The notes under the pieces: generated by a model
What the model was told of the DNA's origin: nothing
Databases searched by the model: none
Seen by the model: the letters and a program-made list of their open reading frames with translations, nothing else
Program-made: the position numbers and the translations under genes
Assembly (NCBI GenBank): GCA_947465645.1
Contig: CANIBQ010000032.1
Coordinates: forward strand, 1-52,144
Direction of reading: 5' to 3'
DNA from: Acidobacteriota bacterium
GTDB taxonomy: Bacteria > Acidobacteriota > Vicinamibacteria > Vicinamibacterales > UBA2999
DNA: 52,144 bases
Shown here: positions 1 through 52,144 of the stretch, in pieces
Layout: each line of letters begins with the position of its first letter
Numbering within the stretch: the stretch's first letter is position 1

Positions 1-278
1 AGGTGTGGGACTTTGCGATGGCGTCGCTGGCGTTTGGCGTGCAGATGCAGGGCAACACCATCGCCGACGCGCGCGTGGTCTTCGGCGGCATCTCGGGCAA
101 GCCGTACCGCGAGACGGCGGTCGAGAACTTCCTCAAGGGCAAGGCGCTCAGCGCGGGTCTCACCGCGCAGGCCCAGGCGGTCGCGCTGACGGCCGCGGCG
201 CCGCTCAAGTACAACGCGGAGAAGATTGACATGGCCAAGGGGCTGCTCGCCTCGGCGATCGAGAAACTCTCCGCCTAG
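1..278 (+). CDS. Molybdenum hydroxylase FAD-binding subunit, C-terminal part (partial)
   Basis: This is the end of the FAD-binding (medium) subunit of a xanthine dehydrogenase/CO dehydrogenase type enzyme. The 5' part lies outside the window; the frame is read from base 3. Visible are the strand WDFAMASLAFGV, the turn DARVVFGGISGKPYR and a final helix ending AIEKLSA, as in the C-terminal domain of such subunits. In the family this subunit passes electrons from the 2Fe-2S subunit to FAD. Its partner subunits must lie upstream, since nothing related follows on this strand. A strong terminator 50 bp downstream suggests it is the last gene of its operon. Confidence 0.8.
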   Translation, partial: VWDFAMASLAFGVQMQGNTIADARVVFGGISGKPYRETAVENFLKGKALSAGLTAQAQAVALTAAAPLKYNAEKIDMAKGLLASAIEKLSA

Positions 279-301
279 CGCTGCTTCCATCAGCACGTAG
301 T

Positions 302-319
302 GTCCGGCGTAAGCCGGAC
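302..319. repeat. REP-like palindrome (GTCCGGC / GCCGGAC)
   Basis: A perfect 7-bp stem (GTCCGGC 302-308, GCCGGAC 313-319) with loop GTAA, preceded by TAGT. The same TAGTGTCCGGCT..AGCCGGAC word recurs in inverted copies at 49075-49142, so this looks like a dispersed repetitive extragenic palindrome. Confidence 0.55.
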
Positions 320-329
320 CATCTCGTAG

Positions 330-357
330 GGCGGACCTTCAGGTCCGCCTTTTTTTT
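330..357 (+). terminator. Rho-independent terminator
   Basis: An 8-bp GC stem (330-337 with 342-349), loop TTCA, followed directly by eight T at 350-357. It lies 51 bp after the stop of the FAD-subunit gene. Confidence 0.85.
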
Positions 358-603
358 CAGCGGCTCGGCTCGAGACTGGCCGCTGCGAGCGTCCTGCGAC
401 GCCGGGTATTCGCCTCCGCTCGCCGGCTCGGCACGCCCGCTGAGAGGCATGACACCGGAGGATGCGTCGCGGCGCCGGTCCCGGCGACATCCCATGGGGC
501 GGACATTGCCGGCATGAGGAACCTTGTCATTCACGGGTACTTTGGCGTTGTCTCGTACTACCCTTCACTGAGCTGCTGAAGTTTCTGCAACGCGGCGTTC
601 TGG

Positions 604-1321
604 ATGCGACTCGGACCGGCCCAATTCTTCATTTTCCTCTGGGGCACAGAGTTCGCTTCAGGCACCAGGGTGGATCAGCAACCACCGAAGCTGCTCGATC
701 GAGTACGACACACGATTCGCGCGCGCCATCACAGCCGGCGGACAGAGGAGGCGTACGTCCACTGGATCCGTCGGTACATCGTGTTCCATCGTAAGACCCA
801 CCCGTCCGAGATGGGCGGCACGATCTGGATCATCGGCGTCATCCTCTACGGCGCAGGCCTCAGAATCCAGGACTGCCTCGAGTTGCGCGTCAAGGACCTC
901 GACTTCGATGGGCGACGTGAAGCGCCAGCACGAGCTCGACCTGGCGAAGGGTGTGGGACGTGCCGTCCTCCCGTTTGCGCTCGACCGCAAGTACCCAAAT
1001 GCTTCCACGGACTGGGCCTGGCAGTTTGTGTTTCCCGCCGCGCGGATCTGCCGCGATCCGCAGTGGGGTCCGCCCTCTCGCTTTCATCTGCACGAGTCGG
1101 TGGTGCAAAAGGCGATCACGGCCGCTGTGCGCCGGGCCGGTCTCACGAAGACTGTAAGCCCGCACGTGTTTCGCCACTCGTTTGCGACGCACCTACTTGA
1201 AGACGGGTACGACATCCGGACGGTGCAGGAGCTGCTCGGGCATCGCGATGTCAGCACCACCATGATCTATTTGCACGTGCTCAATCGTGGGGCGTTGGGC
1301 GTCCGCAGCCCGGTCGATCGT
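604..1321 (+). pseudogene. Integron integrase (IntI-type tyrosine recombinase), degenerate
   Basis: The first frame (604 to about 905) gives [35 protein letters not shown], the typical N-terminus of integron integrases, from about base 682. It then jumps from HPSEMG straight to [22 protein letters not shown], so roughly 70 residues of the middle are missing. Near 905 the homology moves to another frame (908 onward). That frame carries [25 protein letters not shown] and [12 protein letters not shown], the last typical of IntI, ending near VRSPVD at 1321. The catalytic Arg (GAGLR), HxxR, His (GHR) and Tyr (MIY) are all still readable, but the internal deletion and frameshift should abolish a functional product. 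Confidence 0.8.
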
Positions 1322-1670
1322 TGTGAGAGGGGGACGGGGGACGTTTTAGCCCGCAACGCTCGCGGGTTATCCGCGCCGGGCGCTCACGACTACTCTTCGG
1401 CATTAACCCTTTGGGCTCAACAGTTGTCGAGCACGCCGCGGGTGCACTCGGTCCGCAAATAACGCGCGAAGCCCACGCGTATCCCTCGCCCCCGCGGGTC
1501 AACACGGCATCCCGAATGGGCACTGTTGTCGTGCTACCATCCCCGCCTTGTTACAGATGCGAGTGATCGGCACGGCGAGCAGCCGTCCGCGGTAGCCCGC
1601 AAGTGAGCGGTTCCGGTCTACTTAAAGACTGTTGGGAGGTTCGGGGGCTGGTCCGAAGCGAGAGGTGGCG
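1322..1670. other. Gene-free stretch between integrase remnant and MOSC cassette
   Basis: The integrase frame stays open to a TAA at 1460-1462, but homology ends at about 1321. The attachment site (attI or a first attC) would be expected here, but I could not find one with clear R/L boxes. A purine-rich ribosome binding site (GAGAGGTGG) lies just before the MOSC start at 1671. Confidence 0.45.
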
Positions 1671-2345
1671 ATGAAGGTCACGGAAGTCTGGCGATATCCG
1701 GTCAAGACAATGGCTGGAGAGAAACTGGAACGGGCAGACGTCGGGTCTCTCGGCATCGAAGGTGATCGGGTCGTGCATGTCGAGAACTCCACAGGCCGGG
1801 TGATCACTTCTCGTTCGCATCCGCGGTTTCTGGGGCACAAGGGCTCGCTGGGCTTGCGCGGAGAGGTCATGGTCGACGGCCGGCCCTGGGACAATCCACA
1901 GGTTGCCGCCGAGGTTGAGGACATTGCCGGACCGGGTTCAAAGCTCGTGCGCTATGACGGTGCCGAGCGCTTCGACGTGTTGCCGTTGTTGGTGGCCACC
2001 GACGGGGCGATCGCGGCCTTCGGCCACGACCATCGCCGCTTGCGGCCAAACATCGTGATTGGCGGCGTCGCGGGCCTGACCGAAGGTGAGTGGCCGGGCG
2101 CTTGCCTGCGAATCGGCAAAGTCCTCATCGGCGTCCAGGATCTGCGTCTGCGCTGCATCATGACTTCGTACGATCCCGACACCCTGATCCAAGACAAGAA
2201 AATCACACGTGACATCTATAAACGGTTCGACGGCAAGCTTGCGCTCAACTGCTTCGTGATCGAAGGCGGGGAGATTACCGTTGGAGACGAGGTGCAACTG
2301 GTGCGGGGGCGGGGCTGCGCAGAATCCGCAGCGATCATTGAATAG
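1671..2345 (+). CDS. MOSC domain-containing protein
   Basis: A 224-residue protein. The N-terminal beta-barrel region starts VTEVWRYPVKTMAGE (MOSC_N type); the MOSC core follows, with RPNIVIGG and LRCIMTSYDPDT, which holds the conserved cysteine. MOSC proteins, related to the C-terminal domain of Moco sulfurases, bind sulfur or molybdenum-cofactor intermediates, so a role in molybdoenzyme chemistry or N-hydroxylated-compound reduction is possible. The ATG at 1671 is chosen because GAGAGGTGG precedes it by a few bases. The gene sits between the integrase remnant and an attC site 34 bp after its stop, so it is most simply read as an integron cassette gene. Confidence 0.85.
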   Translation: MKVTEVWRYPVKTMAGEKLERADVGSLGIEGDRVVHVENSTGRVITSRSHPRFLGHKGSLGLRGEVMVDGRPWDNPQVAAEVEDIAGPGSKLVRYDGAERFDVLPLLVATDGAIAAFGHDHRRLRPNIVIGGVAGLTEGEWPGACLRIGKVLIGVQDLRLRCIMTSYDPDTLIQDKKITRDIYKRFDGKLALNCFVIEGGEITVGDEVQLVRGRGCAESAAIIE

Positions 2346-2379
2346 GCCAATCATGGACACTGACCAATGATGTTCGCCC

Positions 2380-2452
2380 TCCTAACCCCAGCTTGCAGCC
2401 GACGGCGCTGGGCGCGATCATGAAGCGCCGCGGCTGAAGCTGAACGTTATGC
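2380..2452 (+). other. attC recombination site 1 (integron cassette boundary)
   Basis: An imperfect inverted repeat bounded by TCCTAAC (2380-2386) and GTTATGC (2446-2452). The left arm reads CAGCTT-G-CAGCCG-A-CGGCGCT; the right arm is its complement without the single G and A. Two unpaired bases on one arm are the hallmark of attC sites, where they define the strand that is recombined. The same G and A occur at matching places in attC site 2. Confidence 0.85.
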
Positions 2453-2483
2453 CGGTACGACACCACGAAGAACATGAACGAAC

Positions 2484-2741
2484 ATGCCTGAACTCGCGCG
2501 CTTCCTCGGTATCGTGATCGGCATGTTCTACCGCGAGCACGGGGTGCCGCACATTCACGCGGTGTACGGAGAACACGAAATCTCGGTGGAAGTCGAAACG
2601 GGGAGGATTCATGGGCACTTCCCGCCTCGGGCGCTCAAGCTCGTGCTTGAATGGATGAACCTTCACACTGCAGAATTGCTGGAGAACTGGCAACTGGCCA
2701 AGCAGGGCCAGCCCTTGAAGCGGATTGCGCCCCTGGAGTGA
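2484..2741 (+). CDS. DUF4160 protein
   Basis: An 85-residue protein with the DUF4160 signature: a start near MPELARFLGIVI, then FYREHGVPHIHAVYGEHE and a C-terminal helix ALKLVLEWMNLHTAELLENW. The histidine-rich EHGVPHIHA segment is typical. DUF4160 genes are often found next to DUF2442 genes and the pair has been discussed as a toxin-antitoxin-like module; no biochemical role is established that I can name. The DUF2442 gene starts 6 bp after its stop. Both lie between two attC sites and form one cassette; toxin-antitoxin pairs are common integron cargo. Confidence 0.85.
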   Translation: MPELARFLGIVIGMFYREHGVPHIHAVYGEHEISVEVETGRIHGHFPPRALKLVLEWMNLHTAELLENWQLAKQGQPLKRIAPLE

Positions 2742-2746
2742 GCGGC

Positions 2747-2992
2747 ATGAACTATCACATCGTTGAGGCTCGCTACGTGGCTGGGCACGTCGTTTGGCTC
2801 CGCTTTCGAGACGGGACCAGCGGCGAGATCGACTTGGAGTCCGTTCTCGAGGGGCCGGTGTTCGAACCCCTGCGGGACACATTGGTATTCCGCCAGTTCC
2901 AGATCCATCCCGAGTTTCACACGCTGGTCTGGGCGAACGGCGCCGACCTCGCGCCGGAATTCTTGCACGACAACGTACGAGTCACGGCATAA
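2747..2992 (+). CDS. DUF2442 protein
   Basis: An 81-residue protein with the DUF2442 pattern VVWLRFRDGTSGEIDLESVLEGPVFEPLRD, then FHTLVWANGADLAPEFLHD. The partner DUF4160 gene ends 5 bp upstream, so the two are surely co-translated. The ATG at 2747 is chosen over longer upstream extensions because these overlap DUF4160 and lack homology. Its TAA stop (2990-2992) lies inside the R-box of attC site 2, a compact arrangement typical of integron cassettes. Confidence 0.85.
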   Translation: MNYHIVEARYVAGHVVWLRFRDGTSGEIDLESVLEGPVFEPLRDTLVFRQFQIHPEFHTLVWANGADLAPEFLHDNVRVTA

Positions 2993-3065
2993 CATCCGGC
3001 TGCACCCGACGCCGCCGCGCCGCTCGCGCGCCGCTTACCGGCGCGGGTGAGCCGGACCGTTGGGC
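2987..3065 (+). other. attC recombination site 2 (integron cassette boundary)
   Basis: Bounded by GCATAAC (2987-2993) and GTTGGGC (3059-3065, matching the GTTRRRY core). The left arm CCGGCT-G-CACCCG-A-CGCCG pairs with the right arm CGGCG CGGGTG AGCCGG; the extra G and A are unpaired, exactly as in attC site 1. The centre is a GC-rich variable terminal structure. Confidence 0.87.
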
Positions 3066-3274
3066 CGTCAGGGGAGAGGCGAACCTGACATTCGATTCAG
3101 GAACGAGATCGGCGCGAGTGCGTGAGCCCGAGGGTGGGGAGCCGATGTGGCCAGACGGTGTGGCGACGCAACGATACAAGAAGATATCAGAGCGAGCCTG
3201 CCGGGCGATGAATCTGAATCGCCAGGGAACTAAGTTGACGGTCCGTCTCGGCTGAGATCCTCGAACGCGTACCG

Positions 3275-3919
3275 CTATCTTTTTGCGCCTTCCGCGATAA
3301 ACCTGATCGCGTCCGGCAGCTCGTGCAGCGAGACGATGGCGCCCGCGGGGCCGTGGGCGGCCAGTCTCTTGCCTTCGTCGTAGTCGTTGAACATGAGGAT
3401 GGCGTTGGCGCCAACCTCCTTCGCCACGTTCAGGCCCTCTGTCGTGTCGCAGAGCGACATGACAGAGTCGGCCTGGAAGGACCCGCCCTCGATGGCTTTC
3501 GCCAGCGGCGCGGCCTTGACGCCGCCGGCGTTGTCCCTCGTCCAGACGCCGGAGAAGAAACCGCCAAGCGCGAATCTGTCCACGAAGCGATTGACGGCGG
3601 CGGCCGAGAGCGACGAGGCGATGATGAGCGAGATGCCCATGCCCTTCAGCTCGGCGAGTGCCTGCCCGACGTCCTCGTATAGGTCCGCTCGTTCAACGGC
3701 CCGAAGCTCGAGCGCTTCCGCACGCTGCGCCTGCCCGACGGCCAGCGGGTATGGAGCCGCTTGCATCAGATCGAGCATCTGCCAGTAGGCCTCGCTGCCT
3801 GACTCGCTGGGGTTCCCCTGCAGGTCGAGGACCTCGGCCGCGATCTCGTTGAATTCATCCCAGGGAAAGTCGGCGAGGCAGCCGACCGGCTCGAACAGGA
3901 CCGCCTTGATGATTTCCAT
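3275..3919 (-). CDS. HAD-like protein lacking the catalytic aspartates
   Basis: 214 residues with the layout of a haloacid dehalogenase-like hydrolase. Motif II is seen as LIIASSLS, motif III as the Lys in GGVKAAPLAKAI, and motif IV as SLCDTTEGLNVAKEVGANA. Motif I, normally DxDGT, reads KAVLFEPVGCLAD here, so both the nucleophile and the acid/base aspartate are missing. It may be a non-catalytic HAD relative or may use another chemistry. The ATG (3919-3917) overlaps the upstream cytochrome stop by one base (TGATG), so translation is coupled. Confidence 0.7.
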   Translation of the reverse strand: MEIIKAVLFEPVGCLADFPWDEFNEIAAEVLDLQGNPSESGSEAYWQMLDLMQAAPYPLAVGQAQRAEALELRAVERADLYEDVGQALAELKGMGISLIIASSLSAAAVNRFVDRFALGGFFSGVWTRDNAGGVKAAPLAKAIEGGSFQADSVMSLCDTTEGLNVAKEVGANAILMFNDYDEGKRLAAHGPAGAIVSLHELPDAIRFIAEGAKR

Positions 3920-4353
3920 CAGGGACGAGGGTGCACGTTGGGGCGGTACTGCTTGTGGCAGCCGACGCAGGACGCGTTGAGGGGGCCGTCCAGCGCGCTC
4001 AACGCGGCGGCGTCCTTCGCGCGCGCCGCCTTGTAGGCGGCCGCGCCGGTGTCCACCATCAGACGCGCGTTCTTCTGCCATTCGCCGCCCTGGTCGCGCG
4101 AGCGTCCCGGCATCATGAGCACGTTTCCGGACTCGGCGAGCAGGATGGCGGCGCGCTGCACGGCCATCCACTCCTTGTCGTCCTTCGGGGTACGGTGCAC
4201 CGCGAGCAGCAGGTCGTTGGTCGCAGGGTAGACCATGCTCGTCATCAGCTCCATCATGGTGCCGACGGGTGGCGCGGCCGGTTGTTGCGCCTGCACGCTG
4301 TAGGTGCCGGCGGCCAGTAGCAGTGCGATTGACAGCAATCCGATGGTGCGCAT
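3919..4353 (-). CDS. Exported cytochrome c'-like protein
   Basis: 144 residues: a signal peptide (about 1-22, ending SVQAQ), a helical body (PATNDLLLAVHRTPKDDKEW, AAILLAESGNVLMM) and a single heme-binding CVGCH near the C-terminus (SCVGCHKQYRPN). A four-helix protein with a C-terminal CxxCH is the cytochrome c' pattern; these bind gases or carry electrons in the periplasm. It is the first gene of a two-gene unit with the HAD-like protein. Confidence 0.75.
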   Translation of the reverse strand: MRTIGLLSIALLLAAGTYSVQAQQPAAPPVGTMMELMTSMVYPATNDLLLAVHRTPKDDKEWMAVQRAAILLAESGNVLMMPGRSRDQGGEWQKNARLMVDTGAAAYKAARAKDAAALSALDGPLNASCVGCHKQYRPNVHPRP

Positions 4354-4684
4354 CGCGTCTCCTCAGTGAGTGCAGGCCCAGTTACCTCTGAGCGCGCCAG
4401 ATCCTAACACGCGCACCGCTCGGACGCATCGGCGGCGACCTTGACGTTGTTCCTCCCCGCGTGCTAAACAAGGCCTCCCGTAGTGTCTGTCCTCAAGGAA
4501 GGCATCATCGCGACTGCCGCGGGCAACACGATTGTGGCCTTCTCCGTTCCCCAAGTATTCGACCGACCGACGTCGCCGTCGTCCCGGTAACTCGTCAGAC
4601 ACAGGGATGGGCGGGGCCAGACAACCCCGTTCGTCGTCGTCGGCTCATTCCCTGTCTTGGGTCCATCTCGTGGGAGGTTAGGTA
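4354..4684. other. Divergent promoter region
   Basis: 331 bases between the minus-strand cytochrome and the plus-strand TonB-dependent receptor. It should hold promoters for both. I see no clear gene, RNA or riboswitch; GGAGG at 4673-4677 is the receptor's ribosome binding site. Confidence 0.5.
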
Positions 4685-7675
4685 ATGCGTCTACTCGGAA
4701 AGCTGATCATTTTCATCGCCGTCCTGGCGTGCGCGCCGGCCGCTGCGTACGCCCAGGCATCGCTGACGGGTGTCGTCAGCGACACATCGGGCGCCGTGCT
4801 GCCCGGCGTTACGGTTGAAGCCTCGAGCCCGGCACTCATCGAGAAGGTCCGAGCCGTTGTCACAGACGGCACCGGCCGGTACCGCATCGAGGAGTTGCGT
4901 CCAGGGACCTACTCCCTCACCTTCACGCTCCCCGGGTTCGCGACGGTGCGGCGCGAGGGGATCGAGCTGACAGGCTCGTTCGTGGCGACGATTAACGCCG
5001 ACCTGCGTGTCGGGGCGCTGGATGAAACGATCACGGTGACGGGCGACAGTCCGCTGGTGGACGTGCAGAGCACCGGGCGTCAGCGGGTGTTGGACCAGGA
5101 AGTCCTCAGCGCCCTCCCGTCGAACCGGGCGCTGGTCAATATCGCCGGGCTGACGCCTGGCATCACGGCTGATAACCAGGATGTCGGCGGCAGCCGCGGC
5201 GACGGCGCCCGGACCGGCGGCCTGACGTCCCGCGGCGTGGGCGACTCGCGCATCCTCATCGGCGGCGTGATTGCCAACACCAGCTACCGCCTGCCGATCG
5301 GTGCCTACAACCTGGGCGCGTACCAGGAAGTGGTCGTCGACAACGGCGGCATCGGCGCGGAGCAGGAAGAAGGCGGCGTCCGGATCAACATCATTCCGCG
5401 CGACGGCGGCAACGTCTTCACCGGGTATTTTCTCGGCGCCTTTGCGAACGACTCGATGGCCGGCAACAACTTCACTCAGGAACTGAAGGACCGGGGCCTG
5501 CGCAGCCCGGACTCGCTCAAGCAGTTGATGGACGTCAATCCGAGCTTCGGCGGGCCGATCAAGCGTGACCGGATCTGGTTCAACGTGTCCGGTCGCTACT
5601 CGCGCGCGTGGAGCTTTGCTCCGGTGTTTCTCAACAAGAACGCGGGCAACCCCAACGTCTGGACCTACGAGCCCGATCTCAGCCGCGATCCGGCGTCGAA
5701 CGAAAACACCGTGAAGAACTTCAATGCGCGGCTCACGTGGCAGGTGAACCCCAAGAACAAGCTGGCATTCACCTACGACCCGTCGGATGTCTGCGATTGC
5801 CCGACCGGCCTGACCGCGCGGACCTCGCCCGAAGCGCTGGTGTCGAACTACCAGCGAGCCAAACCGGCCCGCAACATCTCCGGCGACTGGACGGCTCCGC
5901 TGACCAGCCGCCTGCTGCTCGAGGTGAACGTCCTGAACCGCCTGAACACCGCCGCGCGCGCGCGGGTCAATCCGTACTTCGCCCCGAGCGCGGTGCCGCT
6001 GATCAAGGTGACGGAACAGGCGACCGGCTTGAGCTACCGCGCGACGCCGAATGCCAGGATCAGCACCAACAAGCTGACCTACGGCCGTGCGGTCACCTCC
6101 TACATCACCGGCGCGCATGCCTTCAAGGCGGGATTCGTCTACGGGAGCGTTCCGAATGACGACTTGACGTTCACCCTCGATGCGCCGATCGAGTACCGGT
6201 TCAACAACGGCGTGCCCGACCGACTGACGCTGCACGCGACGCCGTTCCAACTGGTCACCAACGTCGACGCGGACCACGGGCTGTTCGTCCAGGACCGGTG
6301 GACGGTGAAGCGCGTGACGCTGACCGGCGGCCTGCGCTACACCTTCCTCCGCATCGCGTTCCCGGAGGTGGTCGTGGGCCCGAGCGTGTGGACGCCGAAC
6401 CGCAACATCGTGACTCCCGAAACGGATGGCGCCACGTGGCACGATCTGTCGCCGAGAAGCGGCGTCGCGGTCGACGTCTTCGGTAATGGGAAAACCGCGC
6501 TGAGGGCCAGCTTCAACCACTATCTGGGCGCGCAGGACCGCAGCACGTTGTACGGGGCGGGGATGTCTCCGGTCGGCACGCTCGTCACCAACACCAACCG
6601 CGCGTGGACCGATGCCGACCGCGATTTCGCGCCCGATTGCGACCTGGTCAATCCGGCGGCCAACGGCGAGTGCGGGGCCATGTCGAACCGCGACTTCGGC
6701 AGCACGCGGCCTGGACGCACCTACGATCCGGCAGCGACCACCGGTTGGGGCACACGCGCCAACAACTGGCAATTCGCCACAGGCGTGTCGCAGCAGGTCC
6801 TGTCTGGCATCTCGGTGGACGTCGGCTACTGGCGCACGTGGTTCGGCAACCTGGCCGTCATCGACAGCCGGGCCATCCTGCCGACTGACTACAACACGTT
6901 CAGCATCACCGCGCCGCGCGACTCGCGTTTGCCCGGCGGGGGGGGCTATGTCGTCTCCGGCCTGTACGACATCAACCCGTCGAAGTTCGGATTGCCCGGC
7001 GACGAGTTCGTCACCTTGTCGGACCCCGTGGGCAAGCAGTCAGAGGTGTGGAACGGCGTAGACATCACCGTCAACGCCCGGCCGAGGCCCGGCATCCTGC
7101 TGCAGGGCGGCACGAGCACCGACCGCAGGAGCACCGACAACTGCGAGCTGATCAGCAGGGTTCCTGAAATCGGGGTCCCGGGAACGACCCTCGCACCAAC
7201 CGCTGGAGCGCCGCCCACGGTGGGTGCCGCCATGCCAGTGCCCTTCTGCAAGGCGGAAGGAACGTTCCTCACCCAGCTCAAGCTGCTGGGATCGGTCACG
7301 GTGCCCAAGGTTGACGTGCAGGTGAGCGCATCGTTCCAGAACCTGCCGGGACCGGAGATCACCGCCCAGTACGTGGCGTCGTTGGCCGAGATTCAGCCGT
7401 CGCTCGGCCGCGTCCTGTCGGGTGGCGCACGCACGGTCACCGTCGAACTGATCGAGCCGCGTTCGATGTACGGCGACCGAGTGTCCCAGCTCGACCTCCG
7501 CCTCGGCAAGATTTTCCGGTTCGGCCGGACGCGCGCCAACGCCAGCGTCGATCTCTACAACGTCTTGAACTCGAGTTCGGTGCTCTCATCGAGCAACGCC
7601 TTCGCGACCTGGCAACGTCCGGAACAAATCATGACCGCACGCTTCGCCAAGATCGTGATGCAGTTCGATTTTTAG
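4685..7675 (+). CDS. TonB-dependent receptor with carboxypeptidase-regulatory-like domain (Oar type), copy A
   Basis: 996 residues. The signal peptide ends near AYAQ (24). A carboxypeptidase-regulatory/Cna-B-like domain follows (about 25-105, ASLTGVVSDTSGAVLPG..), then a plug domain with ETITVTGDSPLVDVQST and a long 22-strand-type barrel ending in the aromatic F of MQFDF, the outer-membrane insertion signal. These proteins import large substrates across the outer membrane using TonB energy; the substrate is not predictable here. GGAGG at 4673-4677 supports the ATG start. It faces receptor copy B across a bidirectional terminator. The complementary strand also stays open for 693 codons because of GC bias; that frame is not a gene. 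Confidence 0.93.
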   Translation: MRLLGKLIIFIAVLACAPAAAYAQASLTGVVSDTSGAVLPGVTVEASSPALIEKVRAVVTDGTGRYRIEELRPGTYSLTFTLPGFATVRREGIELTGSFVATINADLRVGALDETITVTGDSPLVDVQSTGRQRVLDQEVLSALPSNRALVNIAGLTPGITADNQDVGGSRGDGARTGGLTSRGVGDSRILIGGVIANTSYRLPIGAYNLGAYQEVVVDNGGIGAEQEEGGVRINIIPRDGGNVFTGYFLGAFANDSMAGNNFTQELKDRGLRSPDSLKQLMDVNPSFGGPIKRDRIWFNVSGRYSRAWSFAPVFLNKNAGNPNVWTYEPDLSRDPASNENTVKNFNARLTWQVNPKNKLAFTYDPSDVCDCPTGLTARTSPEALVSNYQRAKPARNISGDWTAPLTSRLLLEVNVLNRLNTAARARVNPYFAPSAVPLIKVTEQATGLSYRATPNARISTNKLTYGRAVTSYITGAHAFKAGFVYGSVPNDDLTFTLDAPIEYRFNNGVPDRLTLHATPFQLVTNVDADHGLFVQDRWTVKRVTLTGGLRYTFLRIAFPEVVVGPSVWTPNRNIVTPETDGATWHDLSPRSGVAVDVFGNGKTALRASFNHYLGAQDRSTLYGAGMSPVGTLVTNTNRAWTDADRDFAPDCDLVNPAANGECGAMSNRDFGSTRPGRTYDPAATTGWGTRANNWQFATGVSQQVLSGISVDVGYWRTWFGNLAVIDSRAILPTDYNTFSITAPRDSRLPGGGGYVVSGLYDINPSKFGLPGDEFVTLSDPVGKQSEVWNGVDITVNARPRPGILLQGGTSTDRRSTDNCELISRVPEIGVPGTTLAPTAGAPPTVGAAMPVPFCKAEGTFLTQLKLLGSVTVPKVDVQVSASFQNLPGPEITAQYVASLAEIQPSLGRVLSGGARTVTVELIEPRSMYGDRVSQLDLRLGKIFRFGRTRANASVDLYNVLNSSSVLSSSNAFATWQRPEQIMTARFAKIVMQFDF

Positions 7676-7682
7676 AGGGGAT

Positions 7683-7755
7683 GCCGGGTCCGAAAGGACC
7701 CGGCCTACGAAGAACTTCCAGCAGGGCGGGTCCTTTCGGACCCGCCCTTTTTTTT
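7683..7755. terminator. Double-hairpin bidirectional terminator
   Basis: The first hairpin (7683-7691 with 7696-7704, loop GAAA) is a 9-bp stem GCCGGGTCC. The second (7724-7733 with 7738-7747, loop TTTC) is a 10-bp stem followed by eight T at 7748-7755. The two hairpins share the GGGTCC core and lie between two convergent receptor genes. Confidence 0.85.
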
Positions 7756-7759
7756 CCGC

Positions 7760-10700
7760 TTAGAAATCGAGCTGCAACACGAGCTTGGCCCACCGGGGGT
7801 TCAGGATGCTCTGCGGCCGCTGCCACGTCGCAAAGGCGTTGCTCTGAGTAAGCACCGCATCCGCATTGAACACGTTGTAAATGTCAACGCTCGCCGTCGT
7901 CTTGATGCGGTCGATCTGCAGGCTCTTGGCGAGCCGCAGTCCCACCTGGTTGCTCCGCTCGCCGTACGTCTGCCCAGGCTCGACGATGTTCACCGTCATG
8001 TTGGCCGCGCCGCCGGAAAGGTTGCGGCCGAGTCCCGGCGACACCACCGCGTTTGGCGCGACATAGTTCGCCACGATCTGCGCGCCAGGATAGCTCTGGA
8101 TCGTCGTGGAGACCTGCAGGTCGATGCGCGGGATGGTGTAGACACCCAGCATCTTGAAGTTGGTCAGGAACTTCGATTGCTGGCTGCAGTTGGACGCCGG
8201 CAGCCATACGTTGGCGTTTGCGTCGCCGACATTCGGTGCCCCCAGCAGGATCTCCGGCAGGTCGTCGACGACGTCGCAGTTGTCCGTCGTGGTGCGGCCC
8301 GTGCTGGTGCCCGCCTGCAGCATCAGGCTGCTCGACGGTCGGGCGTTGACGCTCACGTCCACGCCGTCCCACCGCCGGGTCTGATCGCCGAAGTTCTTCG
8401 CGTAGGTGATGAAGTTGTCGGCCGGCACGCTGAACTTCTCCGGCTTGACGTTGAACAGGCCGTCGACCCGGTAGCCGCCGCCGTCGGGAAGTAGCGGGTC
8501 GCGGGGAGCGACGATGCTGAACTGGTCGAAGTCGCCCGGCGCCAGCGCGCGGTTGTCGGCCACCACGAAATTGCCGTACGACGTGCGGTAATAGCCGACG
8601 TCGAGTGAGACGCGCGCCAACAGCTCGTGCTGCACGCCCGCCATGAACTGCCAGTTGTAATCGCGCTTGTTCCAACCGTCCAGCGTATCGGGGTCGTAGG
8701 CGACGCCCGGCCTCGTGCTGCCGAAATCGGGGTTCGACATCGCACCGCACTCGCCGTTGGCGCCGGTCGCAAGCAGGTTGCAGTCAGGCACGAAGTTGCG
8801 ATTCGCGTCGGCCCACGACCGGTTCGTCGTCGTCACGAGGCGCGCCGATGGCGCCATGTTGGTCGTGAACGTGCCGCCTTCGCTGCCGGCATTCGGCAGT
8901 GCGTAATAGGCCAGGTACTTGTTCAGGCTGACCTTGACCGCCGTCTTGCCGCTGCCGAACAGGTCGTAGACGGCGCCGGCTCTCGGCTGGATGTCATGCC
9001 AGCGGACACCCGACGCGGCGGGTAGCGACAGGTTCCGCGTCGGCACGAATTCGCCGGGGCCGATGGTGTTGGCGGGGAAGCTGACGTGGAAGTAGTCGTA
9101 TCGCAGGCCGCCGTTGACCGTCAGCCGTCCGACGGTCCATTTGTCCTGCACGAACGCGCCGTGGTCGTAGGAGTTCGTGTCTCTCTGGTACGGGCTCGCG
9201 ACCAGCGTCAACTGGTTCGGCACGCCGTTGTTGAAGCGGAAGCTCATGGGTGAATCGATGTTGTAGATCCACTGGGTCTGGCGCGGCGATCCCCAGTTGA
9301 CACCCACCTTGAACGAGTGCGCGCCGGTGATGTAAGAGGTGGCAAACCGGAACAGGTCCGTGCGGTTCCACGTATCCGTGCTGTCGCCGGCCGCCGCGCG
9401 ATACGTCAGATTGCTGGATTGCTCCAGCACCCCGTTCAACTTCGCGCCGCCGGGGTCGTTCGTGAAGTAGATGTTGTTGGTCGCGCGGTACGCGTGCTCG
9501 CGGTGCTTCATGAAGCCGGCTTCAAGAAGCAGGCGACTGGTGATGGGCGCCGTCCAGTCGACAAACGTCATGTCCTTCGGGCTCAGGAACGCGTGGTTCC
9601 TGATATTCGACTCCGGCGAGAGCTCCGCCGTGAGCGAGCGGGGGCACTGGCAGTTGTTCTGGTAGTCGTAGGCGACCGCCAGCTTGTGTTTTTGATTCGC
9701 CTGCCACGTGACCCGGGCGTTCCCGCCCTTGAACGTGCCGTCGTTGACCGCCGCCTCCCGGCTCGTGTCTGGCTCGTACGTCCAGAGATTCGGGTTGCCG
9801 GCGTTCTTGTTGTAGAAGATGGGGGCGAAGTTGATCGCGCGGTTATAGCGCACGGTCGTGTGGAACCAGACGGAATCCCGCTTGATGGGACCGCCGTACG
9901 ACGGGTTCACGTCCAGGTACCGCTTGAGCGTGCTGGGCGCCCTCAAGCCACGGGCCTGCAGCTCGTCGCTGAAGTTGTCACCCTGCATCGACTTGTTCGC
10001 GAACGCCGTGTAGAACCCGCCGGCAAACCTGTTCCCGCCTTCTTTCGGAACCAGGTTCATCCGCACGCCGCCCTCCTTCTGCTCAGCGGAGATGCCGCTG
10101 ATGTCCACCGCCATTTCCTGATACGCGGCGATGTTGCCGACGCCGGTGCTGCCGCTGCCCTGCGACGAGCCGACCGAGAGGCCGCTCACGAGGGTTCGGA
10201 CCTCGCTGTTGCCGTGCACGGTGACGGAGCCCGCCGCCGATCCCGACTCGCCCGAGAGGCCGCCGACATCCTGGTTGGCGATGGTGACAGCCGGCAGGAG
10301 CCCCGCCATCGAGGCCGCGTTCCGGCCGGAGGGGATCGAGCTCATCAGCTCCTCGTTCATCACCTGCTGGCGGGTCGTGCTCTGCACGTCCACGACCGGA
10401 GTCTCGCCGCTGACGGTGATCGTTTCTTCAAGCGCGCCGACGCGCATCTCCGCGTTCACCGACGCGACGAAGGTGCCCGTCAACTCAATGCCTTCGCGCT
10501 TAGACGTGGCAAAGCCAGGCAGTACGAAGGTCACCGTGTAGGTGCCGGGGCGCAGGCTTTCGAACCTGTACTGGCCGCTGCCGTCGGTGACGCCCGACCG
10601 GACCTTCTCAATCAGCGCGGGGCTCGCGGCCTCGACAGTCACGCCGGGCAATACTGCGCCGGATGTGTCCCTGACGACGCCGGTAATGGATGCCTGGGCA

Positions 10701-10768
10701 TACGCGGATGCGGGAACAATGAGCAAGGACGCCAGTAGTACCAGCGTCAGCCGTGCACTTCGGGACAT
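7760..10768 (-). CDS. TonB-dependent receptor with carboxypeptidase-regulatory-like domain (Oar type), copy B
   Basis: 1002 residues. The signal peptide ends near AYAQ, followed by ASITGVVRDTSGAVLPG and the regulatory-like domain up to about 105. The plug has ETITVSGETPVVDVQST, and the barrel ends VLQLDF. It carries the recurrent family segments ITGAHSFKVGVNWG and NGECGAMSNPDFGSTRPG, also present in copies A, C and D. It is convergent with copy A; the stop lies 4 bp beyond the shared terminator. It likely diverges from the MoxR gene at 10867 with a 98-bp promoter region between them. Confidence 0.93.
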   Translation of the reverse strand: MSRSARLTLVLLASLLIVPASAYAQASITGVVRDTSGAVLPGVTVEAASPALIEKVRSGVTDGSGQYRFESLRPGTYTVTFVLPGFATSKREGIELTGTFVASVNAEMRVGALEETITVSGETPVVDVQSTTRQQVMNEELMSSIPSGRNAASMAGLLPAVTIANQDVGGLSGESGSAAGSVTVHGNSEVRTLVSGLSVGSSQGSGSTGVGNIAAYQEMAVDISGISAEQKEGGVRMNLVPKEGGNRFAGGFYTAFANKSMQGDNFSDELQARGLRAPSTLKRYLDVNPSYGGPIKRDSVWFHTTVRYNRAINFAPIFYNKNAGNPNLWTYEPDTSREAAVNDGTFKGGNARVTWQANQKHKLAVAYDYQNNCQCPRSLTAELSPESNIRNHAFLSPKDMTFVDWTAPITSRLLLEAGFMKHREHAYRATNNIYFTNDPGGAKLNGVLEQSSNLTYRAAAGDSTDTWNRTDLFRFATSYITGAHSFKVGVNWGSPRQTQWIYNIDSPMSFRFNNGVPNQLTLVASPYQRDTNSYDHGAFVQDKWTVGRLTVNGGLRYDYFHVSFPANTIGPGEFVPTRNLSLPAASGVRWHDIQPRAGAVYDLFGSGKTAVKVSLNKYLAYYALPNAGSEGGTFTTNMAPSARLVTTTNRSWADANRNFVPDCNLLATGANGECGAMSNPDFGSTRPGVAYDPDTLDGWNKRDYNWQFMAGVQHELLARVSLDVGYYRTSYGNFVVADNRALAPGDFDQFSIVAPRDPLLPDGGGYRVDGLFNVKPEKFSVPADNFITYAKNFGDQTRRWDGVDVSVNARPSSSLMLQAGTSTGRTTTDNCDVVDDLPEILLGAPNVGDANANVWLPASNCSQQSKFLTNFKMLGVYTIPRIDLQVSTTIQSYPGAQIVANYVAPNAVVSPGLGRNLSGGAANMTVNIVEPGQTYGERSNQVGLRLAKSLQIDRIKTTASVDIYNVFNADAVLTQSNAFATWQRPQSILNPRWAKLVLQLDF

Positions 10769-10866
10769 GAACAGTCTCCTTACGACGAATAGGGGTTCCG
10801 CAAGCGGAACCTCTGGCTTATAGCACCCCCTCCAGGTGGAGTCAAAGAATGGGTTAGGATGTCGCG

Positions 10867-11907
10867 GTGCATAGCGACCTCGCCGAAGCTATCGAATTCC
10901 ACAACGCCGTCATCGCCGAAGGCGGCAAAGCCCTCATTGGATACGACACCGCCAAGGCGCTGGCCAACGTGGTGCTGATGTCGGAGATCCCGACGACCTA
11001 CGACAAGAGCGAGCAGCGGCAGGTCAATGCAGGGAATCTCCTGCTCCGCGGCGTGCCGGGCGTGGGCAAGACGTTCTTCGGGGTGATCCTGGCCGCCATC
11101 AGCAACGCCAAGTTCGCCCGCCTGCAGGGACGCGCCGACCTGCAGCCGACCGAAGTCGTGGGGTTCCAGATGATCAACCCGTCAACCGGCGAGCTGGTGA
11201 CGGAATTCGGTCCGATGGCGTCGGCCGAGATCATCCTCCTCGACGAAATCAACCGCATCCCGCTCAAGTCGCAGAGCGCCTTCCTCGAAGGGCTCCAGGA
11301 CCGTACGGTCACCGTTGGGAAAACCACCTACGAGCTGCCGGCGTTCAGCTTCGCCATCGCCACCATGAACCCGATCGAGCTGGGCCAGGGCACCTTCCCG
11401 CTGTCGGAAGCCGCCACCGACCGGTTCGCCATCATGGTGAACATCGGCTACCTGCCGGCGGAGGAGGAAGAAAAGCTCGTGAATTTCGACTTCAAGCGGA
11501 TGCGGCTCACCTCGCTGATGTCGAAAGAGCGGATCATCCAACTGCGCGGGGCGATCACCGAGCAGGTGTTCCTCCACGATCGCCTGGGCAAGTACATTCA
11601 GCGCCTCGTGGCCGCGACGCGGCCCTACAACGCGGAGACCGACTGGCACCATCGGTCCCCGTCGGAGCTGGTCGAGCGAGGCGTCGACCTGGGCGCCTCG
11701 CCCCGCGCGATCATCTGCTGGAGCCGCCTGGCGAAAGTCTGGGCGGTGCTGGTGCGGCACCGGGACGAGGTCTACCCCGAAGACATCCAGGACCTCGCGC
11801 CGTACATCCTGGGCCACCGGATCTGGCTCGGTCCGCACGCCGCCAGTCACGGGCTGACGACGGAGATGGTCATCCAGGACGTCCTCGACCGCGTCCCGGT
11901 GCCGTGA
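10867..11907 (+). CDS. MoxR-family AAA+ ATPase
   Basis: 346 residues. Walker A is GVPGVGKT, Walker B IILLDEINR and sensor 1 ATMNP; the C-terminal AAA lid follows. MoxR ATPases act as chaperones that help assemble or activate cofactor enzymes and work with DUF58 and VWA proteins. The next gene, DUF58, overlaps it by 4 bp (GTGA), so the two are one unit. The GTG start at 10867 follows a TTAGGAT word (10854-10860) by six bases, which suggests a nearly leaderless transcript; no ribosome binding site is seen. The VWA partners are not here but at 38571-42682. Confidence 0.9.
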   Translation: MHSDLAEAIEFHNAVIAEGGKALIGYDTAKALANVVLMSEIPTTYDKSEQRQVNAGNLLLRGVPGVGKTFFGVILAAISNAKFARLQGRADLQPTEVVGFQMINPSTGELVTEFGPMASAEIILLDEINRIPLKSQSAFLEGLQDRTVTVGKTTYELPAFSFAIATMNPIELGQGTFPLSEAATDRFAIMVNIGYLPAEEEEKLVNFDFKRMRLTSLMSKERIIQLRGAITEQVFLHDRLGKYIQRLVAATRPYNAETDWHHRSPSELVERGVDLGASPRAIICWSRLAKVWAVLVRHRDEVYPEDIQDLAPYILGHRIWLGPHAASHGLTTEMVIQDVLDRVPVP

Positions 11908-12839
11908 AGACCGGCACGCCTGCGCCGGGAGCTGCCGAGGAGGCGGCGCCGTACGTCAGCCTCGCGCACATCACCGAGATCGAGCTGCTGATCCTGAAGC
12001 GGATGCGCGAGGTGACGATCGGCGAGCATCGCAGCACCGCTCATGGCTCGGGCTTCGACTTCGTCGGCCTCCGCAACTGGGAACCCGGCGATCATCCCTC
12101 GAAGATCGACTGGGCCCAGTCGACGCTCACGAATTTCTCGCCGCCGGTCGTCCGCGAGTTCGAGCAGCCCAGCACCGCAACCGTGGTGGCGATCGCGGAC
12201 GTCTCGCTGTCGACCCGCTGCGGGGCCGCCGGCACTCCCATCGCCAAGCTCGTCGCCCGCGCGCTCGCCACCATCGGCATGTCGGCCGTCTTCTTCCAGG
12301 ATGCGTTCGGGCTGCTCACCTTCGACGAGGGCTTCACGCATCTCGCGGCGATTTCGCCGAGAACCGGCAAGGGCCAGGTCGTCCGCTGCCTGGACGCGTA
12401 CCAGTTTCAGCGCGGCCTCGAGGAGGTGCGGCGCGTCGGGGCCCTGAGCACGACCCTTGCGGGTTATGTCAGAAAGACGGCGCTGCTGCCGGTGATCTCC
12501 GACTTCCTGTTCGAAAACCCGCAGGAGATCCTTCGCGAGTTGTCGCTGCTGAACGGCGCGCACGACGTGTGCATCGTCCTGATTGACAGCTCGTTCGCCT
12601 TCGACCTGCCGGCCGCCTCGACCGGCTGGATCGAAACGGTGGACGTCGAAACGGGGCGAACCCGGACGATGGGACGCGGGGCCTTCATGCGAATAGCCGA
12701 GCGTGTGCGCGAATGGCAGGACGACATCGTGCGGGCCGCCAGGGACCTCGAGCTCGACGTCGTTCGCCTGGGCCTCGATGAAACCCAGGCTGATATTGCA
12801 CTCGGACAGTTCGTCGCCGAGCGACGGCTACGGAAGTAG
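11904..12839 (+). CDS. DUF58 domain-containing protein
   Basis: 311 residues with the DUF58 signature GLRNWEPGDHPSKIDWAQS and a VWA-like fold (VVAIADVSLSTRCG) whose MIDAS-type motif is weak. Most DUF58 proteins have two N-terminal membrane helices; these are absent, so this one is probably cytosolic. The start GTG (11904-11906) overlaps the MoxR stop as GTGA. The family is a standard partner of MoxR; the pair probably acts on a protein complex at the membrane. Confidence 0.88.
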   Translation: MKTGTPAPGAAEEAAPYVSLAHITEIELLILKRMREVTIGEHRSTAHGSGFDFVGLRNWEPGDHPSKIDWAQSTLTNFSPPVVREFEQPSTATVVAIADVSLSTRCGAAGTPIAKLVARALATIGMSAVFFQDAFGLLTFDEGFTHLAAISPRTGKGQVVRCLDAYQFQRGLEEVRRVGALSTTLAGYVRKTALLPVISDFLFENPQEILRELSLLNGAHDVCIVLIDSSFAFDLPAASTGWIETVDVETGRTRTMGRGAFMRIAERVREWQDDIVRAARDLELDVVRLGLDETQADIALGQFVAERRLRK

Positions 12840-12956
12840 ACAAATTACAGCGCCTTCCAGCTCCCCGCCTTGACAAGGGCCGATCGGCTTACAATGATGG
12901 TATTACCGGCGTTTACTACTGCGTCCGGATTGTTCCCGTTGCCCAGGAGGTGTCGC

Positions 12957-13379
12957 GTGAAACGCACGTCACTCATATTTGCCGCCGTCATCGTTGCCGG
13001 TCTTCTGATGGGGTCCCGGCCCGCCTCGGCGCACCACGGCACGAGCGCCTCATACGACCTGAACAGTCCGGTCGAGCTGACAGGCGTCGTGAAGGAATTC
13101 GTCTGGGCGAATCCCCATGCCCGCATGTTCGTGAACGTCCCGGACAAGGACGGCAAGATCGTCGAATGGGGTATTGAAATGAGACCGGCGCCCAACGGCC
13201 TGAGCCGCATCGGGTGGACGCGACACACGTTCAAGGCAGGGGACAAGATCACCATCACGGTGTTTCCGTCCCGCTTCGGCACCCCGACTGGCGTCGGCGA
13301 ACCGAACTTCCCCATTCTGAAGAACGGGGAGAAGCTCCCCGGCACCGGCACCACCAATCGCGCAGGGGCCGCGGGCTAA
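12957..13379 (+). CDS. DUF6152 family exported protein
   Basis: 140 residues: signal peptide to about 25 (LLMGSRPASA|HHG), then the DUF6152 pattern AHHGTSASYDLNSPVELTGVVKEFVWANPHARMFV and FKAGDKITITVFPSRFG. A beta-barrel-like small exported protein of unknown function, common in acidobacteria and proteobacteria. The GTG start at 12957 follows AGGAGG by five bases. An imperfect promoter candidate, TTGACA (12870) and TACAAT (12890) with a short 14-bp spacer, lies upstream. Confidence 0.85.
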   Translation: MKRTSLIFAAVIVAGLLMGSRPASAHHGTSASYDLNSPVELTGVVKEFVWANPHARMFVNVPDKDGKIVEWGIEMRPAPNGLSRIGWTRHTFKAGDKITITVFPSRFGTPTGVGEPNFPILKNGEKLPGTGTTNRAGAAG

Positions 13380-13413
13380 TCGCCCGCGCCCCTCGCGGTC
13401 AGTACTACACGGA

Positions 13414-14265
13414 CTACGGGGTCATCTTGCCGCCGGCTGGATCGCGAATGGTTTCGTTGAAGTTGATCTCAACGGAAGGCGCACAGAACTCTTCGCGCAA
13501 TTCGGCCTGCGGCCAACCCGCCATCGGCAACAACCTGAAGTTACGCTGCGTGCCGACCCACGGATCGGTGTAGTGCTCGGGATCGATCAGCGTCGCGTTG
13601 TAGGTCATCGTTCTCGCGTCGGTGCGCCGGTACCGTTCAACGAAACGACCCTTGCCGCTGTGCCGATGGCCCAGCTCGTCGACCCAGGTCTTCTCCTCAA
13701 AGCCGATCGTTTCGACGACCAGCGTATCGCCCTCCCACCGGCCGACCGAATAGCCCATCCACCGCGGATCGGGGTCCTTCGGCAACTGGCGGCCGTCCAT
13801 CCAGATGTCGCGCCAGACATGAGTCCACTCGAAGAACTGCACGACGCGGTTCGGCAGATGGACCATCTCCATTGGCGCGGCGAAGTCCCATAGCACCCGG
13901 GGGAAGCCCCACGGATCGCACTTCATGATCGGGTCGTTGCCCTTGATCGGAGGGATGTTGTCTCTCTGCACCTCGTTCGGCACCGAGACAACGCTCGTCT
14001 TGAACGCCGCATCACCGGCAGGCGTCATCTTCGGGGGCGGCCAATCGGAGAGCCCCTGTTGCCCCTGGCGCAGCCATACGCCCGACAGATCGCCCGGATT
14101 GAAAACGACGTTCGGAGGCGTCACCGTCTGTGGCGCGGGCGTGGCCGCGTCCTGGCCTGCCCATGGGAACACCGGTCCCGTTTGAGGCTCCTGCGCGAAG
14201 ACGCCCGTCAAGGCGAGCACCACCGCAGCGGCACTCGCAAATTGCACTCGTTTTCGACTTCTCAT
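13414..14265 (-). CDS. Exported protein of unknown function
   Basis: 283 residues with a signal peptide (SRKRVQFASAAAVVLALTG VFAQ). The mature part has LSGVWLRQGQQGL, a KCDPWGFPR segment, QFFEWTHVWRDIWMDGR and VGRWEGDTLVVETIGFEE, a pattern I know from many acidobacterial exported proteins of unknown role that often sit next to DUF6152 genes, as here (convergent, 34 bp apart). The ATG at 14265 is preferred because GAGGAAC lies 8 bases before it; a TTG five codons upstream is possible but would overlap that site. Confidence 0.75.
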   Translation of the reverse strand: MRSRKRVQFASAAAVVLALTGVFAQEPQTGPVFPWAGQDAATPAPQTVTPPNVVFNPGDLSGVWLRQGQQGLSDWPPPKMTPAGDAAFKTSVVSVPNEVQRDNIPPIKGNDPIMKCDPWGFPRVLWDFAAPMEMVHLPNRVVQFFEWTHVWRDIWMDGRQLPKDPDPRWMGYSVGRWEGDTLVVETIGFEEKTWVDELGHRHSGKGRFVERYRRTDARTMTYNATLIDPEHYTDPWVGTQRNFRLLPMAGWPQAELREEFCAPSVEINFNETIRDPAGGKMTP

Positions 14266-14349
14266 CGTGCTGTTCCTCAAGAGTGATCTCCCTGATTACC
14301 GCGGATCATACCGCAACGGCTCGTGGGGCTGCGGCGACCCCAGAATGGC

Positions 14350-16521
14350 TCAAAAGTCGATCGAGTAGGTCATCTTCACCAGCACGGTGAGCTCGGCCGG
14401 GCGTCTCGTGCCTCGATCGGTCGAACGGTTCACGACGACGAAGAGGTCGTCGCCGGGGCGGTAGATGTAGTTCAGGCGCGCGAAGAGGATCTGCCGCCGC
14501 GAGGCGCTGTCGTATTGCAGCAGCGTGGTCGTCAACCAGCGGTTCGAGAAGTTGACGTTGGTGCGCGCGTTGAACACGTGCGACGTGAACGCGCCCTGCG
14601 GCAGCGTGACGTCATTCAGCTCGTAGCTGACCTCTGTCGAGACGATGGCGGTCGGCTTGAACGCCGGCGCAATGCGGATGTTCCGTCGCTGTCCCGAATA
14701 GAAGTCGCCGAAGCCGTAGCGCGCGCGCCCGGAAAGGAGGCGCTTGCCTCCAGCCTCGACCTCCACGAAGTGCTCGCGGAAGTTGTAGTCGCCGGGCGGC
14801 AGTGTCACGCCGCGCGCGATCTCGAACGGGCGATCCAGGCGGTCGAGCGTCCCCAGGGTGTTGAACCGCAACGCGTCATCGGACTGCCACCTGGCGGTGG
14901 CCTGGAAAATCTGTTCCCGCGTCAGCAGCCTCTGCGCGGTGTCGGTCGTATAGACCACCTCGGAGCGGAACACGAAGTTGCGGAGATCCAGCACGGGAGG
15001 CCGCGGCTGCCAGACGGCGACGCCGTTGGACCGTTGAATGTCGGTGCGGCGGACGAAGCCGACGTCGTGCTGAAAATCTGGGCCGACGTACAGGTGTTCG
15101 GCGAACAGCTCGTACTGGTCGGTGAACCAGTTGTACTTGGCCCGTCCGGCGAATGAGTCGCCGTTGCGGCCGGGGGTGAAAGAGCGGGCCAGGAAGCCCT
15201 GCAGGTCGGTGTTCTTGAAGAGCGTAAAGGTGGCGTCCGCGCCCGCGACCCGGTTGTACTCGGTCGGGGACGACTGCCGGTTCGACAGGAACCCGCCGAA
15301 GTTCGACCGGGCAAACACGTTCCGCTTGGCCCGCACGACGGTGGAGTTGCTGCCCGGGGTCAGGCCCAGGCGGTCGGTCTGCACCGAGAGCACGCCGAGG
15401 TCGAGTCCCGCGGCCCGCCCCACCAGCTTGCCGCCGGCGATGATCGGCACCGGCTCGCGATTCTCCGTGAGGCCGATGCGACGCGAAAAGAACATCTGGA
15501 GATTCCGCTCGGCCGTCCCTCCCCGGCGTCCACCCAGGCCGAACTCAAACACCCCCGCCCGCTCGAGGAAGAACTCGCGCTTCTCGGGAAAGAACACCGG
15601 GAAGCGCGTGAGGTTGACGATCGCTTCGTCGACTTCGACCTGAGCAAAATCGGTATTGGCGGTGAACTCCGCCGTTAGCGCCGACGTCAGGCTGAATCGC
15701 GCGACCTCGATGCCGACATCGGCAACCCGACGGCCGTCGCCGTCCACGTCGGTGCGAGCGCCGCCAAGCGCGTACGGCTTGACGCGCAGCTTGAGGCCGG
15801 TCTCGATGCCCTCGACCCCCGTCAGGTGGCCGGCCTGTGACACCTGCAGGAACTGGAAGTCGCGATCCCAGGCGGTCCACAGCACTCGTTCGTTGATCCG
15901 GCGCGTGAAACGCAGGAAGTTCACGCCGAAGGTGTCGAGGTCTGGCGTCGAGCGAAGCGTGGTGAACGGGATCTTGATCTCGGCGGTCCAACCGGCATCG
16001 GTAATGCGCGCCTCCGACCACCAGCGTTCGTCCCAGTCGACGTTGACGTCCCGCCCCTCGTCGGTGGACAGCGCGTCGTACTGCGTGCCGAGGGGGTTGA
16101 TCACGAAGTGGAACGCGTTACGGTGATCGTGGAAGGTGTCGAGAACGATCTCGAACCGATCGTCGTCGACAAACGAATTGTCGCGGCGCCGCTCGCGGGC
16201 AGTGACGCCGCCGGGAAGCGAATCCCGGCAGGTGATGCCGAAATAGAACGCGTCTTCGCCGACCAGGATGCGCACCTCGGTGCGCTCGGTGGCCGGCTGA
16301 TTGATGTTGGGCTCCTGCTGAAAGAAATCGGAGACGGCCTCCGCCTCCCCCCATGCCGCCTCGTCCAGCACGCCGTCCACCGCAAGGACCGCCGCCGTGC
16401 GCGTGACGCGGACGGTCTTGGTCGCGGCGGCCGGCCCAGGCGTCTGGGCGAAGACGGGCGATGCGGCCAGCGCGCCGAGCACGAGGGCGAGGACGATGGC
16501 GATCAGTTGGCGGTGACCCAA
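14350..16521 (-). CDS. DUF5916 protein with CBM9-like domain, outer-membrane barrel
   Basis: 723 residues. The signal peptide is followed by a carbohydrate-binding-family-9-like domain (about 35-225, VDGVLDEAAWGEAEAVSDFFQQ to WWSEARITDAGWTAEIKIPF), then the DUF5916 region (FPVFFPEKREFFLERAGVFEFG) and a beta-barrel-like C-terminus ending SIDF. The family is probably an outer-membrane protein; the ligand is unknown. The TTG start at 16521 lies within the 3' end of the upstream hydrolase (19-bp overlap), implying coupling. No better start is visible before the signal peptide. Confidence 0.82.
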   Translation of the reverse strand: MGHRQLIAIVLALVLGALAASPVFAQTPGPAAATKTVRVTRTAAVLAVDGVLDEAAWGEAEAVSDFFQQEPNINQPATERTEVRILVGEDAFYFGITCRDSLPGGVTARERRRDNSFVDDDRFEIVLDTFHDHRNAFHFVINPLGTQYDALSTDEGRDVNVDWDERWWSEARITDAGWTAEIKIPFTTLRSTPDLDTFGVNFLRFTRRINERVLWTAWDRDFQFLQVSQAGHLTGVEGIETGLKLRVKPYALGGARTDVDGDGRRVADVGIEVARFSLTSALTAEFTANTDFAQVEVDEAIVNLTRFPVFFPEKREFFLERAGVFEFGLGGRRGGTAERNLQMFFSRRIGLTENREPVPIIAGGKLVGRAAGLDLGVLSVQTDRLGLTPGSNSTVVRAKRNVFARSNFGGFLSNRQSSPTEYNRVAGADATFTLFKNTDLQGFLARSFTPGRNGDSFAGRAKYNWFTDQYELFAEHLYVGPDFQHDVGFVRRTDIQRSNGVAVWQPRPPVLDLRNFVFRSEVVYTTDTAQRLLTREQIFQATARWQSDDALRFNTLGTLDRLDRPFEIARGVTLPPGDYNFREHFVEVEAGGKRLLSGRARYGFGDFYSGQRRNIRIAPAFKPTAIVSTEVSYELNDVTLPQGAFTSHVFNARTNVNFSNRWLTTTLLQYDSASRRQILFARLNYIYRPGDDLFVVVNRSTDRGTRRPAELTVLVKMTYSIDF

Positions 16522-17864
16522 CGGGCCGCGTCGACGAGCATCGCCGCCAGCGACCTGGGGCGCTCGATGTGGCCGTAATGGGTGACCGGCGCGTCGACGA
16601 GGACGACGCGGATGGGCACGCCGGGGTTCTCTTTCCGAAAGCGCTCAGCGATGTGCCATTCGCGCGCCTGCGATGGCACCTCGTCCCAGTGCCCGTTGTC
16701 CAGGCGGCCGACGATCCACGCCATGCGCCGGTAGCTCTTCAGCGGCGGCGTCATCGTCGAGAACAGGTCCCGGATCACCGGTTCGGGATCGACGCCGTAG
16801 CGGTTTCCGTGGAGCGTCTCGCGGATCTCCCGCTCGAGCCGCTGGCGGTGCTCGGTCATGCCCTGGTGCTCCATGTCCTGGAGCACCTGCTTGAACTGCG
16901 GCCGCCTTCGGCTTTCAGCGGCGAACCATGCCTGCGCCACCGCAAGCGGCGAGTCGCCCTTCAAGGGGTTGAGCGGACCAACGTAGCGGGACGAGATGTA
17001 GCCGGCGGGATCGCGGGCGCGCAGCCGGTCAACGCGGGGATACTTGCTGTACTGCACGACGGCGGCGGCGCGCTCGCCTAAAGCCTCGTCGATGTCCTTG
17101 GTGACAGACCCCGGCGCCCCAGTGCCCCAGCCGAGCGACCGGTCGGCAAGGCGAGCCTTCAGCGAGGACTCCTTGAGGAGGAATTGAAGCTCGCCGCCGG
17201 TCGAATGTCCCAGGAGGAGCAACGGTCCGGTCGTCTTCTGTTCGAGCAGCCGGTGCACGCCGTCGGCAATGAGCGAGAAGGTGAACACCGCGTTGCGAAC
17301 CCTGGCTTCGTCAGCGCTGATGGTTCGCCCGAGCACGTACGCCGGGATGCGCTCGTCGAACGTCGGCTCGGTCCATCCGCCGTCCGCGTAGTTGCCGGGA
17401 ATGGTGATCAACATGACCGGCATCCGCTGCGCCAGGTACTGCCCGAGACCCGGACCGTTCAGCGGATCGAGGAAGAACTCATACCAGTTGGCCGACCCGC
17501 CGTGAACGATTGCCAGCGTCGGCAGGCCGGGCTGCGGCGCGTTGGGGGTGAGCTGCAGGCCGGTGATGTCCCAGTCGAGGCCGTAGCGGGAGTACCGGAG
17601 CACGTGCCATGTCGCGCGGTAGCCCAGCGCGGCCGGCGACGCCTGCGACAGTTGCCTGGGGTCGAACGCACCGCCTGGCGCGGCGTCTGCGATGGCTTTC
17701 ACCGTCCGGCCGCCATCGGGCAGGTCCCAGCCGAGGGATTCGAATGCCGGGGCCGCCAAAGCCGCGTAGGGGCGGTCCTGCGACAGCAGGTCAGTCCCCT
17801 GCGCGCTTGCCAGGCCGGCGGCGAGCACGAGCGCGCCTGCGGCCAGCGGGCTGAATAGCTTCAT
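16503..17864 (-). CDS. Exported alpha/beta hydrolase
   Basis: 453 residues. The signal peptide ends AGLASAQ. The hydrolase fold has an oxyanion segment AIVHGGSANWYEF (about 118-130) and the nucleophile elbow GHSTGG with Ser221; a His near the C-terminus (THYGHIERP) is a candidate catalytic residue. It is probably an esterase or lipase-like enzyme of the periplasm; the substrate is unknown. It overlaps the DUF5916 gene by 19 bp and so is the first gene of that pair. Confidence 0.75.
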   Translation of the reverse strand: MKLFSPLAAGALVLAAGLASAQGTDLLSQDRPYAALAAPAFESLGWDLPDGGRTVKAIADAAPGGAFDPRQLSQASPAALGYRATWHVLRYSRYGLDWDITGLQLTPNAPQPGLPTLAIVHGGSANWYEFFLDPLNGPGLGQYLAQRMPVMLITIPGNYADGGWTEPTFDERIPAYVLGRTISADEARVRNAVFTFSLIADGVHRLLEQKTTGPLLLLGHSTGGELQFLLKESSLKARLADRSLGWGTGAPGSVTKDIDEALGERAAAVVQYSKYPRVDRLRARDPAGYISSRYVGPLNPLKGDSPLAVAQAWFAAESRRRPQFKQVLQDMEHQGMTEHRQRLEREIRETLHGNRYGVDPEPVIRDLFSTMTPPLKSYRRMAWIVGRLDNGHWDEVPSQAREWHIAERFRKENPGVPIRVVLVDAPVTHYGHIERPRSLAAMLVDAARWVTAN

Positions 17865-17897
17865 GTATCAAACCTACCGGATGTCACGCCCGCGGCG

Positions 17898-18635
17898 CTA
17901 CGGCTTTCGCGCGGAGAAGCGGAGGTGCACCAGGTCCGCGGTCCATATCCCGGCATCGTCGCAGAGCACGGGCCGCAACTGATCGGCGACTTCGCTGATG
18001 ATTTCGTCCTGTTCCTCGAGCGCGAACTCCTTGAGCATCGGCCGCTCGAAGGTGGCGATCCAGCCTTCGATGCTCGTCGGCAGGGGCGTCGGACGTGGCA
18101 GGAGGGCGATTGTCTCGACTACGAAGCCGGCGGCCTCGAGCTTGGCCCGGTATTCGTCAGCGGAGGGGTAGTACGGGGGAGGGGCTTCCGGAATGCCGCG
18201 ACGCGCGCAGACGGCCTGCACGGCCGCGTGAATGGCGGCGGCATTGCCCTGGCCGCCAAACTCGCTGACGAACCGGCCACCAGGCCGAAGCGCGCGGAAC
18301 GCGCCCTGGATGACGGCGTCGGGATCCCGCATCAAGTGGAGCGCCGCGTGCGAGAACACCGCATCGAACTCGCCGTCGAACTCCAGTGCCTGGGCGTCGA
18401 GCCGGCGCGCCCTGACGCCGCGCGAGTGGGCGGCTTCGAGAAGCTCTTCGGAGATGTCGATGCCGACGAGTTTTGCCCCCTTCGCGACCAGCTCTTCGCT
18501 CAGCGTGCCTTCACCGCACCCGAGGTCGAGCACCCGCTCATCCTCCTGGAGGTTGAGCAGCGCCACGACGTCGGTCGCCATGCTGGGAATGAACCACGCG
18601 AGGTACTGGAAGCGGTGAGCGGACCAATCAGCCAT
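17898..18635 (-). CDS. Class I SAM-dependent methyltransferase
   Basis: 245 residues. Motif I is VLDLGCGEGTLSEEL, followed by the acidic loop VGIDISEELLEAA, motif post-I RRLDAQALEF, motif IV DAVFSHAALHLM and LRPGGRFVSEFGG. It resembles UbiE/trans-aconitate methyltransferase types; the substrate is unknown. The start MADWSAHRF at 18635 fits the usual N-terminus of relatives; an ATG seven codons upstream (18656) is an alternative. The gene stands 33 bp upstream of the hydrolase gene. Confidence 0.85.
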   Translation of the reverse strand: MADWSAHRFQYLAWFIPSMATDVVALLNLQEDERVLDLGCGEGTLSEELVAKGAKLVGIDISEELLEAAHSRGVRARRLDAQALEFDGEFDAVFSHAALHLMRDPDAVIQGAFRALRPGGRFVSEFGGQGNAAAIHAAVQAVCARRGIPEAPPPYYPSADEYRAKLEAAGFVVETIALLPRPTPLPTSIEGWIATFERPMLKEFALEEQDEIISEVADQLRPVLCDDAGIWTADLVHLRFSARKP

Positions 18636-18701
18636 GGGCCACCGCGTTCCGGCCATGGGTCTGAATACTGAAGAGCGTCATATTCGGGATGGGGAAGAAG
18701 G

Positions 18702-18728
18702 CCGCGGGGTGCATGGAGCACCCCGCGG
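18702..18728 (-). terminator. Strong hairpin after the molybdenum hydroxylase operon
   Basis: A perfect 11-bp stem, CCGCGGGGTGC (18702-18712) with GCACCCCGCGG (18718-18728), loop ATGGA. It lies 44 bp after the stop of the minus-strand large subunit gene. The flank read on the minus strand is pyrimidine-rich (CTTCTTCCCC) but has no long T-run. Confidence 0.6.
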
Positions 18729-18771
18729 GTTTCAACAAGAGCGAAACAGACTCGTGTCTGACTGAACCTGG

Positions 18772-21234
18772 CTAGGCGGTCTGTCCGCCGCCCCAGCTCA
18801 GGTCGTGATGCTTCAACGGGACGTTGCGGATGCGTTTGCCGGTGATCTTGTAGATGGCGTTGACCATCGCACAGGTCACGTCGGGGATCGCTTCCTCGCC
18901 GGCGCCTTCGATCCACTTGTTGCACTTCAACCAGTGAACGTTGACCTCACGCGGGTATTCGGCCATACGGACGACCGGGTAGGTGTCGAAGTTGCGCTCG
19001 ACGCCCTCGCCGTCCTTGATGTTGATCTCCTGGTACAACGCGTCCGACATGCCCCAGGCGATCTGTCCTTCGATGTTCTTCTTGACCGTCAGCGGGTTGA
19101 CCAGGCTGAAGCCAGTGTCGAACACCACGTCCGCCTTATGGACCTTGACCTGGCCACGCTTGGTGACTTCGACCTCGTGGACCTGGTGGCAGATGGTGCC
19201 CTGGCGGCCCGTCCCCACGCCGACGCCGCGGCGGCGATCGTCGAGCGACACGCCCTGCGCCCAACCCTCGGGCATCTTCTTGCCCCAGTTGGAGACCTTG
19301 GCCAGCAAGTCGACGCCGCGCAGCCAGTCGTCGCGGTAGCGGAACCCGCCGACGCCCGTGCCCTTGAAGCGATCCAGCTTGTTTTCTGGCGGGTTGCGGG
19401 CAATCAGCTCGCGCCGGTACATCAACGGATCTTTGCCAGCCGCGTGAGCGCACTCGTCGATGAACGACTCCAGATAGAACGTGTTGGCCCGCGCGCCGGT
19501 CGCGCGGACGCGTCCCGCGGGGACGTGCGCGGTGGCGATGTGCTGATGCAGCCGGTAATTCGGCACCCAGTAGGGCGGCATCGCGAGGCCGCGCGAATCG
19601 GCCGGCCATGCGCCGCCGACCGTCGTGACGTAGTGGAACTCCATCGCGATGGGATAACCCTGCGAGTCGAGCGCCGCCTTGCCGCTGCCGAACTGGAGGG
19701 GGCTGTAGGTCGAGCCGATGCTCCAGTCCTCTTCGCGGCTCCACATCGTCTTTACCGGACGGCCTCGCACGGTATTGGCGATGTACACCGCGTGCTCGGC
19801 CTGCGGGCCGTTGCCGCTGCTCCCGTACCCGCCGCCCAGGGGCGTCATGTGCAGGTAGCAGTCCTTGATGGGGATGCCGGTGAGCATCGCGGCGTTGGCC
19901 AGCGACCGCTGCGGCTGCTGGTCGCCTACCCACATGTCGACGCGGTTGTCCGTGACGAGCACCACGGCATTGCCCGGTTCCATGCGGGCCCGGCGGACGT
20001 AAGGCACACCGTAGGTCGCCTGGACGATCTTGGCGCCCTTGAAGGCGTCTTCGACGTTGCCCTCGTTGACGACGACCTTGCCCGGCCGCGCCATCGTTGC
20101 CAGATGGTCCTTGGAGATGCTCTCCGTGCTGGCCGTGCCGCCGGGGCCGCGATCCCATTCGATGGGCATCGCATCGAGCGCCTTCTGCGCGTGCCACGTG
20201 GAGTCAGCGATGATCGCCACGCCGCCACTATAGAAGCCGTTCTTCGTCGTCCGGCCGAGCACTTCCTTGGCTTCGCCCGTCTTGTCGTACGGCAGGCGCA
20301 CCACCGAGTGCACGCCGGGCATGTTCTTGACGGCGTCGAAGTTGAAGCTCTTGACGTCGCCGCCCCAGACCGGACACGCCTTGACCGCGGCGTAGAGCAT
20401 CCCCGGCATACGGATGTCGACCGAGTACTTGCAGGCGCCCGTCAGCTTCGCCGGCACTTCGCGGTTGGGCTGCTCGGTACCCATCAGGGTCCACTTGTCG
20501 GGTGACTTGATCTTGATCAGCGACGGATCGGGCAACTGCGTCTGCGCCGCCTTCGCCGCCACCGCACCGTAGGTCGTCTTGCGCTTGCTCTTCGCGTGGG
20601 TGATCACGCTGTCCTTGGCGACGAGCTCGGACACCGGCACGTTCCACAACTGCGACGCGGCCAGCAACAACCGTTCGCGCCCTTCGGCGCCGGCGAGCTG
20701 CAGGTAATAGCGGCTCTCGCGGACGTTGCCGCTCGATCCGACGCCCATGTGGCGATAAAGGCCGGTCTCGCCGAACGACTGATCGGGCTTGCCGCCGCCC
20801 GCGGGATCATGAGCGTTGCCGCCGCCGGGCAGCTTCAACGACCACAATGGGGCTTTCTCGGTCGCGTCGCGGTTCGGCGATGCGAACTCAATCCTGACCT
20901 TGTTCCAGTCGCACTGCAGCTCCTCGGCGACGGTCATCGCGTTGGTCGTCGGAATCGAGGTGCCGATGTCAACGTTCTGGCAGCGGATGGTCACCGTGTC
21001 ATCGGGCGCGATGGTGAACCATGCGTTGATCTCCGGCACCGTCGGATCCCGGTACCAGTTCTCGGGCCGGATCGCCGTCTCGGCGTTGAGCGGCGTAATG
21101 GCGCCCTCAGCAGCGCCCGGCCACCAGAACGCGACCGCCATCCCTCCGCCGACCACGGCTGTCGTGGTCAGAAACTGGCGGCGATTGAGGCCGGTCCAGT
21201 CCGTCTGCGCATCCGAATTCTTAGTCGTCATCAT
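18772..21234 (-). CDS. Molybdenum hydroxylase large subunit (xanthine dehydrogenase family, IorB-like), copy 1
   Basis: 820 residues. A Tat signal, NRRQFLTTTAVVGGG, opens the protein, so the enzyme is exported folded with its cofactor. Molybdopterin-binding segments include GGGYGSSGNGPQ, the ATGARANTFYLESFIDECAH region and the C-terminal GAGEEAIPDV with the expected catalytic Glu. The layout matches the large subunit of isoquinoline 1-oxidoreductase/aldehyde dehydrogenase types: two-subunit Tat-exported molybdoenzymes that give electrons to cytochromes. The 2Fe-2S partner lies 13 bp upstream, and a second copy of the pair follows at 22206-25069. The substrate is unknown. Confidence 0.9.
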   Translation of the reverse strand: MMTTKNSDAQTDWTGLNRRQFLTTTAVVGGGMAVAFWWPGAAEGAITPLNAETAIRPENWYRDPTVPEINAWFTIAPDDTVTIRCQNVDIGTSIPTTNAMTVAEELQCDWNKVRIEFASPNRDATEKAPLWSLKLPGGGNAHDPAGGGKPDQSFGETGLYRHMGVGSSGNVRESRYYLQLAGAEGRERLLLAASQLWNVPVSELVAKDSVITHAKSKRKTTYGAVAAKAAQTQLPDPSLIKIKSPDKWTLMGTEQPNREVPAKLTGACKYSVDIRMPGMLYAAVKACPVWGGDVKSFNFDAVKNMPGVHSVVRLPYDKTGEAKEVLGRTTKNGFYSGGVAIIADSTWHAQKALDAMPIEWDRGPGGTASTESISKDHLATMARPGKVVVNEGNVEDAFKGAKIVQATYGVPYVRRARMEPGNAVVLVTDNRVDMWVGDQQPQRSLANAAMLTGIPIKDCYLHMTPLGGGYGSSGNGPQAEHAVYIANTVRGRPVKTMWSREEDWSIGSTYSPLQFGSGKAALDSQGYPIAMEFHYVTTVGGAWPADSRGLAMPPYWVPNYRLHQHIATAHVPAGRVRATGARANTFYLESFIDECAHAAGKDPLMYRRELIARNPPENKLDRFKGTGVGGFRYRDDWLRGVDLLAKVSNWGKKMPEGWAQGVSLDDRRRGVGVGTGRQGTICHQVHEVEVTKRGQVKVHKADVVFDTGFSLVNPLTVKKNIEGQIAWGMSDALYQEINIKDGEGVERNFDTYPVVRMAEYPREVNVHWLKCNKWIEGAGEEAIPDVTCAMVNAIYKITGKRIRNVPLKHHDLSWGGGQTA

Positions 21235-21247
21235 CTATATCTCCCGA

Positions 21248-21703
21248 CTAGGCGCGCATTTGCGCGGCGCGGTGAATCGCCTGCCGGACACGATGATACG
21301 TGCCGCACCGGCACGCATTCGTGATCTGGCGATCGATGTCGTCGTCGGTCGGCTTCGGCGTCTTCGCCAGCAGCGCGACCGCCGCGAGGATCATCCCCGA
21401 CTGACAGTAACCGCACTGCGGCACGTCGAATTCTTTCCACGCCAGTTGCACGGGATGGCTACCGTCGGTCGACAGCCCCTCGATCGTGGTGATCGGGGTC
21501 GCCATCGCGCGGCTCACGGGCACCGAGCACGAGCGCACCGCCAGCCCGTTGATCATCACGGTGCAGGCGCCGCACTGGCCGATGCCGCACCCGTACTTGG
21601 TGCCGGTCAGCCCGATCGAGTCACGAAGGACCCAGAGGAGCGGTGTGTCAGGTTCGACGTCGACCGCGTATTGGATGTTATTGACGAGAAGCGTGAACGC
21701 CAT
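21248..21703 (-). CDS. Molybdenum hydroxylase 2Fe-2S subunit (IorA-like), copy 1
   Basis: 151 residues. The plant-ferredoxin-type cluster site is [13 protein letters not shown] with the fourth Cys in VRSC; the second cluster uses QCGYCQSGM and [14 protein letters not shown]. This is the electron-transfer subunit of the neighbouring large subunit, 13 bp downstream. It differs from copy 2 (24614-25069) at only two residues by eye: P/S in DVEPDT, and V/A in LAAVALLAK. The DNA is nearly identical too. Confidence 0.93.
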
Positions 21704-21808
21704 GGTTAAACCTCTTTTTCGGCATCGGATCGGCGAGACCCGATTGGCCCATTACGAAACGGCGGTCAGAGGGGAAGCGGCCGGTATTGTATCCCGAATC
21801 CGGATTTC

Positions 21809-22198
21809 TTATTTCGCCTTGAGCGTTTTGAGATATTCAATCAGATCTTCGCGCTCCAAACGGCTGGGCACTTTGAGGGCCATCTCGGTCTTGGGCACGA
21901 GCGCCGGGGGGTCCGTCAGCCACTGCTTGAGGTTCTCGTCGGTCCAGATCAGCTTTGATTCCTTCAAAGCAGCCGAAAAGTCCCACCCCGGAACGGTGCC
22001 GGCGGCCCGGCCGGCAACCCCGACCAGGTTCGGGCCCAGCAGCCCATGCGCCATGTCCGGGGTCACCGAATGACAGGCCGCGCACTTCAGACTGAAAACG
22101 TTCAGGCCGGCGGCCGGATCGCCCTGCGCACTGACCCGGCTTCCCGCCAGGAGCGCCAGCCCCACGGCGACGGCGCAACACACGACGCGAGTTTGCAT
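21809..22198 (-). CDS. Exported class I cytochrome c
   Basis: 129 residues: signal peptide ending GSRVSAQ, heme site CAACH, the conserved GPNLVGVAGR, and a Met ligand in PKTEMALKVP, with a C-terminal helix LIEYLKTLKAK. It is a soluble periplasmic electron carrier. It lies between the two molybdenum hydroxylase gene pairs, 7 bp after the stop of the second large subunit, so it is probably their shared electron acceptor. Confidence 0.9.
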   Translation of the reverse strand: MQTRVVCCAVAVGLALLAGSRVSAQGDPAAGLNVFSLKCAACHSVTPDMAHGLLGPNLVGVAGRAAGTVPGWDFSAALKESKLIWTDENLKQWLTDPPALVPKTEMALKVPSRLEREDLIEYLKTLKAK

Positions 22199-22205
22199 AT
22201 TTCCT

Positions 22206-24578
22206 TTAGCCCCAGCTCAAATCGAGGTCCTTGAGCGGAATCGAGCGGTGCCGCTTGCCCGTGACCTTGAACACGGCGTTGAGGATGGCCGGCGGCAGTT
22301 GCGTGATGGCCTCCTCGCCGGCGCCGGTGATCCAGCGCTTCGACGGGAAGAACTGGATGTTCACCTGCTTCGGATACTCGTTGATCCGCGAGACAGGAAA
22401 CGCGTCGAAGTTGCGCTCCACCGCGCGCCCGTCCTTGAGCGTGGTCCCCTGGTACATCGCGTCGTCGTACGCCCAGGAGATCTGCCCTTCCACCTGCTTG
22501 CGCACCGCCAGCGGGTGCATGAAGGCAAACCCCTGCTCGAAGGCGATGTCGGCGCGGTGAAGGTGCAGTCGACCCGGCTTGGTGACCTCGACGGTCATCA
22601 CCTCGGCGCAGATGGTCGACGTCGTCCGTGTGGGCCGGCGGCGGTCGTCAATGGCGATACCGCGCGCCCAGCCGGCGGGGAGTGGCGACCCCCAATTGGC
22701 CATCTTCGCGACCATGTCGAGCGCGCGCAGGAAGTCGTCGCGGTGCGGGAAACCGCCCACGCCTTTCCCCCCCTGCGGATTGCGCGAGATCAGCTCGCGC
22801 CGGTACATATACGGGTCCTTGCCGGCCGCATTCGCGAGCTCGTCGATGAAGCTCTCGGTGTAGAACGCGTTCGGCGCCGCTCCGGTGCCGCGCCGCGTGC
22901 CGATCGGTACGTGCGACATCGGCACGTGAAGGCTCATCCGGTAGTTGGGCATGTAGTACGGGGGCGATGACAGCCCGCGGACGCCCATGTCACCGGTCGC
23001 CCACGTCGTGGCATGCCGCGCTTCGACCGCGATCGGCCAGCCGTCGGCATCGACGGCCGCCTTCATCAGGCAAACGCTCATCGGACGGTACTTCGTGCCG
23101 CTGCCCCAGTCTTCCTCGCGCGTCCACAGCATCTTCACCGGCCGCCCCTTGACGGCGTTGGCGATGAACACCGCCATCTCGCCCTGCGGACCGTTGCCGT
23201 TGCTGCCGTAGCCGCCGCCCTGGAAGGTCGAGTGCACGTGAATGTTCTCGCCGCCGATGCCGGTCAGCTTCGCGGCGTTGCGCAGCAGCCCCTGCGGATC
23301 CTGATCGCCGCTCCAGATGTCCACGCGGCCCTCGCCGACGAGTACCGTCGCGTTGCCCGGCTCCATGCGCGCGCGCGGCGAGAACGGCACCGAGTACGTC
23401 GCCTCGATGATCTTCGCCGCCCCGCCCCACGCGGTGTCGACGTTGCCGTGATCGGTGACGACCTTTCCATTCTGCTTGGCGGCGGCGACGTGACGTTCGA
23501 ACATGATCGCCGAGCTCACGCCCGCGCCGAGGCCTTCGTCCCATTCGATGGTCAGCGCGTCGAGCGCCTTCTGCGCGTGCCACCAACTGTCGGCCACGAC
23601 CGCGACGCCACCCGCCAGGAAGTCGACGCTCTTGGTCAGGTCGTTGAACGGCATGAGCACCACGGCCTGGACGCCGGGCATCGACTTGACCTGGTCGGCG
23701 TTGAAGCTCTTCACGGCGCCGCCCCAGACGGGGCACGCCTTCGCGGCGGCGTACAGCATGCCAGGCAGCCGGATGTCGACGCCGTAGACCGCTTCGCCGG
23801 TCACCTTCAACGGCACGTCGAAGTTCTTCTGCTCGGTGCCGCACAGCGTGAACTTGTCGGGCGTCTTGATCTTCACGACCGACGCCGGGTCCGGCAACTG
23901 CACGGCAGCGGCCCGGGCGGCGATCGCGCCGTAGGTCGTCCGGCGCTTCGACTTCGCGTGCGTGATCACGCTGTCCTTGGCCACCAGCTCGCTCACCGGT
24001 ACATTCCACATCTGCGACGCCGCCAGCAGCAACCGCTCGCGCGCTTCGGCCCCCGCCTGCTGCAGGTAGTACCGGCTCTCGCGGATGTTGCCGCTCGAGT
24101 GGATGATCATGCGCCGGTAGACGCCGGTCATCGGGCCGAGCTCCACCGGCGCGGCGCCACCAGGGTCGGACTCGCCCTTGCCCGGCACCTTGAGCGTCCA
24201 CTCGGGCGCCTTCTCCCTGAAGTCGCGGTTGGCCGAGGCGTACTCGGTCCTCACCTTGCTCCAGTCGCACTGCAACTCCTCGGCGACGATCATCGCGTTG
24301 CAGGTGAACACGCCGGTGCCGATTTCCGTCTGTCCGATGCGGATCGTGATCGTTTCATCCGGAGCAATGGCGATCCATGCATTCATTTCCGGGTTGACGG
24401 CCTCGCGGTACCACGGCTGCGCCAACACGGGGAGCGATGCGGCTTCAGCCACCGGCGGCAGGAAGAAGCCCAGCATCATGCCGCCGCCGATCACGGCGGT
24501 GGTGGTGAGGAACTCCCGTCGATCCATGTCCAAAACGCCGTCGCGCTCGTCGTTGAGATCCGGTTTATTCGTGCTCAT
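22206..24578 (-). CDS. Molybdenum hydroxylase large subunit (xanthine dehydrogenase family, IorB-like), copy 2
   Basis: 790 residues with a Tat signal MDRREFLTTTAVIGGG, GGGYGSNGNGPQG, GTGAAPNAFYTESFIDELAN and the catalytic region GAGEEAITQLP. It is clearly paralogous to copy 1 but considerably diverged, whereas the small subunits are almost identical. The true start is ATG at 24578; the open frame continues upstream into the antisense of the 2Fe-2S gene and is not coding there. The upstream neighbour is 2Fe-2S copy 2, 35 bp away, and a cytochrome c gene follows 7 bp downstream. Confidence 0.9.
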   Translation of the reverse strand: MSTNKPDLNDERDGVLDMDRREFLTTTAVIGGGMMLGFFLPPVAEAASLPVLAQPWYREAVNPEMNAWIAIAPDETITIRIGQTEIGTGVFTCNAMIVAEELQCDWSKVRTEYASANRDFREKAPEWTLKVPGKGESDPGGAAPVELGPMTGVYRRMIIHSSGNIRESRYYLQQAGAEARERLLLAASQMWNVPVSELVAKDSVITHAKSKRRTTYGAIAARAAAVQLPDPASVVKIKTPDKFTLCGTEQKNFDVPLKVTGEAVYGVDIRLPGMLYAAAKACPVWGGAVKSFNADQVKSMPGVQAVVLMPFNDLTKSVDFLAGGVAVVADSWWHAQKALDALTIEWDEGLGAGVSSAIMFERHVAAAKQNGKVVTDHGNVDTAWGGAAKIIEATYSVPFSPRARMEPGNATVLVGEGRVDIWSGDQDPQGLLRNAAKLTGIGGENIHVHSTFQGGGYGSNGNGPQGEMAVFIANAVKGRPVKMLWTREEDWGSGTKYRPMSVCLMKAAVDADGWPIAVEARHATTWATGDMGVRGLSSPPYYMPNYRMSLHVPMSHVPIGTRRGTGAAPNAFYTESFIDELANAAGKDPYMYRRELISRNPQGGKGVGGFPHRDDFLRALDMVAKMANWGSPLPAGWARGIAIDDRRRPTRTTSTICAEVMTVEVTKPGRLHLHRADIAFEQGFAFMHPLAVRKQVEGQISWAYDDAMYQGTTLKDGRAVERNFDAFPVSRINEYPKQVNIQFFPSKRWITGAGEEAITQLPPAILNAVFKVTGKRHRSIPLKDLDLSWG

Positions 24579-24613
24579 GCGGCCCTCTTTTCGTGCACAG
24601 ACCTGATTCGGCG

Positions 24614-25069
24614 TTACGCGCGCATCTGCGCGGCGCGGTGAATCGCCTGACGGACGCGATGATACGTGCCGCACCGGCACGCATTCGTGATCTGGCGATC
24701 GATGTCGTCGTCGGTCGGCTTCGGCGTCTTCGCCAGCAACGCCGCCGCCGCGAGGATCATCCCCGACTGACAGTAGCCGCACTGCGGCACGTCGAACTCT
24801 TTCCACGCCAGTTGCACGGGATGGCTCCCGTCGGTCGACAGTCCCTCGATCGTGGTGATCGGGGTCGCCATCGCGCGGCTCACCGGTACCGAGCACGAGC
24901 GCACCGCCAGTCCGTTGATCATCACGGTGCAGGCACCGCACTGGCCGATGCCGCACCCGTACTTGGTGCCGGTCAGCCCGATCGAGTCACGAAGGACCCA
25001 GAGGAGCGGTGTATCCGACTCGACGTCGACGGCGTACTGAATGTTATTGACGAGAAGCGTGAACGCCAT
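24614..25069 (-). CDS. Molybdenum hydroxylase 2Fe-2S subunit (IorA-like), copy 2
   Basis: 151 residues with both cluster motifs ([17 protein letters not shown], and [17 protein letters not shown]). It is the partner of the large subunit that starts 35 bp downstream. Near identity with copy 1, at protein and DNA level, points to a recent duplication or gene conversion. It is the first gene of the unit that runs to 21809. Confidence 0.93.
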
Positions 25070-25197
25070 GTCAGAACTCCTGATCGGTACAAAAAACGCG
25101 ACGTGGCCTCGTCGGGGCAGCCGGGACGGCTGCTACTGGAGCTGGAAACGAACGCACTCTACCAACCCCGCAGGGTGGCGTCAATGAAATCCGCGAG

Positions 25198-25719
25198 CTA
25201 TTTGCTCTCTGGTTTCAGGTACAAATACGGCCTGATCCTGTCGAACCTCGCCGTGTCCAGTCCCAGGGCCGCCCGGATCTCGTCGTGCGACGACAACCGC
25301 CCCTTGGACTTCCGCTGGGCGAGGAGCGTGTCAGCGGCCGCCGGCGTCACTCCGGGCAACTTCGTCAGGTCGTCCCGCGTGGCCGCATTGACGTCGGTGA
25401 ACGGCGGCGCCATCGGTCCGAACACCTCGGCGAGGTAGGCGACGACCGGGTCGACATCGTCGATGGTGATCGCCGCACCGCGCGCGCCCATGTCGAGCAC
25501 GATCGCCTCCCAATCTTTCGCCGGCTTGCGCAGCTTCACCACTCCGTCGAGATCGTGGCAGACGGAGCATTCCCGCGCGACGACGGCCCTCGCCTGCCCA
25601 GGGGGCAGATAGACGCTCCAGTCTTCGCCACGCTGGCCGTGCGCCACGCCGCCGGACGCGGAAATGGCCCACACGCACGCGGACGTCCACACGGCCACAG
25701 AGACAGCACGGTTGCTCAT
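25198..25719 (-). CDS. Exported heme (CxxCH) protein with helix-hairpin-helix domain
   Basis: 173 residues. An N-terminal signal peptide (to about GVAHGQ) is followed by a cytochrome-like segment with CSVCHDLDGVVKLRKPAKDW, then a ComEA-like helix-hairpin-helix region (FTDVNAATRDDLTKLPGVTPAAADTLLAQRKSKGR). The fused pair is odd: heme attachment plus a fold usually used for DNA binding. Its ATG overlaps the thiamine diphosphate enzyme stop as ATGA, so the two are co-translated and probably act together in the periplasm, the small protein taking electrons. Confidence 0.78.
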   Translation of the reverse strand: MSNRAVSVAVWTSACVWAISASGGVAHGQRGEDWSVYLPPGQARAVVARECSVCHDLDGVVKLRKPAKDWEAIVLDMGARGAAITIDDVDPVVAYLAEVFGPMAPPFTDVNAATRDDLTKLPGVTPAAADTLLAQRKSKGRLSSHDEIRAALGLDTARFDRIRPYLYLKPESK

Positions 25720-27596
25720 GCCAGGCGCTCCCTCTCCTTGGCCAGCGAAAACTTCGGGTACCACGTCGTTTCTGCGCCCGCGCCGGTCGTCTGGGTTCTG
25801 ACATCCAGCATGAAAGGCCGGCCGTTCCGCATCGTCTTGATGCCTCGCTCGACTGCGGCCTTCAATTCGTCGGTGTGCCGCACCACGGCGCCGTCGATGT
25901 TGTACGCCGACGCCAGCTTCGTGAAGTCCACGTCGGGATCGCCGAGAAAGCCGATGTAGTCGCGGTTCGCCTTGGCCGACGCCCCACCGCGACCCAGGAT
26001 CTGCCAGCGCACTTCCTCGTAGCTCCGGTTGTTGAAGATCACGGTCATGATCGGCAGGTCGTAGCGTGAATGCGTCCAGAGCGCATCCGTCTGCCCGAAC
26101 AGGAATCCGCCGTCTCCCTGGAGGTTGACGACCTGGCGTCTGGGCAGCGCCAGTTGCACCCCGGCGGCCGCGCCGGTCCCCCATCCGAGCGCGCGACCTT
26201 CGGTACGACCGATCTTCAGCATCTTGTCGTCGTCGAAATCGAAGAAGTTCAGCACCTTGCCTTCGCTGCCCACTTCATCGACGATGACCGCGTCGCGATC
26301 GAGCTGGTCGTTCAGCTCGACGACGATTCGCTGCCAGGGGACCGGTCCGCCGGCCGCGCGTCGCGCGAGCGCAATGCGCGACTGCCGCATCTTCGGGACG
26401 TAGGCGTGTGCCGCGGCGAGCCGTTCCTGGGCGCGTGCGCGCAAACGGTCGGCCGGCGCCAGGCTGATGATGGCCTCGACCAGGTCCTTCGCAATCTGAC
26501 TCAGGTCACCGAGCAAGGCCGCGCTCATCGGCGAGTTGCGTCCGAGGGTCATCGGATCGACGCCGGCGTGAACCTGCCTGGTCCCCTCGGCAACATTGAC
26601 CGGTGAGCGGGCGCCGAAGTTGATCAGCAGATCGACTTTTTCCGGGAACCGCAGCGAGCGCGAGTACTCCCCGGCGTAGAGCGGATGCGCGGTCGGGAAG
26701 TCGCAGAACTGGCTCCGGTGGTTCGTGACCGGTATGCCGAGCAGCTCCGCCAGTCGAACCACGTCCTTCCGGGCATTGCATTGACTCACCTCGGGGCCCA
26801 CGTAGAGCAGCGGACTCGATGACTCCCAGATGATGCGCGCCGCCTGCTCGATCGCCTTCACGTCGGGGCGGATCTCCATCGGAATCCTGAACGCCTCGCC
26901 CTTGAAGATCTTGGCAGTGACGTTCTCCTGGTACATCAGGTCGCGAGGGATGCGCACGTAACAGGGTCCGCCCGGCATCACGGTCGACACCCGGCACGCC
27001 TGGCGCACCCACTCCGGGATTCGCTCGGTCTGGTGCACGACCCATCGCCATTTCGTGAATTGCTTGACCGGCTCCAGCCAGTCGTCGATGTCCTCGTGGC
27101 TGTCGGTGCCTTCACGCTCGGTCTCGGCGTGATCGCTCAGCAGCACGATCGAGGTGCGATCCTTCATCGCGTTGTACAGGTTCGACGAGGAATTGGGCAG
27201 CCCGACCCGGCTGAACATCCCGAACCCGACCTTCCCGGACGCCATCGCGTAGCCGCTTGCGATCGCCGAGACCTGCCCTTCATGGGTGGCCTGAATGAGC
27301 TGGATCTGCGGCCGTGCGACCAGCGCGTCGGACAACGGGCCGAGTCCCGACCCGTTGGTGACGAAGAAGTATTTCGCGCCGGTCTCGATGATCTGCTCGG
27401 CGAGCAGCTCACCGCCGGTTCCAGTCATCGTCCGGGTGAGCGCCTCGGCCACCGGGGAGGCCCCCTGCATGAACGGCGACACCGACGCCAGCGCCGACCT
27501 GGCCGACGCGGCGGTATAGCCCGCGGCCACCATGCTGCCCAGGAAGCCCCGCCGCGTCAGGTTGCGCTGAACGAGATCTCGAACCAGTTCCTGCAT
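25716..27596 (-). CDS. Tat-exported thiamine diphosphate-dependent enzyme
   Basis: 626 residues of the acetolactate synthase/benzoylformate decarboxylase fold. The N-terminal domain holds the catalytic-Glu region ATHEGQVSAIASGYAMASG; the C-terminal domain holds the cofactor site GDGGFLFGQ..VIFNN. Unusually, it starts with a Tat signal, LTRRGFLGSMVAAGYTAASA, so the folded holoenzyme should be exported. The ATG at 27596 follows AAGGAGATACG. It is coupled to the CxxCH/HhH protein. The reaction is unknown; decarboxylation of a 2-oxo acid with electron transfer to the heme protein is one possibility. Confidence 0.82.
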   Translation of the reverse strand: MQELVRDLVQRNLTRRGFLGSMVAAGYTAASARSALASVSPFMQGASPVAEALTRTMTGTGGELLAEQIIETGAKYFFVTNGSGLGPLSDALVARPQIQLIQATHEGQVSAIASGYAMASGKVGFGMFSRVGLPNSSSNLYNAMKDRTSIVLLSDHAETEREGTDSHEDIDDWLEPVKQFTKWRWVVHQTERIPEWVRQACRVSTVMPGGPCYVRIPRDLMYQENVTAKIFKGEAFRIPMEIRPDVKAIEQAARIIWESSSPLLYVGPEVSQCNARKDVVRLAELLGIPVTNHRSQFCDFPTAHPLYAGEYSRSLRFPEKVDLLINFGARSPVNVAEGTRQVHAGVDPMTLGRNSPMSAALLGDLSQIAKDLVEAIISLAPADRLRARAQERLAAAHAYVPKMRQSRIALARRAAGGPVPWQRIVVELNDQLDRDAVIVDEVGSEGKVLNFFDFDDDKMLKIGRTEGRALGWGTGAAAGVQLALPRRQVVNLQGDGGFLFGQTDALWTHSRYDLPIMTVIFNNRSYEEVRWQILGRGGASAKANRDYIGFLGDPDVDFTKLASAYNIDGAVVRHTDELKAAVERGIKTMRNGRPFMLDVRTQTTGAGAETTWYPKFSLAKERERLA

Positions 27597-27725
27597 CGTA
27601 TCTCCTTGTGGATGGAGCAGTTTCCAGGCTTCCCTGACGGGTGTCAAGCGGGATCGGCTATTGAACCGTGGTGCCGAACGACCGTGTTAGGATCCGCGCA
27701 CACTTTGCGTAGAGGAAGAGGCCGA

Positions 27726-29891
27726 ATGACATCGTCTTCCCGTCCGCGACCCACCATGGCCCAGGTCACGATCCTGGCGCTGATTTCAGTCCTCGCAGGC
27801 TTCGCGCCCTCCAGCGGCCCAGGCAACCTGCTGGCCGGCAGCACACGCGTGGTGTCCGTGACACCGGCGCCCGAAATGGATGGGGCGATGTGCGAACTGG
27901 TGCCGGGGAGCACCAGCCGCACGCTCTACGCTGCCTTGTGGCAGCAACAGACCGCAGCCGCAGCGGCGCTCGAACGGCCGCCGCTGCGCGCGATCGCCGA
28001 CCCGTACGGACTCTATAGCGCCGTCGGCGTGGACCTCGTGAACGACGAGGTCATCCTGCAGGACGAGAACCACTTCCGCATTCTCGTGTACGACCGCACG
28101 GCGAATACGCCTCCGGGCGCGCCGATGACCGAGCCCAAGCGCGTCATCAGGGGCGATCAAACCAACCTGATGCTGAATTGCGCACTCTATATCGATCCCA
28201 AGAATGGCGACATCTACTCGGTCAACAACGACAGCATCGACAGCACGGTCGTCTTCTCCCGGAAGGCGAGCGGCAATGCCGCGCCCGACCGGAACCTTCA
28301 CACCCCTCACGGGTCATTCGGCATCGCCGTCGACGAGGAAGCACAGGAGATGTTCCTCACCGTGCAGCACTCTCACGCCGTGTCGGTGTTCCCCAAGATC
28401 GCCAAGGATGAGGAGCCGCCGATCCGTGTGATACAGGGTGACCGAACCGGGCTGGGCGATCCGCATGGCATCGCGCTGGACACCAGGACCAACCAGCTCT
28501 TCGTCAGCAACTTCGGTTCGACCATGAGCACGCGCCGCAGTGAGGCGGGGCCGAATGCGAGAGGCGATGGTGACGGGAAGGAGCACTGGCCGCTCGACAG
28601 GGACCACGCCATTCCCGGCTCGGGGAGAAACCTCCCTCCCTCGATCACGGTCTACCCCAAGAGCGCCAGCGGCGACACGGCGCCGCTCCGGGTCATCCAG
28701 GGGCCCAGGACGCAGCTGAATTGGCCGACGGCCATGGCCGTGGATCCCGGGCGCGGGGAGCTATTCGTCGCCAACGACCAGGGCGATTCGGTGCTGGTGT
28801 TCAGCGTCAACGCCAACGGGAATGTCGCGCCGCTTCGGGTGCTGAAGGGGCCGAAGACCCTGATCAAGTATCCGAATGGCCTAACCCTGGATCTCAAGCA
28901 CGACGAACTGTGGGTCGCGAACTTCGGCAATCACGCGGCCACGGTGTACACGCGCGACGCCTCCGGAGACACCGCGCCCTTGCGAATAATCCGCAGCGGT
29001 CCGCTCGACGCCAGCGTACCCGCACTGGGCAACCCGTTCTCGGTCGCGTTCGACACCAAGCGGAAAGAAATCCTGGTGCCGAATTGAGTCGCGCACCCGC
29101 AGATTGCGGCATTCGCCAGGTCGGCGAGTGAAAGTGACGGCCCGAACCGGAGAATCGAAGGACAGAAAACCAATCTCGCACGGACCATGCACGGGATCGG
29201 CTACGACGACATCCACGACGAGATCGTGGTGCCGCAGGCGTTTTCGCAGGCGGTCCTGACATTCCGCGGAGGCGCCACCGGTGAAGAGGCGCCGATTCGG
29301 GTGATCCAGGGATCACGCACGCAGTTGAAAGCGCCGGACCGCATGGCCATCGACCCGGTCAACAACGAGATCTACATCGTCGAGCAGGGCTACATTCTGG
29401 TCTTCGCGCGCGAGGCCAACGGCAACGTCGCGCCGATTCGAAGGCTGGAAGGTCGTGACACCGGGATCGCCGGTTTCAGCTTCGTGGCGGTAGACCCGAT
29501 TCACAACGTGTTGATTCACGGCGGTGGGGGCAAGATCCGCATCTTCGACCGCACGGCGAATGGCAACGCGAAGCCCCTGCGGATCATCGGCGGCCCCAAG
29601 AGCGGGTTCAACGGACCCAACGGCGCCATCGCCGTTCATGCTCCGACAGGGATGATTATCGCGGCGTCACGAGTGTCGGGGACCGACGGATCGCAGCAGC
29701 TCAACAACGTGGGTGAAGTGGCGGCCTTCAGCATTCACGACGAAGGCGACGTGAAGCCTCGGTGGACCATCGGCCGGGGCTTCCTCAAGGTGCCACGCGG
29801 CGTCGCGTTGGACCCCGAGGCCAAGAGCATGATTGTGAGCGACAAGATCGGAAACAGAATCGTGACCTTCCATTTCCCCGAGATCTTCTGA
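27726..29891 (+). CDS. Putative new selenoprotein: exported beta-propeller protein with in-frame UGA (Sec454), copy 1
   Basis: Read as one gene with UGA at 29085-29087 as selenocysteine, this gives 721 residues. The signal peptide (about 11-28) is followed by ~45-50-residue propeller repeats of the type NA(S)GNVAPLRVLKGPKTL..PNG..LD....LWVANFG. The UGA lies inside one repeat: EILVPN-Sec-VAHPQIAAFAR, at the place after the VAN/VPN strand, and the next codons continue the blade in the same frame without a gap. The downstream half has no ribosome binding site or signal peptide. The paralogue at 33100-35295 has UGA at the same position. Cys56 and Cys152 are conserved in both. An AGGAAGAGG site precedes the ATG. 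The function is unknown. Confidence 0.8.
29110..29130 (+). promoter_or_regulatory. Candidate bacterial SECIS hairpin, propeller copy 1
   Basis: An 8-bp stem (29110-29117 with 29123-29130) and loop AGGUC (29118-29122), the loop starting 31 nt after the UGA. Bacterial SECIS elements have a short apical stem-loop with a G among the first loop bases, about 16-37 nt after the UGA; the E. coli fdhF loop that SelB binds is AGGUCU. A smaller hairpin, CCGCA-GAU-UGCGG, lies at 29097-29109. Confidence 0.72.
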
Positions 29892-29892
29892 C

Positions 29893-29958
29893 GAAAAGGG
29901 GTCGGGGGTCATTTTCCGAGGACAGTGTCCTCGAAAAATGACCCCCGACCCCTTTTTC
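29893..29958. terminator. Long symmetric bidirectional terminator
   Basis: A near-perfect palindrome: GAAAAGGGGTCGGGGGTCAT.. pairs with ..ATGACCCCCGACCCCTTTTTC, with an inner GAGGAC-AGT-GTCCTC tip. It has an A-run on the left and a T-run on the right, so it can stop both the propeller gene (+) and receptor copy C (-), whose stop codon touches its edge. Confidence 0.85.
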
Positions 29959-32900
29959 TAGAAGTTGAACTGCAGCACCAGCTTCGCGAACCGGTGGTTC
30001 AGGATTTCCTGGGGCCGCTGCCAGGTCGCGTAGGCCGTATTCAACGTCACGACCGGGTTCGAATTCAGCGCGTTGTACAGATCGACGCTGATATTGGCGC
30101 GCGTCGGTCCGAACCTCACGATCTTCCCGAATCGCAGATCGAGCTGGTTGACCCGGTCGCCGAACATCGTGCCGGGTTCGACGATGTTGACCGCGATGTT
30201 CGAGGCGCCGCCGGAGAGATTGCGGCCGAGCGAGGGCGCGACGATCGCGTTGGTGGCGGTGTAGTTGGCCCAGATCTGCTTGCCCGGCTGGCTCTGGAAC
30301 GACGCCGACATCTGCACATCGACCTTCGGCACCGTATACGTGGTCAGGAATTTCACCAGCGTCCGGAACGGCGTCTGCTGGCGACAGAAGGAGCCGGGCA
30401 TCCACGCGGTGGCGTTGGCGACGTTCAGGACGTCGGCGCCGTTGAGAATCTCCGGCAGCTTCGCGACCACCTCGCACATGTCGATGGTGCGCCGTTCCCA
30501 GTTCGGTCCGCCCTGGAACAGCAATCCCTGGCGAGGCCGCACGTTGAACGTCAGGTCGAACCCGTTCACGTGGTTGATCATCTTGCCGTACTTGTCGGCG
30601 TAGGTGATGAACGTATCCGACGGCCGTCCGAAGGCCGTCGGCTTGAGATCGTACAGCCCCGACACGGTATAGCCGCCGCCGCCAGGGAGCCGCGGGTCGG
30701 CGGGAGCCGTCACACTGAAGGTATCGAAGTCGGCCGGCCCGACCGCGCGATCGTCGGTGACGACGAAGTCGCCGAACCAGGTGCGATAGTAGCCAAAATC
30801 AGCCGACACCCGCGGCATCAACTGGTGCTGGATGCTGGTCGCGAACTGCCAGTTGTGATCGCGCTTGCCCCATCCGCTGAGCGTGTCGGGATCGTAGCTC
30901 GCTCCGACGCGGGTGCTGCCGAAGTCGGGATTGTCCATCGCCCCGCACTCGCCATTGGCGCGCGCTTCGAGCAGGTTGCAATCAGGCACGAAGTTGCGGT
31001 TCGCGTCGTTCCACGAGCGGTTGGTCGTGTTCGACAGCAGGCTCGCCGGCGCGCGCGCCCGTCCAAACGTGCCGTCGGTCGCCAGGCTTGCCAGATACCG
31101 GTTGACCCCGACCTTGATAGCGGTCCTTCCGTCACCGAACAGGTCGTAGGCCGCGCCCGTCCTCGGCTCGAGCTCGTGCCACCGCACCCCGTCGCCTTTC
31201 GGAAACGTGATGTCACGCGTCGGCGTGAACTGACTGGGGCCGACGTACGTTTCCGGATATCCGATGTGGTAGTAGTCGTAGCGCAGGCCCGCCGTCACGG
31301 TCAGCCGGTCGACTGTCCATCTGTCCTGCACGAACAGCCCGTGATCGGCGAGCAGCTTCGTGATCGTCCGGGTCGGCAGGCCGCGGAGCGTCAACCGGTT
31401 GGGCACGCCGTTGTTGAACCGGAAGCTCATGGGCGAGTCGATCGGGTACAAGGTTTGATCGTCGGTGCCCTTGCCCCAGTTGAAGCCGACCTTCAAGGCG
31501 TGCGCGCCGGTGATGTACGACATCGCTGCACGCGCAAAGACCGACTCGTTCCACGTGTTCTGGCCCTGCGGCGTGGCGCGGTAGTTCAAGCCGGTCGACT
31601 GCTCGAGGACGCCGTTCAACTTGACCGGTCCCGGCGGGAACTGCGGGTTGGTGAACATCACGTTCTGGTGGGCGCGGTCCGCGCGCAGCACATGATGGAG
31701 CACCGAGGCTTCGAGCAGCATGCGGCTGGTGACGGGAGAGTTCCAGTCGTAGTTGGGGATCCGCTTGGGGTCGAGCTGCGCCCACTGATTCAATCCGGCT
31801 TCCGTGAGCGTGTTGACGCCCGGATCTCTCGGGTGTTCTTCGGACACCGCCTGGTCGTAGCTGACGCCGAACTTGTTCCTCGGCGTCGCCTGCCACGTGA
31901 CCCGCGCGTTGACGTTCTTCCAGACGTTCGAGATGTCTTCGGGCTCGTCGGACGGCACATAGGTCCAGGCGTTGGGGTTGCCCGCGTTGGCGTTGCGGAA
32001 CAGCGCGCGGGTGCTCTGAGCGCCGGTGTACCGCACCGTCGCGTGGAACCAGAGCTTGTTCTGGATGATTGGTCCGCCGACCGCGGGGTTGATGTCCCAG
32101 ATCCTCTTGAGCGCATTGGGCGCCCTCAAACCGCGATCGCGGAGGTCATCGTTGAAATTGCTCGACGCGAATGCATCGTTGGCAAATGCTCCGAGGAACG
32201 TGCCGCTGAAGGCGTTGCCGCCATCCTTCGGGATCATCTGCATGCGCAGGCCGCCTTCCTTCTGCTCTGCGCCGATCCCGGCCGTGTCGACCAGAATTTC
32301 CACGTACGCGGCCATGTTCGCCGCGCCCTGGGTGCCGCTGCCCGTGCCGATCGAATGGAGCGAGTTGCCGTTGATCACCAGCCGCGGGTCGTCGACGCCG
32401 TGCACGAAAATCCCACCGGGCCCGGCGCCCGACGGTCCCATGCCGCGAATGCCGCCGACGTCGGTATTGGTGGTCGTCACGCCCGCCGTCAGCGCGGCGA
32501 CGAACGGGATGCTGCGCGTCGATGGCAGGGCCTCGAGGACTTCCTGGTCGAGTACCCGCTGGCGCATGGTGTTCTGGACGTCGACGGTTGGCGTTTCGCC
32601 GGTCACCGTGATCGTTTCTTCCAGCGCGCCGACACGCATCTCGGCGTTGATGGTCGCCGCGAAGTTGCCCGACAGCTGAATGGATTCGCGCTTGACCGAG
32701 GAGAACCCGGCCAGCGAGAAGGTCATGGTGTAGGCGCCCGGCCGCAGATCTTCGATTCGATACAGCCCGTTGCCGTCGGTGACGGCGGTCCGCACCTTCT
32801 CAATCAGCGCGGGACTGGCAGCTTCGACGGTGACTCCCGGCAGCACGGCGCCGGAGGTGTCCCGGACGACGCCGGTGAGAGAGGCCTGGGCATAAGCGGC

Positions 32901-32960
32901 CGCAGGCACGAGGAACAACGAAGCGAACCCAAGGATCGCCAACCGAACACGATGGGACAT
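29958..32960 (-). CDS. TonB-dependent receptor with carboxypeptidase-regulatory-like domain (Oar type), copy C
   Basis: 1000 residues. The signal peptide ends AAAYAQ; ASLTGVVRDTSGAVLPG opens the regulatory-like domain; the plug has ETITVTGETPTVDVQNT; the C-terminus VLQFNF ends the barrel. It stands between the two propeller genes, convergent with copy 1 and directly downstream of copy 2 (139 bp apart, with palindromes between). This arrangement, and the propeller/receptor alternation with copy D, suggest that the propellers and receptors belong together functionally. The opposite strand has a 1039-codon open frame that is a composition artefact. Confidence 0.93.
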   Translation of the reverse strand: MSHRVRLAILGFASLFLVPAAAYAQASLTGVVRDTSGAVLPGVTVEAASPALIEKVRTAVTDGNGLYRIEDLRPGAYTMTFSLAGFSSVKRESIQLSGNFAATINAEMRVGALEETITVTGETPTVDVQNTMRQRVLDQEVLEALPSTRSIPFVAALTAGVTTTNTDVGGIRGMGPSGAGPGGIFVHGVDDPRLVINGNSLHSIGTGSGTQGAANMAAYVEILVDTAGIGAEQKEGGLRMQMIPKDGGNAFSGTFLGAFANDAFASSNFNDDLRDRGLRAPNALKRIWDINPAVGGPIIQNKLWFHATVRYTGAQSTRALFRNANAGNPNAWTYVPSDEPEDISNVWKNVNARVTWQATPRNKFGVSYDQAVSEEHPRDPGVNTLTEAGLNQWAQLDPKRIPNYDWNSPVTSRMLLEASVLHHVLRADRAHQNVMFTNPQFPPGPVKLNGVLEQSTGLNYRATPQGQNTWNESVFARAAMSYITGAHALKVGFNWGKGTDDQTLYPIDSPMSFRFNNGVPNRLTLRGLPTRTITKLLADHGLFVQDRWTVDRLTVTAGLRYDYYHIGYPETYVGPSQFTPTRDITFPKGDGVRWHELEPRTGAAYDLFGDGRTAIKVGVNRYLASLATDGTFGRARAPASLLSNTTNRSWNDANRNFVPDCNLLEARANGECGAMDNPDFGSTRVGASYDPDTLSGWGKRDHNWQFATSIQHQLMPRVSADFGYYRTWFGDFVVTDDRAVGPADFDTFSVTAPADPRLPGGGGYTVSGLYDLKPTAFGRPSDTFITYADKYGKMINHVNGFDLTFNVRPRQGLLFQGGPNWERRTIDMCEVVAKLPEILNGADVLNVANATAWMPGSFCRQQTPFRTLVKFLTTYTVPKVDVQMSASFQSQPGKQIWANYTATNAIVAPSLGRNLSGGASNIAVNIVEPGTMFGDRVNQLDLRFGKIVRFGPTRANISVDLYNALNSNPVVTLNTAYATWQRPQEILNHRFAKLVLQFNF

Positions 32961-33020
32961 TCAGCCCTCCGACGTTGTCTACGGGTCGCCCTACCTGGTA
33001 ATTACAGGCCGCTGATTTTC

Positions 33021-33100
33021 GTACCTACAAGCCGCGCCGGCTGAAGCCGGCGCGCTACAGGGATTGGGCTCCTGTAGCGCGGGGCTTCAGCCCACGCGGT
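33021..33100. repeat. REP-like palindromes between receptor copy C and propeller copy 2
   Basis: Two adjacent GC-rich palindromes: GCCGCGCCGGCT-GAA-GCCGGCGCGCTAC (about 33033-33058), then CCTGTAGCGCGGGGCTTCAGCCC (about 33072-33094). The CTGTAGCGC and GGCTTCAGCC/GGCTGAAGCC words are in inverted orientation, as in REP doublets. They could also terminate the propeller transcript. Confidence 0.55.
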
Positions 33101-35295
33101 TAGTTCCTCGTCGAGGTCATATGCTCGAAGACCTCTGGCACGTGCCAGGTCATCACCGCGTTGAGCTCCTTGTCGGTGACGATCACGCTCTTGTTCTTGG
33201 GGTCCACCGCAATGGCCCGCATCTCGAGCAGCACGCCCTCGCCGATCTTGAACCGCGCCGGCGCGTTGCCGTTGTCGTTGACGGTCCACACGCCAACGGA
33301 GTTGCCTCGCGAGCCCGCGAAGATGATGCCGTTGTACACGGCCGCCAGCCGGCCCTGGCCCGCGCCGTCTCCGGTGATCACGCGTACCGGTTTCACGTTG
33401 CCGTTCGCGGTGCTGTCGAAGACCAGCAGGTTCCGCCCGGCAACAATGAGCGAACGCGTGATGGGGTCAACCGAGATTGCCGCGGCGCCGCCACCACCAC
33501 CCTCCGTCAACAGCGTGGCCGGGCCGCGAATCGCGCGGATGGGCGCCACGTCACCGTGTGCGTCGGCGGGAAACACGAGGATCTGCCCGCCGTCATTGAC
33601 GAAGATTTCCTTGCGAATCGGATCGACCGCGACGCGATCGGCCCGGCGTATCTCGGTGCGCGGACCCTGAATCACGCGAATGGGTGGTTCCTCGCCGGAC
33701 GCCTCGCCCCGGAAGCTGAGGATCGACTGGCTGAACTGCGCGGGCACGATGATCCGGTCAGCGACCTCGTCGTACGCAATCCCGTGCATCGTCCTGCTGA
33801 GCTGGGTGGTCTGTCCTTCGATTCTCCGAATCGGCGCCGCTTGTCCGTCCGCCAACCTGGCGAACACCGCAATCTGCGGATGGGCCACTCAATTCGGGGC
33901 GAGGATGGTCTCGCGCCTCGTATCGAAGGCGACGGCCCCCGGGTTGCCAATCATCAGCGACGGCACCCCGTCTGGTGCCGCGCGGATGGTTCGCAAGGGC
34001 GCGGCGTCACCGCTGGCGTTCAGACGGTAGGCCGTGGCGGTGTGACCGCCGAAGTTGGCGACCCAGAACTCGTTGCGCTGGAGATCGAGGGCGATGCCGG
34101 TCGGGCTCTTCAGCCCTGTCTTCGGCCCCTTAATCACCCGCTTCGGCGCAACGTCGCCGGATGCCTCAGCGTCGAACACGAGAATCGAGTCGGTCGTGTC
34201 GTTGGTGACATAGACGTCTCCGCGCTCGGCGTCAACCGCCACCCCCGTCGGCCAGTTCAACCCCGTGCGCGGTCCGGTGATGACGCGTACCGGCGCGGCG
34301 TCGCCGGAGGCGTTCTTCGCGAAGACCGCGATCGACGGCGGCAGCGTCTTTCCCGACCCGGGCACCGCGAAGTCCCGGTCGAGGGGCCAGTTCTTCAGCT
34401 TCGATCGCTCTTCCTTCTCGGCGGCGCTCAGGTAGTCGGCGGCGCTGACGTCGTTGTCATGGGTCGAGCCGTGGTTGGTCACGAACAACAGCCCGCGCTT
34501 CGAATCGAAGGCGATGCCGTGCGGATCGGCCAGCCGGGTGCGCGTACCCTGCAGCATGCGCAGCGGTGCATCCTCGCCGCTGGCGCCCTTGCGGTAGACG
34601 ACGATCGCGCTGTCGTGCTGAACCGTCAGGAAGACTTCCTGGGCCTCTTCGTCAACGGTGATGCCGAAGGTGCCGTGCGGCGTGTGAATCTCCCGGCTCG
34701 GCGCCACGTTGCCCACCTGCTCGTTGGAGAAGATGACCAGGTGATCCTGCGTGTCGTTGTTGACCGCGTACACGTCGCCGTTCTTCTGATCGATGTACAG
34801 CCCGCACTGGAATTCGATCTTGGTCTTGCTCTCTTCATGCTTCATCAGCGACTCGTCCCACGGGGCGCCGATGATGCGCTTTGGCTTGGCGACCTGGTTG
34901 GGCCCGTTGTTCTCGGTGCGGTCGAAAAACAGCACCTGGAACAGGTTTTCGTCGGTGACCACGACCTGATCCCGCGCAAAATCGATGGCAATCGAACTGA
35001 ACGACGGATACCGATCCCGAATCGTACGAATCGGCGCCCCGTACGACATGGCCTGGGAGGCCGCGCCGCCCTGGGCTCCGCCTCCGCGCGCCTGGTACGA
35101 CGTGTCCGCCTCGTCCGGCAGCGGGCACATCACACCGGTTTCCGGGGGCAGCGGCGACGACGACACCATGTGGTCGATGCCGATGTATCGAGTCCGTGCC
35201 GATACCTCCCGGCTGCCCGGCGACGAACTGATCGCCGCGGCGACGAGCACCGCCGCGACCGCGATCCAACGAAATTTACGCGTTAATAAGGCCAT
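33100..35295 (-). CDS. Putative new selenoprotein: exported beta-propeller protein with in-frame UGA (Sec469), copy 2
   Basis: 731 residues when the UGA at 33891-33889 is read as selenocysteine. The signal peptide (WIAVAAVLVAAAIS) is followed by propeller repeats such as SGDVAPKRVIKGPKTGLKSP..EFWVANFG, up to TWHVPEVF near the end. The UGA context is ETILAPN-Sec-VAHPQIAVFAR, matching copy 1 residue by residue around the UGA, and the frame runs on through complete blades. Cys57 and Cys164 match Cys56 and Cys152 of copy 1. The codon after UGA is GTG here but GTC in copy 1, so restart at that point is not a conserved alternative. GAGAGG precedes the ATG. Taken as two genes, each would be half a propeller. 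Confidence 0.8.
33846..33866 (-). promoter_or_regulatory. Candidate bacterial SECIS hairpin, propeller copy 2
   Basis: An 8-bp stem (33866-33859 with 33853-33846, minus strand) and loop AGGUU, starting 31 nt after the UGA, the same distance as in copy 1. Against copy 1 the stem shows one A-U to G-C double change and several wobble-for-Watson-Crick swaps, so the structure is kept while the sequence changes. Confidence 0.72.
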
Positions 35296-35415
35296 AGACC
35301 TCTCGCTAGTAATTGAACTGTATAGGCGAGCGTGGCGAACCCGGCATTCAGGAACTCCTGCTTTACTCGATCAATGGTCATTTAGGCGGGGCCACTGAGT
35401 AAAGTCAAGAGGAAA

Positions 35416-35453
35416 CGTCCTGTACCTGAGACATCGCGCTCAGGCACAGGACG
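35416..35453 (-). terminator. Terminator after receptor copy D
   Basis: A 15-bp stem with one mismatch (35416-35430 with 35439-35453; CGTCCTGT.CCTGAG against CTCAGG.ACAGGACG), lying 9 bp after the minus-strand stop of copy D and followed on that strand by TTTCCTCTT. Confidence 0.7.
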
Positions 35454-35461
35454 ACGTCAGC

Positions 35462-38400
35462 TTAGAAGTCCAGTTGCAGGACCAACCGGGCGAAGCGCGC
35501 GCCGAGGATGTCCTGCGGAGCCCGGAAGCTTCCAAACGCGCGGTTCTCGGTGAGCACCGGGTTCGCGTTCAGGACGTTGTAGAGGTCGACGCCGACCATC
35601 GTGTTCAGCCGGCCGGTCCGCACGGCCTTGCCGATGCGCAAATCGAGCTCGTGCATCCGCTCACCGTAGACGGTGCCCGGCTCGACGATATTGACCACCA
35701 TGTTCGCCGCGTTGCCGGAGAGCGGCCGGCCCAGCGACGGCGAGACGATGGCATTGGTCGCGGTGAGGTTGGCAAGCACCTGAGGTCCGGGCAGGCCCTG
35801 GTAGGTCGCCGCGAACTGCACGTCGATCTTGGGAATCAGGTAGGTGCCGATCATCTTGACCTGGGTGATGAAGCTACCTTTCTGGTCGCAAAACGCCTCG
35901 GGCAGCCAGGTATTCGCACCGTTTGCCTCGCCCACATTCAAGGCCCCGCGCAGGATTTCCGGCACCTGCGCAACGATCTCGCAGTTGTTGGTCGACGTGC
36001 GTCCCGTACTGGTGCCGCCCTGCAACGTCAGGCCCTGTGCCAGCCGGGCGTTCATCGTGATGTCGAAGCCGTTCCAGGTATTGGAGGCGTTGCCGTAGTT
36101 GTCCGCGAAGGTGATGTAGTTGTCGGTCGGCCTGCCGAACGCTGCCGGTTTCAGGTTATAGAGTCCCGATACCTGATAGCCGCCGCCGCCGGGCAATCGC
36201 GGATCCGATGGGGCGGTCACGCTGAACCTGTCGTGGTCGGCCGCACTGATAGCGCGGTCGTCGGTGACCACCAGGTTCGTGAACCAGGTGCGGAAGTAGC
36301 TGACGTCCACCGAGACCCGCGGCAGGATCTGCCGCTGCACGCCGGCCGAGAACTGCCAGTTGGAGTCGGGACGCTTGTTCCAACCGGTCAGCGTGTCCGG
36401 GTCATAGCTCGACCCCGGGCGGCGAGTGCCGAAGTCGGGGTTGCTCATGGCGCCGCACTCGGCGTTGGCGGCCGGGCTGAGCAGATTGCAGTCGGGCACG
36501 AAGTTGCGGTTGGCGTCGTTCCACGAGCGCGTGGTCGTGTTGATGAGGCGTGCCGACGGGTTCATGTTCGTCGTGTACGCCGCGTCGGTGCCGGTGCCGC
36601 CGGCGTTGGGCGCGCCGAAAAACCGCAGGTATTTGTTCATGCTGACTTTGACCGCCGTCGTGCCGTCGCCGAACACGTCATAGGCCACGCCGCTGCGCGG
36701 CTGCAGGTCGTGCCATTTCACGCCCTCGGTTTCCGGGAACGTGAAGTCGCGGTTCGGCACCAGGAGACCCGCGCCCACGGACTGCTCGGGGAACGAGACG
36801 TGGAAATAGTCATAGCGAAGACCGCCGGTGATGGTCATCCGTTTCACCGTCCAACGGTCCTGGATGAAGGCGCCGTGGTCCGACTGGTCGATAAACGTCC
36901 GCCACGGGGTCGCCAGCAGCGTCAACTGGTTAGGCACGCCGTTGTTGAACCGGAAGCTGACCGGCGAGTCGATGCTGCGCGCGAACTGGTCCTGGCTCTG
37001 GTAACCAAGGTTGAAGCCGGCCTTGAGGTCGTGGGAGCCGGTGATGTAGGAGGCGGTGAACTTCGGCTGCCGCACCGGATTCTTCGAGTTCGTCGCCGTG
37101 CTGGCCGAGGCGCGGTACGCAAGGCCCGTCGACTGCTCGGTCACGCCATTCATCAACACCCCGCCCGGGTCGTTCGTGAAGTAGATGTTCGTCTGGGGCC
37201 GCTCGCTCGACGAGTCGCGCTTCATGAAGCGCAGCTCGAGCAGCAGGCGGTTGCTGACCGGCGAGCTCCAGTCGAGGAACAGCATCGTCCCCGGCTTGAT
37301 CGGCGCATAGTTGGTGACGTTGGCTTCCGGGGAGACTTCCGCCGACAGCGTCCTCGGGCACGGGCACGAATGCGCAAAGTCGTAGCTGACGCCGAACTTG
37401 TTCCTCTGGTTGGCCTGGTACGTCAGACGGACGTTGGTGCTCTTCCAGATGTTGTCGTTGGTCGCCGGTCCGCGGGCGACGTCGGGCTCGTACACCCAGG
37501 AGTTCGGGTTGCCAGCGTTCTTGTTGTAGTAGATGGACGAGAACTGCCGCGCCTGGTTGTAACGCGCGGTGCCGAAGAACCACAGCTTGTCACGGACAAT
37601 CCGGCCGCCGCCGAAGGGGTTGACTTCCGTATACCGATCCAGCCCGTTCGGTGCGCTCAGGCCGCGGTTCCTCAGGTCGTCGGTGACGTTGCTGCCCTGC
37701 ATCGAACCGTTGGCAAACGCGCCGTAGAAGTGGCCCTCGAAGGTATTGCCCCCGTCGCGGGGAATCAGGTTGATGCGGACGCCGCCTTCCTTCTGCTCCG
37801 CCGAGACGCCGCTCAAGTCGACCTGCATTTCCGCGTACGCCGCCATGTTGCCGGCGCCGTTGGTGCCGCTGCCCTGCGTCGCATGCACCGAGATGCCGTT
37901 CACCTCGGTCCGGATATCTCCCACGCCGTGCACCGTCATGGCGCCCGTGGACGATCCGGATTCGCCGTTGAGGCCGCCGACGTCCTGGTTCGCCTTCGTC
38001 ACGCCGGGCAGCAGCGATGCAATGCTCGCGGTGCCTCGGCTCGAAGGAATCTCGCTGATAATCTTCTGATCCAGCACGATCTGCTTCTTCGTGTTCTGCA
38101 CGTCGACCGTGGGCGTTTCGCCGGTCACGGTGATCGTTTCTTCCAGGGCGCCGACGCGCATGTCGGCGTTGACGGTGGCCGTAAATGTGCCCGTCAGCTC
38201 GATGCCTTCGCGCTTGACGGTGTTGAACCCCGGCAGGACAAAGGTCAGCGAGTAGGACCCGCCACGCAGGGCTTCAATCTTGTACTGGCCGTTTCCGTCG
38301 GTGACGACCGACCGGACTTTTTCAATCAGCGCGGGGCTGGCAGCTTCGACGGTCACGCCTGGCAGCACCGCTCCTGACGTATCTTTGACCACGCCGGCGA

Positions 38401-38482
38401 TTGACGCCTGCGCGTATGCGGACGACGAGAAGATCGCCGTCGCCGACAAGACCAATAGTGCGACCCTGAAATTACGAACCAC
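35462..38482 (-). CDS. TonB-dependent receptor with carboxypeptidase-regulatory-like domain (Oar type), copy D
   Basis: 1006 residues. The signal peptide ends SSAYAQ, followed by ASIAGVVKDTSGAVLPG; the plug has ETITVTGETPTVDVQNT and the C-terminus is VLQLDF. The start is placed at GTG 38482 (VVRNFRVALLVLSATA), which begins the signal peptide and has GGGAGA upstream; the frame stays open about 180 codons further, but that part is antisense to the VWA gene. The plug resembles copy C most, since both read GETPTVDVQNT. The propeller copy 2 gene lies downstream beyond the terminator. Confidence 0.92.
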   Translation of the reverse strand: MVRNFRVALLVLSATAIFSSSAYAQASIAGVVKDTSGAVLPGVTVEAASPALIEKVRSVVTDGNGQYKIEALRGGSYSLTFVLPGFNTVKREGIELTGTFTATVNADMRVGALEETITVTGETPTVDVQNTKKQIVLDQKIISEIPSSRGTASIASLLPGVTKANQDVGGLNGESGSSTGAMTVHGVGDIRTEVNGISVHATQGSGTNGAGNMAAYAEMQVDLSGVSAEQKEGGVRINLIPRDGGNTFEGHFYGAFANGSMQGSNVTDDLRNRGLSAPNGLDRYTEVNPFGGGRIVRDKLWFFGTARYNQARQFSSIYYNKNAGNPNSWVYEPDVARGPATNDNIWKSTNVRLTYQANQRNKFGVSYDFAHSCPCPRTLSAEVSPEANVTNYAPIKPGTMLFLDWSSPVSNRLLLELRFMKRDSSSERPQTNIYFTNDPGGVLMNGVTEQSTGLAYRASASTATNSKNPVRQPKFTASYITGSHDLKAGFNLGYQSQDQFARSIDSPVSFRFNNGVPNQLTLLATPWRTFIDQSDHGAFIQDRWTVKRMTITGGLRYDYFHVSFPEQSVGAGLLVPNRDFTFPETEGVKWHDLQPRSGVAYDVFGDGTTAVKVSMNKYLRFFGAPNAGGTGTDAAYTTNMNPSARLINTTTRSWNDANRNFVPDCNLLSPAANAECGAMSNPDFGTRRPGSSYDPDTLTGWNKRPDSNWQFSAGVQRQILPRVSVDVSYFRTWFTNLVVTDDRAISAADHDRFSVTAPSDPRLPGGGGYQVSGLYNLKPAAFGRPTDNYITFADNYGNASNTWNGFDITMNARLAQGLTLQGGTSTGRTSTNNCEIVAQVPEILRGALNVGEANGANTWLPEAFCDQKGSFITQVKMIGTYLIPKIDVQFAATYQGLPGPQVLANLTATNAIVSPSLGRPLSGNAANMVVNIVEPGTVYGERMHELDLRIGKAVRTGRLNTMVGVDLYNVLNANPVLTENRAFGSFRAPQDILGARFARLVLQLDF

Positions 38483-38570
38483 TGTTGTTGTCTCCCTTTC
38501 GATCACGTCCCGCGGAAACGGAACGAGCGTGTAGTAGTGCAGGCGGATTAAACCGAGACGGCGGGCGACA

Positions 38571-39662
38571 TCATCCGAGCGCCCTGACCAGCAGCAAAAA
38601 GGCCCCGAGCGCCCCCGCAGCCTGCCACCATAACTCAGATTGGTGCTTGAGGACCAGTCCCCCGGGCAACAGGACCAACCCGGCGGCCAGCAGAAACTGC
38701 CAGTACAGCTCCTCCCGCCGCTCCTCCCGGCCGGTGGCGGGGGCCCGGTTACGCACGCTGCTGATGATCCGGGACGCAATCTCGCCGTCGGTCTGCCGGT
38801 CAAGCTCGAGATACTCCCCCCCGCCCGCCCGTGCAATTGTGCGCAGCGATTCGCGGTCGAGCACGGAGTACAACTCGCTTGCGCGGCGCGCTTCCCCGGC
38901 GTCCGGAATGTAGCCGCCGGTCGTCGTGCCGACACCGACGACGTAGACCGAGACGTCGGCGGCGCGCGCGGCCGCCAGCGCACCGGCCACCTTGCCGGTC
39001 CACGCCTGACCATCGGAGATCACGACGAAGGCCTTCGGGTTGGTCGACCGCCCGAACAGCTCCTCATTCGTCTCCACCAGCCGCAATCCCCACAGGACCG
39101 CTTCCTCGATATTGGTATTCCAGGTGGGCGCGTCGTCGAGCCGGAACGGCGGCTGTTCGGAGAGGTGGTCCAGGAAAAAGAACAGGGCGTCCGGGTCTCT
39201 CGTGAGCCGCAGTTGCGGCGCCGTGAAAAACGCGAATAGCGCGAGGCCGACCCGGTCCTGTTCCCAGCTCAGCGTATCGGCGAACGTCCGCATGAACCGC
39301 ATCGACCGCTGCCAGCGGTCGGGCGTCACGTCCGCGACGTACATGGACGCGGAGCTGTCCTGCAGGATGATGAAGTCGGCGCCCGCGGGAACCGGCGTCC
39401 ACATTTGCCGGTACGGGCGCGCCAGCGCGGTGACGCAGAGGGCGGCCGCGACGACCAGGCACAGCCAGAACGCCAGATCACCGATTGAGGCGTACCGCCC
39501 GGCGCGCGGCAGCACCTGCGCCGCTGCGTACCGGCGCGCATCGCGGCGCCGGCGCACCACGTGCCAGCCCCAGACGAGCAGCAGCACCGCCGGAACGATC
39601 AGCAGCCAGAGATAGACGGGCTCCGCAAAGGCGAACGCGTCAGCCCTTCCGCTCAATCGCAC
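38571..39662 (-). CDS. VWA-domain membrane protein (BatB-like)
   Basis: About 363 residues. An N-terminal membrane segment (VYLWLLIVPAVLLLVWGW), a second (LAFWLCLVVAAALCVTALA), a VWA domain with the MIDAS motif DSSAS (IILQDSSASMYV) and TNPKAFVVISDGQAW, and C-terminal hydrophobic segments (QFLLAAGLVLLPGGLVL). BatA/BatB-type proteins work with MoxR-like ATPases in stress tolerance or complex assembly. The start is uncertain: GTG 39662 (MRLSGRADAF) gives a 23-bp overlap with the upstream gene. It is the last gene of the Bat-like operon. Confidence 0.82.
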   Translation of the reverse strand: MRLSGRADAFAFAEPVYLWLLIVPAVLLLVWGWHVVRRRRDARRYAAAQVLPRAGRYASIGDLAFWLCLVVAAALCVTALARPYRQMWTPVPAGADFIILQDSSASMYVADVTPDRWQRSMRFMRTFADTLSWEQDRVGLALFAFFTAPQLRLTRDPDALFFFLDHLSEQPPFRLDDAPTWNTNIEEAVLWGLRLVETNEELFGRSTNPKAFVVISDGQAWTGKVAGALAAARAADVSVYVVGVGTTTGGYIPDAGEARRASELYSVLDRESLRTIARAGGGEYLELDRQTDGEIASRIISSVRNRAPATGREERREELYWQFLLAAGLVLLPGGLVLKHQSELWWQAAGALGAFLLLVRALG

Positions 39663-40344
39663 CGCCCTTGCCCGGCTCGATTCCCTGGTCCATTTCCCCT
39701 GGCTCCAGTGGAACCAGAAGATTGAGGTCCCGCTTCTCAGGTGGGTCCGGGGGAACACCGCCCTTGCGTCCGGCCGGTCCGTCCTCTGCCGTATCCGTCA
39801 GCTCGGGCTGGGCGCGGCCCTTGTCGATGTCGTCGCGCGTCCGGACGACGTACTCGTAGTTATAGGCGGCAACCTCGCTGGCACTCGACTCGGCCGGGGC
39901 GTTTCGCAGCACCGCGAGGTAGGCGCTGGTCGCTGCCTGCAGCGCATCGAGCACGGCTTGTTTGTCGCCGTTGCGCGCCTCGCCCTGCCGGTAGACGGAG
40001 TTGGCCACGATCAGTTGGCGTTCGATGCCCTCGGGCGACATGGCGGTCAGCGGGTCCGGGCCGTCCGAGACGACGCGGTCGTGCTGGCCGCTCCAGTACC
40101 GGATCGCCGCTCGCTGGGTGCGCACGTCGTTCAAGGGGCCGGCGCCAACCCACGGGATCCAGCTCCCGTACGCGAGGTATCGCTCCACCGACGCCAGTTC
40201 TTCGTCGGCGCGGTCGTAGTCCTGCGTCGCGAACGCACGGTGCGCGCGCGCGACGCGTCGATCGATCGTGCCGGCCGCCAGGCAGAGGCTTCCGAGCGCC
40301 GCGAGCACGACCGCACCGGTGACGTGGCGTGTGATCCTTGTCAT
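39640..40344 (-). CDS. Bat-operon protein of unknown function (TPR-like region)
   Basis: 234 residues: a membrane anchor or signal segment (HVTGAVVLAALGSLCLAAG), a helical region resembling one tetratricopeptide repeat (RRVARAHRAFATQDYDRADEEL), and a charged, proline-rich C-terminus (GKGGAIERKG). It stands where many Bat operons carry a BatC-like TPR protein. The ATG overlaps the upstream VWA stop as ATGA, so translation is coupled. No enzyme motif is seen. Confidence 0.7.
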   Translation of the reverse strand: MTRITRHVTGAVVLAALGSLCLAAGTIDRRVARAHRAFATQDYDRADEELASVERYLAYGSWIPWVGAGPLNDVRTQRAAIRYWSGQHDRVVSDGPDPLTAMSPEGIERQLIVANSVYRQGEARNGDKQAVLDALQAATSAYLAVLRNAPAESSASEVAAYNYEYVVRTRDDIDKGRAQPELTDTAEDGPAGRKGGVPPDPPEKRDLNLLVPLEPGEMDQGIEPGKGGAIERKG

Positions 40345-41438
40345 GGAAACGTCCTGAAGTATGGAAAGGTCAGTTTCAACGTGCCGGCCGCGAGCCACAG
40401 CCCGACCGCGATCAGCGTGTACCCGGCGAACGCCGGCAAGGGAGACCCCTCACGGCTCATGGTGAGCCGTCCGGCGCCGAGCCGATCGATGTCGGCCAGC
40501 GCGCGCAGGATCGCGGGTTCGTCCGGCGCCGCGTAGAAGCGGCCTCCGCTGCGCTCGACCATCGGCTTCCAGAGGGCGTCCCAGGTGACGTCGCCAAGCT
40601 GTTGGCCGTAACCGAGCCGCACCATGAAGATCGGAATCGCGTTGCGCCGGGCTTCCTCCATCATCTCGGCAAGCGTCCGTCCCCTGAAGTTCGTCTCGCC
40701 GTCGTTGCCGTCGGTGAAGATCACCAACATGTTGTCCGAGCCGTCCAGCAGGTTGAAGGTCTTGAACAGTTGCAGGCCCTGCTCGAGGCCCTGGATGATG
40801 GTGGTGCCGAACACGTTGAACCGGTTCCACGCTCTCGGCTCTCCGATCAGCTTCAGGCTGAGCACCGCGTTCTGATGGTCGGTGGTGAACGGCGTCACCA
40901 CGTACGCCTCGTTGCCGAACTGCACGATCGCGATGCGGTCGGCGCGGCCGCCGTCCATCCGCAGCCTGACGAAGCGCTCGCTGGCCGATACCGCCGTATA
41001 AAAGGTGCGGTTGATCACCGGCTTGAGCGTGGGGGCTTCAAACGGCATCACCATGCTGCCGGAGCTGTCGATGACGACCGCGATCTGCCGTCCCGAGTAC
41101 GTGGACTGCTCCCGCACCGACGTCGTGTGCGGGTCGGCCATCGCGACGGCGAAGAACGGAATCCCGGCGACGAACATCAGGAACGGCGCGTGGCGGCCCG
41201 GCGCCAGCGGCGATCGCGGCATCCCGGCCAGGATCGCCGGCAGCGCTACGCGCGCCCGCGACCACGGGCCCGACCGCAGGCTGCGCGCAAGCAGCACCAA
41301 CAGGGGCACCGCAACCATGACGCCGCCGACGAGGACGGCGGTCTGCAACTGCGAAAACTCCAGATCGCTCCAGGCGATGCGCTCCCACGCGGCCAGGGTG
41401 CGTTCGATCGCCGGAAACAGCTCGCTCAGCGCTCCCAT
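40341..41438 (-). CDS. VWA-domain membrane protein (BatA-like)
   Basis: 365 residues. Membrane segments flank the VWA domain (TAVLVGGVMVAVPLLVLLA near the start; YTLIAVGLWLAAGTLKL at the end). The MIDAS motif is intact: VVIDSSGSMV, then T in FGTTIIQG and D in IFTDGNDGET. It is a membrane-anchored metal-dependent adhesion-type domain facing the periplasm or cytosol. It overlaps the upstream gene by 13 bp and the downstream gene by ATGA. The partner MoxR and DUF58 genes are 28 kb away at 10867-12839 rather than in this operon. Confidence 0.87.
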   Translation of the reverse strand: MGALSELFPAIERTLAAWERIAWSDLEFSQLQTAVLVGGVMVAVPLLVLLARSLRSGPWSRARVALPAILAGMPRSPLAPGRHAPFLMFVAGIPFFAVAMADPHTTSVREQSTYSGRQIAVVIDSSGSMVMPFEAPTLKPVINRTFYTAVSASERFVRLRMDGGRADRIAIVQFGNEAYVVTPFTTDHQNAVLSLKLIGEPRAWNRFNVFGTTIIQGLEQGLQLFKTFNLLDGSDNMLVIFTDGNDGETNFRGRTLAEMMEEARRNAIPIFMVRLGYGQQLGDVTWDALWKPMVERSGGRFYAAPDEPAILRALADIDRLGAGRLTMSREGSPLPAFAGYTLIAVGLWLAAGTLKLTFPYFRTFP

Positions 41439-42682
41439 GCGTCTCTGAACCGCGCGGTGGCGCGGGACAGCCGATCGGCGGCGCGTGCCCGCCACTGCGT
41501 GATCGCGTGCAGCCGTTCGAGCGCGCGCGTCGCAGTGTCGAGTGCCGCATCAATTGTCGGTGCGTCGAGCTCGCCTCCGCGTCCGTAGCGTGCCGCCGCC
41601 AGCACCTGTAGTGATTCGCTCAGCTCCTGGAGCGACACCGTGAGGCGTGGATCGGTTCGCGACCCATCGGCGGGCGCGACTCCCGCGGCCGCCGTGGCGG
41701 CGGTCGCCGAGCCGGAAATCACGACTCGCGTGGCGCCCACGCCGCGCTTCCGGAGCGTGAGCTGCCCTTCCCGTGGGGCGGCATCGCGCTCGACGACGCG
41801 CTGCGCCACCGGCCGGCCGAGCGCGACGGTGCCGGCCACGCGGGACACGGCGAGCAGGCGGTCGATCAGATCGATCGTCCAGCCCGAGCGGGCGACCTCG
41901 GACTTCACGAGCGACGCCTCGCGAAGACAGCCGTTGAGCACACCCACGGGAGACATGAGGCGCGGCCCGGCGGCCGCGCGGGCGGCCTGTGGACGCGCCA
42001 CGCGCACGACCGCCAGTCCCGCCAGGACCGCCGCGAATGCGAACAGCACGGCCGCCGCCACCAGCTCGCCGCTCGATCGGAACGCCGTGCGATCGATGTC
42101 ACCGAAGGTGCCAGGCAGTGCATCCAGAATGCCGTCGGCCGCCACCGGCACGAGCGACTGCACACGCACGGCGAGCGGCGGCAGCAGGTACACCTGGTCC
42201 CGGCCGCGAGTGCCGGTCGCTCCCGACGATTGGACGTTGTAGGTGATGGCGAGGCCAGGGATGTCGACGTCCTTCGCGAAATACTCGTCCCCGAGAAGCC
42301 TCAGCGTGTAGGAATACTGGAAGTAGCGGCGCGGCGGCGCCTCGACGTCCTTATGGCGCGTGGCGCTGACGACTTCAAACGGCGCCAGCTCGATCGCGGC
42401 CGCGTCGAGGCGTGCGACATCCACCACCACCTGGACCTGCGGGGTGTCGATGACGCCGCACGTCAGCGTGAGCGTGAAGGGCTGACCGATACGTACGGCC
42501 GACTCGTCGGTCTTCCACCAACAGGCGATGGGATCCGAGTCGCCGCCGACGGCCGGTACGACAGCCGTACCCGGGGTGGGCGCCTGGGCCGCCGCCGCAC
42601 TCGCGAGCGCAGTACAACACGCGAGCACGGCCGCGAGACAGGCTCTACCTTGCCACGGGTTGGAAGACCTCCGATATGACAA
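41426..42682 (-). CDS. Membrane-anchored exported protein of the Bat operon (BatD-like position)
   Basis: 418 residues: a signal peptide (ACLAAVLACCTALASAAAAQ), a beta-rich region (FTLTLTCGVIDTPQVQVVVDV, YFQYSYTLRLLGDEYFAKDVDIPGLAI), one membrane segment (ELVAAAVLFAFAAVLAGLAVV) and a helical C-terminal part. BatD proteins have this exported oxygen-tolerance layout, so I read it as BatD-like. The TTG start at 42682 is supported by AAAGGA 11 bases upstream. It is the first gene of the four-gene unit. Confidence 0.72.
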   Translation of the reverse strand: MSYRRSSNPWQGRACLAAVLACCTALASAAAAQAPTPGTAVVPAVGGDSDPIACWWKTDESAVRIGQPFTLTLTCGVIDTPQVQVVVDVARLDAAAIELAPFEVVSATRHKDVEAPPRRYFQYSYTLRLLGDEYFAKDVDIPGLAITYNVQSSGATGTRGRDQVYLLPPLAVRVQSLVPVAADGILDALPGTFGDIDRTAFRSSGELVAAAVLFAFAAVLAGLAVVRVARPQAARAAAGPRLMSPVGVLNGCLREASLVKSEVARSGWTIDLIDRLLAVSRVAGTVALGRPVAQRVVERDAAPREGQLTLRKRGVGATRVVISGSATAATAAAGVAPADGSRTDPRLTVSLQELSESLQVLAAARYGRGGELDAPTIDAALDTATRALERLHAITQWRARAADRLSRATARFRDAWER

Positions 42683-42774
42683 GCAATTTTCCTTTGGGGC
42701 TGAGCGCCATCAACGTTTCCGAGAGGACCGCTAACGAAGCGACGCGAATTATACCGAAGTCAGGCGCCGGTGAA

Positions 42775-43839
42775 TCATCTGAGCTCGACCGGCGCCTTTC
42801 GAAGGCGAGCGGCTGTCCCGACCCTGGTGGCGGCGGCGACCCCGGCGGCCCGAAGCGCCTTGACCAGGCGCGGAGCGTCTTTCGCGGGCAGCGCGATCAG
42901 CAGGCCTCCCGACGTCTGGGGATCGAACGCGATGTCCGCGAGTCCCTGGGCGACTCCGCGGCCAATCGCCACCTTTCCCTCGAGGTAACTCTGGTTTCGC
43001 TTGCACCCGCCGGTCAGATAGCCGCCGGCGGCGAGACGCGCCGCTCCCGGCAGCAACGGCAGCTTCGCTGACTGCAAGACGATCGTCACGCCGCTCCCGC
43101 TGGCCATTTCATACGCGTGTCCGAGAAGCCCGAAGCCGGTCACGTCGGAGCACGCGTGCACCTGGAATCGGCGCATCACGGCGGACGCGGACTTGTTGAG
43201 CGAGACCATCGATGCGATCGCCGCGCGGACGCTCGCCGCCGGCGCCTTCCGCTGCTTCAGCGCGGTCGTGATGATGCCGGTCCCAAGCCGCTTGGTGAGC
43301 ACCAGGGCGTCGCCGCTGCGAACGCCGACGTTGCGGAGCACGCGGTCGGGGTGAACGGTGCCGGTGACGGCCATCCCGAACTTCAATTCCTTGTCGATGA
43401 TGCTGTGGCCGCCGATCACCACGGCGCCCGCCGCGCGCACGCGTTCAGCGCCGCCCTTGAGAATCTCGCCGAGCACCTCGATCTCGAGGGTGCCTTTCGG
43501 GAAGCCGACGATATTCAAGGCCACGATCGGGTCGCCGCCCATGGCGTAGACGTCGCTCAGCGCGTTGGCGGCGGCGATCTGGCCGAAGACGTAAGGGTCG
43601 TCCACGATCGGCGTGAAGAAATCGACGGTATTCACGATCGCGAGGTCGGGCCGCAGGCGGAATACGCCCGCGTCGTCGGAGGTTTCGGTTCCGACAATCA
43701 GATCGGGGTGTTCCCACTTCGGCAGGCTGTGCAGCACGTGCACAAGGTCGGCAGCGCCGAGCTTCGCCGCTCAACCGGCGGCGGTCACCTGTTGCGTCAG
43801 CCCGGTCAGCTTCAGCGCCTTTCGCCCCGTCACAGCCAT
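42775..43839 (-). CDS. selD: Selenide, water dikinase SelD (itself a selenoprotein, Sec23)
   Basis: 354 residues when the UGA at 43773-43771 is read as selenocysteine. SelD makes selenophosphate from selenide and ATP for Sec-tRNA synthesis. The real start is ATG at 43839: MAVTGRKALKLTGLTQQV, then TAAG-Sec-AAK, where E. coli SelD has the active-site Cys17 and Lys20. Downstream follow the family segments TETSDDAGVFRL, VDFFTPIVDDPYVFGQIAAA, NALSDVYAMGG and TSGGLLIALP. A call that begins at GTG 43743 would lose the catalytic residues. It is divergent from selA, 49 bp apart. Confidence 0.95.
43727..43745 (-). promoter_or_regulatory. Candidate bacterial SECIS hairpin in selD
   Basis: A 7-bp stem including one U.G pair (U-UGUGCA / UGCACA-G) and loop CGUGC, with the loop starting 33 nt after the UGA, within the 16-37 nt range for bacterial SECIS. 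An alternative closer hairpin, UCGGC-GCU-GCCGA, has its loop 16-18 nt after the UGA; I cannot decide between them. Confidence 0.55.
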
Positions 43840-43888
43840 CACTCGTCCTCGCACTCGTCCTCTCAACGGTTACAATCTGGGCGTCCGC

Positions 43889-45295
43889 ATGCCGCGTCCC
43901 GACAGCGCCGCCCTCGCATCCCTTCCCTCGGTCGACCGCCTGCTGCGATCGCCCTGGGCGGCGGAGCTCGTCACCCGCCACGGGCGCCCGGCGGTGACCG
44001 ACGCGATACGCGCCGTGCTGGCGGAGGTGCGCTCGAAGGAAGGCGCGGCCACGCTGGCGGGCGGGACTGAAGACAGCATACTCCGGGCCCGCGTCACCGA
44101 GCGCCTCGACACGATGATGCAGCCATCACTGCGGCCGGTGTTCAACCTCACCGGGACGGTTCTCCACACCAACCTCGGACGAGCCCGCCTGGCGCCGGCC
44201 GCCGCCGCGGCGATCGCGCGGATCGCCGAGCGGCCGTCCAACCTCGAGTTCGACCTGGCGGAAGGCGTGCGCGGCGATCGCGATTCGCATCTCGAGGCGC
44301 AACTGTGCCGGCTGACAGGCGCCGAGGCGGCGACGGTGGTCAACAACAATGCCGCCGCCGTGATGCTCGTGCTCAACACGTTCGCGCGCGGAAAAGAGGT
44401 GCCGACCTCGCGCGGCGAGCTGATCGAAATCGGCGGCGCGTTCCGGATGCCGGAGATCATGGCCGCCTCGGGCTGCCGCCTTCGTGAGATCGGCACGACC
44501 AATCGCGTGCACCTGGACGACTACGCCTCGGCGATCGGCGCCGACACCGGCCTCGTGATGAAAGTGCACACGAGCAACTACGCCGTCGTCGGCTTCACCT
44601 CCGCGGTCCCCGAAGCCGACCTCGCGGCGCTCTGCCGCGAACGGGGCGTCCCGTTTGTCGTCGACCTGGGGAGCGGCAGCCTCGTCGATCTGCGCCGGTA
44701 CGGCCTGCCGCACGAGCCGATGCCCTCGGAGGCGCTGGCGCGCGGCGCCGACGTCGTGACCTTCAGCGGCGACAAGCTCCTCGGCGGTCCCCAGGCAGGC
44801 ATCCTCGTCGGCCGTGCGGACCTGATCGGCGCCATCAGGCGCAACCCGATGAAGCGCGCCCTGCGCGTGGGCAAGATGACGGTCGCGGCGCTCTCGTCCA
44901 CGCTGGCGCTCTACGAGGATCCGGACCGTCTGCCGGAGCGTCTGCCGGTGCTCGGCGATCTCCTCCGGCCGATCGCGGAGATTCGCGGCGCCGCGGAGCG
45001 GTTGAAAGACGCGGTGGCCGCCGCGGTGCAGGGTGCGACGGTCGAGGTGGTTGATTGCGAGAGCCAGTTTGGCAGCGGGGCGCTGCCGACTCAGACCCTT
45101 GCCAGCGCCGGCCTGGCGATCCGGCCCGCGACGGATCGCGGCGCCGGGACCGCCCTGAATCGACTCGCGAAAGCCTTCCGCGATCTGCCGCTGCCCGTCA
45201 TCGGGCGGGTGCACGACGGCGCCTTCATCCTCGACTTCCGATGCCTGGACGACGAGGCGGCGTTCGCCGCACAACTGTCGAAGCTCACCTCATAG
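43889..45295 (+). CDS. selA: L-seryl-tRNA(Sec) selenium transferase SelA
   Basis: 468 residues (E. coli SelA has 463). SelA converts Ser-tRNA(Sec) to Sec-tRNA(Sec) with pyridoxal phosphate. Typical segments: LTGTVLHTNLGRARL, EAATVVNNNAAAVMLVLN, GGAFRMPEIM, VHTSNYAVVGFT, and the cofactor lysine in FSGDKLLGGPQAGI at Lys296 (E. coli Lys295). The ATG at 43889 begins MPRPDSAAL; a TACAAT box (43872-43877) lies just upstream and may be the promoter -10. The gene is convergent with selB; the ends overlap by 6 bp. Confidence 0.97.
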   Translation: MPRPDSAALASLPSVDRLLRSPWAAELVTRHGRPAVTDAIRAVLAEVRSKEGAATLAGGTEDSILRARVTERLDTMMQPSLRPVFNLTGTVLHTNLGRARLAPAAAAAIARIAERPSNLEFDLAEGVRGDRDSHLEAQLCRLTGAEAATVVNNNAAAVMLVLNTFARGKEVPTSRGELIEIGGAFRMPEIMAASGCRLREIGTTNRVHLDDYASAIGADTGLVMKVHTSNYAVVGFTSAVPEADLAALCRERGVPFVVDLGSGSLVDLRRYGLPHEPMPSEALARGADVVTFSGDKLLGGPQAGILVGRADLIGAIRRNPMKRALRVGKMTVAALSSTLALYEDPDRLPERLPVLGDLLRPIAEIRGAAERLKDAVAAAVQGATVEVVDCESQFGSGALPTQTLASAGLAIRPATDRGAGTALNRLAKAFRDLPLPVIGRVHDGAFILDFRCLDDEAAFAAQLSKLTS

Positions 45296-47179
45296 GATCT
45301 GACGCGTTTCGCCCGCGCGCCGCGTGACGCGCTCGCGATCGAGAAATTCGAGCAGCGGGATCGCGTATTTTCGCGAGACGCCGAACCGCTCCTTGAATGC
45401 CGCGACGTCGATCGTCGCGGTGCCCGCCTTCTTGAGGCTCTGGAGCTCGCTCTTCAGCCTGTCGAGCGCCGCCTCGTGAAACAGCAGGTCCCCGAGGCGG
45501 ATGACGACCTTCTGCCGCACCAGCAGCGCGGTCATCCGCTCCACGGCCTTGGCCGGCATGGCAATCTTTGCCGCCAGCGACGCGTAATCGGGCGGCGTGA
45601 GGGCGGCCTCGCTGAGCGCGCGAACGATAGCCGCCCGGGCCCGCCCATCCTCATCGCTCAGCACCAGATGGTGCGTCGTCAACGCCACCCGGTCTCGCGC
45701 GGCAATCTTCCCGCCACGCTGCAACTGGTCGAGCGCGTGTTCGAAGACGGCCAGCGGCGCGTCCGCAAACAGGCGCTCGCGAAGCTCTTCACGCGGGATG
45801 CCGTCGGCCAGCGGATGGCTGGCGTGGTACTCCGCCAGCACCGCAAGGGCCGCCGCCTGCGCCGCGGCGAGCTTTGCCGACGACACGAGGTGGGCGGCGA
45901 ACCGGGTCGCGCGGCCCGACTGCTCGAGCCGGGCGATCAGCCCGTCCTGCTGCTCGGCACGAACGCCCGCGCGCGCGCCGAGTTGCGCCAGGGGAAATCC
46001 CGCCAGGCCGGCCTCCTCGATCATCACGGCGACGGCGTCGAGCACGTCGTGCTGTTCGGCCACCGAGGCGAACCGTGCGCGCCCCGCCGGGGTGCGGACC
46101 CCCTTTCGCGGCGGCAGCGGGTCCAGGACGGTGCCGCCGCCAATGGTCACCAGCGGTGAATACGCGCGCACGATGAACCGATCGCCGCGCGCCAGCACGG
46201 CGGGCGCCTCGAGGCGGATGCGCGCGAACCCGGTCTCGCCCGAAGGAATCGCCGCCCCACCTGGCACGACGACACGGCCCAGCAGCTCGCGGGTGCCGTG
46301 ATGAAACCTGACGCGGGCGCCGTGACGCAGCGCCGGCACCGACGGCAGCAGCTCGATCTCGAGATCGGCGCGGCGCGTGATCGTGACGGCGCCTGGCAGC
46401 GTCAGCGTTTCGCCTCGATCGATCTCGACGGCGTCCACTCCCGAGAGATTGACCGCGACGCGCTGGCCGGCGACCGCTTCGCGCTCCTTCGCGCCGTGCA
46501 CCTGCAGACCGCGGACCTTCACGTGCCGTCCGGACGGCAGGAGCACGAGCTCGTCATCGACCGCGAGGCGGCCGGTCATGAGCGAGCCGGTGACGACGGT
46601 GCCGAAGCCGCGCATCGAGAACACGCGATCGATGGGAAGACGTGGCGGGCCGACGGAGGGCCGTCCGGGTACCGAGGCTCCGAGCTCGGCGAGCGCGCGG
46701 CGCAGCTCCGGCAGGCCTGCGCCGGTGCGCGCCGAGACGGCGAGGACCGGCGCGCCTTCGAGAAACGAGCCCGCCGCGAGCTCCTGCACCTCGAGGCGGA
46801 CGACGTCGAGCGTGGCGGCATCGGCGAGATCGGCCTTCGTCAGCACGACCAGCCCAGCGGGCACGCGCAGCAACCGGCAGATCTCGAAGTGCTCGCGCGT
46901 CTGGGGCATGACCGATTCGTCCGCGGCGACATGCAGCATCACCAGGTCCATGCCGCCGACCCCGGCCATCATGTTCCTGACGAAGCGCTCGTGCCCCGGC
47001 ACGTCTACGAATGACAGGGCAACGTCGTTTTCAATGGTGTGCGCGAACCCCAGGTCGATCGTGATGCCGCGCGCCTTCTCTTCCTGAAGGCGATCGGGAT
47101 CCGTGCCGGTCAGCGCGAGGACCAGCGTGCTCTTGCCGTGATCGATGTGTCCGGCGGTACCGATGATGACGTGCCGCAT
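45290..47179 (-). CDS. selB: Selenocysteine-specific elongation factor SelB
   Basis: 629 residues. SelB carries Sec-tRNA(Sec) to the ribosome and binds the SECIS hairpin. The EF-Tu-like GTPase domain has G1 [10 protein letters not shown]2 [10 protein letters not shown]3 [15 protein letters not shown] and G4 TKAD; the beta-barrel domains follow ([16 protein letters not shown]), and the C-terminal third has the winged-helix repeats for RNA binding, ending [20 protein letters not shown]. The ATG at 47179 ([17 protein letters not shown]) is right; the frame is open further upstream but that reads into the tRNA gene. tRNA-Sec lies 23 bp upstream on the same strand. Confidence 0.97.
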
Positions 47180-47202
47180 CACTGTGTCCGAAAACGATGG
47201 TG

Positions 47203-47298
47203 TGGCGGAAGTGCCTGGGAGTCGAACCCAGCCTCCCCGCAAAGCGGCGAGCAACCGGTTTTGAAGACCGGGAGGGCCACCGGGCCCCGTTCACTTCC
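47203..47298 (-). tRNA. selC: tRNA-Sec (anticodon UCA)
   Basis: 96 nt including an encoded CCA (47205-47203). Acceptor GGAAGTG pairs with CACTTCC. The D arm has a long 6-bp stem with a 4-nt loop, a Sec hallmark. The anticodon arm is CCGGT-CTTCAAA-ACCGG with UCA at 47264-47262. The long variable arm (CTCGCCGC-TTT-GCGGGGAG, one mismatch) and the T arm CTGGG-TTCGACT-CCCAG complete it. It reads the UGA codons of selD and, as proposed, of the two propeller genes, and probably shares a transcript with selB. Confidence 0.97.
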
Positions 47299-47349
47299 AT
47301 CATGAGCGGTGGAAAGGTACCGCGGCAAGAGACTGATTGTAATCGACCA

Positions 47350-48279
47350 TCACGCGATCGCGCCGCCGCCCGTGTGCAGGGCGAGTACGTCCCACACCGC
47401 CCGGTTGGCCGGGGTGGGCACGCCGACGGCTCTACCGAGCTGCACGACGCCGCCTGACAGCCACGCGACCTCGAGTCGGTTTCCGCGCTCCAGGTCGTGG
47501 TGCATGGACGAGGTCATGCCGGCCGGCAGCGTATCGATGAAGGTGAGCCGCTGCTCCGCGTAGTCCTCGGGCAGGTTGACGCCGTGGGCGCGGCCGACCG
47601 CGACCGTTTCCTTCATCACATCCGCCAGAAACGCCCGCGTCTGTGGATTGTCACGTACCGGCCCAATCGTGGACCGCATCGTCGCCGTCGTGCCAGAGAG
47701 TCCAACCAGGAACACGTACTTCTCCCAGAGGGTCCGGCGGATGTCGTCCGAGATCTCCGCCTGGACGCCGGCACGCAGCAGTGCCTCCAGCACGTGTTCC
47801 GCACGCGTCGAACGGCGGCCGTCATACTCGCCGAACAGCAGCCGCTGCATCGTGCCGGTCTGGTGGATGACGCCGGGCCTGGAAACATTGGTGGCGAGGT
47901 AGGTCACGCCGCCCATCACCGCGGCCTCACCACACGCCTTCCGCAGGATATCGTCCTTGACCACGCCGTTCTGGAGCGACAGCACGGCGGTCTGCGGACC
48001 GACCAGCGGTGCGATCGCCCGCGCCGCGTCCTCCGTGTCCCACAACTTCACCGCGACGAGCACCAGGTCCACCACGCCGATCGTGGACGGGTCGTCGGTG
48101 ACGATGACGCGCGGCAGGTGGATGTTGCCCTGGGGTTCGTTCTCGATCAGCAGTCCGTGGTCCCGCATCGCGGCCAGGTGAGATCCGCGGGCAATGAAGG
48201 AGACGTCGGATCCCGCATTGGCGAGACGGCCGCCGTAAAATCCTCCCACACCCCCCGAGCCCATCACCGCGATCTTCAT
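47350..48279 (-). CDS. 2-dehydropantoate 2-reductase family protein (PanE/ApbA)
   Basis: 309 residues. The NADPH-binding motif GSGGVGGFYGGRLA is at the N-terminus; the conserved Lys is in VAVKLWDTED, and NGVVKDDIL follows. The C-terminal ApbA domain has LWEKYVFLVGLSGTTATMRSTIG and the RLEVAWLSGGVV helix. The family reduces ketopantoate to pantoate in coenzyme A synthesis, though many paralogues act on other keto acids. The ATG at 48279 (MKIAVMGSGGVG) is chosen over an upstream GTG. Confidence 0.87.
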   Translation of the reverse strand: MKIAVMGSGGVGGFYGGRLANAGSDVSFIARGSHLAAMRDHGLLIENEPQGNIHLPRVIVTDDPSTIGVVDLVLVAVKLWDTEDAARAIAPLVGPQTAVLSLQNGVVKDDILRKACGEAAVMGGVTYLATNVSRPGVIHQTGTMQRLLFGEYDGRRSTRAEHVLEALLRAGVQAEISDDIRRTLWEKYVFLVGLSGTTATMRSTIGPVRDNPQTRAFLADVMKETVAVGRAHGVNLPEDYAEQRLTFIDTLPAGMTSSMHHDLERGNRLEVAWLSGGVVQLGRAVGVPTPANRAVWDVLALHTGGGAIA

Positions 48280-48366
48280 CGTCACTCGCCCCAAAGCATG
48301 ATAGCGCCGGAGGTGTGAGGCGGTCGGACCAGCGCCACGAACGCCGGGGCCATCACATCGCGCACA

Positions 48367-48612
48367 ATGGCCGGCATCGTGATGACGTCAGGTGATCTAC
48401 GCCCTGTTGCCACCCTCTGGCAACTGGCGCTCGCCAAGGATCGGTTGTTCTGTACGGTCTATCGAAATGAGGCAGGGCTGCGACTGCGGCTCGAGTCGGC
48501 GACGGCGGTCATCATGAGCGAGCCGTTCGACCTGCAGCCGCGGATGCTGGCGCGGACGCAGGCGCTCCGCGACTCCCTCAAGCGCCGGGGTTGGCAGGAC
48601 GTGTCGGCCTAG
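48367..48612 (+). CDS. Small hypothetical protein
   Basis: 81 residues, not recognised. Visible features: VATLWQLALAKDRLFCTVYRNEAGLRLRLES, a pattern resembling small acidobacterial proteins with a beta-hairpin, and a basic C-terminal helix RMLARTQALRDSLKRRGW. It stands alone, convergent with the next gene, whose stop is 2 bp away. The start is uncertain: ATG 48367 or ATG 48382. Confidence 0.5.
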   Translation: MAGIVMTSGDLRPVATLWQLALAKDRLFCTVYRNEAGLRLRLESATAVIMSEPFDLQPRMLARTQALRDSLKRRGWQDVSA

Positions 48613-48614
48613 CG

Positions 48615-49016
48615 CTAGCGGCGCTCGGCCCGGCGGATGTTGCGCACGTTGTGAATCACCAGGTAGGCGCGGAACGCCGTCATCACCCATAGCCCCGCCA
48701 CCGCCACCCGCTGGTTCTTCCGCCCCACCGTCAGGTTCCACACGCTCACGCTGCCGGCATCGATCATCCCGCCGAGCGAGATCATCGACCCTGGACGGTG
48801 CTGGATCGGCTTGAGCAGCGGATTCTGCTCCTGCACTTTGTAGTATTTCAGTGCATGGTAGGTGGATGCCCAATCCGCCGCCGCGGCCGCACTGGCGGCG
48901 ATCGTGGGGATCCTCAGGCTCGGCTCCCTATCCTGGGCGGCCGCGGGCGCCGGCACCAGCCAGATGACCGCAGACAAGATAAGCCACGGGCAGAAGCGGC
49001 CGAAAACATTGAGCAT
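48615..49016 (-). CDS. Small exported/membrane protein of unknown function
   Basis: 133 residues: a signal peptide (PWLILSAVIWLVPAPAAAQ), a helix ASAAAAADWASTYHALKYYK, and two hydrophobic segments (MISLGGMIDAGSVSVW and VAVAGLWVMTAFRAYLVI), then a basic tail. The ADW..T pattern and EQNPLL segment occur in small membrane proteins of unknown function. No enzymatic motif. Confidence 0.6.
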   Translation of the reverse strand: MLNVFGRFCPWLILSAVIWLVPAPAAAQDREPSLRIPTIAASAAAAADWASTYHALKYYKVQEQNPLLKPIQHRPGSMISLGGMIDAGSVSVWNLTVGRKNQRVAVAGLWVMTAFRAYLVIHNVRNIRRAERR

Positions 49017-49069
49017 GATCTTCGTGTATCGGCCGGAACTGGCTGAGCTTTAGAACGTTTCCCATTTGT

Positions 49070-49150
49070 ACGTAGTGTCCGGCTCTAGCCGGACCGTCGT
49101 GAAAAGCCGACGCCCACAAGGTCCGGCTAAAGCCGGACACTACGTACGAA
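49070..49150. repeat. Inverted REP-like doublet
   Basis: GTACGTAGTGTCCGGCT-CTAGCCGGAC on the left and GTCCGGCTAAAGCCGGACACTACGTAC on the right: two GC palindromes in inverted orientation, bounded by GTACGTAGTG / CACTACGTAC. The palindrome core matches the element at 302-319. The doublet may also end transcription of the flanking genes. Confidence 0.7.
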
Positions 49151-49176
49151 TAGAAACTGCTTTAAGTCGACTGATA

Positions 49177-50352
49177 ATGATCGCCGTGCTCGCCATTCGC
49201 CTCGGATCCGACCTGCTCTTGTCGTCCGCTCGCCTTCGCGGCACCCGCGTGGGCGTCGTCTGCAACCACGCGTCGATCGATCGCGGCTTCCATCACATCG
49301 TCGATCGGCTGGCTGGGGCCGAAGGGGTCACGCTGGGCGCGATCTTCGGACCGCAGCACGGCTTCAGGTCCGACGTGCAGGACAACATGGTCGAGACGCC
49401 GCACGGCGACGATGCGTCGCGCCGGGTGCCGGTGTATTCGCTGTACAGCGAAACGCGGGAGCCGACGGCGGAGATGCTCCGGGGGCTCGATGCGCTGGTC
49501 ATCGATCTGCAGGATATCGGCGCGCGGATCTACACCTATATCTACACGATGGCCAATTGCCTGCGTGCGTGCGCCAAGCACGGCGTCACGGCGATCGTGT
49601 GCGACCGGCCCAATCCGATCGGAGGGGTTGCGGTGGAGGGCGCCCTGCTGGTGCCGGGGTTTGAGTCGTTCGTCGGCCAGTTTCCGATCCCGATGCGCCA
49701 CGGCATGACGATCGGGGAGCTGGCGCGACTCTTCAACGACGCGTTCGCGATCGGTGCACCGCTCGAGGTGGTGGCGATGGAGGGTTGGTCGCGGCCGCTC
49801 TTTGCCGACCAGACGGCGCTGCCGTGGGTGATGCCCTCGCCCAACATGCCGACGCTCGAGACCGCGGTCGCTTATCCGGGCACTGTGCTGTTTGAAGGGA
49901 CGATGCTGTCGGAAGGCCGCGGGACGACCAGGCCCTTCGAGCTCGTGGGCGCGCCGTGGATCGACGCGGAGCGGTTCGCAGCGGCGATGAACGCGCTCGA
50001 TCTACCCGGCGTGTTCTTCAGGCCGGCGGGCTTCGAGCCCACCTTCCAGAAACATGCGAAACAGACGTGCGGCGGCTGCCAGATTCATGTCACCGACCGC
50101 AATGCTTTCAAGCCGGTCCTGACGGGCGTTGCGCTGATCGACATGTTCCGCCGGCAGGATCCGGCGAAGTTCGCGTGGCGGCAGCCGCCGTATGAATACG
50201 AGCACGACAAGCTGCCGATCGATATCCTGGCCGGGTCTGACGTTTTGAGAACGCAGATCGAAGGCGGGACGCCGCTCGCGGAGATCGCGTCGAGCTGGCG
50301 CGAAGATGAGCAGGCGTTTGAGCGGCTGCGGCGGGCGTTCCTGCTCTATTGA
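49177..50352 (+). CDS. namZ: DUF1343 protein, NamZ-like exo-beta-N-acetylmuramidase
   Basis: 391 residues. Typical DUF1343 segments: TRVGVVCNHASID, IFGPQHGFRSDVQDNM, VPVYSLYSETREPT, VIDLQDIGARIYTYIYTMA, VCDRPNPIGG, SPNMPTLETAVAYPGTVLFEGT and a C-terminus PIDILAGSDVLRTQIE. The characterised member cuts MurNAc from the non-reducing end of peptidoglycan fragments, so a role in cell-wall recycling is likely. The ATG at 49177 has no signal peptide, so this copy is probably cytosolic. Decayed pieces of its 3' end lie at 51270-51560, beyond the toxin-antitoxin pair. Confidence 0.87.
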   Translation: MIAVLAIRLGSDLLLSSARLRGTRVGVVCNHASIDRGFHHIVDRLAGAEGVTLGAIFGPQHGFRSDVQDNMVETPHGDDASRRVPVYSLYSETREPTAEMLRGLDALVIDLQDIGARIYTYIYTMANCLRACAKHGVTAIVCDRPNPIGGVAVEGALLVPGFESFVGQFPIPMRHGMTIGELARLFNDAFAIGAPLEVVAMEGWSRPLFADQTALPWVMPSPNMPTLETAVAYPGTVLFEGTMLSEGRGTTRPFELVGAPWIDAERFAAAMNALDLPGVFFRPAGFEPTFQKHAKQTCGGCQIHVTDRNAFKPVLTGVALIDMFRRQDPAKFAWRQPPYEYEHDKLPIDILAGSDVLRTQIEGGTPLAEIASSWREDEQAFERLRRAFLLY

Positions 50353-50389
50353 CAAGCCTCGGCGCGCGCCCGCACGGAGCGACTCGGTT

Positions 50390-50815
50390 TTACGTCGAAG
50401 GCTGGTCAACCATCCGGCGCCTGACGACCGCGACGAACGCGAGAAGATCCTCCAGGCGATGCTCCAGCACGTCCCTCACGATCGCCAGATCGACCTCGTC
50501 GTAGCCGTGGACGAGCACGTTTCGAAAGCCCACCATGTTCCGCAGGGTCGAGGCGAGCGGCGCCGGGATCCATCCGTCTCGCTCGAGCATCGCAAAGAGG
50601 TCTCGACTCGTGCGCGGCTCCCCGAGGCGCCGATCGGACACGATGTGCGACGCGACATCGAGGGCCGCCTGGATCGCGATCTGGAGCGTATGCTCGACGA
50701 ACCGCTCCTCCCGGATGTCGTGGCCGAGGACGTCTGGACGTGCAAGACGCCGGAGATCGGCCACGCAAGTTTCGATCAGCGCCAGTTTCTTGGCGAGCAG
50801 CTCGGGGTCGGTCAC
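50390..50815 (-). CDS. hepT: HepT-like toxin (DUF86 HEPN RNase)
   Basis: 141 residues, all-helical HEPN protein. The catalytic Rx4HxY motif is intact: FRNVLVHGY with Arg98, His103 and Tyr105. HepT toxins cleave RNA and are silenced by MntA, which adds AMP to the tyrosine. The gene follows mntA with an ATGA overlap, the usual order. Confidence 0.88.
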   Translation of the reverse strand: MTDPELLAKKLALIETCVADLRRLARPDVLGHDIREERFVEHTLQIAIQAALDVASHIVSDRRLGEPRTSRDLFAMLERDGWIPAPLASTLRNMVGFRNVLVHGYDEVDLAIVRDVLEHRLEDLLAFVAVVRRRMVDQPST

Positions 50816-51213
50816 CGCTCGACCTCGCGCGGGGCACGATAGGCTCGAAGGATGGGCTCGAGGTCGAACGCCTCGTTCCTCGTTCGCACTTCGAATCGGA
50901 TGCGCGCCGCACGATCGCCTTCGAACACGAGGAGACCGTCCCGCAGCACGCGCGCGCGCAGATCCACTGGGGCGTTATTTAACGACACGAGGTCCACGCG
51001 GCCGCCGAGATGCCGCTCGAGGTCGCCTTCCAGGCCGTACGGCTGAGCGTCGAACGTGGACGCCGGCGGATCCGCGAAGAGCACGCCGACATCGATGTCG
51101 CTGCCGCTGGTGGCCTCCTCACGGGCCACCGAACCGAACAGATACACGGCCGACGCGCCGTGTGCGTCGGCGTCGAAGAAGCTCGCGAGACGACGCGCGG
51201 TGTCATGAGTCAC
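50812..51213 (-). CDS. mntA: MntA-like antitoxin (minimal nucleotidyltransferase)
   Basis: 133 residues with the nucleotidyltransferase motif GSx10DxD: FGSVAREEATSGSDIDVGV (Gly27, Ser28, Asp39, Asp41). MntA adenylylates the HepT tyrosine and so neutralises it. It is translated first; its TGA overlaps the hepT ATG. The pair is inserted between namZ and decayed namZ fragments. Confidence 0.88.
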   Translation of the reverse strand: MTHDTARRLASFFDADAHGASAVYLFGSVAREEATSGSDIDVGVLFADPPASTFDAQPYGLEGDLERHLGGRVDLVSLNNAPVDLRARVLRDGLLVFEGDRAARIRFEVRTRNEAFDLEPILRAYRAPREVER

Positions 51214-51649
51214 GTTCGGCGCGATTATATCGCCCGCGCAGACGATCGGCGTCCGCGACCGCCACGACTCTCGCGAGGTCGGATGTGCTGAGGAATCACA
51301 TCGAGGGGGACGCCGATCGACGAAGTCTCAGCCGGCTCACGGCGAGCTCTTCAAATGCAGACCGCCGAGCGCGATGTCGAGGCCGATCGCTAGGCGTTCA
51401 GGCGCGTACGCATCGACGTCGCGGAATCGATAGGCTGCCGATTCATGTTCTCGCGGGGCCAGGTGTGCTCAGACGACAAATTGAAGGCGGGCGCCGCTCG
51501 GCGAGACCGCCTATGAAGCAGAACCGCCAGCGTTCCGCTTCGCAGACCGCCTGAAGATCCGCCGCCGCGCGGATGACCGTCCATGTTGCGGCTGTTGCCG
51601 TCGCTGTCTTCTTCGGCCCATAAGGCAGAGCACTGCCGTCCAAATCAAT
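51214..51649. other. Stretch without intact genes
   Basis: 436 bases between mntA and the LOG-family gene. They hold two decayed fragments of the namZ 3' end (separate entry) and otherwise no intact gene, RNA or clear signal. Confidence 0.6.
51270..51560 (+). pseudogene. Two decayed copies of the namZ 3' end
   Basis: The first piece, from 51270, reads LARSDVLRNHIEGD, against LAGSDVLRTQIEGG in namZ; the second, from about 51426, reads DRLPIHVLAGPGVLRRQIEGG, against DKLPIDILAGSDVLRTQIEGG. Both lie in one frame on the same strand as namZ and lose similarity after these segments; in the second, similarity (APLGETA..) continues in a shifted frame. Both look like tandem remnants of a duplicated namZ C-terminus. 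Confidence 0.65.
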
Positions 51650-52144
51650 CTATGACCGCGTCTTGGCGATGCCTGGGGCCTTCATTTCCTGTGGAGTCGA
51701 TGGGGACAGGTGATGTTTGGTGAGGTGGGCCTTGAGCAGCCCGAACGCGTCCTCGGGCGTGTTCGCGCGCTGGAGCAGCTCCAGGTCGCGCTCGCCGATC
51801 GCGCCCCACTCCGCCATCGGCTGCAGGGTGAGGATCTGATCCCAGTAGTCGGTGCCGTAGAGGATGATCTGGATCTGCTTCTCGAGCTTCTCGGTCTGCA
51901 TCAGCGTGAGGATCTCGAACATCTCGTCGAGCGTGCCGAATCCGCCCGGAAAGACCACCAGCGACTTGGCGAGGTACGACAACCAGAACTTCCGCATGAA
52001 GAAGTAGTGGAACTCGAACTGCAGCCCGGGCGTGATGTAGCGGTTGGCCCCCTGCTCGTAGGGCAGCTTGATGTTCAACCCGATGCTCTTGCCGCCCGCT
52101 TCCGTGGCGCCGCGGTTGGCCGCCTCCATGATTCCCGGGCCCCC
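51650..52144 (-). CDS. LOG-family protein (TIGR00730 / lysine decarboxylase-like), partial
   Basis: C-terminal part; the gene runs past the window end (frame GGPGIMEAANRGA at 52144). The PGGFGTLDE motif marks the LOG/nucleoside 5'-monophosphate phosphoribohydrolase family, cytokinin-activating or nucleotide-cleaving enzymes often misannotated as lysine decarboxylases. A long aromatic segment, FEFHYFFMRKFWLSYLAKSLVVFPGG, is typical of the larger bacterial type. The 5' start is outside the window. Confidence 0.85.
   Translation of the reverse strand, partial: GGPGIMEAANRGATEAGGKSIGLNIKLPYEQGANRYITPGLQFEFHYFFMRKFWLSYLAKSLVVFPGGFGTLDEMFEILTLMQTEKLEKQIQIILYGTDYWDQILTLQPMAEWGAIGERDLELLQRANTPEDAFGLLKAHLTKHHLSPSTPQEMKAPGIAKTRS

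Follow-up and report, generated by a model that had tools for sequence, protein, structure and literature searches.

The question raised by this locus is whether a UGA codon in the middle of a long open reading frame is a stop codon or is read as selenocysteine (Sec). The frame (copy 1) lies in a window of 52,144 nucleotides, the whole stretch of Acidobacteriota DNA that was analysed, and runs from ATG 27726 to a stop codon at 29889–29891. Its single internal stop is TGA 29085–29087, which is preceded by 453 codons and followed, as an earlier note on this DNA had claimed, by 267 sense codons. The selenoprotein reading proposed in that note is supported by Cys-containing relatives, by the exclusive use of TGA at the internal stop, by a SECIS element and by the presence of Sec machinery. 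Copy 1 and a paralogue in the same window (copy 2) would represent a new family of selenoproteins, predicted exported double NHL-type propellers in which a two-hairpin element directs the reading of UGA as Sec; judged from the sequences, we put the probability of this at about 0.9. Sec insertion at UGA 29085–29087 itself is, on the same grounds, almost certain.

Organisation of the copy 1 gene

The features discussed here are collected in Table 1. A hydrophobic stretch was recognized by eye near residues 13–26 of copy 1, where a helix (residues 11–24) is also predicted with low pLDDT, and by this N-terminus the product is predicted to be exported. The part of the frame downstream of the UGA had been said to lack a ribosome binding site of its own, and inspection by eye found none before its first ATG at 29187. 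An inverted repeat (29898–29952) with GGGGTCGGGGGTCATTTT on both arms lies 3′ of copy 1. It has no further copy in the window (two or fewer mismatches) and no exact match in 130 loci, and may be a terminator or a small mobile repeat.

Table 1. Positions of features in the 52,144-nucleotide window
Feature	Position	Strand	Remarks
Ribosome-binding-like GA-rich (purine-rich) stretch	27712..27721	+	5′ of ATG 27726; by eye
Copy 1, putative selenoprotein gene	27726..29891	+	721 aa, Sec = residue 454; two predicted six-bladed propellers (~92–423, 430–721)
Cys56 codon	27891..27893	+	Cys in 85/85 covered Cys-type and 81/94 covered Sec-type rows
UGA codon of copy 1, probably read as Sec (residue 454)	29085..29087	+	
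SECIS hairpin 1 of copy 1	29097..29109	+	CCGCA-GAU-UGCGG
SECIS hairpin 2 of copy 1	29110..29130	+	8-bp stem; apical loop AGGUC 29118–29122, 30 nt after UGA; −11.4 kcal/mol
His489 codon	29190..29192	+	invariant in 190/190 aligned rows
Copy 2, paralogue	33100..35295	−	731 aa, Sec = residue 469; ~48% identical to copy 1
SECIS of copy 2, two hairpins	33846..33879	−	loop AGGUU 33854–33858
Probable Sec UGA of copy 2	33889..33891	−	aligned with UGA codon of copy 1
selD	42775..43839	−	own in-frame UGA 43771–43773, GUAAK motif (TAAGUAAKLG)
ORF holding selA	43613..45295	+	TIGR00474 matches ORF residues 102–555
selB	45290..47254	−	TIGR00475, 344 bits
tRNA-Sec	47207..47298	−	RF01852, 64 bits; anticodon TCA

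The UGA site in relatives

A protein search gave 2808 matches, the best 120 of which were aligned. Ninety of these 120 span the UGA site, each with Cys at the aligned position, and the residues found at this position are thus not random. Another 29 of the best 120 end exactly one residue before the site, and P0099 has a gap. The 29 short proteins are probably the expected product of annotation that treats TGA as a stop; selenoproteins of this family are therefore being annotated in pieces, and the earlier note had anticipated such splitting. Where the best 120 relatives are named, the names are generic (for example, YncE fold protein).

The codon at the site was examined at the DNA level in 124 loci, obtained by a collection scan and by genome searches. 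Together with the window these provide 145 distinct matched places that cover the site, of which 116 were taken to be in register (local identity of at least 35%). The codon is TGA in 112, TGC in three and TAC in one, and neither TAA nor TAG was found. The TAC was rejected as a variant: it comes from a shifted second match in locus L121, in a gene whose true site is TGC. No stop codon is present among the 29 places with local identity below 35%, which were left out of the count. The TGA copies come from the collection scan (62), the genome searches (48) and the window (2). In 110 of the 112 the frame reaches a terminal stop 238–356 codons further on, and the other two leave their contigs after 201 and 236 open codons; the homologues that seem to end at the site are thus annotations only, and no regular short form was found. 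Terminal stops in the same genes are TGA (60), TAG (31) and TAA (19), with two genes running off contigs. Under this make-up the naive probability that 112 of 112 internal stops are TGA, with relatedness ignored, is 10^-29, and the TGA-only pattern is, as far as sequences can tell, far beyond chance.

Conservation is similar on the two sides of the UGA. Sec rows have a mean identity to copy 1 of 0.525 upstream and 0.492 downstream of the site; for Cys rows the values are 0.527 and 0.499. Comparison of copy 1 with four loci (L001–L004) gave dN of 0.20–0.28 and dS of 1.2–1.5 before the site, and dN of 0.12–0.32, dS of 1.0–1.55 and dN/dS of 0.11–0.23 after it. Purifying selection therefore acts on both sides of the UGA, about as strongly downstream as upstream. 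Exchange between Sec and Cys is frequent, since at least 15 changes are needed on a FastTree tree of 190 rows (17 by parsimony, compared with 63 in shuffles).

A two-hairpin SECIS element

Directly 3′ of the UGA of copy 1, and in frame with it, is a two-hairpin bSECIS (29097–29130). Published rules for bSECIS elements ask for a loop of 3–9 nt with G in the first two bases, 16–37 nt after the UGA, and a minimum free energy of −7.5 or lower (PMC13188914, in the part available). The second hairpin of copy 1 agrees with each of these, with a spacing of 30 nt, a 5-nt loop with G in second position and a folding energy of −11.4 kcal/mol. When the copy 2 element is folded singly, one further A-U pair closes in its AGGUU loop, leaving GGU. 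The AGGUC loop of copy 1 presumably resembles that of E. coli fdhF.

Single-sequence folding was considered as proof of the element and rejected: z-scores for the two hairpin regions in the window are only −1.43 and −0.99, unexceptional for their base composition. The case for a SECIS rests instead on conservation. Our alignment comprised 48 bases from the UGA in 106 distinct copies (six of the 112 were dropped as repeats of another row), with the hairpins in columns 13–25 and 26–46. Pairing is present in 94.7% of 1272 cells and drops to 33–51% when the partner is slid. Both sides of a pair are changed in 119 cells, compared with 39.4 in shuffles, and none of 500 shuffles reached this value. 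Two of five covariation measures, namely how many pairs show a change on both sides and how many additional pair types occur, were not above shuffles.

In pair 30–42 the third positions of a Phe codon and an Ala codon face each other. The pair is C-G in 76, U-A in 28 and U-G in two of the 106 rows, and is never broken; as both positions are synonymous, the exchange of C-G for U-A is silent for the amino acids. Pair 27–45, also between two third bases, is GC (31), AU (25), UA (12) or CG (10), and is unpaired in 27 of 106 rows. The Arg codon of the apical loop is AGG in 102 of 105 copies, compared with 7.5% of Arg codons elsewhere in the same genes, and the Ala codons of hairpin 1 (GCG, 89 of 89) and hairpin 2 (GCC, 109 of 111) have backgrounds of 40% and 39% respectively.

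A covariance model built from the 106 rows, both window copies included, scores 75.1 bits at copy 1 and 60.9 bits at copy 2, and 10.6 bits at the next best place in the window. At Cys-type loci it scores 38.9 bits (L090) and 14.7 bits (L056), and it reports nothing at the site in the Cys-type locus L121.

Selenocysteine machinery

The earlier note had placed a complete Sec-decoding machinery at 42775–47298. All four genes, selA, selB, selC (tRNA-Sec) and selD, are indeed present in the window, and the strands are now corrected (Table 1). The extent given for selD needed revision: the gene continues upstream of its listed start at 43743, because it contains an in-frame UGA of its own beyond that point, which makes it a selD of the Sec type. 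The true start of selA is probably near 43900, since the TIGR00474 match begins only at residue 102 of the ORF. The single tRNA that ARAGORN detects in the window is tRNA-Sec.

Twenty genomes were reached through the loci, 19 of them with TGA copies, and selB and tRNA-Sec were judged by family cut-offs. Both were found in 16 of the 19 TGA genomes and at least one in 18. One of the 17 tRNA-Sec calls is marginal (G009, 48.8 bits with a cut-off of 47). Neither was over cut-off in G005, which has TGA copies and may be incomplete, nor in G018, for which the only copy seen is of the Cys type. As proof, co-occurrence with selB within the G013 class was rejected because it does not discriminate: eight of nine genomes with a TGA copy have selB, which is uninformative since selB is present in 140 of 193 genomes of the class.

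Predicted fold and conserved residues

The PF01436 (NHL) profile matches copy 1 with 39.5 bits (cut-off 20). DSSP analysis of the predicted models (pLDDT 83.2 and 90.5) gave six four-stranded blades per ring, with blades counted by hand; the last blade has no fourth strand of its own in the models, and an N-terminal strand (residues 88–91) could supply it. Copy 1 is therefore predicted to consist of two six-bladed NHL-type propellers. The claim that a propeller blade spans the UGA fits both structure models, which place it between strands B and C of the seventh blade. Sec454 would thus lie in the BC loop of blade 1 of the second propeller. In a propeller, such loops share one face and frequently line active sites. 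A whole-model Foldseek search returned many propellers and no functional lead.

Only three columns of the alignment have Cys in more than 30% of rows: 56, 152 (48%) and 454. Apart from residue 454, Cys56 is the only strongly conserved Cys. It is absent from 13 of the 94 covered Sec-type rows, and the stretch that contains it has a pLDDT under 50 in the model. The invariant His489 is a candidate active-site partner.

Copy 2 and neighbouring genes

A tblastn search of the window with the copy 1 protein (E ≤ 1e-3) gave no matches besides copy 1 and copy 2. Copy 2 is flanked by large proteins with CarboxypepD_reg domains (29958–32960 and 35462–39013, both on the minus strand), in which no barrel family match was found at E ≤ 0.001. 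Neighbours at other loci were taken as long ORFs from a simple script, and 9 of 18 large and 79 of 116 smaller ones were scanned. Eight of the nine large ORFs match an outer-membrane beta-barrel family and five also match CarboxypepD_reg; a receptor–propeller partnership is possible. No constant gene was found among the neighbour ORFs of propeller genes. For the 79 smaller neighbours, the most frequent types include seven amidohydrolases, four sulfite-oxidase-type molybdenum proteins and three Na/sulfate symporters, counts that have no background rate, and as a functional lead the pattern is suggestive only. A molybdopterin-binding protein resembling aldehyde/xanthine dehydrogenases, in which a TAT signal match falls short of the Pfam cut-off, is encoded at 18772–21234 on the minus strand of the window; the four sulfite-oxidase-type proteins are molybdenum proteins that likewise lie near propeller genes at other loci.

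Copy number and distribution

SECIS model R1 found at least 192 elements over the 19 TGA genomes. Its per-genome counts are lower bounds, with 150 candidates scored per genome, and some of the places are the model's own rows. At least 39 of the elements are in a single 4.2 Mb metagenome-assembled genome (MAG), G001 (contigs JADFGZ, isolate B32T1B5), where all 39 lie inside 39 different TGA-containing matches of the copy 2 protein. The same genome also has one Cys copy (L056). TGA copies are often close together, on one or both strands, as in L015 (five in ~18 kb), L011, L009, L043, L048 and L063, and this clustering suggests local duplication.

Most of the 71 loci from the collection scan belong to MAGs titled Acidobacteria, Acidobacteriota or related names. 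Among 193 genomes in the G013 class, 11 contain the propeller family, as do 16 of 250 genomes drawn from the class of G001. In Occallatibacter riparius, the one Acidobacteriota genome in the deep-Sep study, three known and no new selenoprotein genes are given in the portion of the report available (PMC12013277). As no new gene was reported there, the family does not appear to be general in the phylum, with which the two class frequencies agree.

Proposed mechanism and alternatives

We propose that SelB and tRNA-Sec decode UGA 29085–29087 as Sec, and that decoding would be directed by the two-hairpin element just downstream. Sec454, with the invariant His489 and with Arg486, would form a redox or nucleophilic centre. 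Cys56, on a flexible N-terminal arm, may act as a resolving Cys that closes a selenenylsulfide with Sec454; this redox pair is put forward tentatively, at less than even odds. The protein would then be an envelope redox enzyme whose substrates differ between paralogues, which could account for multiplication to 39 copies. For any particular substrate our confidence is low.

A different role for Sec454, as a metal ligand and not a redox thiol partner, is less likely than not. It would hold a metal on the top face of the propeller together with conserved His residues, as in metal-centred propeller enzymes. In the model, however, His247 and His403 are in the first propeller and His489 is in the second, and a shared fold shows no function.

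It is improbable that the gene makes two products by design, the UGA mostly terminating translation to give residues 1–453 (the first propeller and a short tail) and the double propeller being made only in selenium-replete cells. UGA decoding by SelB does compete with termination, and the models predict a first propeller (~92–423) that is complete on its own. Against this, the long form is what the 90 Cys-type relatives produce, the short form would break off within a blade, after its strand B, and the region downstream of the UGA is under selection about as strong as that upstream.

That the UGA is an ordinary stop followed by a decayed remnant, or a sequencing error, has a negligible probability: the 29 relatives annotated as ending exactly here are outweighed by 112 distinct TGA-only copies, all open for at least 201 codons beyond, by the low downstream dN/dS in four pairs, by the covarying hairpin and by Cys at the site in relatives. 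Equally negligible is a reading as some other amino acid, through a suppressor tRNA or a genetic code with UGA as Trp, which would also leave the frame open: among the 110 of these genes that could be followed to their end, 60 terminate in UGA, all 90 relatives that cover the site carry Cys and none carries Trp, and tRNA-Sec is the only tRNA that ARAGORN finds in the window.

Relation to known selenoproteins and propellers

Sec insertion at this UGA would be of the standard SelB/SECIS type in principle. The propeller family shares with SelB/bSECIS selenoproteins (FdhA and the 119 families and subfamilies in Table 1 of PMC13188914, as far as that source was available) an in-frame UGA, the exchange of Sec and Cys, and selABCD. 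It also shares a stem-loop directly 3′ of the UGA with G in the first two loop bases. It differs from them in having a first hairpin between the UGA and the usual hairpin, 39 paralogues in one assembled genome, and no UxxC or CxxU motif beside Sec. From NHL/YncE-type propellers (NHL PF01436, Lactonase PF10282, TRIM2/TRIM3 NHL domains) it differs in its two propellers per chain, a conserved Cys/Sec in the BC loop and a long N-terminal arm with a conserved Cys. SELENBP1/methanethiol oxidase is likewise a selenium-linked propeller and is reported in Acidobacteria, but contains no Sec (PMC10277263, part of the text). A Pfam scan of the copy 1 protein at E up to 1 gave five families and no selenium-binding-protein family, with filters that drop most weak matches. 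The comparison also took in peptidyl-alpha-hydroxyglycine alpha-amidating lyase (PAL), for which the defining feature is a catalytic metal site in the propeller.

None of the catalogues searched contains this family. The May 2026 catalogue lists 119 prokaryotic selenoprotein families in its Table 1, none named propeller, and its available text has no mention of propeller, YncE, NHL, lactonase or Acidobacteri (PMC13188914). The available part of the deep-Sep paper does not mention propellers (PMC12013277). NCBIfam has no model matching the copy 1 protein up to E = 0.01. In the open-licence literature, titles and abstract starts among the matches listed mention no Sec propeller or Acidobacteria selenoproteome, and a mention elsewhere is possible. 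What is unusual in the propeller selenoproteins is the fold, the extra hairpin and above all the copy number.

Among characterised selenoproteins a thioredoxin-like fold predominates (PMC13188914, in the part consulted), and a propeller places Sec in a different context. In copy number, this one family alone has at least 39 SECIS-bearing copies in one MAG, whereas published records are totals over all families; the largest bacterial totals in the sources available are at least 39 genes in Syntrophobacter fumaroxidans and at least 46 in Desulfosediminicola flagellatus. The SECIS model can be used for annotation, and the family offers a direct handle on selenium use by some soil and groundwater Acidobacteria. 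In a broader interpretation, to which we would give an even chance, these selenoenzymes form a class that is private to uncultured Acidobacteria and massively duplicated there: double propellers of the envelope that carry Sec in an active loop, with 39 in one genome. The two-hairpin SECIS would then represent a version of the recoding signal specific to this family, and a single unrecognised family would rival the largest whole bacterial selenoproteomes and may be the main reason why these bacteria keep Sec.
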